Source: Aromatoleum toluvorans (GTDB taxonomy: Bacteria > Pseudomonadota > Gammaproteobacteria > Burkholderiales > Rhodocyclaceae). From it: a stretch of DNA of 50,167 bases. The position numbers were made by a program, and so were the translations under genes. The DNA lies in assembly GCF_012910905.1 (NCBI RefSeq), contig NZ_WTVN01000034.1:1-50167 (forward strand). The letters are read 5' to 3'. How positions within the stretch are numbered: the stretch's first letter is position 1; every line of letters starts with the position of its first letter. Below, piece by piece: positions 1 to 50,167 of this stretch. Below the pieces are notes generated by a model. The model was not told where the DNA came from. It made no database searches and was given only the letters and a program-made list of their open reading frames with translations.

Positions 1-232
1 CCGCCCGCCCTTCCCTCTGCTCCTCATCGCGCAGCGCCTTGAGCTGCATCGCCACACCGGCAAGGAGCTGCAGCACGTCGTCGTGCAGCTCGCGGGCTAT
101 GCGCGCGCGCTCTTCGCGCACCGCGCCCGCCCGCGCCTGCGCGATCGCGCGCAGCACCGTCGTTTGCGCCTCGTCGCCGCGCGACGCATGTGCTGTTTCC
201 CGGGCGTCATGCCCCGACGACATTGCGTTCAT
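1..232 (-). CDS. NarL/UhpB-type sensor histidine kinase, N-terminal part (cut by window edge)
   Basis: The reverse strand is open from an ATG at 232 to the window edge, giving 77 residues. Around residues 43-60 it reads ERARIARELHDDVLQLL, the phosphoacceptor-helix signature of HisKA_3 kinases, in which the His of ELHDD is autophosphorylated. These kinases partner with LuxR-type (NarL/UhpA) response regulators. Only about 45 residues precede the helix and no membrane segment is visible, so the protein may be a soluble kinase. The catalytic ATPase domain and any partner regulator would lie beyond the left edge. The start is uncertain because there is no strong ribosome binding site; an in-frame ATG also lies at 223. 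Confidence 0.75.
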   Translation of the reverse strand, partial: MNAMSSGHDARETAHASRGDEAQTTVLRAIAQARAGAVREERARIARELHDDVLQLLAGVAMQLKALRDEEQREGRA

Positions 233-739
233 GGAGTGAGGGATCCGCAAGAAACGTTTTGGAATATAGTCGAAGAATGCATGCGCGACAGCGCAGCACC
301 GCTCCGGCGCGATGCGGAATGGGAAATCCCTCACATTCGCGCTGACATGCGAGGAGGACTTCGCCGCCACCCCCGTAAAGGCTGGTGACGGTGTCAAGCG
401 GGCGAACCCACGTACCGCCGCCGATCGCCGAATTTCCGCACGCATTACCCGGTATGGCTCGAACGGGCCGAGCAGATGCGCGCGGCGGATTTCCTTGCGG
501 ACGTGGAAAGGGAAAACCAGCCCGCGTAGCTTGCAATGACCGGGACATCGCCCCCTGGTGGCCGCCTGGGGCCTGCCCGCGCGAGCAAGGAAAAGGAGTC
601 AGACTCGGGCCTGCCCCCTTTTCCGGTATCCCCCTCCATGACAATTGTCACATGCGAGGGGTGCATATCGGTTCATGGCGGGAAACGCCGGGTAGCTGCT
701 ACGGTTCAAGCGGAACCACGAGCCCAATGAGGAGGGAAT
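233..739. other. Intergenic stretch, no supported gene
   Basis: About 500 bases between the divergently oriented kinase and lipoprotein genes. Open frames here have no recognisable domains and unconvincing starts. The only structure I see is a stem-loop at 589-624. The promoters of both flanking genes should lie here, but I could not pick convincing -35/-10 pairs. Confidence 0.5.
589..624. repeat. Imperfect inverted repeat containing a GTCAGACTC motif
   Basis: GGAAAAGGAG at 589-598 pairs with CCCCTTTTCC at 615-624 with one mismatch, enclosing a loop that begins GTCAGACTC. AAGGGGTCAGACTC-type motifs are often seen as dispersed palindromes in proteobacteria, sometimes near REP-associated transposase genes. 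No transposase gene is visible nearby. It could equally be a weak terminator-like hairpin. Confidence 0.4.
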
Positions 740-1555
740 ATGAAACTCGTCTATTCGCTGTTGATTCCGGCTGCAATTGCCGTCGTCGGCTGTGCCAGTC
801 CGGTGCCGGTCGCGCAGAATTTCCCGCTCAGCCACCAGAAGGTCGCACGCACCGCGCATCACTGGGATGTCGTCGCGAAGGATGTCGTCAGCCAGACGCT
901 GCAGGCGATCGCAACGAAGCCGCAGCTCCAGTCGCGTGGCGTCTATGTCGTGCCGGCGAAGAACACTGCGTTCAACACGGCGTTTCGCGAATTCATGATC
1001 ACGCACCTGGTCGATCGTGGTGCCAACGTGTCCGTCTGCAAGGTCGCACCCCAGGCAGGGGCGGGGTTCTCTGGGGATGGGAAGGACGTTGAGGTTCAAT
1101 ATGACACGCAGCTCGTCGTTCACGCCAAGTCCGGGCCTGAATACCAGCCGCCGATGCTGACGATCTTGGCGTCAGGGATTGCCGTGGTGCGCAATACGGC
1201 GCTGGCCGGACATACCACTTCGGCGACATTGGGTGGTATCGCCGCCGCCGAATGGTGGGCCGGCTACCTGGCGAGTCCAAGCCGCGCAGAGATCATCGTG
1301 ACGACGACGATCGCGGAGCAAAACCGCTTTGTGTCGAGGACGAGCGACGTCTACTACGTGCCGGACGGCGACGCGCGACTCTTCATGCAGGGGGTTTCAG
1401 GCCGAACGTTGTGCCCTGGCGAGAAGGTTGCCCGCCGGACGGCGGAGGAAACGGCGGTTGATACGGAACTGGCTAGGCAAGACATGATCGAGCGCGACAT
1501 GGCCCGAATCAATCCGGGATGGAAGAAAACCGGGGGGTTCTCTTACTCGTACTGA
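740..1555 (+). CDS. Predicted outer- or inner-membrane lipoprotein of unknown function
   Basis: A 271-residue protein with a lipoprotein signal peptide: a short basic start (MKLVYS), a hydrophobic stretch and the lipobox AVVGC, so Cys18 would be lipidated after signal peptidase II cleavage. GAGGAGG lies just upstream of the ATG and fixes the start. The mature part has no motif I recognise. A central hydrophobic segment (around residues 140-180, rich in Ala, Gly and Thr) may be membrane-associated or buried. Codon use matches the neighbours less well (lower GC). Its neighbours, a kinase and an exporter, give no clear functional hint. Confidence 0.8.
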   Translation: MKLVYSLLIPAAIAVVGCASPVPVAQNFPLSHQKVARTAHHWDVVAKDVVSQTLQAIATKPQLQSRGVYVVPAKNTAFNTAFREFMITHLVDRGANVSVCKVAPQAGAGFSGDGKDVEVQYDTQLVVHAKSGPEYQPPMLTILASGIAVVRNTALAGHTTSATLGGIAAAEWWAGYLASPSRAEIIVTTTIAEQNRFVSRTSDVYYVPDGDARLFMQGVSGRTLCPGEKVARRTAEETAVDTELARQDMIERDMARINPGWKKTGGFSYSY

Positions 1556-1867
1556 CCCGACTGCGACCATCGGTGGCCGCAGCTGCCTGCAGTAACAAGC
1601 TTGCAGGCGATGCGGGGATTCGCGCTTCAGCTCGTGGTATGCGACAACGCCATGGGCAGCGCGATCCTTCGCGGCAATGTGCAAGCCGCGCCTATATGGC
1701 ATCCAGTCCACTGACGCGCGGAGCGAAAGCGCGAGCTGCTCCTGAACAAGCTCCTTGACCTCCCGACTTCGAGCCCCGCGGCGCGGGTCAATGTGCGTGG
1801 AAGCCCGCCCGCGACATCCCCCGCCCGTCGCGCTATGCTCCCAGCGTAGCCACCTGCGGAGCTTCGC
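1556..1867. other. Intergenic stretch, nothing recognised
   Basis: About 310 bases between the lipoprotein gene and the export operon. Both strands contain open frames, but none has a domain, a good start or a family I know. The stretch should contain the lipoprotein terminator and the promoter of the export operon. An ACGCGCGG / CCGCGGCGCGGG-rich part at about 1715-1795 can fold, but no T-tract follows. Confidence 0.4.
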
Positions 1868-2614
<747 letters not shown>

Positions 2615-2618
2615 CGCC

Positions 2619-4982
2619 ATGCGCGCCATCGACCGCAAGCTGTGGCGCGACCTGTGGCACATGCGCGGGCAGGCCATCGCGATCGCGCTGGTGGTGATGT
2701 GCGGCGTCGGCACCTACGTGATGTTCCTGTCCACGCTCGGCGCGTTGCGCGCGACGCAGGACGACTATTACCGCGAGTACCGCTTCGCCGAGGTGTTCGC
2801 GACCTTGAAGCGCGCGCCGGAGTCGTTGCGCGCACGGCTCGCGGCGATCCCCGGCGTGGAGCGCGCGGAGACGCGCGTCGTGCAGCAGGTGCGGCTCGAC
2901 ATGCCGGATTTCGCCGAGCCGGTGAGCGCGCGCATGGTGTCCCTCGCCGACGATGCGCCGCATGGGCTCAACGGCCTGCACCTGCGCGAGGGACGGCTGC
3001 CGCTGCCCGGGCGCGCGGACGAGGTCGTGATCAGCACGCCCTTCGCGAAGGCGCACGCGCTGCATCCGGGCGGACGCTTCTACGCGATCCTCAACGGGCG
3101 ACGGCAGGCGCTGACGGTGGTGGGCACGGCGCTGTCGCCGGAGTTCGTGCAGCAGCTGCGCCCGGGCTCGGCCTTTCCCGATCCGAAGCGCTACGGCGTG
3201 ATGTGGATGGGGCGCAAGGCGCTGGGACAGGCCTACGACCTCGACGGTGCGTTCAACGACCTCGCGCTGAGCCTGCGCCCGGGCGCGAATGCGCAGGACG
3301 TGATCGACCGCGTCGATGCGCTGATCACACCTTTCGGCGGGCTCGGCGCGTACGCGCGCAAGGATCAGCTCTCGCACCGCTTCCTCACCCAGGAGCTGGA
3401 CCAGCTCGGCACGCTGGCCACCCTTTTCCCGACGATGTTCATGGGCGTCGCGGCCTTCCTGCTCAACGTCGTGATCAGCCGCCTGGTGACGATGCAGCGC
3501 GAGCAGATCGCGACGCTGAAGGCGTTCGGCTACGGCAACGGCGCGGTGACCGCGCATTACCTGAAGCTCGTCGCGGTGATCGCCGGCAGTGGCGTGCTCG
3601 GCGGCACGGCGCTCGGCGTGTGGCTGGGGCACGCGCTGTCCGGGATCTACATGGAGTTCTACTACTTTCCGTGGCTGCGCTTCAGCCTGCAGCCGGCAAC
3701 CGTTCTCGAGGCCGCAGGCGCGAGCCTCGCCGCGGCCGGCGCGGGCACGATCGTCGCGGTGTGGCGCGCGGCGCGCCTGAGTCCGGCGCAGGCGATGCGC
3801 CCCGAACCGCCGCCGCGCTACCGCGAGACGCTGGTCGAGAAGCTGGGCGTGAAGCGCTGGCTGTCGCAGCCGACGCGCATGATCCTGCGCCACATCTGGC
3901 GCAAACCCTTGAAGTCGGCGCTGACGGTGCTGGGCATCGCGCTCGCGTGCGGCATCATCCTGACCGGCCTGTTCCAGCGCGACACCGTCGGCTACATGAT
4001 GAACGTGCATTACGGCATGGCGCAGCGCGAGGATCTGTCGGTGGCGTTCACCGACCCCACCACCTATCGTGCGCGCTTCGATCTCGCCGGCCTGGCGGGG
4101 GTCGAGCACGTCGAGGCCTTCCGCTCCGTGCCGGTGCGGCTGCGTCACGGGCATCTGGACTATCGCACGACGATCCGCGGCATCGAACCGGACGGCGACC
4201 TGCAACGCCTCCTCGACACGAAGCTGCGGCCGGTCACGATGCCCGCCGACGGCATCCTGATGACCGACCATCTCGGCAAGATGCTGGGCGTGCGCGCGGG
4301 CGACCGCATCGTCATCGAGGTGCTGGAAGGCAACCGGCCGCTGCGCGAGGCGACCGTCGCGGGGCTGGTGAAGGAATACCTCGGCGTGGCGGCCTACATG
4401 GATCTCTCGGCGCTCAACCGCTTCATGCACGAGGGGCCGACGATCTCCGGCGCCTGGCTCGCCGTCGATCACGCGCGGCTGCAGGGGCTATACGCGCGGC
4501 TGAAGGGGTTGCCGCGCGTCGCGGGCGTGGCCGAGCGCGTGCAGGAGATCCGCAACTTCAACCGCCTGATGGACGAGACGATGCTGTTCTTCACCTACGT
4601 GTCGACGGTGTTCGCGGTGATCATCGCGTTCGGCGTGATCTACAACAGCGCGCGCATCGCGCTGACCGAGCGCGGGCGGGAGCTCGCGAGCCTGCGCGTG
4701 CTGGGCTTCACGCGCGGCGAGATCGGCTACATCCTGCTCGGCGAACTGGGCGTCCTGACGCTCGCCGCGATCCCGCTGGGGCTCAAACTGGGCGAAGGGA
4801 TGTGCTACTACATCGCGCAGACGATGCAGACCGACCTGTTCCGCGTGCCGGTCGTGCTGGTACCGCAGACCTATGCCTTCGCGGTCACGGTGGTGCTGAT
4901 CTCGGCGCTGCTGTCGGGCCTCGCGGTGCGCCGCCGCCTCGACCGACTCGACCTCATCGCGGTCCTGAAGACTCCGGAGTGA
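2619..4982 (+). CDS. ABC transporter permease with two FtsX-type membrane blocks
   Basis: A 787-residue permease. One membrane segment lies at about residues 14-38, followed by a periplasmic domain. A first FtsX block has segments near 270-290, 310-335 and 355-380. A second membrane anchor near 435-455 and a second periplasmic domain follow, then a last FtsX block near 660-690, 705-725 and 750-775. The duplicated layout means one chain could replace the usual dimer of single-block permeases. It is translationally coupled to the ATPase upstream and, after 4 bases, to the fusion protein downstream. Likely an exporter or lipid/lipoprotein-handling complex in the inner membrane. Confidence 0.88.
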
Positions 4983-4986
4983 AACC

Positions 4987-6183
<1,197 letters not shown>

Positions 6184-6223
6184 AGGGTCAGGACGCAGTC
6201 GATCGACCGCCGGCGAGGCTTTG

Positions 6224-6263
6224 TTGCCGACCCGTTGCGCGATGTTTATACTGCGTTTAAACA
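6224..6263 (+). promoter_or_regulatory. Predicted mazEF promoter with overlapping palindromic operator
   Basis: A sigma70-like promoter reads TTGCCG (6224-6229), 17 bases, TATACT (6247-6252). An inverted repeat, TGTTTA at 6243-6248 and TAAACA at 6258-6263, overlaps the -10 box. It lies 16 bases before the antitoxin ATG. Autorepression by the MazE-MazF complex through such a palindrome is usual for this family. Confidence 0.6.
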
Positions 6264-6279
6264 TCCGAGGGCGCGCGCC

Positions 6280-6531
6280 ATGACCGAAGCAATTCTTGCC
6301 ATCAAGCACTGGGGCAACAGCCTCGGCGTGCGCCTGCCCGCTGCCGTCGCGCGCGAGGCCCGTCTGGATGCCGATCAGCAGGTACGGATCACGGTCGAGG
6401 AAGGCCGCGTCGTGATCACGCCCCTTGCACCGGAGAAACTCAGCCTCGAGCAAAGGCTTGCCCGCTTCGATCCGGAACGGCACGGCGGCGAAGCGATGGC
6501 GAGCCCGAACGTCGGGGCCGAACGGTGGTGA
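6280..6531 (+). CDS. mazE: MazE-like antitoxin (AbrB/SpoVT fold)
   Basis: An 83-residue protein beginning MTEAILAIKHWGNSLGVRLP. The KWGNSLGVRLP-like segment is the DNA-binding swapped-hairpin of MazE/AbrB proteins; the C-terminal half would wrap the toxin. The ATG at 6280 is chosen over an upstream in-frame TTG because it lies just after the palindromic operator. Its stop codon overlaps the toxin start, giving coupled translation. It neutralises the toxin and probably represses the pair. Confidence 0.85.
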   Translation: MTEAILAIKHWGNSLGVRLPAAVAREARLDADQQVRITVEEGRVVITPLAPEKLSLEQRLARFDPERHGGEAMASPNVGAERW

Positions 6532-6908
6532 GCGCGCGCGGCAAGGCGCCGTGGGCGCCCGACCGCCAGGACATCATCTGGATCGACTGCAATCCGCAGG
6601 CCGGCCGCGAAATGCGCGACCGCCACCCCTTCCTGGTGCTCTCGCCGCGCGCCTTCAACGAACGCACCTCGCTGGTCATCGGCCTGCCGATGACGACCGC
6701 CGAGTACAACGCCGACAATCCCTTCGCAATCGCCGCGGGAACGGCCGGCGGACGCCGCACCGGCAAGACCAGCTATGTTCTTTGCCACCAGCCCAAGTCG
6801 TTCGACTGGCGCGTGCGCGAGGCCGCGCCGCACCCGATGAAGCGGATGGCGGATGAACTGTTTGCGGAGGCGTGCGCGGTACTGAACCAGATCGTGTGCC
6901 TGGCGTAA
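6525..6908 (+). CDS. mazF: MazF/PemK-like endoribonuclease toxin
   Basis: A 127-residue protein of the PemK/MazF (CcdB fold) family. The family's first beta-strand region reads DIIWIDCNPQAGREMRDRHP, where the usual motif is GDIvwvdfdPt.G.Eq...RP. The segments LVLSPRAFNERTSLVIGLPMT and KTSYVLCHQPKSFDW match the later strands. It starts at GTG 6525, or at the adjacent GTG 6528, overlapping the mazE stop. MazF toxins cut mRNA at short motifs. The pair faces the minus-strand catabolic cluster and probably serves stress response or stabilisation. Confidence 0.85.
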   Translation: MVSARGKAPWAPDRQDIIWIDCNPQAGREMRDRHPFLVLSPRAFNERTSLVIGLPMTTAEYNADNPFAIAAGTAGGRRTGKTSYVLCHQPKSFDWRVREAAPHPMKRMADELFAEACAVLNQIVCLA

Positions 6909-6930
6909 GTCCCGCGCATCGGGGGGAATC

Positions 6931-7614
6931 TCAGGCGGGCTCGCGCTGCGGCGCTTCGAAATCCTTCGGGATCTTCGCCAGCGCGGTCTTGCCCTTGGCC
7001 GTCAGGAAAGGCTCGACGAGGAGCTGCAGGCCTTCCTCGACGTATTCGGCGAGGCTGAAGCGGTCGTCGAAGGCCCAGTGCTTGAGCGCCCAGGCGTGGG
7101 CGAAATTGACGATCTGGTAGCACAGCAGGTATTCGTTCACCGGCCGCATGAAGCCGCCCGTGGTGCACGCGCGGATGGTCTTTTCGATCATGCGGTTGGT
7201 GCGCGTCTCGCCGTCCTTGATGAGCACGCGCCGGTCCGCGCGCAGCGACTTGGTGGAACGGTAGGCGAGCACCGTGGCGTCGCGCTGGGCGTCGACGACC
7301 GCGCAGTAGGCCCACACCGCGCGGCACAGGCGCTCGACCGGGTGCGTGAGGCCTTCGATCTGGCGCGGGATCTCCTGCTCGTAGGTGTCGAGCACGTTCT
7401 TCAGCGTCAGGAACAGGATGTCGTCCTTGTCGCCGAAGTACTGGTAGATCAGGCCGGTGCTGACCTTGGCCTCGCGGGCGATCTGCAGAATCGTCGTCGT
7501 GTAGTAGCCCTGCTCGGAGAAGAGCTTGGTGGCGGCGCTGATGATCTGGTGACGGCGCTCCTCGACCAGCTTCGGGTCCGTGACCACGCTTTTGACGCTT
7601 TCTGCTGAACTCAT
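6931..7614 (-). CDS. TetR-family regulator, probable controller of the alicyclic/bzd regulon
   Basis: A 227-residue TetR protein. The helix-turn-helix lies at about residues 30-60 (TTTILQIAREAKVSTGLIYQYFGDKDDI), followed by a ligand-binding domain. The ATG at 7614 is preferred because GAGGGA lies six bases upstream, whereas the ATG at 7620 touches it. It is the only TetR gene in the window, and seven TetR-type palindromes lie before the transcription units of the 9.6-24.8 kb region, so it is the likely repressor. TetR proteins of this kind (FadR, LiuR, MbdR, AliR) sense acyl-CoA esters; cyclohexanecarboxyl-CoA or benzoyl-CoA would be my guess. It could be an AliR counterpart, but I cannot confirm this. 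Confidence 0.85.
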   Translation of the reverse strand: MSSAESVKSVVTDPKLVEERRHQIISAATKLFSEQGYYTTTILQIAREAKVSTGLIYQYFGDKDDILFLTLKNVLDTYEQEIPRQIEGLTHPVERLCRAVWAYCAVVDAQRDATVLAYRSTKSLRADRRVLIKDGETRTNRMIEKTIRACTTGGFMRPVNEYLLCYQIVNFAHAWALKHWAFDDRFSLAEYVEEGLQLLVEPFLTAKGKTALAKIPKDFEAPQREPA

Positions 7615-7716
7615 GTCCATTCCCTCGGTGAACCATTGCCGCAAAGCCCGGCGTCGGCCGGACGCCGTATTGTGCCACCGGAACAGCCGGGTTTCCGCGT
7701 CGCCTTGCCGCCCGCC

Positions 7717-8472
7717 TTACTGACGGTTCAGAAAGCCGCGCACGCGCTCCTGCGTCTCGCCGTCCGCGAGCAAGGCGGCGCTGCCGGCGAGTTCGACTTC
7801 GTAGCCGTCCGCGCGCCCTGCCACCGCGACCTCGATGCAGTGCTTGCACTCGGCGATCGCCTTCGCGGGCAGGGCCGCGAGGCGCGCGACCAGGGCAGCG
7901 ACGAATGCCGGCAACTCGGCGGCCGGGACGACCCAGTGCGCGCAGCCCAGGGCGACCGCGTCGGCGCCGGCAAGGACCTCCGCGCCGAGGATCAGGCGCC
8001 TGGCCACGGCTTCGCCGCAGATGCGCGTCATGCGCTGGGTACCGCCGGCGGCGGGCAGCAGGCCGAGGCGCGCTTCGGGCAGGCCCACTTTCGCGCTGTC
8101 GGCGACCACACGCAGGTCGCAGGCGAGCGCGAGTTCGAAGCCGCCCCCCATCGCCGCGCCGTTGATTTCGGCGACGGTCACTTGCGGCAGGCGTTCGAGG
8201 CGGGCGTAGATTTCCTGCATCCGGCGGGTGATCGCGATCATTTTCACGCGCCCGGCCTCGGTGGCGAACAGCGAACCGATCAGTTCGAGGTCGGCGCCGG
8301 CGCAGAACAGTCGTTCGCCGCTACGGATGCGCAGCACATTCACGTGGCGCAGGGTTTCGAGTTCGGCAAGGATGCGATCGAACTGTTCGATCCATTCCTC
8401 GTTGATCGCATTGACCGGCGCGCGGCACAGCGTCACGGTCGCAACCGAATCTTCAATCGTCAGCGAAATCAT
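7717..8472 (-). CDS. Enoyl-CoA hydratase, candidate cyclohex-1-ene-carboxyl-CoA hydratase (BadK-like)
   Basis: A 251-residue crotonase. Both catalytic glutamates of true hydratases are present: one in GGGFELALACD and one in LPEARLGLLPAAGGTQR. The oxyanion-hole segment is CAGADL. In the context of a BadH-like dehydrogenase, an acyl-CoA ligase and an acyl-CoA dehydrogenase, the likely reaction is water addition to a cyclic enoyl-CoA, the BadK step. AAAGGAC precedes the ATG. The TetR gene follows 102 bases downstream on the same strand. An ordinary fatty-acid hydratase is the alternative. Confidence 0.75.
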   Translation of the reverse strand: MISLTIEDSVATVTLCRAPVNAINEEWIEQFDRILAELETLRHVNVLRIRSGERLFCAGADLELIGSLFATEAGRVKMIAITRRMQEIYARLERLPQVTVAEINGAAMGGGFELALACDLRVVADSAKVGLPEARLGLLPAAGGTQRMTRICGEAVARRLILGAEVLAGADAVALGCAHWVVPAAELPAFVAALVARLAALPAKAIAECKHCIEVAVAGRADGYEVELAGSAALLADGETQERVRGFLNRQ

Positions 8473-8777
8473 TGCGATGTCCTTTTGCGCCAGGGCGCCG
8501 TCAAACCGGGTACCGGTCGGGCCGAAGCCTGTCGAAGCCCTGCTGAACCCGGCCCTTCGACAAGCTCAGGGCGAACGGCCGTGTTTTCGATTGCCGCCTT
8601 TGCTAAAAAACGGGGCGCCGCCGGCCTCTGCGCACATCAGAGGAGGATTCGTTGGCAGAACGCACAGGCCGCCTGCGCGACGCCCCTCTCAAACCGGCCG
8701 GTGAAACTGCGCGTCAAACCGGCCGTACCGCGAGACGCAACCGGGCGGCGGGGACGGCCGCCCGGCGCGCCGGAACC
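8473..8777. other. Gap between two crotonase genes with a REP-like element
   Basis: 305 bases. It holds a stem-loop repeat at 8521-8580 and a short GC-rich stretch with CAAACCGGCCG occurring twice near 8693 and 8717. No GAATGAA-type operator is visible here, so the downstream hydratase and TetR genes may be read through from upstream or have a promoter of their own that I cannot see. Confidence 0.5.
8521..8580. repeat. REP-like palindrome (CTGTCGAAG family), copy 1
   Basis: AGCCTGTCGAAG at 8526-8537 pairs with CTTCGACAAGCT at 8555-8566 (one mismatch), followed by CAGGGCGAACGG. The same sequence family occurs at 16903-16963. Such GAGCCTGTCGAAG palindromes are common dispersed extragenic repeats in betaproteobacteria and often act at transcript ends. 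Confidence 0.7.
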
Positions 8778-9596
8778 TCAATCGCCCTCGAACTTCGGCA
8801 CCTGCTTGTTCACGAAGGCGTTGTAGGCGCGCGTGAAGTCCTGCGTCTGCATGCAGATCGCCTGAGCTTCAGCCTCGGTCTCGAGCGCCTGCTCGATGGT
8901 CTGGTTCCATTCCTGGTGCAGGCACTTCTTCGTCATCGAGTGCGCGAACGCGGGGCCGTTGGCGAGCGACAGCGCCATCTCCTGCGCCTTCGCGAGCACC
9001 TTCTCGGCGGGGACGAGGTCGTTGTAGTAGCCCCACGCGCGGCCCTCCTCGGCGCTCATCGAGCGGCCGGTGTAGAGCAGCTCGGAGGCGCGCCCCTGGC
9101 CGATGATGCGCGGCAGGATGCTGCACGCGCCCATGTCGCAGCCGGCGAGGCCGACGCGCACGAACAGGAAGGCGGTCTTCGCCTCGGGCGTCGCGTAGCG
9201 CAGGTCGGACGCCATCGAGATGATCGCGCCGGCGCCGGCGCAGATGCCGTCGACCGCCGAGATGATGGGCTGCGGGCAGTTGCGCATCTCCTTCACGAGG
9301 TTGCCGGTCATGCGCGTGAAGGTGAGCAGGCCGTTCATGTCCATCTTCGTCAGCGGCCCGATGATGTCATGCACGTCGCCGCCGGAGCAGAAGTTGCCGC
9401 CCGCGCCGGTGATCACCACCGCGCGCACGTCCTCGGCGTACTGCAGCTTGATGAAGGTGTCGCGCAGCTCGGCGTAGCTCTCGAAGGTGAGCGGGTTCTT
9501 GCGCTCGGGGCGGTTCAGCGTGATGGTCGCGACGCGGTCGGCGACCTCGAACTTGAAGTGTTCCGGACGCCATTCGGCGGCTTTGAGCTTGTACAT
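8778..9596 (-). CDS. Crotonase-superfamily protein without the hydratase glutamates; candidate ring-opening hydrolase (BadI role)
   Basis: A 272-residue crotonase. The first glutamate position reads [13 protein letters not shown] and the second [14 protein letters not shown], so both hydratase glutamates are missing, while an Asp remains at the position used by dienoyl-CoA isomerases and MenB/BadI-type enzymes. It is therefore unlikely to hydrate a double bond. Next to a BadH-like gene, the expected partner is BadI, which opens 2-ketocyclohexanecarboxyl-CoA to pimelyl-CoA. Similar crotonases also occur, from memory, in 2-aminobenzoyl-CoA/salicylyl-CoA clusters. The ATG at 9596 follows AAGGAGAC. 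A TetR-type palindrome lies 26-45 bases upstream. Confidence 0.7.
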
Positions 9597-9621
9597 GAGA
9601 GTCTCCTTGGGATGATTCGGT

Positions 9622-9641
9622 ATGAGAATGAACACTCACTC
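9622..9641 (-). promoter_or_regulatory. TetR-type operator O1 before the 8778-9596 crotonase
   Basis: On the minus strand it reads GAGTGAGTGTTCATTCTCAT, matching the consensus GAnTGAATnnTCGTTCAnTC at most positions; it is the weakest of seven copies. It lies 26-45 bases before the crotonase ATG and touches the stop codon of the badH-like gene. Confidence 0.45.
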
Positions 9642-10386
9642 AGCCAGCGAGCGTGAGACCGCCGCTGACGCTGATGACCTGGCCGGTGATGAAGCTCGCG
9701 CGCTCGCTGGCGAAGAACAGCACGGCGTCGGCGAGCTCGGACGGCTTGGCGAGGCGGCGCATCGGCGTGGCCTTGACGAAGGCTTCCTGGTGCTTTTCCG
9801 GCACCGCGCGCAGCAGCGGCGTGTCGGTCGGGCCGGGGCACACGCAGTTCACGTTGATGTTGTAGCGCGCGACCTCGCGGGCGAGCGACTTGGTGAAGGC
9901 GATCGCGCCGCCCTTGGCGCCCGAATACACGGTCTCGCCCAGGCTGCCGACGCGGCCGGCGTCGCTCGACACGGTGACGATCTTGCCCGAGCCGCGCTCG
10001 ATCATCTGCTGCAGGAAGGCCTGCGACACCGCGACCGGCCCGAGCAGGTTGAGGTCGATGACCTTGCGCCAGAAGTCGGGCGTGTTCTCCATGAAGGGCT
10101 GGATTTTGCCCCAGCCGGCGACGTTGGCGACGATGTCGACCTGGCCATGGCGACGATAGGCTTCGTCGCGGAAGGCGTGGATGGAGTCGATGTCGGTGAC
10201 GTCGAGGCGGACGAAGTCGACGTCCAGGCGCTGCTCGGCGAGCAGGCCGGCCGCGGCCGCGCCCTTGGCCGCATCGATGTCGCCGATCACGACCTTCGCG
10301 CCCGCCCGCGCCAGCGTCTCCGCCGTCGCATACCCGATCCCCGATGCGCCGCCCGTGACGACGGCCGTTTTGCCTTGCAGGTTCAT
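9640..10386 (-). CDS. badH: SDR dehydrogenase, 2-hydroxycyclohexanecarboxyl-CoA dehydrogenase (BadH-like)
   Basis: A 248-residue short-chain dehydrogenase: nucleotide-binding TGGASGIG at residues 11-18, the family's NNAG replaced by NVAG, and catalytic Ser then YSGAK. The stretches SSDAGRVGSLGETVY, NCVCPGPTDTPLL and TGQVISVSGGLTLAG strongly recall Rhodopseudomonas palustris BadH as I remember it. BadH oxidises 2-hydroxycyclohexanecarboxyl-CoA to the 2-keto ester with NAD. The ATG at 10386 is chosen because GAGGAGACAGAC directly precedes it; an ATG at 10404 would put that site inside the gene. A TTGACT promoter and a TetR-type operator lie about 105 bases upstream. Confidence 0.75.
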   Translation of the reverse strand: MNLQGKTAVVTGGASGIGYATAETLARAGAKVVIGDIDAAKGAAAAGLLAEQRLDVDFVRLDVTDIDSIHAFRDEAYRRHGQVDIVANVAGWGKIQPFMENTPDFWRKVIDLNLLGPVAVSQAFLQQMIERGSGKIVTVSSDAGRVGSLGETVYSGAKGGAIAFTKSLAREVARYNINVNCVCPGPTDTPLLRAVPEKHQEAFVKATPMRRLAKPSELADAVLFFASERASFITGQVISVSGGLTLAG

Positions 10387-10490
10387 GTCTGTCTCCTCAT
10401 TCACCAGTCATTCGAGCCTGGGACGTCTGCGCGTGCGCCGCCCCGCTTCCCGTTTGCTGCAGCGTTCCGTGTCCGGTTCCGCCAGCAGTT

Positions 10491-10525
10491 GAATGAATGA
10501 TCGTTCAGTCAATTCATCAAGTCAA
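10491..10525 (-). promoter_or_regulatory. badH promoter with TetR-type operator O2
   Basis: The palindrome GAATGAATGATCGTTCAGTC (10491-10510, plus strand) overlaps a minus-strand promoter: -35 TTGACT at 10520-10525, 17 bases, and a poor -10 GATCAT at 10497-10502. The same layout (TTGACT, 17 bases, operator over the -10) occurs before the SDR at 17015. Repressor binding would block RNA polymerase. Confidence 0.65.
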
Positions 10526-10694
10526 CCCCTTGGCGCGAATTTCAGCGCAATGGGTCAGGCACCTGTCCTGCGCGATGATGGGTCCGGCAGCCCGATACGA
10601 TTCGGGTTTAACCCTTTGGCGGCTTGCTGATGCCCGTCGACGGGCTCAGGAAGAATGGGTATGGACGACGCCGTATAAATGCCAATCGCACTAA

Positions 10695-10724
10695 TGCACA
10701 CGGCCGGAAATCCGGCCGTGTGCA
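10695..10724. terminator. Perfect 14-bp hairpin downstream of the ligase operon
   Basis: TGCACACGGCCGGA at 10695-10708 and TCCGGCCGTGTGCA at 10711-10724 are perfect reverse complements with two bases between them. It lies 122 bases beyond the ligase stop. No long T-tract follows on the minus strand, so it may terminate inefficiently or be a protein-binding or cruciform site. Confidence 0.5.
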
Positions 10725-10743
10725 ACTGAACGATCAATCAGTT
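10724..10743. promoter_or_regulatory. TetR-type operator-like palindrome O3
   Basis: AACTGAACGATCAATCAGTT; with flanking bases its arms GCAACTGA (10722-10729) and TCAGTTGC (10738-10745) are perfect. The minus-strand form matches O6 at 15 of 20 positions. It lies well upstream of the badH promoter, where it could allow looping between two bound dimers, or serve an unseen plus-strand promoter. Confidence 0.5.
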
Positions 10744-10765
10744 GCGTGAAGCGGGTAAGGAGGAC

Positions 10766-10815
10766 GGCTGGCGTAGGGCGGATGAGCCGCAGGCGTTATC
10801 CGCCCTACGCCAGCC
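10766..10815. repeat. GTAGGGCGG-family REP palindrome, single unit (R1)
   Basis: GGCTGGCGTAGGGCGGAT (10766-10783) and its perfect reverse complement (10798-10815) enclose a 14-base loop. It lies 32 bases after the ligase stop codon. It belongs to the same family as the composite elements at 26785, 27701, 33864, 42403 and 43824. Confidence 0.8.
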
Positions 10816-10846
10816 GCCACCATCGGGCTGGGTCGTGACACGCCCC

Positions 10847-12421
10847 CTACAGCCGCCCCGCCTTGAGCAGCTCGCGCAGGCGGAACTTCTGGATCTTGCC
10901 GGTCGCGGTGCGCGGCAGCTCGTCGACGAAGCGCACCGTGCGCGGGCATTTGTAGATCGAGAGGTTCGCCATCAGGGTGTCCTGCACCTGCGTGGACAGG
11001 CGCGAGTGGCTCGCCGCCGGATCCTTCGCCACGGCGACGAGCACGAGGCGCGTGAGGCCGTCCTCCTGCGGCACGCCGACGACGACCGCCTCGGCGATGC
11101 CTTGTGCGCTCATCGCGCAGGACTCGATCTCGGACGGGCTCACCCACTGGCCGGAGATCTTCAGCATGTCGTCGGCGCGGCCGTTGTGATACCAGTAGCC
11201 GTCGGCATCGAAGCTGAACATGTCGCCGGGGAAGTACCAGCCGTCGCGCAGGGACTTCGCCGTCTGTTCGGGCAGCTTCCAGTAGCCGCTGAACTGCGAC
11301 GGCGTGCGGATCGCGATCTGCCCGGGGACGCCGGCTTCGGTGATGTCCGCGCCGCTGTCGTCGACCAGGCGCACCTCGGCCCACGGCACCGGCTTGCCGC
11401 AGGAGCCGGGGCGCTGGGCGTGGCCTTCATTGACGAGGAAGAGGAAGATCGTCTCGGAGGCGCCGATGCCGTCGATGATGGGCTTGCCGGTCGCCTCCAG
11501 CCAGGACTGGTACAGCGTCTCGGGCAGCTTCTCGCCGGCCGACAGGAAGTGGCGCACGTTGCGGAAGCCTTCGCTCGCGTCCGCCCCTTCGCGCAGCAGG
11601 TTGCGGTACATCACCGGCGTGCTGAAGAACAGCGTCGGCCGGTAGCGCTCGACCACATCGACGATGCGCGCCGGGTCCGGCCAGCCGGGGGCGACGATGA
11701 CCGTCGCGCCACAGCGCAGCCCGCCCATCAGCGAATGGCCCAGCGCCCAACCGAAGAACATCTTCGAGGTCGCGAAGATGCGGTCGCCCGGGCGCACGCC
11801 GAAGTAGTCGGTCTCCATGCGGTCGGCGATCAGCACGCAGGCGTGCGTGTGCATCACCGCCTTCGGCCGCCCCGTCGTGCCCGAGGAATACACCCAGAAG
11901 GCGACGTCGTCGGGCGCGGCCGGGGTCGATGCCAGGGTGTCGGGCTGCCCGGCGAGGAAGTCTTCGAGCGGCACCCCGCCCGCCCGCGGTGCGGTGCCGC
12001 GCACGACGAGCTGCGGCGGGTCGGCGAGCTCGGCGGCGATCTCCTGGTAGAGGTGGGCGAATTCCGCGTCCACGAACAGCAGGCGGCAGGCGCTGTCCTC
12101 GATCACGTAGCGCACGTCGCGCGGCGCGAGCCGCACGTTGAGCGCCACCGCGACGGCGCCGATGCGCATCGCGCCGAGGTAGCCGGCGGCCATCTCGGGC
12201 GAATCGTCCATCAGGAACAGCACGCGCTCGCCGCGCCCGACGCCGTGCGCCTTCATCGCGTTGCCGCAGCGATTGACCAGCGCGTCGAGCTCGCCGTAGG
12301 TGACCGAACGGCCGCCGCCGACGATCGCCGGCTGCTCGGCGAGGCCCTGCGCGAGCGGGCGGCCGATGATCTCGTCGGCGGCGTTCATCGCGCCGTGGTA
12401 CGGAGTGTGGTCGAAACTCAT
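10847..12421 (-). CDS. Acyl-CoA ligase of the benzoate-CoA ligase family; candidate alicyclic acid-CoA ligase (AliA role)
   Basis: A 524-residue AMP-forming ligase. The P-loop reads VYSSGTTGRPKAVMH, the adenylate motif GIGASETIFLF, and the C-terminal catalytic lysine lies in PRTATGKIQKF. It belongs to the benzoate/4-hydroxybenzoate-CoA ligase family but is distinct from the BclA protein at 33963. It follows the TRAP substrate-binding gene by 11 bases, so it most likely activates the acid imported by that transporter. With the acyl-CoA dehydrogenase and BadH-like genes nearby, cyclohexanecarboxylate or a related acid is the best guess. A benzoate or aminobenzoate ligase remains possible. Confidence 0.78.
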   Translation of the reverse strand: MSFDHTPYHGAMNAADEIIGRPLAQGLAEQPAIVGGGRSVTYGELDALVNRCGNAMKAHGVGRGERVLFLMDDSPEMAAGYLGAMRIGAVAVALNVRLAPRDVRYVIEDSACRLLFVDAEFAHLYQEIAAELADPPQLVVRGTAPRAGGVPLEDFLAGQPDTLASTPAAPDDVAFWVYSSGTTGRPKAVMHTHACVLIADRMETDYFGVRPGDRIFATSKMFFGWALGHSLMGGLRCGATVIVAPGWPDPARIVDVVERYRPTLFFSTPVMYRNLLREGADASEGFRNVRHFLSAGEKLPETLYQSWLEATGKPIIDGIGASETIFLFLVNEGHAQRPGSCGKPVPWAEVRLVDDSGADITEAGVPGQIAIRTPSQFSGYWKLPEQTAKSLRDGWYFPGDMFSFDADGYWYHNGRADDMLKISGQWVSPSEIESCAMSAQGIAEAVVVGVPQEDGLTRLVLVAVAKDPAASHSRLSTQVQDTLMANLSIYKCPRTVRFVDELPRTATGKIQKFRLRELLKAGRL

Positions 12422-12432
12422 GGCGGCTCCGC

Positions 12433-13464
12433 TCAGTTGGCGAGCAGCGCGCGGGCTTCGGCGAGCAGCTTCTGCCCGTCGTAGCCCTTGGCGCTGACTT
12501 CCTTGACCCAGTCGGCCGCGACCGACTCGGACGCCTTCTGCCACTTGCCCACTTCGGCCGCGGGCACGGTGTAGAACGTGTTCTTGCGGTCGATGCCCGC
12601 CTGCCGTCCGGTCAGGGTCGCCTCGTTCCACACCTTGCCCGCCCACGCCGACACCTCCTGGCCGCTGTTGGCGTCGATGACTTTCTTGAGGTCGGGCGGC
12701 AGGCTGTCGTATTTCGCCGGGTTCATCGCCAGCACGAAAGTCGAGGTCGACATCAGCGGCATCGCGGGATCGGTTTCGCTGTGGTATTTCACGATCTCCT
12801 GCGCCTTGATCGTCGGCACGACTTCCCACGGCATCATCGCGCCGTCGATCACTCCCTTGGCGAGGCTGTCGGAGACCATCGTCATCGGCATCGGCACCGG
12901 CGTGGCGCCGAGGGCGGAAAGCATGCGGGTCGCCATGCGCGTCGGAGCGCGCAGCTTCATGCCGCCGAGGTCGGCCATGGTCTTCACCTGCTTGTCCGTC
13001 GTGTGCAGCGTCATGCCGGGGATGACGTGGAACACCAGCGGGCGCACGCCCTTGTATTCCGCCGCGGCGTTCTTCGTCGCGTAGATCCACAGCGCGCGGC
13101 TCGACTTCTCGCCGGAAGTGCCCATGAAAGGCAGCTCGAAAGCTTCCGAGACGAGGAAGCGGCCGGCCTGGTAGCCGGGCACCGTCCACACGATGTCGGC
13201 GACGCCATCCTTGGCCTGGTCGAAGAGCTGCGCCGGCGTGCCGCCCATCTGCATCGCCGGGTAGATCTGGCACTTCAGGCGCCCGGCCGACTCGGCAGCG
13301 ACCTTCGCGCACCACGGTTCGATGAATTTCACCTGTGCGTTCGAGTTCGGCGGCAGGAAGTGGTGCACGCGCAGCGTCACGACCTTGTCCGACTGGGCCT
13401 GGGCGGCAGCGGCCACGAGCAGCATCGCCGTCAGCAGCGGCTTGAGCAGTGTTCGGGTTTTCAT
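12433..13464 (-). CDS. dctP: TRAP transporter substrate-binding protein (DctP family)
   Basis: A 343-residue protein with a cleavable signal peptide ending near AAAAQAQS and a DctP fold (LRVHHFLPPNS, MATRMLSALGATPVPMPM). The usual ligand-binding Arg is likely within KLRAPTRM. AGAGGAGACGCG precedes the ATG. It is the third gene of a Q-M-P-ligase operon; the order suggests it captures an organic acid in the periplasm and feeds it to the ligase downstream. Substrate inferred from context only. Confidence 0.9.
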   Translation of the reverse strand: MKTRTLLKPLLTAMLLVAAAAQAQSDKVVTLRVHHFLPPNSNAQVKFIEPWCAKVAAESAGRLKCQIYPAMQMGGTPAQLFDQAKDGVADIVWTVPGYQAGRFLVSEAFELPFMGTSGEKSSRALWIYATKNAAAEYKGVRPLVFHVIPGMTLHTTDKQVKTMADLGGMKLRAPTRMATRMLSALGATPVPMPMTMVSDSLAKGVIDGAMMPWEVVPTIKAQEIVKYHSETDPAMPLMSTSTFVLAMNPAKYDSLPPDLKKVIDANSGQEVSAWAGKVWNEATLTGRQAGIDRKNTFYTVPAAEVGKWQKASESVAADWVKEVSAKGYDGQKLLAEARALLAN

Positions 13465-13503
13465 CGCGTCTCCTCTTTGGAATGGATGGCCGGCCCCGGC
13501 TTG

Positions 13504-14835
13504 TCAGCCGCCGAAGGTCCGGACCAGGTACAGCGAGATGGCGGGGAAGAACAGCAGCAGCGTGATGCGCATCATGTCGGAGGCGAGGAAGGGCATGACT
13601 CCGCGGAAAGTGTCGGTGAGCGGCACGTCCTTCGCGGCCTTGTTGATGATGTAGATGTTCATGCCGACCGGCGGATGCACGAGGCCGATCTCGACCACCA
13701 TCAGCACCAGAATGCCGAACCAGATCGACTTCTCCTCGGGCGCCAGCCCCCAGAACTCCAGCCCCATGATCACCGGGTAGAAGATGGGGATGGTCAGCAG
13801 GATCATGGCCATCGCGTCCATGACGCAGCCGAGGAAGACGTAGATCAGCAGGATCGCGGTGAGCACCAGCAACGGCGGCAGGCCGCTGTCCCGAACCCAG
13901 TTCGCGAGCTCGACCGGCATCTGCGTGAGCGCGAGCCCGGTGTTGAGCATGTCGGCGCCGAGCAGCACGAGGAAGATCATCGCCGTGGCCTCGGCCGCGC
14001 CGAGCACGCTTTCGCGGACGCCCTCGGCGCGCATGCCGCCAGTGACTACCGCGAGGATGCCGCAGGCCGCGGCGCCGATCGATGCCGCCTCGGTGGGGTT
14101 GGCCCAGCCGCCGTAGATGCCGACGATGACGACGAGGAAGATCAGCGCCACCGGCGTGACGTTGGCGATCGAGCGCAGCTTCTCCGCCAGCGGCACATGC
14201 GGGCCCGCCGGGCCGGCTTCGGGCTTGAGCGTGACGATGATGCGGATCACCAGCATGTAGCCGAGCATCGCGATCAGGCCCGGCAGCACCGCCGCCATGA
14301 AGAGCTTGCCGATCGACTCCTGCGTGAGCACCGCGTAGATCACCAGCGGCACCGAGGGCGGGATCAGGATGCCGAGCGTGCCACCCGCCGCCAGCGCCCC
14401 GGTCGACAGAGCGCCGGAGTAGTTGTAGCGCTTCAATTCCGGCAGCGCGACCTGTCCCATCGTCGCCGCCGTCGCAAGCGAGGAGCCGCAGATCGCGCCG
14501 AAGCCCGCGCAGGCGCCGGTGGAGGCGATCGCGACGCCGCCGCGCCAGTGCCCGACGAGCGAGCTCACGCAGCGGAACAGCGCGCGCGACAGGCCGCCGT
14601 GGGTCGCGAACTGGCCCATCAGCAGGAACATCGGGATGACGGCCAGATCGTAGTTGGAGAGCCGCGCGTAGGCGAGGTTCTTCAGCATGTTGAGGAAGGG
14701 GGGGAGCTCGCCGCCCATCATCGTCAGGTAGCCGCCTGCGCCGACGACGAACATGGTGATGCCGATATGCACGCGCAGCACCAGCATCGCCAGCAGGATC
14801 GCGAACATCGTCGCGCCGATCGCAATGCCGCTCAT
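13504..14835 (-). CDS. dctM: TRAP transporter large permease (DctM family)
   Basis: A 443-residue membrane protein with roughly a dozen hydrophobic segments spread over the chain and typical DctM motifs (LPELKRYNYSGALSTGALAA, then GTLGILIPPSVPLVIYA). Its ATG overlaps the dctQ stop by four bases (ATGA), showing translational coupling. It carries the sodium-coupled substrate pathway in the inner membrane. Confidence 0.92.
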   Translation of the reverse strand: MSGIAIGATMFAILLAMLVLRVHIGITMFVVGAGGYLTMMGGELPPFLNMLKNLAYARLSNYDLAVIPMFLLMGQFATHGGLSRALFRCVSSLVGHWRGGVAIASTGACAGFGAICGSSLATAATMGQVALPELKRYNYSGALSTGALAAGGTLGILIPPSVPLVIYAVLTQESIGKLFMAAVLPGLIAMLGYMLVIRIIVTLKPEAGPAGPHVPLAEKLRSIANVTPVALIFLVVIVGIYGGWANPTEAASIGAAACGILAVVTGGMRAEGVRESVLGAAEATAMIFLVLLGADMLNTGLALTQMPVELANWVRDSGLPPLLVLTAILLIYVFLGCVMDAMAMILLTIPIFYPVIMGLEFWGLAPEEKSIWFGILVLMVVEIGLVHPPVGMNIYIINKAAKDVPLTDTFRGVMPFLASDMMRITLLLFFPAISLYLVRTFGG

Positions 14836-15482
14836 TTCGCACCTCCGAGCACGACGCCGAAGCGGCGCCCCGCGATGTAAAGACTGGTCGCCGTGAACAA
14901 CAGGAAACCCGGCACGATCAAGGCGATCGCCACCCAGCCCGGCCAGCCGAGCATCACCGATGCCTCGCCCGAGTCGTAGGACGACACCGCCGCCGCGCCG
15001 GTGCGCCACGCAACCAGCAGCGCGACCGCCCCCATCAGCAGCGCCGCGACGCCGTCGAGCAGCGCGCGCACGCGCAGCGGCAGCCAGTGCGTGAAGAAGT
15101 CCACGCGCACGTGGCCGTCGACCATCTGGCAGTAGGAGAAGAAAGTCGCGGACGCGACCGCCGCGCCCATCTGCAGGACCTCGAAATCGCCCGGCACCGG
15201 CAGCGCGAACAGCTTGCGCCCGACGATCGAGACCAGCGACATGCCGATCATGAGCATGAACACCGTCCCGCCCATCAGCGCCGACACCCGGCTCGCCGCG
15301 TACAGGCGCCGGCCCCACGGCCCGTGCGGCAGGGCCTCGGGGTGCGCGACGTGTTCGATCGAACCGGGTTCGAGTTGGACGCCGGCGTCCTCCTCCCCGT
15401 CTCCGCTCCCGGTGCCACAGACCTTCGCCGGCCGCAGGCCCGCGGCGGCGGCCGCGTCCAGGCTCACTACGCTTGCATGCAT
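14832..15482 (-). CDS. dctQ: TRAP transporter small permease (DctQ family)
   Basis: A 216-residue protein with four membrane segments (about residues 68-88, 103-118, 140-160 and 180-205). An unusually long, hydrophilic N-terminal extension of about 55 residues precedes them. GGAGGAGACGGAAC precedes the ATG at 15482. An internal start cannot be excluded given the extension. First gene of the TRAP/ligase operon, with a TetR-type palindrome immediately upstream. Confidence 0.85.
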   Translation of the reverse strand: MHASVVSLDAAAAAGLRPAKVCGTGSGDGEEDAGVQLEPGSIEHVAHPEALPHGPWGRRLYAASRVSALMGGTVFMLMIGMSLVSIVGRKLFALPVPGDFEVLQMGAAVASATFFSYCQMVDGHVRVDFFTHWLPLRVRALLDGVAALLMGAVALLVAWRTGAAAVSSYDSGEASVMLGWPGWVAIALIVPGFLLFTATSLYIAGRRFGVVLGGAK

Positions 15483-15506
15483 GTTCCGTCTCCTCCTCGC
15501 TCCGTT

Positions 15507-15526
15507 CTATAGATGAACGTTCATTC
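15507..15526. promoter_or_regulatory. TetR-type operator O4 before the TRAP/ligase operon
   Basis: CTATAGATGAACGTTCATTC; the right half-site is a perfect GAATGAACG form and the core ATGAACGTTCAT (15513-15524) is a perfect palindrome. A TATAGA on the minus strand (15505-15510) could be the -10 box. It lies 25-44 bases before the dctQ ATG. Confidence 0.6.
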
Positions 15527-15596
15527 AGTAGACATGCGGAGAAAATGATGGGCGCGACAGGCGCCGCAAGACGCCTGCCGCGAACCCTGCCCAGGC

Positions 15597-16775
<1,179 letters not shown>

Positions 16776-16902
16776 TTTCGCGTCTCCTCTCGGGGCGGTA
16801 CGCCGGCGGCGCCCACCCTCCTCCTTTGGATATCGTCCTGTGCGGCGCCCGCTCGGGCAGGTCTGTGCCGCTTGTTTCTATCGGCCCATCGGCCACCGAC
16901 GA

Positions 16903-16963
16903 CCGTTCGGGCTGAGCCTGTCGAAGCCCTGCCAATGCCCTTCGACAGGCTCAGGGCGAACGG
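16903..16963. repeat. REP-like palindrome (CTGTCGAAG family), copy 2
   Basis: Two 24-base arms (16903-16926 and 16940-16963) are complementary apart from two mismatches, with a 13-base loop. It shares GAGCCTGTCGAAG/CTTCGACAGGCTC with 8521-8580. It lies 52 bases after the SDR stop codon and may terminate that transcript. Confidence 0.75.
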
Positions 16964-17014
16964 GGTAATGCATTCACATACAGGATCGATGATTTTTCTT
17001 CGACCCTATCCGCC

Positions 17015-17806
17015 TCACATCACTTCACCGCCCGACACCGACACCGCCTGCCCCGTGATCGCCTCGGAGCCCGGCAGGCACAGCCACAGCACCGCGTTGG
17101 CAACCTCTTCCGGGCGCACGAGGCGGCCCTGCGGGTTGTGCTTCGCCAGTTCGGCGAGCGCCTCGGCCTCGCTGCGGCCGGTCTTCTCGCGGATGTTGGC
17201 GACCGCGTCGCGCACGATGTCGGTGTCGGTGTAGCCGGGACACACGGCGTTCACGGTGACGTGCTTGTGCGCCAGTTCCAGCGCCAGCGCGCGCGTCATT
17301 CCGATGACGCCATGCTTGGCGGCGCAGTAGGCCGAGACGTAGGGATAGCCCTTCTCGCCCGCGGTGCTGGCGACGTTGATGATGCGGCCCCAGCCGGCGG
17401 CGAGCATGCCGGGCAGCGCGGCGCGGGTGGCGAGGTAGGTGCCGGTGAGATTCACGTCCAGCATCTGCTGCCACAGCGCCGGGTCGGTACGCAGGAAGGG
17501 GGCGCTGCCGGCCTGGCCGGCGTTGTTCACCAGCACCGCGACCGGGCCGAGCGTGCGCGCAGCGGCGGCAAAAGCCGCCTCGACCGAATCCGCTTTCGCG
17601 ACATCGACCGCCTCGCAATGCACTTCGCAGCCGGTGCTGCGCAGCGCGGCAGCGCGCTCTTCGAGCTGCGCGCGGGTGCGGCCCATCAGCGTCAGGCGCG
17701 CACCTTGCGCGGCGGCGGCCGCGGCGATCGCGGCGCCGATGCCGCGGCCGCCGCCGGTGATCACCACGTGTTTGCCTGCGAGTGCGCGATCCAGATCTGC
17801 CGCCAT
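17015..17806 (-). CDS. SDR-family oxidoreductase, probable 3-hydroxyacyl-CoA dehydrogenase
   Basis: A 263-residue short-chain dehydrogenase with TGGGRGIG (residues 17-24), NNAG, and catalytic Ser (NVAST) and YCAAK. The C-terminal part (CPGYTDTDIVRDAV, HNPQGRLVRPEEVANAVLWL) resembles, from memory, SDRs in 2-aminobenzoyl-CoA and salicylyl-CoA clusters. The ATG at 17806 is chosen because GGAGG lies five bases upstream. It is probably monocistronic, with its own TTGACT promoter and TetR-type operator. Likely role: oxidation of a hydroxy intermediate in the alicyclic route. Exact substrate unknown. Confidence 0.75.
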   Translation of the reverse strand: MAADLDRALAGKHVVITGGGRGIGAAIAAAAAAQGARLTLMGRTRAQLEERAAALRSTGCEVHCEAVDVAKADSVEAAFAAAARTLGPVAVLVNNAGQAGSAPFLRTDPALWQQMLDVNLTGTYLATRAALPGMLAAGWGRIINVASTAGEKGYPYVSAYCAAKHGVIGMTRALALELAHKHVTVNAVCPGYTDTDIVRDAVANIREKTGRSEAEALAELAKHNPQGRLVRPEEVANAVLWLCLPGSEAITGQAVSVSGGEVM

Positions 17807-17883
17807 CACATCCTCCGCTTTCGCTTGTCCATCCCGGCCGAGACCGCCGCGCACCGGGATCCGGATACGCCCTGCAATTCGGT

Positions 17884-17918
17884 GAATGAATAGTCGTTCA
17901 TTTTACTCGTGCAGTCAA
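17884..17918 (-). promoter_or_regulatory. SDR promoter with TetR-type operator O5
   Basis: GAATGAATAGTCGTTCATTT (17884-17903) overlaps a minus-strand promoter: -35 TTGACT at 17913-17918, 17 bases, -10 GACTAT at 17890-17895. The geometry is identical to the badH promoter at 10491-10525. The operator centre is about 88 bases before the SDR start. Confidence 0.68.
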
Positions 17919-17981
17919 CGGGAATCTTTTCTTGCGACGTTTTCCCGTTGTGGGGCGCCGGATCGCCCCCTCGTCGGCAGC

Positions 17982-19316
17982 TTACGCCGCCCGTTGCGGC
18001 GCGCCAGACCCAGGGCCGGCCAGGGTTGCCGCGTGCGCCTGGAAGCGCCGGAGCTCCTCGCGCGGCACGAGCGAGCCGCCCGTCAACCAGATCACCTGCG
18101 TCGCGGCGCGCAGGTCGAGCCCATGCTCGCGCACGTAGGCCCGGCCTTCGGCCGAATCGCGCAGCCAGCCCGGCCCGGCGACCCCGGCCGCCGCGGAGGG
18201 CTCGACTTCCACGCCCAGCGATGTCTTGAGCGCGAGCAGGTGAAGGTAGAGCTGGTCGTCGGGGACGGTGAACACGCCGGCGAGTTGCGACGCCATCAGG
18301 GGGCTGACCAGATGGGAAGCCTGGCCCACGGCGAGGCCATCGGCATCGGTGCGGTTGTCGAGGCCGATGTCGTAGACGGAGACGGGGGCGTCGCCCCCCG
18401 AAGCGAGCTGCACCAGCATGCACGGCGCGGCGACGGGCTCGGCGAAGAAGCAATGCACATGATCGCCGAACAGCGCCTTGAGACCGTAGGTGATGCCGCC
18501 GGGTGCGCCGCCGACGCCGCAGGGGATGTAGACGAAAAGCGGATGCACGGCGTCCACGACGCGGCCGGCTGCGGCAAGCTGGCGGGCCAGATGACGTGCC
18601 GCGGCGGCGTAGCCGAAAAAGAGCAGCGCGGAGGATTCGTCATCGACGAAATGGCTGCGCGACGAAGCCTTCGCCTCTTCCCGTCCCGCCGCCACGGCTG
18701 CGGCGTAGTCGCCGACGTGTTCCACGACGCGCACGCCGCGTTGGCGCAGGCGGTCCTTCTTCCACGCCTTGGCATCCGCGGACATATGCACCACCGCGTC
18801 GAAGCCGAGCGCCGCCGCCATCACCCCGATGCTCAGGCCGAGGTTGCCGGTGCTGCCGACCGACACCGTGTAGCGCGAGAACAGCGCGCGTGCCGCCGCG
18901 GTCGCGAGAATGCGGGGATCGGCGCCGGCGGCGAGGAGGCCATGTTCGGTCGCGACGGCCTCGGCGAAGGCGAGCACTTCGTGAAAGCCGCCGCGCGCCT
19001 TGATGGAGCCGGCGACCGGCAACTCGTCGTCGCGCTTGACGAACCACGCGCCCCCGGCGCCATCGTCGCCGGCCAACGCCTCGCGCAGCGCAGCGGCGGG
19101 CGTCAGTTGCGATTCGACGTGCCCGTTGCTCGATGCGAGTTCCGGAAACAGCGTCGCCATGAGCGGTTCAAAGCGCGCAAGACGCGCCTCCGCCGCCGCG
19201 ATCAGCTCCGTCGACGGGGCGGAGGCCGGCAGGGCCTGCCCCAGCCGAGGGTTCAGCCACAGCAGCGGTTGGCGGGATTGAAGCTGCGCCAATAGCGCCG
19301 GAGAGAGAGCAGTCAT
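17982..19316 (-). CDS. dsdA: D-serine ammonia-lyase (D-serine dehydratase)
   Basis: A 444-residue PLP enzyme, normal DsdA length. The PLP-binding Lys lies in GSIKARGGFHEVL, the glycine-rich phosphate loop is VGSTGNLGLSIG, and IPCGVGGAPGGITYGLK is typical of DsdA. It turns D-serine into pyruvate and ammonia. The start at 19316 has GAGG nine bases upstream; longer N-terminal extensions lack a binding site. It has no obvious link to aromatic metabolism, and no DsdC or DsdX gene lies next to it. Confidence 0.88.
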   Translation of the reverse strand: MTALSPALLAQLQSRQPLLWLNPRLGQALPASAPSTELIAAAEARLARFEPLMATLFPELASSNGHVESQLTPAAALREALAGDDGAGGAWFVKRDDELPVAGSIKARGGFHEVLAFAEAVATEHGLLAAGADPRILATAAARALFSRYTVSVGSTGNLGLSIGVMAAALGFDAVVHMSADAKAWKKDRLRQRGVRVVEHVGDYAAAVAAGREEAKASSRSHFVDDESSALLFFGYAAAARHLARQLAAAGRVVDAVHPLFVYIPCGVGGAPGGITYGLKALFGDHVHCFFAEPVAAPCMLVQLASGGDAPVSVYDIGLDNRTDADGLAVGQASHLVSPLMASQLAGVFTVPDDQLYLHLLALKTSLGVEVEPSAAAGVAGPGWLRDSAEGRAYVREHGLDLRAATQVIWLTGGSLVPREELRRFQAHAATLAGPGSGAPQRAA

Positions 19317-19463
19317 GTTGCCGATCCTCGCAGGGGATTCCCGAATGGACGGCAATCTTAAGCCTGCTTGGCAAGCCGGCAAATTGCTGAAATCAGTCTC
19401 CGTTCGCCCCGGGATTGTCGAAGGGGGCATTTTCTCAGAGGCGGGAGGCGGATCCCGCGGCGC

Positions 19464-19507
19464 CCGCCCCTTGCCGACGCCGCAGGTCCCGCGCCCGCAA
19501 GGGGCGG
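19464..19507 (-). terminator. Hairpin after the bzd/GNAT operon
   Basis: CCGCCCCTTGC (19464-19474) and GCAAGGGGCGG (19497-19507) form a perfect 11-bp stem with a 22-base loop, 18 bases beyond the GNAT stop. There is no T-tract, so the terminator function is inferred from position. Confidence 0.5.
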
Positions 19508-19524
19508 CACTGCTACGCGAGCCC

Positions 19525-19977
19525 TCAGGCGATCGCGTATTCCAGGTTGACCCGCTTGGACGGGGCGAAGCGCTGGCGCGAGAAGAATCTTGCCAGCGCG
19601 AAGTCGTCCCAGTTCACCGAGGTGTACACCTTCTTCACGCCCGCCACCTTCATGTTCGTCATGAACTGGTCGAGCAGTTCGCTGCCGACGCCGTGGCCCT
19701 GCAGCTCGGGGTCGACGCCGATCGTGTCGATGGTCGCCGAGGTCTCGGGAATGCCGAACTCGCCGAAATAGATGTCGCCCATGACGAAACCGGCGACGTG
19801 GCCGTCGATCTCGCACACCAGCGACACGTTGATGTTGTGCTTCGGGTTGAGGATCGCCTCGATCTTGCGCGCGTAGTACTCGCGCCGGTTCTGCTTCGAG
19901 GCCACCTGGTCGATGCGGACGATCGCATCCAGGTCGTCCTTCCTGAGCACCCGCATTACCCGCTTCTGGTTCGCCAT
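19525..19977 (-). CDS. GNAT-family N-acetyltransferase linked to benzoyl-CoA reductase genes
   Basis: A 150-residue GNAT protein; the acetyl-CoA pyrophosphate loop reads GVDPELQGHGVGSELL (Q/RxxGxG/A motif). CGAGGAGGAAGACGC precedes the ATG at 19977. It lies 102 bases after bzdQ on the same strand. R. palustris carries GNAT genes tied to benzoate metabolism (BadL, acting on aminobenzoates; KatA/Pat, acting on the catalytic lysine of aryl-CoA ligases). It could have either job, or acetylate a BCR-related protein. Function not resolved. Confidence 0.75.
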   Translation of the reverse strand: MANQKRVMRVLRKDDLDAIVRIDQVASKQNRREYYARKIEAILNPKHNINVSLVCEIDGHVAGFVMGDIYFGEFGIPETSATIDTIGVDPELQGHGVGSELLDQFMTNMKVAGVKKVYTSVNWDDFALARFFSRQRFAPSKRVNLEYAIA

Positions 19978-20079
19978 GCGTCTTCCTCCTCGAATGGGCG
20001 CGCCCGGGCCCGGGCGCGCGTCAATGCTTGTCATCATGGACGGCGTTTTCCGCTCCGCGCCGGTGGACCAGCCCGTCGC

Positions 20080-20997
20080 TCAGGCCTTGCCGCCCTGCTT
20101 CTGCATCAGCGTGTAGCCGAACAGCGCGGCACCCAGCGCGCCGGCGATCTGGCTGTCGATCTTGGTCTCGAGCTGCTTGATGCCCAGCAGGCGCTCGATG
20201 CGTTTCACGACGCCCGGGTTCTTCGCGATGCCGCCGGTGATGAAGAAGCCCTCTTCCACACCGATCCGCTCCAGCAGGCTCACCACGCGCTCGGCCATCG
20301 CCTGGCAGTAAGCCGCGATCACCTTGTTCTTCGTGTAGCCGGCCTTCAGGAGCGCCAGCGCCTCGGACTTCGCGAACACCACGCAGATCGACGACACGGC
20401 TTCCGGCTCCTCGTCGACGTCGAAGGAACGCGGGCCCAGCTCGGCGATGGGGATCTGCATCAGGTCGGAGATGACTTCCATGCCGCGGCCGGTACCGGCG
20501 GCGCACTTGTCGTTCATCAGGAAGTTCGTGACCTTGCCCTTGTCGTCGCAGTGGATGGCCTTGCAGTCCTGGCCGCCCATGTCGAGGATGGTGCGGACCT
20601 TGTTGCCGCCCATGTAGTTCGCGCCGCGGGCGTGGCACGCGATCTCGGTGATCGCCTTGTGGGCGAAGGGCACGTTCACCCGGCCGTAGCCGGTGCCGAC
20701 GACATAGTTGATGTCCTCGAGCTTCATGCCGATCTTGTCCATGATGCCGGCGAGCGCGTTCTTGGCCGAATCCGGCGAGTTGTTGCCGGTGCGCATGCTG
20801 TTGTAGCCATACAGCTCGCCGTCACACACCAGCACCGCCTGCGAGGACACCGAGCCGACGTCGATGCCGCAAGTGATGATCTTCGCGTCCTTCCAGTTCT
20901 TCGACTCGTCGTACCAGGTGTTTTCCTGCCAGCGCCAGAATTCCTTCTTCTCGGGGGCGGCGGTGGCGAGCTTGCTTTCATCGACTCCAGCGTTCAC
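20080..20997 (-). CDS. bzdQ: Benzoyl-CoA reductase ATPase subunit BzdQ (BcrA/BadF-like)
   Basis: A 305-residue ASKHA-fold activator subunit. It has the phosphate loop GIDVGSVSSQAVLV and DMGGQDCKAI, and the Cys ligands for the [4Fe-4S] cluster shared between the two ATPase subunits in NDKCAAGTG and SSICVVFAKSE. Its length fits Azoarcus BzdQ (about 300 residues) rather than the larger Thauera BcrA. The start is GTG at 20997 with AAGGAG upstream. With BzdP it hydrolyses ATP to push electrons to the NO subunits, which reduce benzoyl-CoA to a cyclohexadiene. Confidence 0.88.
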   Translation of the reverse strand: MNAGVDESKLATAAPEKKEFWRWQENTWYDESKNWKDAKIITCGIDVGSVSSQAVLVCDGELYGYNSMRTGNNSPDSAKNALAGIMDKIGMKLEDINYVVGTGYGRVNVPFAHKAITEIACHARGANYMGGNKVRTILDMGGQDCKAIHCDDKGKVTNFLMNDKCAAGTGRGMEVISDLMQIPIAELGPRSFDVDEEPEAVSSICVVFAKSEALALLKAGYTKNKVIAAYCQAMAERVVSLLERIGVEEGFFITGGIAKNPGVVKRIERLLGIKQLETKIDSQIAGALGAALFGYTLMQKQGGKA

Positions 20998-21028
20998 TTG
21001 ATCTCTCCTTGATTCATGTCCGGTCGGT

Positions 21029-21832
21029 TCAGTGCAGGCGCTCGGCCGCGATCAGCGCGCAGCCCAGCGCGCTGGCGAATTCGGGCAGCTCGGGCAGCAG
21101 CACCTCGTCGACCTCCATCGCGTTCTTCAGCGACGCGACAAAGCCCGGGTTATGGCCCATGCCGCCGATCAGCACGACCTGACCGTCGATGCCGACGCGC
21201 CGCACCATCGCGCACACGCGGCTTGCGACCGCATCCAGCACGGCCTTGGCGATGTCTTCCTTGGGCGTCGAGGAGTGGATCAGCGACACCACCTCGGACT
21301 CCGCGAACACCGTGCATTGCGCGTTCATCGGAATGCTCTTGTCGGACTTCAGGCTGGCTTCGCCGAACTCCTTGAGCGAGAGCTGCAGCGCGCGGCTCAT
21401 CGCCTCGGCGAAGGAACCGGCGCCGGCCGCGCACTTCTCGTTGCCGGCGAAGTCGATGGCCTTGCCCTCCGCGTCGGTCTTGATGCCGCGGCCTTCCTCG
21501 GCACCGACGTCCACCACCGTGCGGGCCTGCGGGTACATGTACACCGCACCGCGCGCGCCGGCGGTCATCTCGGTGATGCCCTCGGTGGCGAAGGCGACCT
21601 GGCCGCGGCCGGCGCCGGTGGCGAACACCGACTTCACGTCGCCGCGCGCCACGCCCGCCGCCTTCAGCGCATCGTCGTAGGCCTGTTCGGCGGCCTGGTC
21701 CGCGTCGAGGTCGCCCGGCAGCATCAGGTGCGCCTGCTTCACGACCATCAGCGGCTTGCCTTCCATGCTGACCTCTTCGAGCAGCACGACCTTGACGCTG
21801 CGCGACCCCATGTCGATTCCTGCGGTGATCAT
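21029..21832 (-). CDS. bzdP: Benzoyl-CoA reductase ATPase subunit BzdP (BcrD/BadG-like)
   Basis: A 267-residue ASKHA ATPase, the partner of BzdQ. It has GIDMGSRSVKVVLL at the start, the cluster Cys residues in GNEKCAAGAG and NAQCTVFAESE, and VLIGGMGHNPGF near the end. The ATG at 21832 has AGGACAGGAAG just upstream; a longer reading lacks a site. It lies 31 bases before bzdQ. The gap before it (to bzdO) is 276 bases and holds a palindromic repeat, unusual inside a multi-subunit operon. Confidence 0.87.
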   Translation of the reverse strand: MITAGIDMGSRSVKVVLLEEVSMEGKPLMVVKQAHLMLPGDLDADQAAEQAYDDALKAAGVARGDVKSVFATGAGRGQVAFATEGITEMTAGARGAVYMYPQARTVVDVGAEEGRGIKTDAEGKAIDFAGNEKCAAGAGSFAEAMSRALQLSLKEFGEASLKSDKSIPMNAQCTVFAESEVVSLIHSSTPKEDIAKAVLDAVASRVCAMVRRVGIDGQVVLIGGMGHNPGFVASLKNAMEVDEVLLPELPEFASALGCALIAAERLH

Positions 21833-21948
21833 CTTCCTGTCCTCATCTCGTTGGAATTGCTTGTGCATGTTGTACGGGCGCGCCGCTCTCTGGGGGGTTG
21901 GGTGTGCCGCGAGCACTCGGGTGATAGGTTGAGCGTTGCACGGCTTGC

Positions 21949-22044
21949 TCCCTCCCCTTCAAGGGGAGGGCCGGGGTGGGGATGGGTTGCGCGGACCTCA
22001 CCGAAACCCATCCCCCTCCTAACCTCCCCCTTGAAGGGGGAGGA
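21949..22044. repeat. CTCCCCTTCAAGGGGAG palindromic element, copy 1 (inside the bzd operon)
   Basis: A roughly 96-base element. At each end is a short palindrome (CTCCCCTTCAAGGGGAG at 21952-21968 and CTCCCCCTTGAAGGGGGAG at 22024-22042). Inside these, GGGATGGGTT and AACCCATCCCC form inner arms. The whole folds as one large inverted repeat. A second copy lies at 32477-32579. It sits between bzdO and bzdP and could cause differential expression of the subunits. Confidence 0.75.
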
Positions 22045-22108
22045 ACAAGGTGCCCCGCCTGACTCGTGAGTTCGATTGCCGCGCCGCTCTCTGCTGTTGT
22101 TGGGCGGA

Positions 22109-23419
22109 TCAGGCCGCCAGCTTGCGCAGGCCCAGCTGCTCCATGAAGGCATCGACGCGCGCCTGGGTGCGCACTTCGTCGAACTCGCGCTCGTCGCCCA
22201 TGTTTCCCTCGTAGGTCATGATCGGGATGCCGGCCTTGGCCATCGCCTGGCGGTTTTCCATGATGCCGACCGAGAGGCCTTCGCAGCCGCGGTTGAGGTG
22301 CATCATGCAGCCGTCGACCCCCCAGTCGCGTGCGATGTCGAGCATCATCCGGGACTTCACCGAGGGGTCGAAGAACTGCTGCCACAGCGGCTTCGACAGG
22401 TTCCAGTCGGCATACAGGCGCAGCGCCGTGTCGCGGTCGTTCAGCTCGATGCCCTTCTCCCACGGCACGGTGCGCGCGCCCCAGGAACCGTCTTCCTTGT
22501 ACTCCCAGGTACCTTCGAGGCCGAAGGTGTAGAGCGAGCCGATCGACACCGCACCGTAGCTCTCCAGGTAGCGGAAGATCTTCAGGAAGGGCCACGGCGG
22601 CTGCGTGTCGGACATCAGGCGGCAGCGCTCGTTGGCCACCGCGGCGATGCCGCGCGCGACGCGGTCCTTCACCTCGTCGTACAGCTCGTCCATGAAGTCC
22701 GCGCACCACTGCGAGGACTTGTGCAGGATGCACAGCACATACAACGAGTACATCGTCTTCTCGTCGAGCGGCGCGGGCCGCGCCTTCTGCAGCTCGCAGA
22801 TCTGCGCCCAGCGGCTGGTCGAGCGCATCTCGTTCCTGATCGCGCGGATCAGCAGCTCGTCGTCGCACTTGCGCCCGGTGGCCTTCTCGACGAACTCGAT
22901 CGAGTCGTGCAGCTGGCTGGTGACGTAGTCGAGGCGCTCGGGCGTGAGGTCCTTGTAGGCGCCCACCGAGACGTCGACGTAGAAGTCGGGGATGTTCTTC
23001 ACGCGCGACACATGCTGGTACCACTTCGCATGCGAGCAGCAGATCTGCGTCTGGTAGATGAAGTCCGAGGTCGGCCACTTGCCGCCGTAGAAGTACTCGT
23101 CCAGATGCATGCTGCCCCAGTAGATGCGCATGTAGGAGCACATGTCGCGCGCGAAGCCGTAGGACTCGGCGGCGTCGAGGCAGCGCTGCGTGAACTTCTT
23201 GTCGAGCGACACGCCGGCCGAGTACGGCTCGCCGGTCAGCGGATAGACGTCGTCGCCGAGCGAGGTCGGGATCGCGTCGAAGGACCAGCCCGCAGCGGAC
23301 CAGCGGATGCCGCCGTTGTCCTTGGCGCGGGCGTAGTTGTGGTAGTACTGCTCGCGCAGCTGCTTGGCCTTGCCCCACAGCTTGAGCGGCTCGGTCGGGT
23401 AGATCGCCTTCGTATCCAT
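22109..23419 (-). CDS. bzdO: Benzoyl-CoA reductase substrate-side subunit BzdO (BcrB/BadE-like)
   Basis: A 436-residue protein of the HgdB/2-hydroxyacyl-CoA dehydratase fold. Cys-containing segments such as [27 protein letters not shown] and [11 protein letters not shown] would supply cluster and substrate-site ligands. Its size fits BzdO/BcrB. CAGGAGACAAGAC precedes the ATG, 19 bases after bzdN. With BzdN it forms the module that binds benzoyl-CoA and performs the two-electron ring reduction. Expected to be oxygen-sensitive and used under denitrifying conditions. Confidence 0.87.
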
Positions 23420-23438
23420 GTCTTGTCTCCTGTCGGGC

Positions 23439-24578
23439 TCAGAACAGCTCTTCTTCGCTCAGCGTCTCGAGCATCGCCTCGATGCGGATGCGGAACGGGC
23501 CGATCGGGTTGGTGATGTCGAATTCGAGGAACAGCGTCGGGATGCCGTTGGCCTCGAGGTGACGCTTGAGGTCCGGGTAATCGCCTTCGTGCGGGTCGCA
23601 GAACTTCTGCTGCAGGAACACGGCCGCCTGCACCTTGTATTCCTTCGCGAGGTTCAGCACGTGGTCGAAGCGCGTGTGCGCCGGGTAGTCCTTGGTCGGG
23701 CAGGCCGGGCGGTCGCAGTAGCGTTCGGCAATCGCCTTGACGACGTCGGCCTCGGGCTTCGAGGCGTTCCAGAAGTAGCGCGTGCCCGAGCACTGGTCGT
23801 CGATGACGATCGTGGCTCCGACCGACTCGACCATCGCCATGAAGGCGACGTCGTCGTTCTCCGAGCCGATCGTCATGAAGCGCGCACCCGTCGGGCGCGT
23901 GACTTTCCGGCTGGGCAGCGCCGCCAGCACCTTGCGGAGCATCTCGTTGTGCTCGCGCTTGTCGATGAACTGCGCGGTGATCGACGCGTACAGCGCCTCG
24001 ACGCCGGTGACCTTGGGATTTTCGTCCTTGCGGTAGTCGAACAGCTCGCGCAGCAGGCGGCGGTTCTCGTCCATCACCACGAGCGCGTCGCGCAGCATGT
24101 CGTCGGTGAGTTCCTTGCCGGTCAGCGTCTGCAGGAACACGCGGAAGCGCTGGATCTCGGCGTAGTGCGCCTTGCGCGAGTGCGGCGACTGCACGTCATT
24201 GGGCATCGCCACGTAGTAGTCCCATTGCACCGTCGGCACGTTCTGGCGCCACGAGCTGTAGGCCTGACGGTACTGGATGCAGGACTGCGTCAGCGTGACG
24301 CCTTCCGCGTAGTCGAAGCGGCCCAGCAGGCCCTGCGCCAGCGAGTCGCGGCAGAACGGGCAGAACATGCCGAAGATGTGCGGCTCGGTGACGTTCTGCG
24401 GCTCGTGCGCGCCGAGCACACGCACCGGCAGCATGCCGGCCGCGATCAGCAGCTCCTCGGGCGTGTAGGTGCACATCGTCGCGACGACCTGGCCGCCGGT
24501 GCGCGCCTTCCACGCGCGGGCGTAGTCGTGGCGCTTCTCGTACCACTCCTTGAACTGGTCAAACAATCCGTCGTTCAT
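23439..24578 (-). CDS. bzdN: Benzoyl-CoA reductase substrate-side subunit BzdN (BcrC/BadD-like)
   Basis: A 379-residue protein of the same fold as BzdO. Diagnostic segments are [34 protein letters not shown] and [16 protein letters not shown], whose Cys residues would coordinate an FeS cluster. The ATG at 24578 has AAGGAGACGGATTC upstream. It heads the minus-strand operon bzdN-O-P-Q-GNAT. No ferredoxin gene (bzdM) is in or next to this operon. Its promoter region carries two TetR-type palindromes and one TGCA-N6-TGCA site. Confidence 0.87.
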
Positions 24579-24705
24579 GAATCCGTCTCCTTGTGATTGC
24601 CCCACCCGCCGGGCGATCCGCCCTGTCGGGGAGCCTGCCGGCCCAGTCGTCCCGGTCCCCTGTCCGTTCCCGTCTCCACTCCAGTCTGTTTGATGTCCAT
24701 CAACT

Positions 24706-24725
24706 GACTGAATGTTCGTTCACTC
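24706..24725 (-). promoter_or_regulatory. TetR-type operator O6 at the bzdN start site
   Basis: GACTGAATGTTCGTTCACTC, near-perfect match to the family consensus. It overlaps the downstream part of the predicted -10 box (24722-24727) and the expected transcription start, a repressing position. Confidence 0.68.
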
Positions 24726-24750
24726 TACATCCGGAGTTTGGCGAAAGCAA
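24722..24750 (-). promoter_or_regulatory. Predicted bzdN promoter
   Basis: On the minus strand: -35 TTGCTT (24745-24750), 17 bases, -10 TAGAGT (24722-24727). It is about 140 bases before the bzdN ATG and lies exactly between operators O6 and O7. The boxes are imperfect, so activation may be needed; an Fnr/AcpR-type site was not found by eye. Confidence 0.45.
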
Positions 24751-24755
24751 GCGCA

Positions 24756-24775
24756 GAATGAACAATTATTCATTC
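24756..24775 (-). promoter_or_regulatory. TetR-type operator O7 upstream of the bzdN -35 box
   Basis: GAATGAACAATTATTCATTC has perfect 7-base arms (GAATGAA/TTCATTC). Its centre is 50 bases from that of O6, so two bound dimers would flank the promoter from both sides. Confidence 0.68.
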
Positions 24776-24778
24776 GAC

Positions 24779-24792
24779 TGCAATGGAGTGCA
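24779..24792. promoter_or_regulatory. BoxR/BzdR-type TGCA-N6-TGCA site next to the bzdN promoter
   Basis: TGCAATGGAGTGCA. The same TGCA-N6-TGCA spacing occurs twice in the boxR promoter (38103-38116 and 38190-38203). From memory, BzdR-family regulators recognise TGCA repeats. It lies three bases from O7. A single short site can arise by chance, so confidence is moderate. Confidence 0.45.
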
Positions 24793-24995
24793 GGCGGACG
24801 GACCTGCGGTAAGGGGCGAGGCGAGGAAAAGGGAATCGACGGCGAATCCCTGCGTGCCCGTCGACGCGTTCAGGGCGCAGGGCGGCGGCGCCGACCCATT
24901 AGCGGTGGCGGAAGGCGCAGGAGCGGGGGCGCCGTGTCACGAGGGTGCGGCAGGCGCGCGGGGCAAGGCGTCGCGGCCCTGCCCCGCCGCGGGGA

Positions 24996-26540
24996 TCAGG
25001 CGTGGAAGCGCCCGTCCGGCCGCAATGCCACGCGCTGCAGCAGCGGCGACAGGCGGTAGCGCTCCTCGCCATAGTGCGCGCGCAGGTTCTCCAGCACGCG
25101 CGCGACGAAGGGGACGCCCAGCGCGTCGGCCCACGCGAGCGGGCCGCGCGGGTAGTTGGTGCCGTAGCGCATCGCGGTGTCGATGTCGGCGGCGGTGCCG
25201 ATGCCCTGCAGGACGCCGTCGGCGGCTTCGTTCGCGAGCATCGCGACGGTGCGCAGGCCGACCAGGCCGGCGACGTCGTCGAGGCGGCCGATGACTGCCT
25301 CGGTGCGCTGCAGCGTGCCGACGACGGCGTTCCACGCCCCGTGGCCGCAGGAATCGGCACGGGCGAGCGTGAGGCGCTTGGCCGTTGCGTAGTCGAGCGC
25401 GAGATCCATGACGACGAGGTTGGCGAAGCCTTCCTCGTGGGCACGGCGCGAGGCGCTGCGGCCGTCGGACAGCGCCAGACGGGCGGTGCCGATGTCGATC
25501 CAGCCGCGGGCGGCGCCGGCGCCCTGCCCTTCGCCCGGTACGCGGCGCACGATGACGCCACCGGCTTCGAGGCGGGCGATCAGCGGGGTCGCGGGGCCGA
25601 GGTCGCCGACCACCGTGACCGCGGCTTCACCTTGCTGCGGCGCTTCGCTCTGCGGCGCGGGCGGGCTCGCGCCTTCGGCGTAGTCGTAGAAACCGCGCCC
25701 GCTCTTGCGCCCCAGGCGGCCGGCGGCGACGAGCTCCTGCTGGATCAGGCTCGGCGTGAAGCGCTTGTCGCCGAAGTAGGCGTCGAAGACGGACCGGGTG
25801 ACGGCGAAGTTCACGTCGTGGCCGATGAGGTCCATCAGCTCGAAGGGGCCCATCGGGAAGCCGCAGCCGTCGCGCAGCGCCGCGTCGAGCGTTGCGGGGT
25901 CGGCGGCGCGCTCGCCCAGCACGCGCAGGGCCTCGGCGTAGTACGGGCGGGCGACGCGATTGACGATGAAGCCGGGCGTCGAGGTCGCGTGCACCGGGAC
26001 CTTGCCCCAGGCTTTCGCGGTTTCGTACAGCGTGTCGGCGAGGGCGCGCGTCGTCGCGAGGCCGGAGACGATCTCGACCAGCTTCATGCGCGGCGCGGGG
26101 TTGAAGAAGTGCAGGCCCGCGAGGCGTTCCGGGCGGTCGAGCGCGGCGCCGATCTGCGTGATCGACAGCGACGAGGTGTTGGTCGCGAGGATCGCGTCCG
26201 CGTCGAGCAGGTCTTCGAGCGCCCGGAAAAGTTTTTGTTTGACGTCGAGGTTCTCGACGATGGCTTCGATCGCGAGGCCGGCGTCGCGCGCGGCGGCGAG
26301 CTCGGTGACGGGGATCACGCGCGCGAGCGTGGCGTCCGCCTCGGCCTCGGCGAGCTTGCCCCTGGCGGCGAGGAAGCGCAGGTCGCGCGCGATGCCGTCG
26401 CGGCCCTTCTCGACCGCTTCGGCGCGCGTGTCGTAGAGGTAGACGGCGTGCCCGGCGGCGGCGGCGACGTGGGCGATGCCGCTGCCCATCGCCCCGGCGC
26501 CGATGACGAGCACCTTCACGTCGGTGGTGAGCGCGGTCAT
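24996..26540 (-). CDS. 3-hydroxyacyl-CoA dehydrogenase (PaaH/PaaC-like), probable 3-hydroxyadipyl-CoA dehydrogenase
   Basis: A 514-residue protein. The N-terminal NAD domain opens VLVIGAGAMGSGIAHVAA (residues 9-26). The catalytic His is in HFFNPAPRMKLVEI, followed by the C-terminal dimer domain PGFIVNRVARPYY. A second copy of the C-terminal domain (GTNYPRGPLAWADALG) gives the PaaH-type length. In the box route, 3-hydroxyadipyl-CoA must be oxidised to 3-oxoadipyl-CoA before the thiolase at 44049; this is the only such enzyme in the window. It follows rubredoxin by nine bases. Confidence 0.87.
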   Translation of the reverse strand: MTALTTDVKVLVIGAGAMGSGIAHVAAAAGHAVYLYDTRAEAVEKGRDGIARDLRFLAARGKLAEAEADATLARVIPVTELAAARDAGLAIEAIVENLDVKQKLFRALEDLLDADAILATNTSSLSITQIGAALDRPERLAGLHFFNPAPRMKLVEIVSGLATTRALADTLYETAKAWGKVPVHATSTPGFIVNRVARPYYAEALRVLGERAADPATLDAALRDGCGFPMGPFELMDLIGHDVNFAVTRSVFDAYFGDKRFTPSLIQQELVAAGRLGRKSGRGFYDYAEGASPPAPQSEAPQQGEAAVTVVGDLGPATPLIARLEAGGVIVRRVPGEGQGAGAARGWIDIGTARLALSDGRSASRRAHEEGFANLVVMDLALDYATAKRLTLARADSCGHGAWNAVVGTLQRTEAVIGRLDDVAGLVGLRTVAMLANEAADGVLQGIGTAADIDTAMRYGTNYPRGPLAWADALGVPFVARVLENLRAHYGEERYRLSPLLQRVALRPDGRFHA

Positions 26541-26549
26541 CGCGTCACC

Positions 26550-26720
26550 TCACTCCGAATCGGGGGCCGGGTTGAAGTGCTCCTTGCCGTTGCCGCAGTC
26601 GGGGCAGACCCAGTCCTCGGGGACGTCTTCCCATTTCGTGCCGGCCGCAATGCCGTCGTCGGGCAGGCCGTCGGCCTCGTTGTAGGGGAAGTAGCAGGCG
26701 CTGCACTGGTAGATGGTCAT
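26550..26720 (-). CDS. Rubredoxin
   Basis: A 56-residue rubredoxin. The iron-binding pairs are CSAC (near residue 6) and CPDC (near residue 39), with the family pattern GTKWEDVPEDWVCPDCG between and around them. The ATG at 26720 has AGAGAGAA upstream. It sits in an operon with the 3-hydroxyacyl-CoA dehydrogenase. Its redox partner is not evident: it may serve an oxygenase, an oxygen-detoxifying enzyme or, speculatively, benzoyl-CoA reductase, whose own ferredoxin is not in the window. Confidence 0.9.
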   Translation of the reverse strand: MTIYQCSACYFPYNEADGLPDDGIAAGTKWEDVPEDWVCPDCGNGKEHFNPAPDSE

Positions 26721-26784
26721 GATGGCGTTCTCTCTGTGTCGTTGAGGGGGGGTCGGGCGCTCTGCGGCGCCGTTCTGGGGTTTC

Positions 26785-26874
26785 GCAGGGCGGAAGAGCG
26801 CAGCGCCTTCCGCCGGATGCATGGGGCGATCCAAGCACCACGGCGGAAGGCGCCTTCGGCTTTTCCGCCCTACG
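26785..26874. repeat. GTAGGGCGG-family composite palindrome (R2)
   Basis: A pair of REP units facing each other: GCAGGGCGGAAGAGCGCAGC at the left and GGCTTTTCCGCCCTACG at the right, with CGCCTTCCGCCGGATGC and its counterpart inside. It starts two bases after the TGA of the crotonase gene at 26875 (minus strand). Confidence 0.8.
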
Positions 26875-27678
26875 TCATATCGGTGAAGTGCTCGGGAAAT
26901 TCGGCGTCCGCCGCTCGCGCACGGCGGCGAGGCCTTCGCGCACTTCGGGGCCGGTGAAGCCGAGCATCTCCAGCGCGACCGAGTTGTCGAAGATCGGGCC
27001 GGCCTGGCGCAGCCAGTTGTTGAGGCTGTGCTTGGTCCAGCGCAGCGCCGTCTGCGGGCCGGCGGCGAGCTTCTTCGCGATGTCGAAGGCGGTGGCGCGC
27101 AGGGCGTCGGCCTCCACCGCCATCGACACGAGGCCGATGCGTTCGGCTTCCTCGCCGCTCACTTCGTTCGACAGCAGCAGATGCAGCTTCGCCTTCGCCA
27201 TGCCGCACAGGAGCGGCCAGATGATCGCGGCGTGGTCGCCCGCGGCCACCCCCAGACGGGTGTGGCCGTCGATGAGGCGTGCGTTCTTCGCGGCGATCGA
27301 GATGTCCGCCAGCAGCGCGACGGCGAGGCCGCCGCCGACCGCCGGGCCGTTGATCGCCGAGACGATCACTTTCGAGCAGTTGATCATGTTGTAGACGATG
27401 TCGCGCGCTTCCTTCCACACGCGGGCGCGGTGCTCGAACTCGTCGACCATCGCGGCGACGAGGTCCAGTGTGCCGCCGGCGGAGAAGCCCTTGTCCTGGC
27501 CGCGCACGACGATCACCGACACCGCCGGATCGCGGTCGAGGTCGCGCCAGATGTCGGCGAGCTCGCCGTGGCCGGTGGCGTCGGCGGCGGGGAGCTTGCC
27601 CGGCTCGCCGAGGATCACTTCGGCGATGCCGTGCTCGTGGAGCTCGACCTTGAGGTTGGTGTAACGGCTGTAGTCCAT
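26875..27678 (-). CDS. Crotonase-superfamily protein lacking the hydratase glutamates; candidate dehydroadipyl-CoA isomerase
   Basis: A 267-residue crotonase. The first glutamate position reads GGGLAVALLAD and the second RLIDGHTRLGVAAGDHAA, so neither hydratase Glu is present, but an Asp (GDHAA) occupies the position used by dienoyl-CoA isomerases. The box route needs a double-bond shift from 3,4- to 2,3-dehydroadipyl-CoA after BoxD, and this gene stands among box-linked genes. Isomerase is therefore a plausible but unproven call; the NCBI-type name would be enoyl-CoA hydratase/isomerase family. The ATG lies after an AACGAAGGACAG-type site. Confidence 0.7.
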   Translation of the reverse strand: MDYSRYTNLKVELHEHGIAEVILGEPGKLPAADATGHGELADIWRDLDRDPAVSVIVVRGQDKGFSAGGTLDLVAAMVDEFEHRARVWKEARDIVYNMINCSKVIVSAINGPAVGGGLAVALLADISIAAKNARLIDGHTRLGVAAGDHAAIIWPLLCGMAKAKLHLLLSNEVSGEEAERIGLVSMAVEADALRATAFDIAKKLAAGPQTALRWTKHSLNNWLRQAGPIFDNSVALEMLGFTGPEVREGLAAVRERRTPNFPSTSPI

Positions 27679-27700
27679 CGTCTGTCCTTCGTTCTCGATC

Positions 27701-27790
27701 GTAGGGCGGAAAAGCGAAGCGCCTTCCGCCGTATGCCGGGCCCGGATGAGCGCATGCGGCGGCGAAGTTGCTTTCGGCTTTCCGCCCTAC
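27701..27790. repeat. GTAGGGCGG-family composite palindrome (R3)
   Basis: GTAGGGCGGAAAAGCG at the left pairs with the terminal GGCTTTCCGCCCTAC at the right. The right end supplies the TAG stop codon (27787-27789) of the thioesterase gene on the minus strand, and the left end lies 22 bases before the crotonase ATG. Confidence 0.8.
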
Positions 27791-28209
27791 GGGTTATGCG
27801 GCTCCAGAAAGCGGCTGAAGCGCTCGCGCCATTCGCCGTCGATCGCGGTCGCGCGCGGGGCGCCGCCGAGATCGGCCCACACCACCGTCTGCTTCGCGCG
27901 GAAGCGCACCTGCTCGCCCATCGACGCGGTCGTGACGATGTCCATCGAGCTGCCGCCGATGCGCGCGACGTAGAGCGTGAAGGTCAGTTCGTCGCCGTGC
28001 ATGCTCGGCGCGATGAAATCGACTTCGAGGTGGCGCATCGGTACGCCGCGGCGGATCTCGGCGTGCAGCTTGTAGAAGTCCACGCCGATGCCGCGGTCGA
28101 ACCAGTCCTCGATCACTTCGTTGCACAGCACCAGGCACTGCGGGTAGAAGACGATGCCGGCCGGGTCGCAGTGGTGGAAGCGGATGGGTTTCTTGCATTC
28201 GAAGATCAT
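27787..28209 (-). CDS. Hotdog-fold acyl-CoA thioesterase (4-hydroxybenzoyl-CoA thioesterase family), probable benzoyl-CoA thioesterase
   Basis: A 140-residue 4HBT protein with the active-site segment RFHHCDPAGIVFYPQ, where the Asp is the usual catalytic residue. Azoarcus evansii has a benzoyl-CoA thioesterase encoded in its box cluster, which rescues CoA when benzoyl-CoA accumulates; this gene has the same context. Its stop codon is part of the repeat R3. The next gene upstream, the alpha/beta hydrolase, ends seven bases away, so they are cotranscribed. Confidence 0.82.
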   Translation of the reverse strand: MIFECKKPIRFHHCDPAGIVFYPQCLVLCNEVIEDWFDRGIGVDFYKLHAEIRRGVPMRHLEVDFIAPSMHGDELTFTLYVARIGGSSMDIVTTASMGEQVRFRAKQTVVWADLGGAPRATAIDGEWRERFSRFLEPHNP

Positions 28210-28216
28210 GGCGGTT

Positions 28217-28987
28217 TCAGTCCAGGATGCGGTTCACGAATTCGCCGACGGCCTCGATCACGGCCGCGGGCTGGTCCTTGTGCGGGGAATGGCGGCAGTC
28301 GGCGAGCTTGACGAGATCCACGTCGCGCGCCTGCGCGGCGATGCGGTCGATCTGGTCCATGGTGCCATACTCGTCGTCCTCGCCCTGGATCGCGAGCACC
28401 GGGCAGGCGATGCGCGGCACGTACTCCTCGATGTTCCACGCGCGGAAATCCGGGTGCAGCCAGATGTCGTTCCAGCCCCGGAAGGCCGCGTCGACGTCGG
28501 CGTGGTACTTGCCGAGGCGCGCCGGCAGATCCGTGCTCTGCCACGCGACCTTGGCCTGCGCGATGCTTTTCACCGAGATGTCCTCGACCAGCACGTGCGG
28601 CGCCATCAGGATCACGCCGGAGAGCTTCGTGTCGGTGCCGCCCGCGCAGATCAGCGCGATCGAGCCGCCGTCGGAGTGGCCGAGGAGGATGGGCCGGTCG
28701 AGCTGCAGCGCGTCGAGCAGCGCCGGCAGCACCGCGAGGCCCTCGTCGTGCATGTAGCGCGTGGTGCGCGGCAGCTCGGCCGCATCGGAGCGGCCGTAGC
28801 CGGCGCGGGAAAAGACCACCGCCTCGCAGCCGGTCGCATCGGCGATCTTCTGCGGGAAGTCGCGCCACATCGCCACCGAACCCAGCCCCTCGTGCAGGAA
28901 CACGATCGCGGGCGCGCCTTCGCGCGGATGCGCGGAAGGCAGCCGGACGTATTCGAGATTCTTGCCGCCGACATGAACCTGCTTCAT
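28217..28987 (-). CDS. Alpha/beta hydrolase in the box cluster (lactonase/esterase-like)
   Basis: A 256-residue alpha/beta hydrolase. The oxyanion-hole segment is FLHEGLGSVAMW, the nucleophile elbow GHSDGGS (Ser), the acid in QGEDDEYG and the His in RHSPHKD. Azoarcus box clusters carry a hydrolase annotated as a lactone hydrolase in this position, possibly acting on a side product of the ring-opened intermediate. Its ATG overlaps the region of the livF stop (end to end without gap), so it is in the transporter operon. Confidence 0.78.
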   Translation of the reverse strand: MKQVHVGGKNLEYVRLPSAHPREGAPAIVFLHEGLGSVAMWRDFPQKIADATGCEAVVFSRAGYGRSDAAELPRTTRYMHDEGLAVLPALLDALQLDRPILLGHSDGGSIALICAGGTDTKLSGVILMAPHVLVEDISVKSIAQAKVAWQSTDLPARLGKYHADVDAAFRGWNDIWLHPDFRAWNIEEYVPRIACPVLAIQGEDDEYGTMDQIDRIAAQARDVDLVKLADCRHSPHKDQPAAVIEAVGEFVNRILD

Positions 28988-29791
28988 TCAGACCCCCAGG
29001 TGTTTTTGGATGAGCTCGGGATTATTGCGCACCTCCTCGCTCGGGCCATCGAACACGACCTGGCCTTTCACGAGGATCATCGAGCGGTCGGTCAGCGCGG
29101 TGACCGCCGAGTGGTTCTTGTCGACGATCACCGTGGCGATGCCGCTGTCGCGGATCTCGCGCACCACGCGCCAGATCTCGCGCACGATCAGGGGCGCCAG
29201 GCCTTCGGTCGCCTCGTCGAGGATCAGCAGGTCCGGGTTGGTCATCAGCGCACGCCCGATCGTGAGCATCTGCTGCTCGCCGCCCGAGAGTTGACCGCCG
29301 CCGTTGGTGAGGCGTTCGGCAAGGCGCGGGAAGGTCGCCATCACGCGGTCGAAAGTCCAGTCGCGCTGGCCGTCGACGCCGGCGCGCGCGGCCATCAGCA
29401 GGTTCTCCTTCACCGACAGGTTCGGGAAGATGCCGCGGCCTTCGGGGACGTAGGCGATGCCGAGGCGCGCGATCTTGTGCGTCGGCCCGCCGGTCATGCG
29501 CTGGCCGCGCACCAGCACGCCGCCGGCCTTGGGCATCAGGAAGCCCATCATCGTGCGGATCAGCGTCGTCTTGCCCATGCCGTTGCGGCCCATCAGGCCG
29601 AGCGCCTCGCCCTTGCGGATGTGGAAATTCACGCCGTGCAGGATGTGGCTGGAACCGTAATAGGTGTGCAGGCCGATCGCCTCGAGCAGCAGCTCGCGCT
29701 GGTCGGGCGCCGCCTGCGCGGCCGGGGCCACGGCCGCCATCGCGACGGGGGCCGCCGTGTCATTCATTCTGAACATGGACATGTCATTCAT
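28988..29791 (-). CDS. livF: Branched-chain-type ABC transporter ATPase LivF
   Basis: A 267-residue ATPase with Walker A GRNGMGKTT, signature LSGGEQQML and Walker B LLILDEATEGL. An N-terminal extension of about 35 Ala-rich residues precedes the fold (start at 29791 with GAGGCGGAGC upstream, overlapping livG by eight bases). It belongs to the HAAT family; in aromatic clusters such transporters take up benzoate or related acids. Confidence 0.9.
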   Translation of the reverse strand: MNDMSMFRMNDTAAPVAMAAVAPAAQAAPDQRELLLEAIGLHTYYGSSHILHGVNFHIRKGEALGLMGRNGMGKTTLIRTMMGFLMPKAGGVLVRGQRMTGGPTHKIARLGIAYVPEGRGIFPNLSVKENLLMAARAGVDGQRDWTFDRVMATFPRLAERLTNGGGQLSGGEQQMLTIGRALMTNPDLLILDEATEGLAPLIVREIWRVVREIRDSGIATVIVDKNHSAVTALTDRSMILVKGQVVFDGPSEEVRNNPELIQKHLGV

Positions 29792-30542
29792 GCTCCGCCT
29801 CGTGTCCGAGATAGGCCTGCTGCACGTCGGGGCTGTTGCGGATCTGCTCCGGCGAACCCGATTCCAGCACCTGGCCGTTGACCATCACGGTGATGCGGTC
29901 CGAAACCGCGAACACCGCGTCCATGTCGTGCTCGACGAGCAGGATCGCGCGCGTCGTCTTCAGGCGGTTCAAGAGCGTGACCATCTGCGCCGACTCCTCC
30001 GAGCCCATGCCGGCGAGCGGCTCGTCGAGCAGCAGCACCTCGGCGTCGGTCGCGAGCACCATCGCAATCTCGAGCTGCCTTTGTTCGCCGTGCGACATCG
30101 TGCCGGCGACGCGCTCCTCGCGGCCGGCAAGGCCCGCCTCGGCGATCGCGGCGCGCGCGCGCTCGACCGCATCCGGCATGCGCAGCGCATCGGTCAGCAG
30201 GCTCCACGGGCGGGGTTTGCGCGACTGCGCGGCGAGGCGGCAGTTCTCCAGCACCGTGAACTTCGGGAAGATGTTGGTGCGCTGGTAGCTGCGGCCGATG
30301 CCGATCCTGGAGCGCTGGTAGGCGGTCAGCCCGGTGATGTCCTCGCCCTTGAAGCGGATCGTGCCTTCGGACGGCGGCAGGTCGCCCGACAGCATGTTGA
30401 TGCAGGTCGATTTGCCGGCGCCATTGGGCCCGAGCAGCGCGTGCAGCACGCCGCGCTCAAGGGCGATGTTGACGTTCTGGTTCGCCGTGAGGCCGCCGAA
30501 GCGGCGCGTCATGCCTTCGGCGGCAAGCAGCACTTCACTCAT
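29784..30542 (-). CDS. livG: Branched-chain-type ABC transporter ATPase LivG
   Basis: A 252-residue ATPase with Walker A GPNGAGKST, a signature of the degenerate SHGEQRQLE form typical of LivG, and Walker B VLLLDEPLAGM. The start overlaps livM by eight bases. With LivF it forms the nucleotide-binding pair of the importer. Confidence 0.92.
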   Translation of the reverse strand: MSEVLLAAEGMTRRFGGLTANQNVNIALERGVLHALLGPNGAGKSTCINMLSGDLPPSEGTIRFKGEDITGLTAYQRSRIGIGRSYQRTNIFPKFTVLENCRLAAQSRKPRPWSLLTDALRMPDAVERARAAIAEAGLAGREERVAGTMSHGEQRQLEIAMVLATDAEVLLLDEPLAGMGSEESAQMVTLLNRLKTTRAILLVEHDMDAVFAVSDRITVMVNGQVLESGSPEQIRNSPDVQQAYLGHEAEHE

Positions 30543-31503
30543 TGGTCTTTCCCCCGTTGATGCGCGCGAGGATGCGGGCCGGCGTCGCGGCCATGCCGCC
30601 CGGCATGAAGAGCACCGCGGCGACGATGGTGAGGCCCATCAGCAACTGCCAGTGCTTGGTGAGGCCGGTGAAGATCTCCTGCAGGCCCACGAGCGCCACC
30701 GCCCCGGCAATCGCGCCGACGAGGTTGCCCATGCCGCCGAGGATCACCATCAGCAGCACGTCGCCGGACTTGTGCCACGACAGGTACTCCGGCGTGACGA
30801 AGCCGAACAGCACCGCGTACAGGAAGCCCGCCAGCCCCGCGAGGCCGCCCGCCAACGTGAAGGCGGCGAGCTTGTAGCGGAAGGTCGCGTAGCCGAGCGA
30901 GAGCATGCGGTGCTCGTTGCTGCGGATCCCGACCAGCACGCGGCCGAAGGGCGAGCGCAGCACGAGCTTCAAGAGCGCATACACGAAGAGCATCGCGCCG
31001 ACGACGAAGTAGTACAGGTGATGCGGCTCGTTGAGGTCGAACGGCGCCCAGCCGGCGATCGCCGCATCCGGCTTGAAGTTGAGGTAGATGCCGTCCGAGC
31101 CGCCGCCCACCGGCGTGTCGTGGAACACGTAGTAGGCCATCTGCGCGAACGCGAGCGTCACCATGATGAAGTAGATGCCCTTGGTGCGCAGCACGAAGAG
31201 GCCGATCAGGAAGGCCGCGACCGCCGCCGCGAGCACCGAGGCGGGCAGCGCCAGCCACAGGCTCGCCGGGTCGTACTTCGGCGTCAGCAGCGCCACCGCG
31301 TAGGCCGCGATGCCGAAGTAGGCGGCGTGGCCGAAGGACACCAGCCCGGTGAAGCCGACCAAGAGGTCGAGGCTCATCGCGAAGATCGCGAGGATCAGCA
31401 CCTTGGCGATCAGCTCGGCGTAGAACTCCGAGCCGAAGGCCGGGAAGGCCAGCACGCCGGCCAGCGCCGCGAGCTTGAGGAAGGTGGTGGTACGGGAATT
31501 CAT
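30535..31503 (-). CDS. livM: Branched-chain-type ABC transporter permease LivM
   Basis: A 322-residue permease with about eight to nine hydrophobic segments and the family stretch FGHAAYFGIAAYAVALL. The cytoplasmic coupling region reads RTKGIYFIMVTLAFAQM. It ends inside the livG start and begins 13 bases after livH. Confidence 0.92.
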   Translation of the reverse strand: MNSRTTTFLKLAALAGVLAFPAFGSEFYAELIAKVLILAIFAMSLDLLVGFTGLVSFGHAAYFGIAAYAVALLTPKYDPASLWLALPASVLAAAVAAFLIGLFVLRTKGIYFIMVTLAFAQMAYYVFHDTPVGGGSDGIYLNFKPDAAIAGWAPFDLNEPHHLYYFVVGAMLFVYALLKLVLRSPFGRVLVGIRSNEHRMLSLGYATFRYKLAAFTLAGGLAGLAGFLYAVLFGFVTPEYLSWHKSGDVLLMVILGGMGNLVGAIAGAVALVGLQEIFTGLTKHWQLLMGLTIVAAVLFMPGGMAATPARILARINGGKTNE

Positions 31504-31516
31504 CGCCTTGTCTCCC

Positions 31517-32383
31517 TCACGCCTTTTTGAAGATGCCTTCGGGGCGCCACAGCAGCACCACGGCCATCACGAGATAGACCATCAGGCCCGCGAGATCCGG
31601 CAGCAGCACCTTGCCGAAGGTGTCGGCGAAGCCGATCACCAGCGCCGCGACGAGCGCGCCCCACACCGAGCCGACGCCGCCGATCACGACGATCACGAAG
31701 GAGATGATCAGCACGCTGGAGCCCATGCCCGGATACACCGAGCTGATCGGCGCCGCAAGCATGCCGGCGAGCGCCGCGAGCGCGACACCCAGCGCGAACA
31801 CGGTGCGGTACAGCAGGTTGATGTCGATGCCGAGCGCCTTGACCATGTCGCGGTCGTGGCTGCCGGCGCGGATCATCATGCCCAGGCGCGTCTTCTGGAT
31901 CAGCCAGTACAGCCCGCCCGCGAGCGCGAGGCACACGACCGAGATCACCAGGCGATAGACGGGGTAGCTGAGGTTGTCGGAGAGCGGGATCGACGCCGAG
32001 AACAGTTCCGGGATCGTCACGCCATGCACCTCGTCGCCGACGGCGAGGCTGCGCAGCTCCTCGAAGATCAGGATCAGGCCGTAGGTCAGCAGCACCTGCT
32101 CGAGGTGGTCGCGCTTGTACAGATGCGAGAACAGTGCCCATTCGAGGATCGCGCCGAACACGAAGGCGAGCGGCAGCCCCAGCGCGATCGCGAGCATCAG
32201 GTTGCCCGTCAGGCTCGTCAGCGCGAATGCGAGGTAGGCGCCGACCATGTAGAAGCTGCCGTGCGCGAGATTGATGATGCCCATGATGCCGAACACCAGC
32301 GTCAGGCCGCTGGCCACCAGGAACAGCAGCAGGCCGTACTGCAGCGAGTTCAGCACCTGGATCAGGAAGGAAACGAAATCCAT
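31517..32383 (-). CDS. livH: Branched-chain-type ABC transporter permease LivH
   Basis: A 288-residue permease with about eight hydrophobic segments and the LivH signature GIMGIINLAHGSFYMVGAY. It forms the membrane channel with LivM. It is separated from the binding-protein gene by 229 bases containing a palindromic repeat, so the binding protein can be made in excess. Confidence 0.92.
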   Translation of the reverse strand: MDFVSFLIQVLNSLQYGLLLFLVASGLTLVFGIMGIINLAHGSFYMVGAYLAFALTSLTGNLMLAIALGLPLAFVFGAILEWALFSHLYKRDHLEQVLLTYGLILIFEELRSLAVGDEVHGVTIPELFSASIPLSDNLSYPVYRLVISVVCLALAGGLYWLIQKTRLGMMIRAGSHDRDMVKALGIDINLLYRTVFALGVALAALAGMLAAPISSVYPGMGSSVLIISFVIVVIGGVGSVWGALVAALVIGFADTFGKVLLPDLAGLMVYLVMAVVLLWRPEGIFKKA

Positions 32384-32476
32384 GAGTCTTCCCCTCCGGG
32401 CGCCTTTTCTGGGTGCCCGGATATGTTGGATTGGAGCGGATGGGACGGACTGCTATCGGCCCGGTAGGCACGGTCG

Positions 32477-32579
32477 CCCCCTCCCCTTCAAGGGGAGGGC
32501 TGGGGTGGGGATGGGTGGACTCCGAAGCGCCCGAAAGAAACCCATCCCCATCCTGTCCTTCCCCTTGAAGGGGAAGGGA
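32477..32579. repeat. CTCCCCTTCAAGGGGAG palindromic element, copy 2
   Basis: A roughly 100-base inverted repeat with the same plan as 21949-22044: CTCCCCTTCAAGGGGAG at 32481-32497, GGGATGGGT, a divergent centre, AACCCATCCCC and TCCCCTTGAAGGGGA near 32561-32575. It lies between livH and the substrate-binding gene, 34 bases after the latter's stop. Confidence 0.75.
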
Positions 32580-32612
32580 CCTTGTCTGAACCGGTGGCCG
32601 GGCGAGTTGGCC

Positions 32613-33809
32613 TTACATCCTGCAACCGCGCGCCGGATCCGCGAGGCCTTTCTCGGCGACGCCGATGAGCTTGTTGTCACGCCCTTCGACCTTGCGCAGG
32701 TAGATGTCCTGCACCGGGTTGTGCGCCTTGGAGATCGTGAAGGCGCCGCGCGGGCTGTCGATCTTCGCCGCCGCCATCGCCTTGATCACCGCGTCCTTGT
32801 CGAACTTGGCGCCCTTGAGCGAGTCGAGGCCGGTCTTGAGCATCTGCGCGGCGTCGTAGCCCTGCACCGCATACACGTCGGGCTGGATCTTGTACGACAT
32901 CGCGTACGCCTTGCGGAAAGCCTGGTCCTTCGGGTTGGTCAGGTTGTCGGCGTAGTGCAGCGTCGTCAGCAGGCCTTCGCCCGAGCCGCCCATCGCGTCG
33001 ATGGTGCCGTCGGTGAGGAAGCCCGAGCCGTACAGCGGGATCGACTTCTTCAGGCCCGCCGCGTCGTAGTCCTTGACGAATTTCACCGCGCCGCCGCCGG
33101 CGAAGAACACGAACACCGCGTCGGGCTTGAGCGACGCGATCTCGGTCAGGAAGGGCTGGAACTCGACGTTCGGGAAGGGCAGATACAGCTCCTTCGCGAC
33201 CTTGCCGCCCGCCTTCTCGAACGCTTCCTTGAAGCCCGCGACCGACTGCTCGCCGAAGGAGTACTTCCAGCTCACCGTGACGACGTTCTTGTGGCCGCGC
33301 TCGGCGACGATCTTGCCCATCGCGTACGCCGGCTGCCAGGCCGAGAAGGAGCTGCGGAAGACGTTGGGCGCGCACAGCGGGCCGGTCAGCTCGTCGGCGC
33401 CGGCGTTGGGGATGATCAGCAGCGTCTTGGTATCGCGCGCGACCTTCGCCATCGCCAGCGCGACGCCCGAATGCACGGTGCCGACCAGCACATCGACGTT
33501 GTCGCGCTTGACGAGCTTGGACGCGTTCTCGGTCGCCTTCGAGGGGTCGGACTCGTCATCGACGACCGAATACTCGACCTCGTAGCCGGCGAGCTTGCCG
33601 CCCTGCTCCTGCACGTATTGCTTGAAGCCGTTGGTGATCGCGGTGCCGAGCGCGGCGTAGGTGCCGGTGTAGGGCAGCATCAGGCCGACCTTGATCTTCT
33701 CGGCGGCCTGCGCGGCGCCCAGCGGCACCAGCGCGCCGCCCAGCACACCGACAAGTGCGCCCAGCATCACCTGCTTCATCGTACGGCGCTTCTCTTGCGT
33801 CTTCTGCAT
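32613..33809 (-). CDS. ABC transporter periplasmic substrate-binding protein (LivK type)
   Basis: A 398-residue type I periplasmic binding protein. A signal peptide (basic start MQKTQEKRRTMKQ, hydrophobic core, cleavage near GAAQAAEK) is followed by IKVGLMLPYTGTYAALG, the usual first strand and loop. GGAGGAGACAACC precedes the ATG at 33809. In box clusters these proteins bind benzoate or similar acids. First gene of the K-H-M-G-F-hydrolase-thioesterase transcription order. Confidence 0.88.
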   Translation of the reverse strand: MQKTQEKRRTMKQVMLGALVGVLGGALVPLGAAQAAEKIKVGLMLPYTGTYAALGTAITNGFKQYVQEQGGKLAGYEVEYSVVDDESDPSKATENASKLVKRDNVDVLVGTVHSGVALAMAKVARDTKTLLIIPNAGADELTGPLCAPNVFRSSFSAWQPAYAMGKIVAERGHKNVVTVSWKYSFGEQSVAGFKEAFEKAGGKVAKELYLPFPNVEFQPFLTEIASLKPDAVFVFFAGGGAVKFVKDYDAAGLKKSIPLYGSGFLTDGTIDAMGGSGEGLLTTLHYADNLTNPKDQAFRKAYAMSYKIQPDVYAVQGYDAAQMLKTGLDSLKGAKFDKDAVIKAMAAAKIDSPRGAFTISKAHNPVQDIYLRKVEGRDNKLIGVAEKGLADPARGCRM

Positions 33810-33863
33810 GGTTGTCTCCTCCATGGGGATGGGTGGGGCTTTGCCCCTTTTGATCTGTTTGTT

Positions 33864-33962
33864 CGTAGGGCGGAAAAGCGCAGCGCCTTCCGCCGCATGC
33901 GCGGGGCCGAAGACACCTCGGGCCGAATACATCCGGCGGAAGGCGCCTCCGGCTTTTCCGCC

Positions 33963-33966
<4 letters not shown>
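33864..33966. repeat. GTAGGGCGG-family composite palindrome (R4)
   Basis: CGTAGGGCGGAAAAGCGCAG at the left and GGCTTTTCCGCCCTAC at the right, with GCGCCTTCCGCCG and CGGCGGAAGGCGC as inner arms. The right end supplies the TAG stop (33963-33965) of the benzoate-CoA ligase on the minus strand; the left end lies about 55 bases before the binding-protein ATG. Confidence 0.8.
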
Positions 33967-35564
<1,598 letters not shown>

Positions 35565-35643
35565 GCCTTTCTCTCCTCCGTTCGTCCGGCAGGTGCCGGG
35601 GGTATTCCGATGCCGGTCTTGATGCCGGCGTTATTTGTTCAGG

Positions 35644-35783
35644 TCAGCCTCTTGCAGTAAACCGCCCCCGTCACGGGGTGTTCCGCGCCTCGTTGGCGCG
35701 TGGCGGACGCCTCGGCACGAAACACCCCGTGACGGGGGCTGCGCCGTGCCTTGTCGTGCGCGCGAGGCGGTTAAAGAGGCTGC
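35644..35783. repeat. Nested inverted repeat between bclA and the DUF4863 gene
   Basis: A perfect 19-base pair of arms, GCCCCCGTCACGGGGTGTT (35664-35682) and its reverse complement (35721-35739), is nested in outer arms CAGCCTCTT...ACCGCC (about 35646-35664) and GGCGGTTAAAGAGGCTG (35766-35782). A small inner hairpin CGCGCC/GGCGCG lies in the centre. No gene fits inside. It resembles a small mobile palindrome (MITE-like) or a strong transcript-end structure. Confidence 0.7.
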
Positions 35784-35784
35784 C

Positions 35785-36252
35785 TTACTGCTTCGTAAAC
35801 TCGATCGCGCCCTGCGGCAGCAGGTACAGCACATAGGCGCGGCCGCCCATCACGGTCGGCCGGTGCACGCTGCCCGGCCCATACACGAACCAGCCGGCGC
35901 CGTGGCCGTCGAACTTCGCGTCGCCTTCGAGCGGCATGATCATGTCGATCTCGCCATTGGGATGGGCGTGCTGCGGGCCGACGAGGTCCTGCATCTCGAC
36001 GACGTCGACGCTGAAACCGTGGAGCGCGTCGGTCGGCTTGATGACGCGGCCGTAGCGGATGCCGCCGTGCTCGCGATCGCACATCCAGCCGGCCGCGACG
36101 GCCTCGCTACAGGCCTGCGCGATGGCCCGGAACTCGGGGCCGTTCGCCGGGAAGCGTTCGTTGAGGAAGTCCGCAAGCTGCGCGTCGATCGCGCGGCCGG
36201 CGATCGCGCCGGTCACTTTCGCGATCAGCGTCTGGAACTGGTCAGGCGTCAT
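35785..36252 (-). CDS. DUF4863-family cupin-like protein (4-hydroxylaminobenzoate lyase family)
   Basis: A 155-residue protein. The C-terminal half has cupin-like strands with HAHPNGEIDMIMP and GPGSVHRPTVMGG, offering His/Glu metal or substrate ligands; the N-terminal half is helical (FLNERFPANGPEFRAIAQAC). I recognise it as DUF4863, the family of 4-hydroxylaminobenzoate lyase (PnbB). A lyase for hydroxylaminobenzoate has no clear place in the box pathway, so a related but different role is likely. It lies 60 bases after boxD on the same strand. Confidence 0.7.
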   Translation of the reverse strand: MTPDQFQTLIAKVTGAIAGRAIDAQLADFLNERFPANGPEFRAIAQACSEAVAAGWMCDREHGGIRYGRVIKPTDALHGFSVDVVEMQDLVGPQHAHPNGEIDMIMPLEGDAKFDGHGAGWFVYGPGSVHRPTVMGGRAYVLYLLPQGAIEFTKQ

Positions 36253-36312
36253 GTTCCGTCTCTCTCCGTCAGGGCTGGGGATTGGGGGCGGGATGCGTAC
36301 AGGTTTTATAGT

Positions 36313-37890
36313 TCATGCACCGAGCAGCGCGGCGTCGACTGCGTCACGCGACAGGGCTTCGAGCACCGCGGGGCCGCCCTGCACGACGCAGCGGCGGTGA
36401 TACATCGCCAGCGCGCGCAGGCCACCGAGCTCCTCGCCGCCGCCGGCGCGGCCCGGGCCGCCGTGCAGGCAGGTGGGCATCACGTTGCCGTGGCCGGTGT
36501 GGTTCGCGCCCACCGCGCCATCGACGACCATCACGCGGCCGTGCAGGTCGGCGATCGCCGGTACCAGCTCGCCGAGGAAGGCGGCATCGCCCGAATACAC
36601 GGACGCAACGAGCGAGCCGTGGCCGCGGCGCGCGATCGCGATCGCGTCGGCGGTATCGGCGTAGGGGACGATGGTCGCGACCGGGCCGAAGACTTCGACG
36701 TCATGCACATGGCGTGCCGCCAGGCCCTGGTCGCAGAACAGCAGCGTCGGCTGCACGAAGGCCGAGACCGCGGCGTCCGCGCCGACCGGCTCGAAGTTGG
36801 GATCACCACCGAACACGACTTCGCATTCCGTCTTCAGCTTCGCCAGCCCTTCGAAGGCCGCAGCCTGCTGCGCCTTGCTCACCAGCGGGCCGACGCGCAC
36901 GCCTTCGCTGCGCGGATCGCCGACCTTGTAGCCGGCGAGCTTGCCCGCCACCGCATCGGCGAGCGCGCGCGAGGTGCCCGCGGGCGCGAGGATGCGGCGG
37001 ATCGCGGTGCATTTCTGGCCGGTCTTGACCGTCATCTCGCGCACGATCTCCTTCACCGCGAGATCGAACTCGGGCGTGCCGGGCTGCGCATCCGGCCCGA
37101 GGATCGCCGAATTGACGCTGTCGGCCTCGACGTTGAGGCGCACCGAGCGCGCGACGACGTTCGGGTGCGTGCGCATGCGCGCCGCGGTGTCGGCCGAGCC
37201 GGTGAAGGACACGACGTCGCATTCGCTGACGTGATCCAGCAGGTCGCGCGCCGAGCCGCACACGATGGAGATCGCGCCCGGCGGCAGGATGCCGGCCTCG
37301 ACGACGTCGGCGACCATGCGCTGGGCGAGCCACGCGGTCGGCGTCGCCGGCTTCGCGAACACCGGCACGCCCGCGAGCAGCGCCGGCGCGGCCTTCTCCC
37401 ACAGACCCCAGGCGGGGAAGTTGAAGGCGTTGATGAAGACCGCGACGCCGGTGAGCGGCATCAGGAAGTGCTGGCCCTGGAAGACGTCGGTCTTCGCCAG
37501 CGGCACACGGCTGCCTTCCTTCAGGTGGCGCCCGGCGCCGAGCGCCTTGCCGGCGCGGGCGTAGCTCTTGACGGTGAAGATGGCGCCATCGACGTCGAAG
37601 GACGCATCGCCTTCGGTCGCGCCGGAGTTGCGCAGCGAGAGGTCGAAATATTCTGCACGTTTGGCCTGCAGCAGCTCGGCGATCGCGGCGAGCTTGGCGG
37701 CGCGCTCCTCGTAGCTCATGGCCTTCAGTGCAGCGCCGCCTTCGCGGCGGGCGAACTCCAGTGCATGCGCGACGTCGATGCCGTCGGACGAAACCCGCAC
37801 CAGCGCCTCGCCGGTGACGGGATCGGTGAGCGCCGTGCCTTCGCCCGCGCCTTCGACCCACTGCCCGTATACGTAATTAGCCAGCTTCAC
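36313..37890 (-). CDS. boxD: 3,4-dehydroadipyl-CoA semialdehyde dehydrogenase
   Basis: A 525-residue aldehyde dehydrogenase of the BoxD/PaaZ-N type. It has [18 protein letters not shown] (cofactor region), [25 protein letters not shown] (general base Glu) and [11 protein letters not shown] (catalytic Cys). It oxidises the ring-cleaved aldehyde made by BoxC to 3,4-dehydroadipyl-CoA, with NADP in characterised homologues. The start is GTG at 37890 with GAGGAGAC nine bases upstream; no ATG fits. It is divergent from boxR with a 327-base control region between them. Confidence 0.88.
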
Positions 37891-37980
37891 CTGCTTGTCT
37901 CCTCTCTCTGTTGAGGCATCGCGGTCTTGCGCCGGATGACTGATGTTCTGGCGTCGCGCCGAGGCGCAACCGGTGGAGAT

Positions 37981-38008
37981 AGAATACACGCGGAAATTTC
38001 CCCGTCAA
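37981..38008 (-). promoter_or_regulatory. Predicted boxD promoter
   Basis: Minus strand: -35 TTGACG (38003-38008), 16 bases, -10 TATTCT (37981-37986). The spacer contains the palindrome GGAAATTTCC. The start site would be about 85 bases before the boxD GTG. One TGCA (38050-38053) lies upstream. Confidence 0.55.
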
Positions 38009-38102
38009 GCACTTTACTTCCACTTTTATTGGCAACGAGTCCCGAAAGCTGCAATTTTCGACACGACACGCCGGTCAGACGTCTTCTACAATGTACACAA
38101 AC

Positions 38103-38203
38103 TGCAGATTACTGCAGTGCAGCACAAATAAAACTGCACTTTAGGTGTTGACGTCTCGATCTTGCTGCACTATTGTTCAACTCAACCGATGCAGTTCGCT
38201 GCA
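38103..38203 (+). promoter_or_regulatory. boxR promoter with a cluster of TGCA operator elements
   Basis: A promoter reads TTGACG (38148-38153), 17 bases, TATTGT (38171-38176). Seven TGCA tetramers lie at 38103, 38113, 38118, 38135, 38166, 38190 and 38200. Two pairs have TGCA-N6-TGCA spacing (38103-38116; 38190-38203), one upstream of the -35 and one just past the start site. BzdR-family proteins are known to bind TGCA repeats and to be released by benzoyl-CoA, so this is probably the BoxR autoregulatory operator and may also act on boxD. Confidence 0.72.
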
Positions 38204-38217
38204 AGAAAGGAAATCCG

Positions 38218-39120
38218 ATGAGCCTCGAACCCACCACCGAATCGCAGCAGGAAGAGCTCCAGGCGGCCGACCAGTCCGCCGACGGCAATATCCTGCCGAC
38301 GCTCGGCAAGCGCGTCCGCGAGATCCGCGACCGCCGTGGCATGACGAGGAAGCTCGTGGCGCGCGAAGCCGGCGTGTCGGAACGCCACCTCGCCCACCTC
38401 GAAGGCGGCGACGGCAATGTGTCCATCGTCCTGCTGCACAACATCGCCCGCGCGCTCAACGTCCCGCTGATCGAGCTGCTCGCGCCGGAAACGGAAGACA
38501 CGGTCGAGAAGCGCCTGATCCGCCGCTTCCTCGAGCGCCTGCCGCAGCACCGCCTGGAAGAAGTGGTGTTCCGCCTGATGCGCGACTTCGGCCACGAGGA
38601 AGCCGTGCGCAGGAAGCGCATCGCGCTGATCGGCCTGCGCGGCGCGGGCAAGTCGACGCTGGGCAAGCGCCTGGCACAGGAAGAGAACATGCCCTTCGTC
38701 GAGCTCGACCGCGAGATCGAGAAGGAAACCGGCATCCCCGGGCGCGAGATTTTCTCGCTGTACGGCCAGTCCGGTTATCGCCGCATCGAGAAGCGCACCC
38801 TCGAGCGCGTGCTGCGCGACAACCCGCGCGCCGTGATCTCGGTCGGCGGCGGCGTGGTGTCGCAGCCGGAGAGCTTCGAGATGCTGCTGTCGCAATGCAT
38901 GACGGTGTGGGTCAAGGCCCAGCCGGAAGAACACATGGCCCGCGTGATGGCCCAGGGCGACCTGCGGCCGATGGCGGGCAACGACGAGGCGATGGAGGAC
39001 CTCAAGCGCATCCTCGAGGCGCGCCTGCCCCTCTACGCCAAGGCGGACACCGTGCTCGACACCTCGGGCGAGACGGTGGACCAGAGTTTCATCAAATTGC
39101 GCCAGCTCGTCCTGGGCTGA
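38218..39120 (+). CDS. boxR: Benzoyl-CoA-responsive regulator BoxR (HTH plus shikimate-kinase-like domain)
   Basis: A 300-residue protein. An XRE-type helix-turn-helix lies at about residues 30-90 (GKRVREIRDRRGMTRKLVAR), then a linker. A shikimate kinase-like domain follows from about residue 140, with a P-loop GLRGAGKSTLGKRLA. This fusion is specific to BzdR/BoxR regulators, where the kinase-like domain binds benzoyl-CoA rather than shikimate. The ATG at 38218 has AAGGAAATCCG upstream. It precedes boxC by 31 bases, so repressor and pathway genes share a promoter. Confidence 0.92.
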   Translation: MSLEPTTESQQEELQAADQSADGNILPTLGKRVREIRDRRGMTRKLVAREAGVSERHLAHLEGGDGNVSIVLLHNIARALNVPLIELLAPETEDTVEKRLIRRFLERLPQHRLEEVVFRLMRDFGHEEAVRRKRIALIGLRGAGKSTLGKRLAQEENMPFVELDREIEKETGIPGREIFSLYGQSGYRRIEKRTLERVLRDNPRAVISVGGGVVSQPESFEMLLSQCMTVWVKAQPEEHMARVMAQGDLRPMAGNDEAMEDLKRILEARLPLYAKADTVLDTSGETVDQSFIKLRQLVLG

Positions 39121-39151
39121 GCACGTCCTACAGAGAGAGAGGAGACACACG

Positions 39152-40819
39152 ATGCAAGCAGTCGCCAACAAGCCGGTCGCCGAACTGGTCGATTACCGCA
39201 CCGAGCCGTCGAAGTACCGCCACTGGTCGCTCGCGACCGACGGCGAGATCGCCACGCTGACGCTCAACATCGACGAGGACGGCGGCATCCGCCCGGGCTA
39301 CAAGCTCAAGCTCAACTCCTATGACCTGGGCGTCGATATCGAACTGCACGATGCGCTGCAGCGCGTGCGCTTCGAGCATCCGGAAGTGCGCACTGTCGTC
39401 GTGACCTCCGGCAAGCCGAAGATCTTCTGCTCCGGCGCCAACATCTACATGCTGGGCCTCTCGACCCATGCGTGGAAGGTGAACTTCTGCAAGTTCACCA
39501 ACGAGACGCGTAACGGCATCGAGGACTCCAGCCAGTACTCCGGCCTCAAGTTCCTCGCCGCGTGCAACGGCACCACCGCCGGCGGCGGCTACGAGCTGGC
39601 GCTCGCCTGCGACGAGATCGTGCTGGTCGATGACCGCAACTCCTCCGTGTCGCTGCCCGAAGTGCCGCTGCTGGGCGTGCTGCCGGGCACCGGCGGCCTC
39701 ACCCGCGTCACCGACAAGCGCCGCGTGCGCCGCGACCACGCCGACATCTTCTGCACGATCTCGGAAGGCGTGCGCGGCCAGCGTGCCAAGGACTGGCGCC
39801 TGGTCGACGACGTCGTCAAGCAGCAGCAGTTCGCCGAGCACATCCAGGCCCGCGCCAAGGAACTCGCCAAGACCTCCGACCGCCCGGCCGGCGCCAAGGG
39901 CGTGAAGCTCACGACGCTCGAGCGCACGGTCGACGAGAAGGGCTACCACTACGAATTCGTCGATGCGACGATCGACGCCGACGGCCGCACCGTGACGCTG
40001 ACCGTGCGCGCGCCGGCCGCCGTCACCGCGAAGACCGCCGCCGAGATCGAAGCCCAGGGCATCAAGTGGTGGCCGCTGCAGATGGCGCGCGAACTCGACG
40101 ACGCGATCCTCAACCTGCGCACCAACCACCTCGACGTCGGCCTGTGGCAGCTGCGCACCGAAGGCGACGCCCAGGTCGTGCTCGACATCGACGCGACCAT
40201 CGACGCCAACCGCGACAACTGGTTCGTCCGCGAGACGATCGGCATGCTCCGCCGCACGCTGGCGCGCATCGACGTGTCCTCGCGCAGCCTGTACGCGCTG
40301 ATCGAGCCGGGCTCGTGCTTCGCCGGCACGCTGCTCGAAGTCGCGCTCGCCGCCGACCGCAGCTACATGCTCGACGCCGCGGAAGCCAAGAACGTCATCG
40401 GCCTGTCGGCGATGAACTTCGGCACCTTCCCGATGGTGAATGGCCTCTCCCGCATCGCCGCGCGCTTCTACCAGGAAGAGGCCCCGGTCGCCGCCGTCAA
40501 GGCAAAGCAGGGCAGCCTGCTGTCGCCCGCCGAGGCGATGGAGCTGGGCCTCGTGACCGCGATCCCCGACGACCTCGACTGGGCCGAGGAAGTGCGCATC
40601 GCCATCGAGGAACGCGCCGCGCTGTCGCCCGACGCGCTCACCGGCCTCGAAGCCAACCTGCGCTTCGGCCCCGGCGAGACGATGAACACCCGCATCTTCG
40701 GCCGCCTGTCGGCGTGGCAGAACTGGATCTTCAACCGCCCCAACGCCGTCGGCGAAAACGGCGCGCTGAAGCTCTTCGGCTCCGGCAAGAAGGCGCAGTT
40801 CGACTGGAACCGCGTGTAA
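39152..40819 (+). CDS. boxC: 2,3-epoxybenzoyl-CoA dihydrolase
   Basis: A 555-residue protein made of two crotonase-like halves. The first has SGANIYMLGLSTH and TTAGGGYELALACDEI, and the second SCFAGTLLEVALAAD. This length and double fold are characteristic of BoxC, which opens the epoxide ring with two waters to 3,4-dehydroadipyl-CoA semialdehyde and formate. GAGAGGAGACACACG precedes the ATG. Between boxR and boxB on the plus strand. Confidence 0.93.
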   Translation: MQAVANKPVAELVDYRTEPSKYRHWSLATDGEIATLTLNIDEDGGIRPGYKLKLNSYDLGVDIELHDALQRVRFEHPEVRTVVVTSGKPKIFCSGANIYMLGLSTHAWKVNFCKFTNETRNGIEDSSQYSGLKFLAACNGTTAGGGYELALACDEIVLVDDRNSSVSLPEVPLLGVLPGTGGLTRVTDKRRVRRDHADIFCTISEGVRGQRAKDWRLVDDVVKQQQFAEHIQARAKELAKTSDRPAGAKGVKLTTLERTVDEKGYHYEFVDATIDADGRTVTLTVRAPAAVTAKTAAEIEAQGIKWWPLQMARELDDAILNLRTNHLDVGLWQLRTEGDAQVVLDIDATIDANRDNWFVRETIGMLRRTLARIDVSSRSLYALIEPGSCFAGTLLEVALAADRSYMLDAAEAKNVIGLSAMNFGTFPMVNGLSRIAARFYQEEAPVAAVKAKQGSLLSPAEAMELGLVTAIPDDLDWAEEVRIAIEERAALSPDALTGLEANLRFGPGETMNTRIFGRLSAWQNWIFNRPNAVGENGALKLFGSGKKAQFDWNRV

Positions 40820-40972
40820 GCGACCCACGAATCGTTCCCGCGCCGCGCGGCAGGCCGTCCCCCTGCCGTTGCATCCGGCGCCCTGGCGCGGCGGGGAAAT
40901 GGCAGCAAAAGCGAGAGGCCGGCGGATTACGGAATCCCCGGCCGACACGACCAAAATCGGAGGAGTACAGAG

Positions 40973-42394
<1,422 letters not shown>

Positions 42395-42402
42395 GAGGCC
42401 CC

Positions 42403-42507
42403 CGTAGGGCGGATGAGCCGAAGGCGTAATCCGCCGCATGCCTGCGGTTCGACCATGCGTCGAGCCAAAAACATCCGGCGGAAGGCGCTTCGCTTTTCCG
42501 CCCTACG
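42403..42507. repeat. GTAGGGCGG-family composite palindrome (R5)
   Basis: CGTAGGGCGGATGAGCCG at the left and GCTTTTCCGCCCTACG at the right, with GTAATCCGCCGCATGC and CATCCGGCGGAAGGCGC inside. Left unit of the 'GATGAGCC' type and right unit of the 'GAAAAGC' type, so it mixes two sub-types. It fills most of the boxB-boxA gap. Confidence 0.8.
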
Positions 42508-42566
42508 AAACCCCGAACACGACAGAACGGGGGGGAAACCGCCCCGACCCGTGGAGAGAGACAACC

Positions 42567-43811
42567 ATGAACGCGCCCGCAGAGCACGCCAACCTCGCCA
42601 GGCAACACCTCATCGATCCCGAGATCTGCATTCGCTGCAACACCTGCGAGGAGATCTGCCCGGTCGATGCGATCACCCACGACAGCCGCAACTACGTCGT
42701 CAAGTTCGACACCTGCAACGGCTGCCTGGCCTGCATCTCGCCCTGTCCGACGGGCGCGATCGACTCGTGGCGCAACGTCGAAAAGGCCGCGCCGCACACC
42801 CTCGACGACCAGTATTCCTGGGACTACCTGCCCGACACCACCGAGCTCGACCAGCTCGAAGCGACGGTGATGGGCGCGGCGGAACTCCCCGCCGAAGTGC
42901 AGCAGATCACCGAAGTCGCGACCGCCGGCCAGGGCGGCCCGGCGCTGGCGCCGTGGTCCGCGTCCCACCCCTACGTAAATCTCTACACGCCGGCCACCCC
43001 GATCACCGCGACCGTCACCGGCAACTACCGCCTCACCGCCGAGGACGCCTCCAGCGACATCCACCACATCGTCCTCGACTTCGGCACGACGCCCTTCCCG
43101 GTGCTCGAAGGGCAGTCCATCGGCATCATCCCGCCGGGCGTCGACGAACGCGGCAAGCCGCACCTGCTGCGCATGTACTCGGTCGCCAGCCCGCGCGACG
43201 GCGAGCGTCCGCACTACAACAACCTGTCGCTCACGGTGAAGCGCGTCGTCGAGGACCACGACGGCAATCCGACCCGCGGCGTCGCGTCGAACTACGTGTG
43301 CGACCTGAAGAAGGGCGACAAGGTGCAGGTCACCGGCCCCTACGGCTCGACCTACCTGATGCCCAACCATCCCGGCTCGTCGATCATGATGATCTGCACC
43401 GGCACCGGCTCCGCGCCGATGCGCGCGATGACCGAGCGCCGCCGCCGCCGCATGGACCGCAAGGAAGGCGGCGAGATGGTGCTGTTCTTCGGCGCCCGCG
43501 CGCCCGCGGAACTGCCCTACTTCGGCCCGCTGCAGAAGCTGCCGAAGGACTTCATCGACATCAACTTCGCCTTCTCGCGCGTGCCCGGCGAACCCAAGCG
43601 CTACGTGCAGGACGCCATCCGCGAGCGCGCCGACAAGGTGTTCCAGATGCTGCAGGACGACGACTGCTACATCTACATCTGCGGCCTGAAGGGCATGGAA
43701 GCCGGCGTGCTGGAAGCCTTCCGCGACATCTGCCGCGCCAAGGGCGCCGACTGGGACGCGCTGCGCCCGCAGCTGCTGTCGAAGGCACGCTTCCACGTCG
43801 AAACGTATTAA
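42567..43811 (+). CDS. boxA: Benzoyl-CoA 2,3-epoxidase, reductase subunit
   Basis: A 414-residue flavoprotein. Two [4Fe-4S] ferredoxin motifs lie at the N-terminus ([14 protein letters not shown] and [14 protein letters not shown]). A linker and a ferredoxin-NADP reductase fold follow, with FAD-binding [17 protein letters not shown]-binding [13 protein letters not shown] and C-terminal [11 protein letters not shown]. It passes electrons from NADPH to BoxB. The ATG at 42567 has GGAGAGAGACAACC upstream. Homologous to the BoxA of A. evansii in layout. Confidence 0.93.
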
Positions 43812-43823
43812 GGATACGTAGCC

Positions 43824-43921
43824 CGTAGGGCGGAAAAGCGCCTTCCGCCGTATGCCGTCGATTTCGCTACTTCGGCATCGATGCATGCGGCGGAAGGCGC
43901 CTCCGGCTTTTCCGCCCTACG
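43824..43921. repeat. GTAGGGCGG-family composite palindrome (R6)
   Basis: CGTAGGGCGGAAAAGCGCC at the left and GGCTTTTCCGCCCTACG at the right, with TTCCGCCGTATGCCG and CATGCGGCGGAAGGCGCC inside. It starts 12 bases after the boxA stop. Confidence 0.8.
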
Positions 43922-44048
43922 CAACACGGGCTGCCGCCCCGGAGCAAACGCAGCGCCCGACGCTGCCGGGCCGTTTGGCCCCACAATGGCACGCGGAGCG
44001 CCCGCACGAGACGGCCGCCCCTGACATAACGAGAGGAGACTCCCCGAC

Positions 44049-45257
44049 ATGACCCGTCACGCCTACATCTGCGACGCCATCCGCACCCCCTTCGGCCGCT
44101 ACGGCGGCACCCTCTCGTCAATGCGCGCCGACGACCTCGCCGCGCTGCCGATCAAGGCCCTGATGGCGCGCAACGCCGCCGTCGACTGGTCCGCCGTCGA
44201 CGACGTCATCTACGGCTGCGCCAACCAGGCGGGCGAGGACAACCGCAACGTCGCGCGCATGGCCGCGCTGCTCGCGGGCCTGCCGGTCGAGGTGCCCGGC
44301 ACCACCGTCAACCGCCTGTGCGGCTCCAGCCTCGACGCGCTGGGCATCGCCGCGCGCGCGATCGCCTCCGGCGAGACCGGGCTGATGATCGCCGGCGGCG
44401 TCGAAAGCATGAGCCGCGCCCCCTTCGTGCTGGGCAAGGCCGACACCGCCTTCTCGCGCAGCGCGAAGATCGAGGACACGACCATCGGCTGGCGCTTCGT
44501 GAACCCGCTGATGAAGGCGCAGTACGGCATCGACTCGATGCCCGAGACCGCCGAGAACGTCGCGCAGGACTTCGGCGTCAGCCGCGCCGACCAGGATGCC
44601 TTCGCGCTCAGGAGCCAGCAGCGCTGGGCCGCCGCGAACGAGCGCGGCTTCTTCAAGCGCGAGATCCTGCCCGTTGAAATCCCGCGCAAGAAGGGCGATC
44701 CGGTGATCTTCGCCGCCGACGAGCACCCGCGCCCCGACACGACACCGGACGTCCTGGCGAAGCTGAAGGGCGTCGTGCGCCCCGACGGCTCCGTCACCGC
44801 TGGCAACGCCTCCGGCGTCAATGACGGCGCCTGCGCGCTGCTGCTCGCGTCCGAAGACGCCGTGCGCCGCTACGGCCTCACCCCGCGCGCGCGCATCCTC
44901 GGCACCGCCGCCGCGGGCGTCGCGCCGCGCATCATGGGCATCGGCCCGGCGCCGGCGACGCAGAAGCTCCTCGCACGCCTCGGCATGACGATCGGCCAGT
45001 TCGACACCATCGAGCTCAACGAAGCCTTCGCCGCGCAGGGCCTCGCGGTGCTGCGCCAGCTCGGCCTGCCCGACGACGGCGCGCACGTGAATCCGAACGG
45101 CGGCGCAATCGCGATCGGCCACCCGCTCGGCGCCTCGGGCGCACGCCTGGTGACGACCGCGCTCAACCAGCTCGAAACCACCGGCGGCCGTTTCGGCCTC
45201 GCGACGATGTGCATCGGCGTCGGCCAGGGCATCGCGCTCGCGTTCGAGCGCGTCTGA
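44049..45257 (+). CDS. 3-oxoadipyl-CoA thiolase (PcaF/PaaJ-like)
   Basis: A 402-residue thiolase. The nucleophilic Cys is in [12 protein letters not shown], the catalytic His in [17 protein letters not shown] and the second Cys in [11 protein letters not shown]. The length and the [10 protein letters not shown] segment fit the PcaF/PaaJ subgroup, which cleaves 3-oxoadipyl-CoA to succinyl-CoA and acetyl-CoA, the last step of the box route. GAGAGGAGACTCCCCGAC precedes the ATG. Confidence 0.9.
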
Positions 45258-45273
45258 ACCGGGGCGACGGCAC

Positions 45274-46218
45274 ATGCAACGCGCACAAGACCGGACCCCC
45301 ATTCTCGCCGCGACCGCCGCCACCGCGCTCGCGCTGGCGGCCCTCGTGTTCCAGCCCGGCGCCCTGCATCACGGCGCGATCGTGCTCGCCGTCGCGGGCT
45401 TCCTCGTCGTCGTGGCGCGTCTGCGGCGCAGCGGCGTCGCCGGCATCACGGCCGAGCGTGCGGCACACCGGGCTGAAATCGAGGCGGCGCAGTCGCACAT
45501 CCGCAATCTCGAGTCCGTCCTCGAAGAGACCCGCGCGGCCTCCGTCGCCGCCAGCCACGAGACCGAGCGCCGCAACGCACAGGACCGCGCGACCGTGGCG
45601 GCGGCCCGCCAGCGCATGGCCGAACTGCTCGCCAGCATCGACCAGACGCTCGCCGACATGGCGACCGCGAACGCGCTCGCGAAAGCCAGCGGCGCGTGCG
45701 TGGCCGAAGGCGCGACGCGCATGGCCGACGCGGGCGCCGAGATCGAGCGCATGGGCATGTCGATGGCGCGCGCCGAGGGGGACCTCGAAACGCTCGCCGG
45801 CCAGTCGAGCCGCATCGCTGCGATCGTGCAGACGATCAAGCAGATCTCCGACCAGACCAACCTGCTCTCGCTCAACGCCGCGATCGAGGCGGCGCGGGCG
45901 GGCGAGGCCGGACGCGGCTTCGCGGTCGTCGCCGACGAGGTGCGCAAGCTCGCCGAACAGGCCAAGGTCGCGAGCGAGCAGATCGGCGAGATTGCGGCGG
46001 ATATCGCCGCGATGTCGCGCGACGCCTCCGAAGCCATGCAACAGGCCGACGGCGTCGTCAAGGCAGGCAGTGACGCGAGCCGGGCCGCGCTCGCCGCGAT
46101 GGACGAGATCCGCGCCGGCGCCGGCCGCCGCATCCAGGTCGTCACCCAGATCACCGAGGCACTCGCGCACCAGCGCACCCTCGGTGCAGATATTGGCAGG
46201 GCGCTCGACGCCCACTAA
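45274..46218 (+). CDS. Short methyl-accepting chemotaxis protein without a sensor domain
   Basis: A 314-residue protein. Two closely spaced hydrophobic segments (about residues 10-28 and 32-50) anchor it with almost no periplasmic loop. A coiled-coil region follows, then the MCP hairpin tip [21 protein letters not shown]. No HAMP or large ligand domain is visible. Such receptors often respond to energy state or to internal signals through partners. It begins 17 bases after the thiolase gene, so it is likely cotranscribed with the box genes; the following hemerythrin gene makes oxygen or redox sensing an attractive idea. Confidence 0.82.
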
Positions 46219-46232
46219 CCACGAGGCTCCCC

Positions 46233-46814
46233 GTGAAACCCGAAGCCATCCAGATCATCCGCGACGAGCACCTCGCGATCAGCGCCGTGCTGTACTCGCT
46301 GCGCTACCTCGTGAAGGGCATGCGCAAGGGCGAGGCGCCCAACTTCCCGCTGCTGCGCGCGATCCTCGACTACATCGTGTCCTACCCCGACCGCTGGCAC
46401 CACCCGAAGGAGGACAAGTACCTCTTCGCCGCGGTGCAGCGCCGCACGCGCGAGGCCGACGCCCTCATCGCCCGGCTCGAGCGCGAGCACAACCTCGGCT
46501 ACCCGATGGTCGAGGATCTCAAGAAGACGCTCCTCGCCTTCCAGGGCGGCGACGCGAAGGCCGGCGACGCCTTCTGCGCCACCGCCGAGCGCTACGCCGA
46601 GTTCGAGTGGGACCACCTGCGCACCGAGGAAGACGCGCTGATCCCCATCGCCGAGCGCATCCTCACGCCCGAGGACTGGGTCGAGATCGCCGCGGCCTTC
46701 CGCGAGAACGACAACCCGCTCTTCGGCATCAAGCCCAAGGACGAGGCCGAGACGCTGTACCAGCGCATCCTCAGCCTGACGCCGGCACCGCTCGGGCTCG
46801 GCAAGGCGTCCTGA
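46233..46814 (+). CDS. Hemerythrin-domain protein
   Basis: A 193-residue four-helix protein with the hemerythrin ligand pattern: His in RDEHLAISAVL, RWHHPKEDKYLF, REHNLGYPMVED and EWDHLRTEEDALI. These His/Glu/Asp residues can hold a di-iron site that binds O2. The start is GTG at 46233 with GAGG upstream, 15 bases after the MCP gene. It may store or report oxygen for the chemoreceptor or protect oxygen-sensitive enzymes. Confidence 0.82.
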   Translation: MKPEAIQIIRDEHLAISAVLYSLRYLVKGMRKGEAPNFPLLRAILDYIVSYPDRWHHPKEDKYLFAAVQRRTREADALIARLEREHNLGYPMVEDLKKTLLAFQGGDAKAGDAFCATAERYAEFEWDHLRTEEDALIPIAERILTPEDWVEIAAAFRENDNPLFGIKPKDEAETLYQRILSLTPAPLGLGKAS

Positions 46815-46829
46815 GCCTCGAGGGGCGGC

Positions 46830-47228
46830 TCACCCCCGCCCTTCGGCGCGCAGCCGCCGCAGCACGCTCGCGCGGTACCAGCGCGACACCAGCGGCCGCA
46901 CGCCGGGCAGGCCGATCAGCCACGCCAGCGGGCGCAGCGGCGGCACGCGCGACATCAGCAGGATGTAGGCGTCGAGTTCCCGCCGCACCCGGCCTTCGGC
47001 GTCGCGCACGTGCAGCTCGCGCAGCGCCGCGTCCGGGTCTATGCCCTGCGCACGCAGCTCGGCGTCGCGCCCCGTGATATCCACCCAGCAGGTCCCCGCG
47101 CTCGCCTTGCCGGCCAGGCGCTCGTATTGCGCGCGGTCGCGCACGCAACTCGGGCAGGCACCGTCGTAATAGACGGTGATGCCGCTTTCCCGCCCTTCAC
47201 TGCCGTCGCTGCCGCGCTTCTCGCTCAT
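46830..47228 (-). CDS. DCC-family thiol-disulfide oxidoreductase-like protein (DUF393)
   Basis: A 132-residue protein with the DCC signature VYYDGACPSCVRD, a CxxC that could be redox-active, and a conserved C-terminal WLIGLPGVRPLVSRWY region. It runs opposite to its neighbours. Function in this family is mostly unknown. Confidence 0.8.
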   Translation of the reverse strand: MSEKRGSDGSEGRESGITVYYDGACPSCVRDRAQYERLAGKASAGTCWVDITGRDAELRAQGIDPDAALRELHVRDAEGRVRRELDAYILLMSRVPPLRPLAWLIGLPGVRPLVSRWYRASVLRRLRAEGRG

Positions 47229-47321
47229 CGCCTCTCACCCGCACGGGGTTTTTCACGCCCGCTCCAAACGCCCCCGCAGCGCCGGTGTCCAACCCGGCGT
47301 GACCCTCACGGAGTATTGGAC

Positions 47322-48506
47322 ATGTCGCCCGCCTCGTTCGTGCTCGCGCACGCCGCGCACCCCGACTGGCGCATCGCCTTCGCGCGCGCCCACAACCAGC
47401 TGCAGGCGCAGTTCGCCGCGCGGCGCGCCGAACATCCCGATGCCGCCCCGTTCACGCTCGGCTGGTGCTACCTCAGCGACTACTACGCTGCCAACGCCGA
47501 AGCGATCGTCGCCGCGCTGCGCGACGACCTGCCGGAGGTCGCGTGGGTCGGCACGGACGGTCTCGGCGTCGCCGCCACCGGCATCGAATACTTCGACGAG
47601 CCGGCGCTGGTGCTGATGCTCGCCCCCCTGCCGCGCGACGCCTTCCGCCTCTTCTCCGGCCTGCAGCCGCTGCCGCAGCACCCCACGGACTTCGTCGCGC
47701 ACACCGCGCTGGTGCACGCCGAAGCCACCACCCCGGACGTGCAGGAGCTGCTGCAGGAGCTCGCCGCACGCACCACGACCGGCTACCTCTTCGGCGGCCT
47801 GTCGTCGGCGCGCACCCACACGCTGCAGATCGCCGACCGCGTCCTCGACGGCGGGCTGTCGGGCGTCGCCTTCACGTCGGCGGTCGGACTGGTGTCGCGC
47901 GTCACGCAGGGCTGCCAGCCGATCGGACCGCAGCGCATGGTCACCGAAGGCGAAGGCAACTACGCGATCCGCCTCGACGGGCGCCCCGCGCTCGAGTGCC
48001 TGCTCGTAGACCTCGGGCTGGACGGCGAACTCGAAGAGGACGAGCTCCTCGAAGCGCTGTCGGCCACGCTCGTCGGCCTCGGCCAAGGCGGCGAGGGCGA
48101 CCGGCTGGCGCCGCCGGGGCGCTTCGGCAGCGACACCCTCGTCCGCCACCTGGTCGGCGTCGATCCGCAGCATCAGGTGCTCGCGGTCGGCGACGAGATC
48201 GCGGTCGGCACCCGGCTCACCTTCTGCACGCGCAACCCGGAGGCGGCCCGCGCCGACCTCGTGCGCATCGTCGACGAGATCCGTGCCGAACTCGCCGCGA
48301 GCGGCGAGCAGGCCGCCGGCGCGCTGTACGTCAGCTGCTCGGGCCGCGGCGGCCCGCACTTCGGCGCGCCGCACGCCGAACTGCGGGCCCTGCGCGAGGC
48401 CCTCGGCGACGTCCCGCTGGCCGGCTTCTTCGCCGGCGGCGAAGTCGCGCGCGACCGCCTGTACGGCTACACCGGCGTGCTCACCGTGTTCACGACCGCC
48501 GCATGA
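47322..48506 (+). CDS. FIST-domain signal protein
   Basis: A 394-residue protein covering the FIST N and FIST C domains. The final FFAGGEVARDRLYGYTGVLTVF segment is the typical FIST C end. FIST proteins are predicted small-ligand sensors, sometimes tied to chemotaxis or two-component systems; here it is close to an MCP gene. The ATG at 47322 has GGAG about nine bases upstream; the open frame continues further upstream without a better site. Its stop overlaps the next gene's ATG. Confidence 0.82.
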   Translation: MSPASFVLAHAAHPDWRIAFARAHNQLQAQFAARRAEHPDAAPFTLGWCYLSDYYAANAEAIVAALRDDLPEVAWVGTDGLGVAATGIEYFDEPALVLMLAPLPRDAFRLFSGLQPLPQHPTDFVAHTALVHAEATTPDVQELLQELAARTTTGYLFGGLSSARTHTLQIADRVLDGGLSGVAFTSAVGLVSRVTQGCQPIGPQRMVTEGEGNYAIRLDGRPALECLLVDLGLDGELEEDELLEALSATLVGLGQGGEGDRLAPPGRFGSDTLVRHLVGVDPQHQVLAVGDEIAVGTRLTFCTRNPEAARADLVRIVDEIRAELAASGEQAAGALYVSCSGRGGPHFGAPHAELRALREALGDVPLAGFFAGGEVARDRLYGYTGVLTVFTTAA

Positions 48507-49201
48507 GGCCCGCGCCGGCCGCGCCCCCGGCGCACGGAGGCGGGGAAACCGTCGTGCTCGTGCACGGCCTGTGGATGCACCCGGTCGTCTTCACCCTCCT
48601 GCGCCGCCGCCTCGCCCGCGCCGGCTTCACGGCGCTGGCGTGGTCCTATCCGTCGGTGCGCGGCCGGCTCCTTGCGAACGCCGACGCCCTCACCGCCTTC
48701 CTCGCCGCCCTGCCCGGCGCCGGCCCGCTGCACCTCGTCGGTCACAGCCTGGGCGGCGTCGTGATCGCGAACGCCCTCGCCCGCCATCCCGAGCCGCGCG
48801 TGCACCGCATCGTGCTGATGGGCCCGCCGTGGGCCACATCGCGCAGTGCCGCGGCGCTGCTGCGCGTGCCCTGCGTGTCGGCCCTGGTCGGCCGCTCGAT
48901 GCGCGACTGGATGGACATGGCGCGCCCCGAGCTGCCCGGCACCGAGATCGGCGTGATCGCCGGCACCCGCCCGATCGGCCTCGCCGGCACGCTGGTCGGC
49001 TTGCCGCGGCCCCACGACGGCATCGTGCGCGTCGAGGAGACCCGCATCGCCGCCGCGCGCGACGCCGTCACGCTGCACGTCAGCCACATGGAGATGCTGT
49101 TCTCGGCGCGCTGCGCGGAGCAGGTCACGGCCTTCCTGCGCCGCGGCGCCTTCGTCCATGACGACGCCGCAAGCCCCGCCGGACAAGGCGTTGCGGCTTG
49201 A
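48503..49201 (+). CDS. Alpha/beta hydrolase
   Basis: A 232-residue alpha/beta hydrolase with oxyanion-hole segment VLVHGLWMH, nucleophile elbow GHSLGG and a candidate His in HVSHMEML; the acid is less clear. The ATG overlaps the FIST stop (ATGA), so the two are translated together. The substrate cannot be read from sequence; the phasin gene downstream might hint at a polyester-related esterase, but it resembles general lipase/esterase proteins. Confidence 0.75.
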   Translation: MRPAPAAPPAHGGGETVVLVHGLWMHPVVFTLLRRRLARAGFTALAWSYPSVRGRLLANADALTAFLAALPGAGPLHLVGHSLGGVVIANALARHPEPRVHRIVLMGPPWATSRSAAALLRVPCVSALVGRSMRDWMDMARPELPGTEIGVIAGTRPIGLAGTLVGLPRPHDGIVRVEETRIAAARDAVTLHVSHMEMLFSARCAEQVTAFLRRGAFVHDDAASPAGQGVAA

Positions 49202-49238
49202 GCCCGGACGGCGGCCGGTCCTCTCACGGGCCATTTGT

Positions 49239-49302
49239 TGCACTGCACAAAATATTTCTTGACGGGATTTCCCGTCCCGCTACAATGGAATTGTGCAATG
49301 CA
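49239..49302 (+). promoter_or_regulatory. Phasin promoter flanked by TGCA elements
   Basis: A strong promoter, TTGACG (49259-49264), 16 bases, TACAAT (49281-49286). TGCACTGCA (49239-49247) lies upstream and TGCAATGCA (49294-49302) at the start site. Phasin promoters are typically repressed by PhaR through TGCA-rich palindromes. The tetramers are the same as in the boxR control region, but spaced by five bases instead of ten. Confidence 0.68.
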
Positions 49303-49364
49303 GCAAACCGGTCGACGGCAGAAGCTTGCAGACGACAAACCCCGCCCCCCGAGGAGAGATGACC

Positions 49365-49925
49365 ATGATCGCCACCAACGAAAGCTTCGCCACCGCCGCC
49401 CGCAACGTCTTCGCCACCGCCGAAGCCTCCGCCCGCAGCAGCTTCGACACCGTCGAGCGCCTCGTCGCGCTGAACCTCAACGCCAGCCGCACCGCATTCG
49501 AGGATGGTGTCGCGGCGACGCGTGCGCTGCTCGCCGCGAAGACGCCGAACGAGCTCGTCGCCGTGTCGGCTTCGCTTGCCCGTCCGTCCGCCGAAAAGGC
49601 GCTGGCCTGGTTCCATTCCGGCTACGAGATCGTCGCCCAGGGCGTCGAGCGCGCCGTCGCGCCCTTCGAGACCCAGCTCTCCGAAGTGAACAAGGCCGTC
49701 GGCACCGCGCTCGAGAAGGCCGCGAAGTCCGCCCCGGCCGGCTCCGAAGTCGCCGTCGCCGCGGTGCAGTCGGCGATCGCCGCCGCCAACTCGGCCTACG
49801 ACACGATGAACAAGGCGACCCGCAAGGTCATCCAGTTCACCGAAGCCAACGTCGCGGCGACCACCCGCGCCGCCGTCGATGCGGTGAGCGTGCCCACCGC
49901 GACCAAGGCCAAGAAGTCGGCCTGA
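49365..49925 (+). CDS. phaP: Phasin (PHA granule-associated protein)
   Basis: A 186-residue Ala-rich, helical protein with the phasin_2 features: SFDTVERLVALNLNASRTAFED near the start and a C-terminal TRKVIQFTEANVAATT. Phasins coat polyhydroxyalkanoate granules, which take up acetyl-CoA made from aromatic breakdown. The ATG at 49365 has GGAGAG at good spacing; an ATG at 49359 is too close. A strong hairpin terminator follows. Confidence 0.9.
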   Translation: MIATNESFATAARNVFATAEASARSSFDTVERLVALNLNASRTAFEDGVAATRALLAAKTPNELVAVSASLARPSAEKALAWFHSGYEIVAQGVERAVAPFETQLSEVNKAVGTALEKAAKSAPAGSEVAVAAVQSAIAAANSAYDTMNKATRKVIQFTEANVAATTRAAVDAVSVPTATKAKKSA

Positions 49926-49959
49926 TCGCAGCGGGAGCCTGCCTCCCGCCACGCAGCAC

Positions 49960-49983
49960 CACCGGCGCCTACGGGCGCCGGTG
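49960..49983 (+). terminator. Phasin terminator hairpin
   Basis: CACCGGCGCC (49960-49969), loop TACG, GGCGCCGGTG (49974-49983): a perfect 10-bp stem closed by a C(UACG)G tetraloop, which is especially stable in RNA. It is followed by TCGTTTCC, 35 bases after the phasin stop. Confidence 0.75.
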
Positions 49984-50039
49984 TCGTTTCCGGTATCCTT
50001 GCGCGCTTCCCCAGCAGCACGCAGCCACTACAAGAAATG

Positions 50040-50167
50040 CCGACCTCGGGCCAGCGCTCGCGCACCATCATGATGAGGCCGGGGTCGGCCATGATGAGCG
50101 CGTCGGGCGCGAGCGCGATCACCGGCTCCATGTCGGCGAGGAAGCTGCGGACCTTGGTGTTGTGCGG
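50040..50167 (-). pseudogene. Fragment of a U32-peptidase-type tRNA hydroxylation protein (TrhP/YegQ-like), broken at about 50040
   Basis: Read on the minus strand from the window edge, it gives PHNTKVRSFLADMEPV, then APDALIMADPGLIMMVRERW, closely matching residues 70-115 of E. coli YegQ/TrhP as I remember it. After PEV the match stops abruptly: the family continues PIHLSVQAN, whereas here an unrelated GISCSGCV follows and the frame runs antisense into the phasin gene. The gene is therefore broken or joined to foreign sequence at about 50040, or the piece is an assembly artefact. Confidence 0.6.

What the first reader, a model, noticed from the sequence alone, without database searches (positions are those of the whole stretch)
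9622..24775. A 20-bp TetR-type palindrome marks the promoters of the alicyclic and bzd genes
Seven sites fit the half-site GAnTGAAYGW arranged as a 20-bp palindrome: 9622, 10491, 10724, 15507, 17884, 24706 and 24756. All are intergenic apart from a three-base overlap of one site with a stop codon. All lie on the minus-strand catabolic side near the starts of badH-like, crotonase, TRAP/ligase, SDR and bzdN units. I saw none before the box, Liv or bclA genes. Two of them share a geometry in which the operator covers the -10 box of a TTGACT promoter. The consensus resembles the FadR/YsiA and acyl-CoA-sensing TetR operators. The TetR gene at 6931-7614 is the obvious binder.
Basis: partly seen in the sequence, partly recalled or inferred. 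Interest (0 to 1): 0.82.

Follow-up and report, generated by a model that had tools for sequence, protein, structure and literature searches.

The report
Repressor sites of an aromatic-acid cluster
Seven copies of one DNA palindrome mark where a TetR-family switch protein very probably sits to keep a 3-hydroxybenzoate-type degradation gene cluster off until its substrate appears; the motif is real, but as far as I recall this kind of switch has already been described in a related strain.

Summary
A matrix trained only on other genera ranks the seven sites as the window's seven best. The operator is better read as an 18-bp palindrome, TGAATGA-N4-TCATTCA, so two coordinates shift. Genome-wide, all 5 sites of the 20-bp form within two mismatches lie in the window, control 0. 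In the genus, 15 of 17 genomes have the TetR orthologue and the sites; the two without it have none; 57 of 66 distinct sites lie near tetR or bzdN.

The pathway label changes: the ligase is 3-hydroxybenzoate-CoA ligase HbdA (1027.9 bits, cut-off 1000), true badH is elsewhere, and this bzdNOPQ set is a second copy without BzdR beside it. Among 50 bzdN copies, 19 of 22 without a neighbouring BzdR have the operator, against 1 weak case in 28 with it.

I recall, but could not open, a 2024 paper on HbdR of Aromatoleum sp. CIB with this operator: so a new member of a known kind. Less expected: the same TetR and operator accompany alicyclic-type gene sets in genomes that mostly lack BzdN.

The parts
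   Evidence: 21.8 bits with an independent matrix; equivalent site in 6 of 8 Aromatoleum loci L015-L022
10494..10511 (.). main operator upstream of the SDR-hydratase-hydratase-tetR unit, over the -10 position of TTGACT-N17-GATCAT (minus strand); overlapping register at 10490
   Evidence: 34.1 bits; promoter; present in 8 of 8 Aromatoleum loci
10723..10740 (.). secondary, weakest operator in the same intergenic region
   Evidence: 12.6 bits, below the largest shuffle; a comparable second site in 5 of 8 Aromatoleum loci
   Evidence: 25.6 bits; equivalent site in 6 of the 7 Aromatoleum loci in which both acad and dctQ were found
17883..17900 (.). operator upstream of the second SDR and the acyl-CoA dehydrogenase, over the -10 position of TTGACT-N17-GACTAT (minus strand)
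   Evidence: 25.9 bits; promoter; equivalent site in L016, and the identical 18-mer in G233 about 10.2 kb from its tetR; the other L015-L022 loci show none there, most ending in or near this gene
24705..24722 (.). proximal operator of the second bzdN promoter, starting in the -10 box of TTGCTT-N17-TAGAGT (minus strand)
   Evidence: 25.9 bits; aligned in the promoters of all 19 examined bzdN copies that have an operator and no BzdR beside them
24755..24772 (.). distal operator, exactly 50 bp upstream of the proximal one
   Evidence: 23.9 bits; same 50-bp spacing in 10 of those 19 copies
6931..7614 (-). TetR-family regulator, proposed HbdR orthologue
   Evidence: TetR_N and TetR_C_24; 45-row alignment of relatives; fold search
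10850..12421 (-). 3-hydroxybenzoate-CoA ligase HbdA
   Evidence: NF053567, 1027.9 bits, cut-off 1000
12433..15482 (-). TRAP transporter (DctP, DctM, DctQ)
7717..10404 (-). two enoyl-CoA hydratase-family genes and an SDR, same strand as and upstream of tetR
15597..17854 (-). acyl-CoA dehydrogenase and second SDR
20080..24605 (-). second benzoyl-CoA-reductase-type operon bzdQ, P, O, N (proposed hbdNOPQ); bzdN probably starts at the ATG at 24578
   Evidence: BzdN, BzdO and BzdQ above their cut-offs, the P gene only above a general activase-domain cut-off; other copy on C51
24690..24703 (.). FNR/AcpR-type box TTGAT-N4-ATCAA just downstream of the proximal operator
   Evidence: the only perfect one in the window; exact in 14 and relaxed in 1 of the 15 Aromatoleum copies L122-L136
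24779..24792 (.). TGCA-N6-TGCA box (BzdR/BoxR type) upstream of the distal operator
   Evidence: present in 10 of 10 promoters that have the distal operator; four such boxes in the whole window, so weak on its own

Best explanation
The seven palindromes are operators of the TetR-family repressor encoded at 6931-7614, an HbdR-type protein. A dimer binds TGAATGA-N4-TCATTCA at or next to the -10 region and keeps four units off: SDR-hydratase-hydratase-tetR (which would make it autoregulated), the TRAP transporter and ligase unit, the second SDR-acyl-CoA dehydrogenase unit, and a second benzoyl-CoA-reductase-type operon (bzdNOPQ paralogue). When the substrate is taken up and activated by the HbdA ligase, its CoA thioester, most likely 3-hydroxybenzoyl-CoA, binds the repressor and releases it. 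Shown by computation: the sites, their conservation, their concentration in this cluster, their co-occurrence with the TetR, the absence of BzdR next to this bzd copy, and the ligase family. Inferred: transcription units, binding, repression, effector.
For: An independent matrix ranks the seven sites first. Leave-one-locus-out, 46 of 55 non-Aromatoleum proteobacterial TetR loci have a site of at least 18 bits, against 1 of 55 in shuffles, best of three each. In the genus, 15 of 15 genomes with the orthologue (85% or more identical) have sites and 0 of 2 without it; 57 of 66 distinct sites lie within 12 kb of tetR or bzdN, and the 9 others are about the control level of 12 matches. Among 50 bzdN copies, 19 of 22 without a neighbouring BzdR have the operator, against 1 of 28 (a weak 8.9-bit hit, L160) with it. 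HbdA above cut-off. Operators overlap -10 positions. Best fold matches include AibR with isovaleryl-CoA and operator DNA, and Bacillus FadR, also with stearoyl-CoA. EbN1 is assigned a TRAP system for 3-hydroxybenzoate uptake under anoxic conditions (PMC9765128, passages).
Against: No binding data. Six of the seven sites carry at least one mismatch to TGAMTGA-N4-TCAKTCA, and 10723 is marginal. Nine of 55 proteobacterial TetR loci (L024, L030, L042, L050, L054, L056, L058, L068, L073) and 6 of 17 actinobacterial ones show no site of 18 bits; several of these contigs are short or end near the gene. Three bzdN copies (L140, L150, L170) have neither operator nor BzdR in the stretch held. The FNR box lies downstream of the predicted start, which does not fit activation at -41.5. 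TetR folds that bind other ligands (DarR, RutR) also appear in the fold list. Genomes of one genus are not independent, so the Fisher p overstates the certainty.
Confidence: 0.87

Rival explanations
1. The operator belongs to an alicyclic (cyclohexanecarboxylate) regulator that senses cyclohexanecarboxyl-CoA.
For: Of 11 ligase-type genes scanned beside the module outside Aromatoleum, 5 (L029, L034, L061, L064, L069) are cyclohexanecarboxylate-CoA-ligase-like, 605 to 674 bits, all below the cut-off of 792.3, and these loci carry the operator. The dehydrogenase at 15597 has sub-cut-off cyclohexanecarbonyl-CoA dehydrogenase hits.
Against: Here the ligase is HbdA above cut-off, a BadH above cut-off is on C51, and the known cyclohexanecarboxylate regulator of Aromatoleum sp. 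CIB is the MarR protein BadR (PMC9795900).
Confidence: 0.08
2. The second bzd operon is controlled mainly by BzdR or BoxR in trans through the TGCA-N6-TGCA box, and the TetR sites only modulate it.
For: The TGCA box is present in 10 of 10 Aromatoleum promoters with the distal operator. BoxR and BzdR are reported to cross-regulate box and bzd genes (PMC6449761, passages).
Against: The box is absent in L132-L138, L148 and L149, while the proximal TetR operator is in all 19. The PN promoter of BzdR-linked copies is described with three BzdR operator regions (PMC6678401, passages and section 3.1).
Confidence: 0.06
3. Another TetR of the genome binds these sites.
For: Seven other places in this genome match the TetR query at E below 0.001; one of them, on C56, has a similar palindrome nearby.
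Against: The next best match is 36% identical over 88 residues, and sites and orthologue are missing together in two genomes of the genus.
Confidence: 0.03

Closest known systems
HbdR of Aromatoleum sp. CIB (recalled: Fernandez-Arevalo, Fuchs, Boll and Diaz, Microbiological Research 2024; not found or not held)
   Same: As recalled: TetR repressor of the hbd genes, operator ATGAATGAN4TCATTCAT, effectors 3-hydroxybenzoyl-CoA and benzoyl-CoA, AcpR involvement. The consensus found here from relatives is TGAATGA-N4-TCATTCA.
   Different: As recalled, three catabolic promoters; here seven sites in four intergenic regions plus one at the SDR-hydratase junction, among them one before the TRAP genes and a pair 50 bp apart before bzdN. 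I cannot check whether that paper reports them.
FadR (YsiA) of Bacillus subtilis
   Same: NCBIfam match along residues 29-211, fold match (3whb, 3whc), and an operator recalled as TGAATGAMTANTCATTCA
   Different: 64.0 bits against a cut-off of 200; regulates fatty-acid degradation
BzdR at the PN promoter (PMC6678401, passages and section 3.1)
   Same: Represses a bzdNOPQ-type operon in Azoarcus/Aromatoleum and responds to an aryl-CoA
   Different: XRE-type protein with a shikimate-kinase-like domain and TGCA repeats; linked to the other bzd copy here
MbdR (PMC4424350, passages)
   Same: TetR repressor of an anaerobic aromatic cluster, aryl-CoA effector
   Different: Operator ATACN10GTAT, not enriched in the window
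BadR (PMC9795900, abstract, passages, one section)
   Same: Represses a ring-degradation cluster and responds to a CoA thioester
   Different: MarR family, CAAN4TTG; CAAT-N2-ATTG not enriched here

Membership tests
HbdR regulon (as recalled) | TetR-family regulator gene in the cluster | tested here: met
   TetR_N, TetR_C_24
HbdR regulon (as recalled) | operator TGAATGA-N4-TCATTCA in the catabolic promoters | tested here: met
   10723 only marginally
HbdR regulon (as recalled) | 3-hydroxybenzoate-CoA ligase in the regulated cluster | tested here: met
   HbdA above cut-off
HbdR regulon (as recalled) | 3-hydroxybenzoyl-CoA or benzoyl-CoA as effector | not testable with these tools
   needs binding assays
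HbdR regulon (as recalled) | AcpR/FNR activation | tested here: inconclusive
   conserved TTGAT-N4-ATCAA box, but downstream of the predicted start
Bacillus FadR | score above the curated family cut-off | tested here: not met
   64.0 of 200
bad-ali cluster with BadR | BadH above cut-off among the regulated genes | tested here: not met
   249.7 of 431.2; BadH above cut-off on C51
bad-ali cluster with BadR | BadR operator CAAT-N2-ATTG enriched in the window | tested here: not met
   2 matches at up to 1 mismatch, 5.4 expected
MbdR regulon | ATACN10GTAT operators | tested here: not met
   1 match at up to 1 mismatch, 1.5 expected

The most novel reading that the evidence does not exclude
The TetR-operator pair is older and wider than 3-hydroxybenzoate degradation. 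It is a general switch for CoA-bound ring acids across Beta-, Alpha- and Gammaproteobacteria and some Actinobacteria, originally paired with an SDR-hydratase-dehydrogenase module and an AliA-like ligase. In the Aromatoleum lineage a second bzdNOPQ copy came under it and has no BzdR of its own, so one genome holds two closely related ring reductases under two unrelated repressors.
Probability: 0.45. Interest if true: 0.55.

Novelty: new member of a known kind. Interest (0 to 1): 0.4.

Why it matters
It fixes the identity of the cluster (3-hydroxybenzoate type rather than alicyclic) and gives an operator matrix with which the regulator and its targets can be sought in unannotated genomes. It also offers a case of paralogous ring-reductase operons split between two unrelated repressors, testable with two promoter fusions. 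The spread of the pair over distant bacteria would let the effector range be mapped across naturally diverged regulators.

Tried and rejected
Alicyclic cluster name: dropped. MbdR and BadR operators: not enriched. A 12-bp palindrome found in 42 of 55 loci in the unsupervised repeat search lies in a conserved coding stretch of the PRK08258-type hydratase gene. A class II promoter with the FNR box at -41.5 at the second bzdN: I saw no -10 box at the right distance in the aligned promoters, read by eye. Two high matrix scores near other TetR genes of this genome: one is AT-rich (L121), one a different palindrome (L119). An idea that two ORFs upstream in L045 were reductase subunits: they are periplasmic binding proteins.

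Rows dropped before counts: tblastn hits covering under half the query or under 60% identity; training sites at locus ends, overlapping registers and identical sequences; overlapping registers within 4 bp merged. One search kept the best 80 of 164 relatives. One search covered 37 genomes chosen from the 55 loci L023-L077. One search examined 50 of the 87 bzdN places.

Papers: PMC9795900 (abstract, passages, section 21), PMC6678401 (passages, section 3.1), and PMC4424350, PMC6449761, PMC5343134, PMC9765128, PMC9516798 (passages); none in full; other papers only in search listings. Searches that failed to find the HbdR paper. A search with the string TGAATGA found no paper holding it, so the Bacillus FadR operator is recalled.
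Full report
What was checked. The seven sites are present and far above chance (8 matches against 0.17 in shuffles). To limit circularity I built a matrix from 53 distinct sites in loci outside the genus (L023-L077), loci found by the TetR protein and not by the motif. The training sites were, however, picked with an 18-bp consensus that I had seen in those same loci. That matrix ranks the seven window sites first, 34.1 to 12.6 bits, with the next at 3.6. An unsupervised count of inverted repeats in the same loci finds TGAATG with gap 6 and GAATGA with gap 4 in 39 and 38 of 55 loci; the one repeat that scored higher, 42, is a coding stretch. The operator is therefore TGAATGA-N4-TCATTCA. The site at 10723 is weak (below the largest of 100 shuffles) and rests mainly on a comparable second site in 5 of 8 other Aromatoleum loci.

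Concentration in the cluster. In the window's genome (4.80 Mb) the 20-bp form with up to two mismatches is found only in the window, 5 sites, control 0. With three mismatches 8 of 14 are in the window, control 8, so looser hits outside are chance-like. Over 17 genomes of the genus the 18-bp form with up to one mismatch gives 75 forward matches against 12 for the reversed control, or 66 distinct sites, 57 of them within 12 kb of tetR or bzdN. Two genomes have no site; one (G344) has no TetR match at E 1e-40 and the other (G213) only a 50% relative. The same 15 genomes that have the orthologue have two bzdN copies; G213 has one and G344 none at E 1e-60.

What the cluster is. The ligase at 10850-12421 passes the HbdA equivalog cut-off (1027.9 of 1000), though not by much. 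TRAP genes, an acyl-CoA dehydrogenase, two SDRs, two hydratase-family genes and bzdNOPQ complete the set. In A. aromaticum EbN1 a TRAP system is assigned to anaerobic 3-hydroxybenzoate uptake, and the ring is reduced before a modified beta-oxidation (PMC9765128, passages). The genome has another bzdN on C51, 88% identical, with a BzdR-like gene just upstream, 51% identical to the window's BoxR-like protein; no operator is found in the 400 bases upstream of that copy (L152). Across 50 bzdN copies examined, of 87 places, an operator is found in 19 of 22 copies without a neighbouring BzdR and in 1 of 28 with it, that one (L160) at 8.9 bits; three copies (L140, L150, L170) have neither. Absence of BzdR was judged only within the stretch held, about 1.5 kb for L122-L151 and 2.5 kb for L152-L171.

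Promoter anatomy. At 10494 and 17883 a TTGACT box stands 17 bases before a -10 position inside the operator. At the second bzdN, TTGCTT-N17-TAGAGT ends in the proximal operator, and a second operator lies exactly 50 bp upstream in 10 of the 19 operator-bearing, BzdR-free copies. Just downstream of the proximal operator the Aromatoleum promoters L122-L136 carry an FNR-type box, exact in 14 and relaxed in 1 of 15; upstream of the distal operator 10 of 10 carry TGCA-N6-TGCA. Relaxed FNR boxes also occur upstream of most BzdR-linked Aromatoleum copies, as expected from PN (PMC6678401). At the second bzdN the box is not at -41.5 from the predicted start, and I have no explanation for it.

The regulator. 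The protein has TetR_N and TetR_C_24. Its predicted model (mean pLDDT 88.6) matches AibR with isovaleryl-CoA, PfmR, Bacillus FadR and KstR2 among its first hits; DarR and RutR, which bind other ligands, are also in the list, so the fold points to acyl-CoA without proving it. Nineteen positions are invariant over 45 relatives down to 30% identity, ten of them beyond the DNA-binding domain. It is not a FadR by the family cut-off (64.0 of 200).

Beyond the genus. Of 55 other proteobacterial TetR loci, 46 have a site of at least 18 bits when the locus is left out of training, against 1 of 55 shuffled; of 17 actinobacterial loci 11 do, eight of them Nocardia. Close relatives remain in the training set, so this is not fully independent. 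Only 4 of the 55 show bzd genes within the DNA held (L025, L027, L029, L040). Of 37 of these genomes searched, 5 have BzdN above the cut-off; many are metagenome bins, and L027, which carries bzdO, shows no BzdN there, so absence is uncertain. Of 11 ligase-type genes scanned in such loci, 5 are cyclohexanecarboxylate-CoA-ligase-like (L029, L034, L061, L064, L069; 605 to 674 of 792.3), 3 HbdA-like (L027, L040, L070; 933, 954 and 651 of 1000), one 2,3-dihydroxybenzoate-type (L045; 557 of 724) and two reached no family at the threshold used (L037, L084). This is the ground for the novel reading.

Known or new. From memory, not from any call, HbdR of Aromatoleum sp. CIB was described in 2024 with operator ATGAATGAN4TCATTCAT. 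The paper was not found or not held. If the recollection is right, the core of the finding is known and this window holds another member. The extra sites, the exclusion between this operator and BzdR, and the spread of the pair beyond bzd clusters are what these calls add; I have not established that they are unpublished.

Noticed in passing
G000 contig C51, 23132-25632 (locus L152): A second bzdN, 88% identical to the window copy, with a BzdR-like gene just upstream; 15 of 17 genus genomes have two bzdN copies.
   Followed up: yes
24690-24703: FNR-type box TTGAT-N4-ATCAA lies downstream of the predicted start of the second bzdN promoter and is conserved in the genus; a class II activation geometry does not fit.
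   Followed up: partly
24779-24792: TGCA-N6-TGCA box upstream of the distal operator, conserved in 10 promoters, hinting at cross-control by BzdR or BoxR.
   Followed up: partly
17982-20037: A D-serine-ammonia-lyase-like gene and a GNAT acetyltransferase sit between the second SDR and bzdQ; their link to the pathway is unclear.
   Followed up: no
6525-6908: PemK/MazF-like ORF next to tetR on the opposite strand, also beside tetR in L019 (94% identical).
   Followed up: no
locus L119, G000 contig C56 near 11323: Another TetR-like gene of this genome has a palindrome nearby, TTACTGACCAGTCAGTTA, of similar layout.
   Followed up: partly
locus L029, 11610-13265: A UbiD-family decarboxylase gene near the TetR-linked bzdN in a Sterolibacterium bin.
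   Followed up: no
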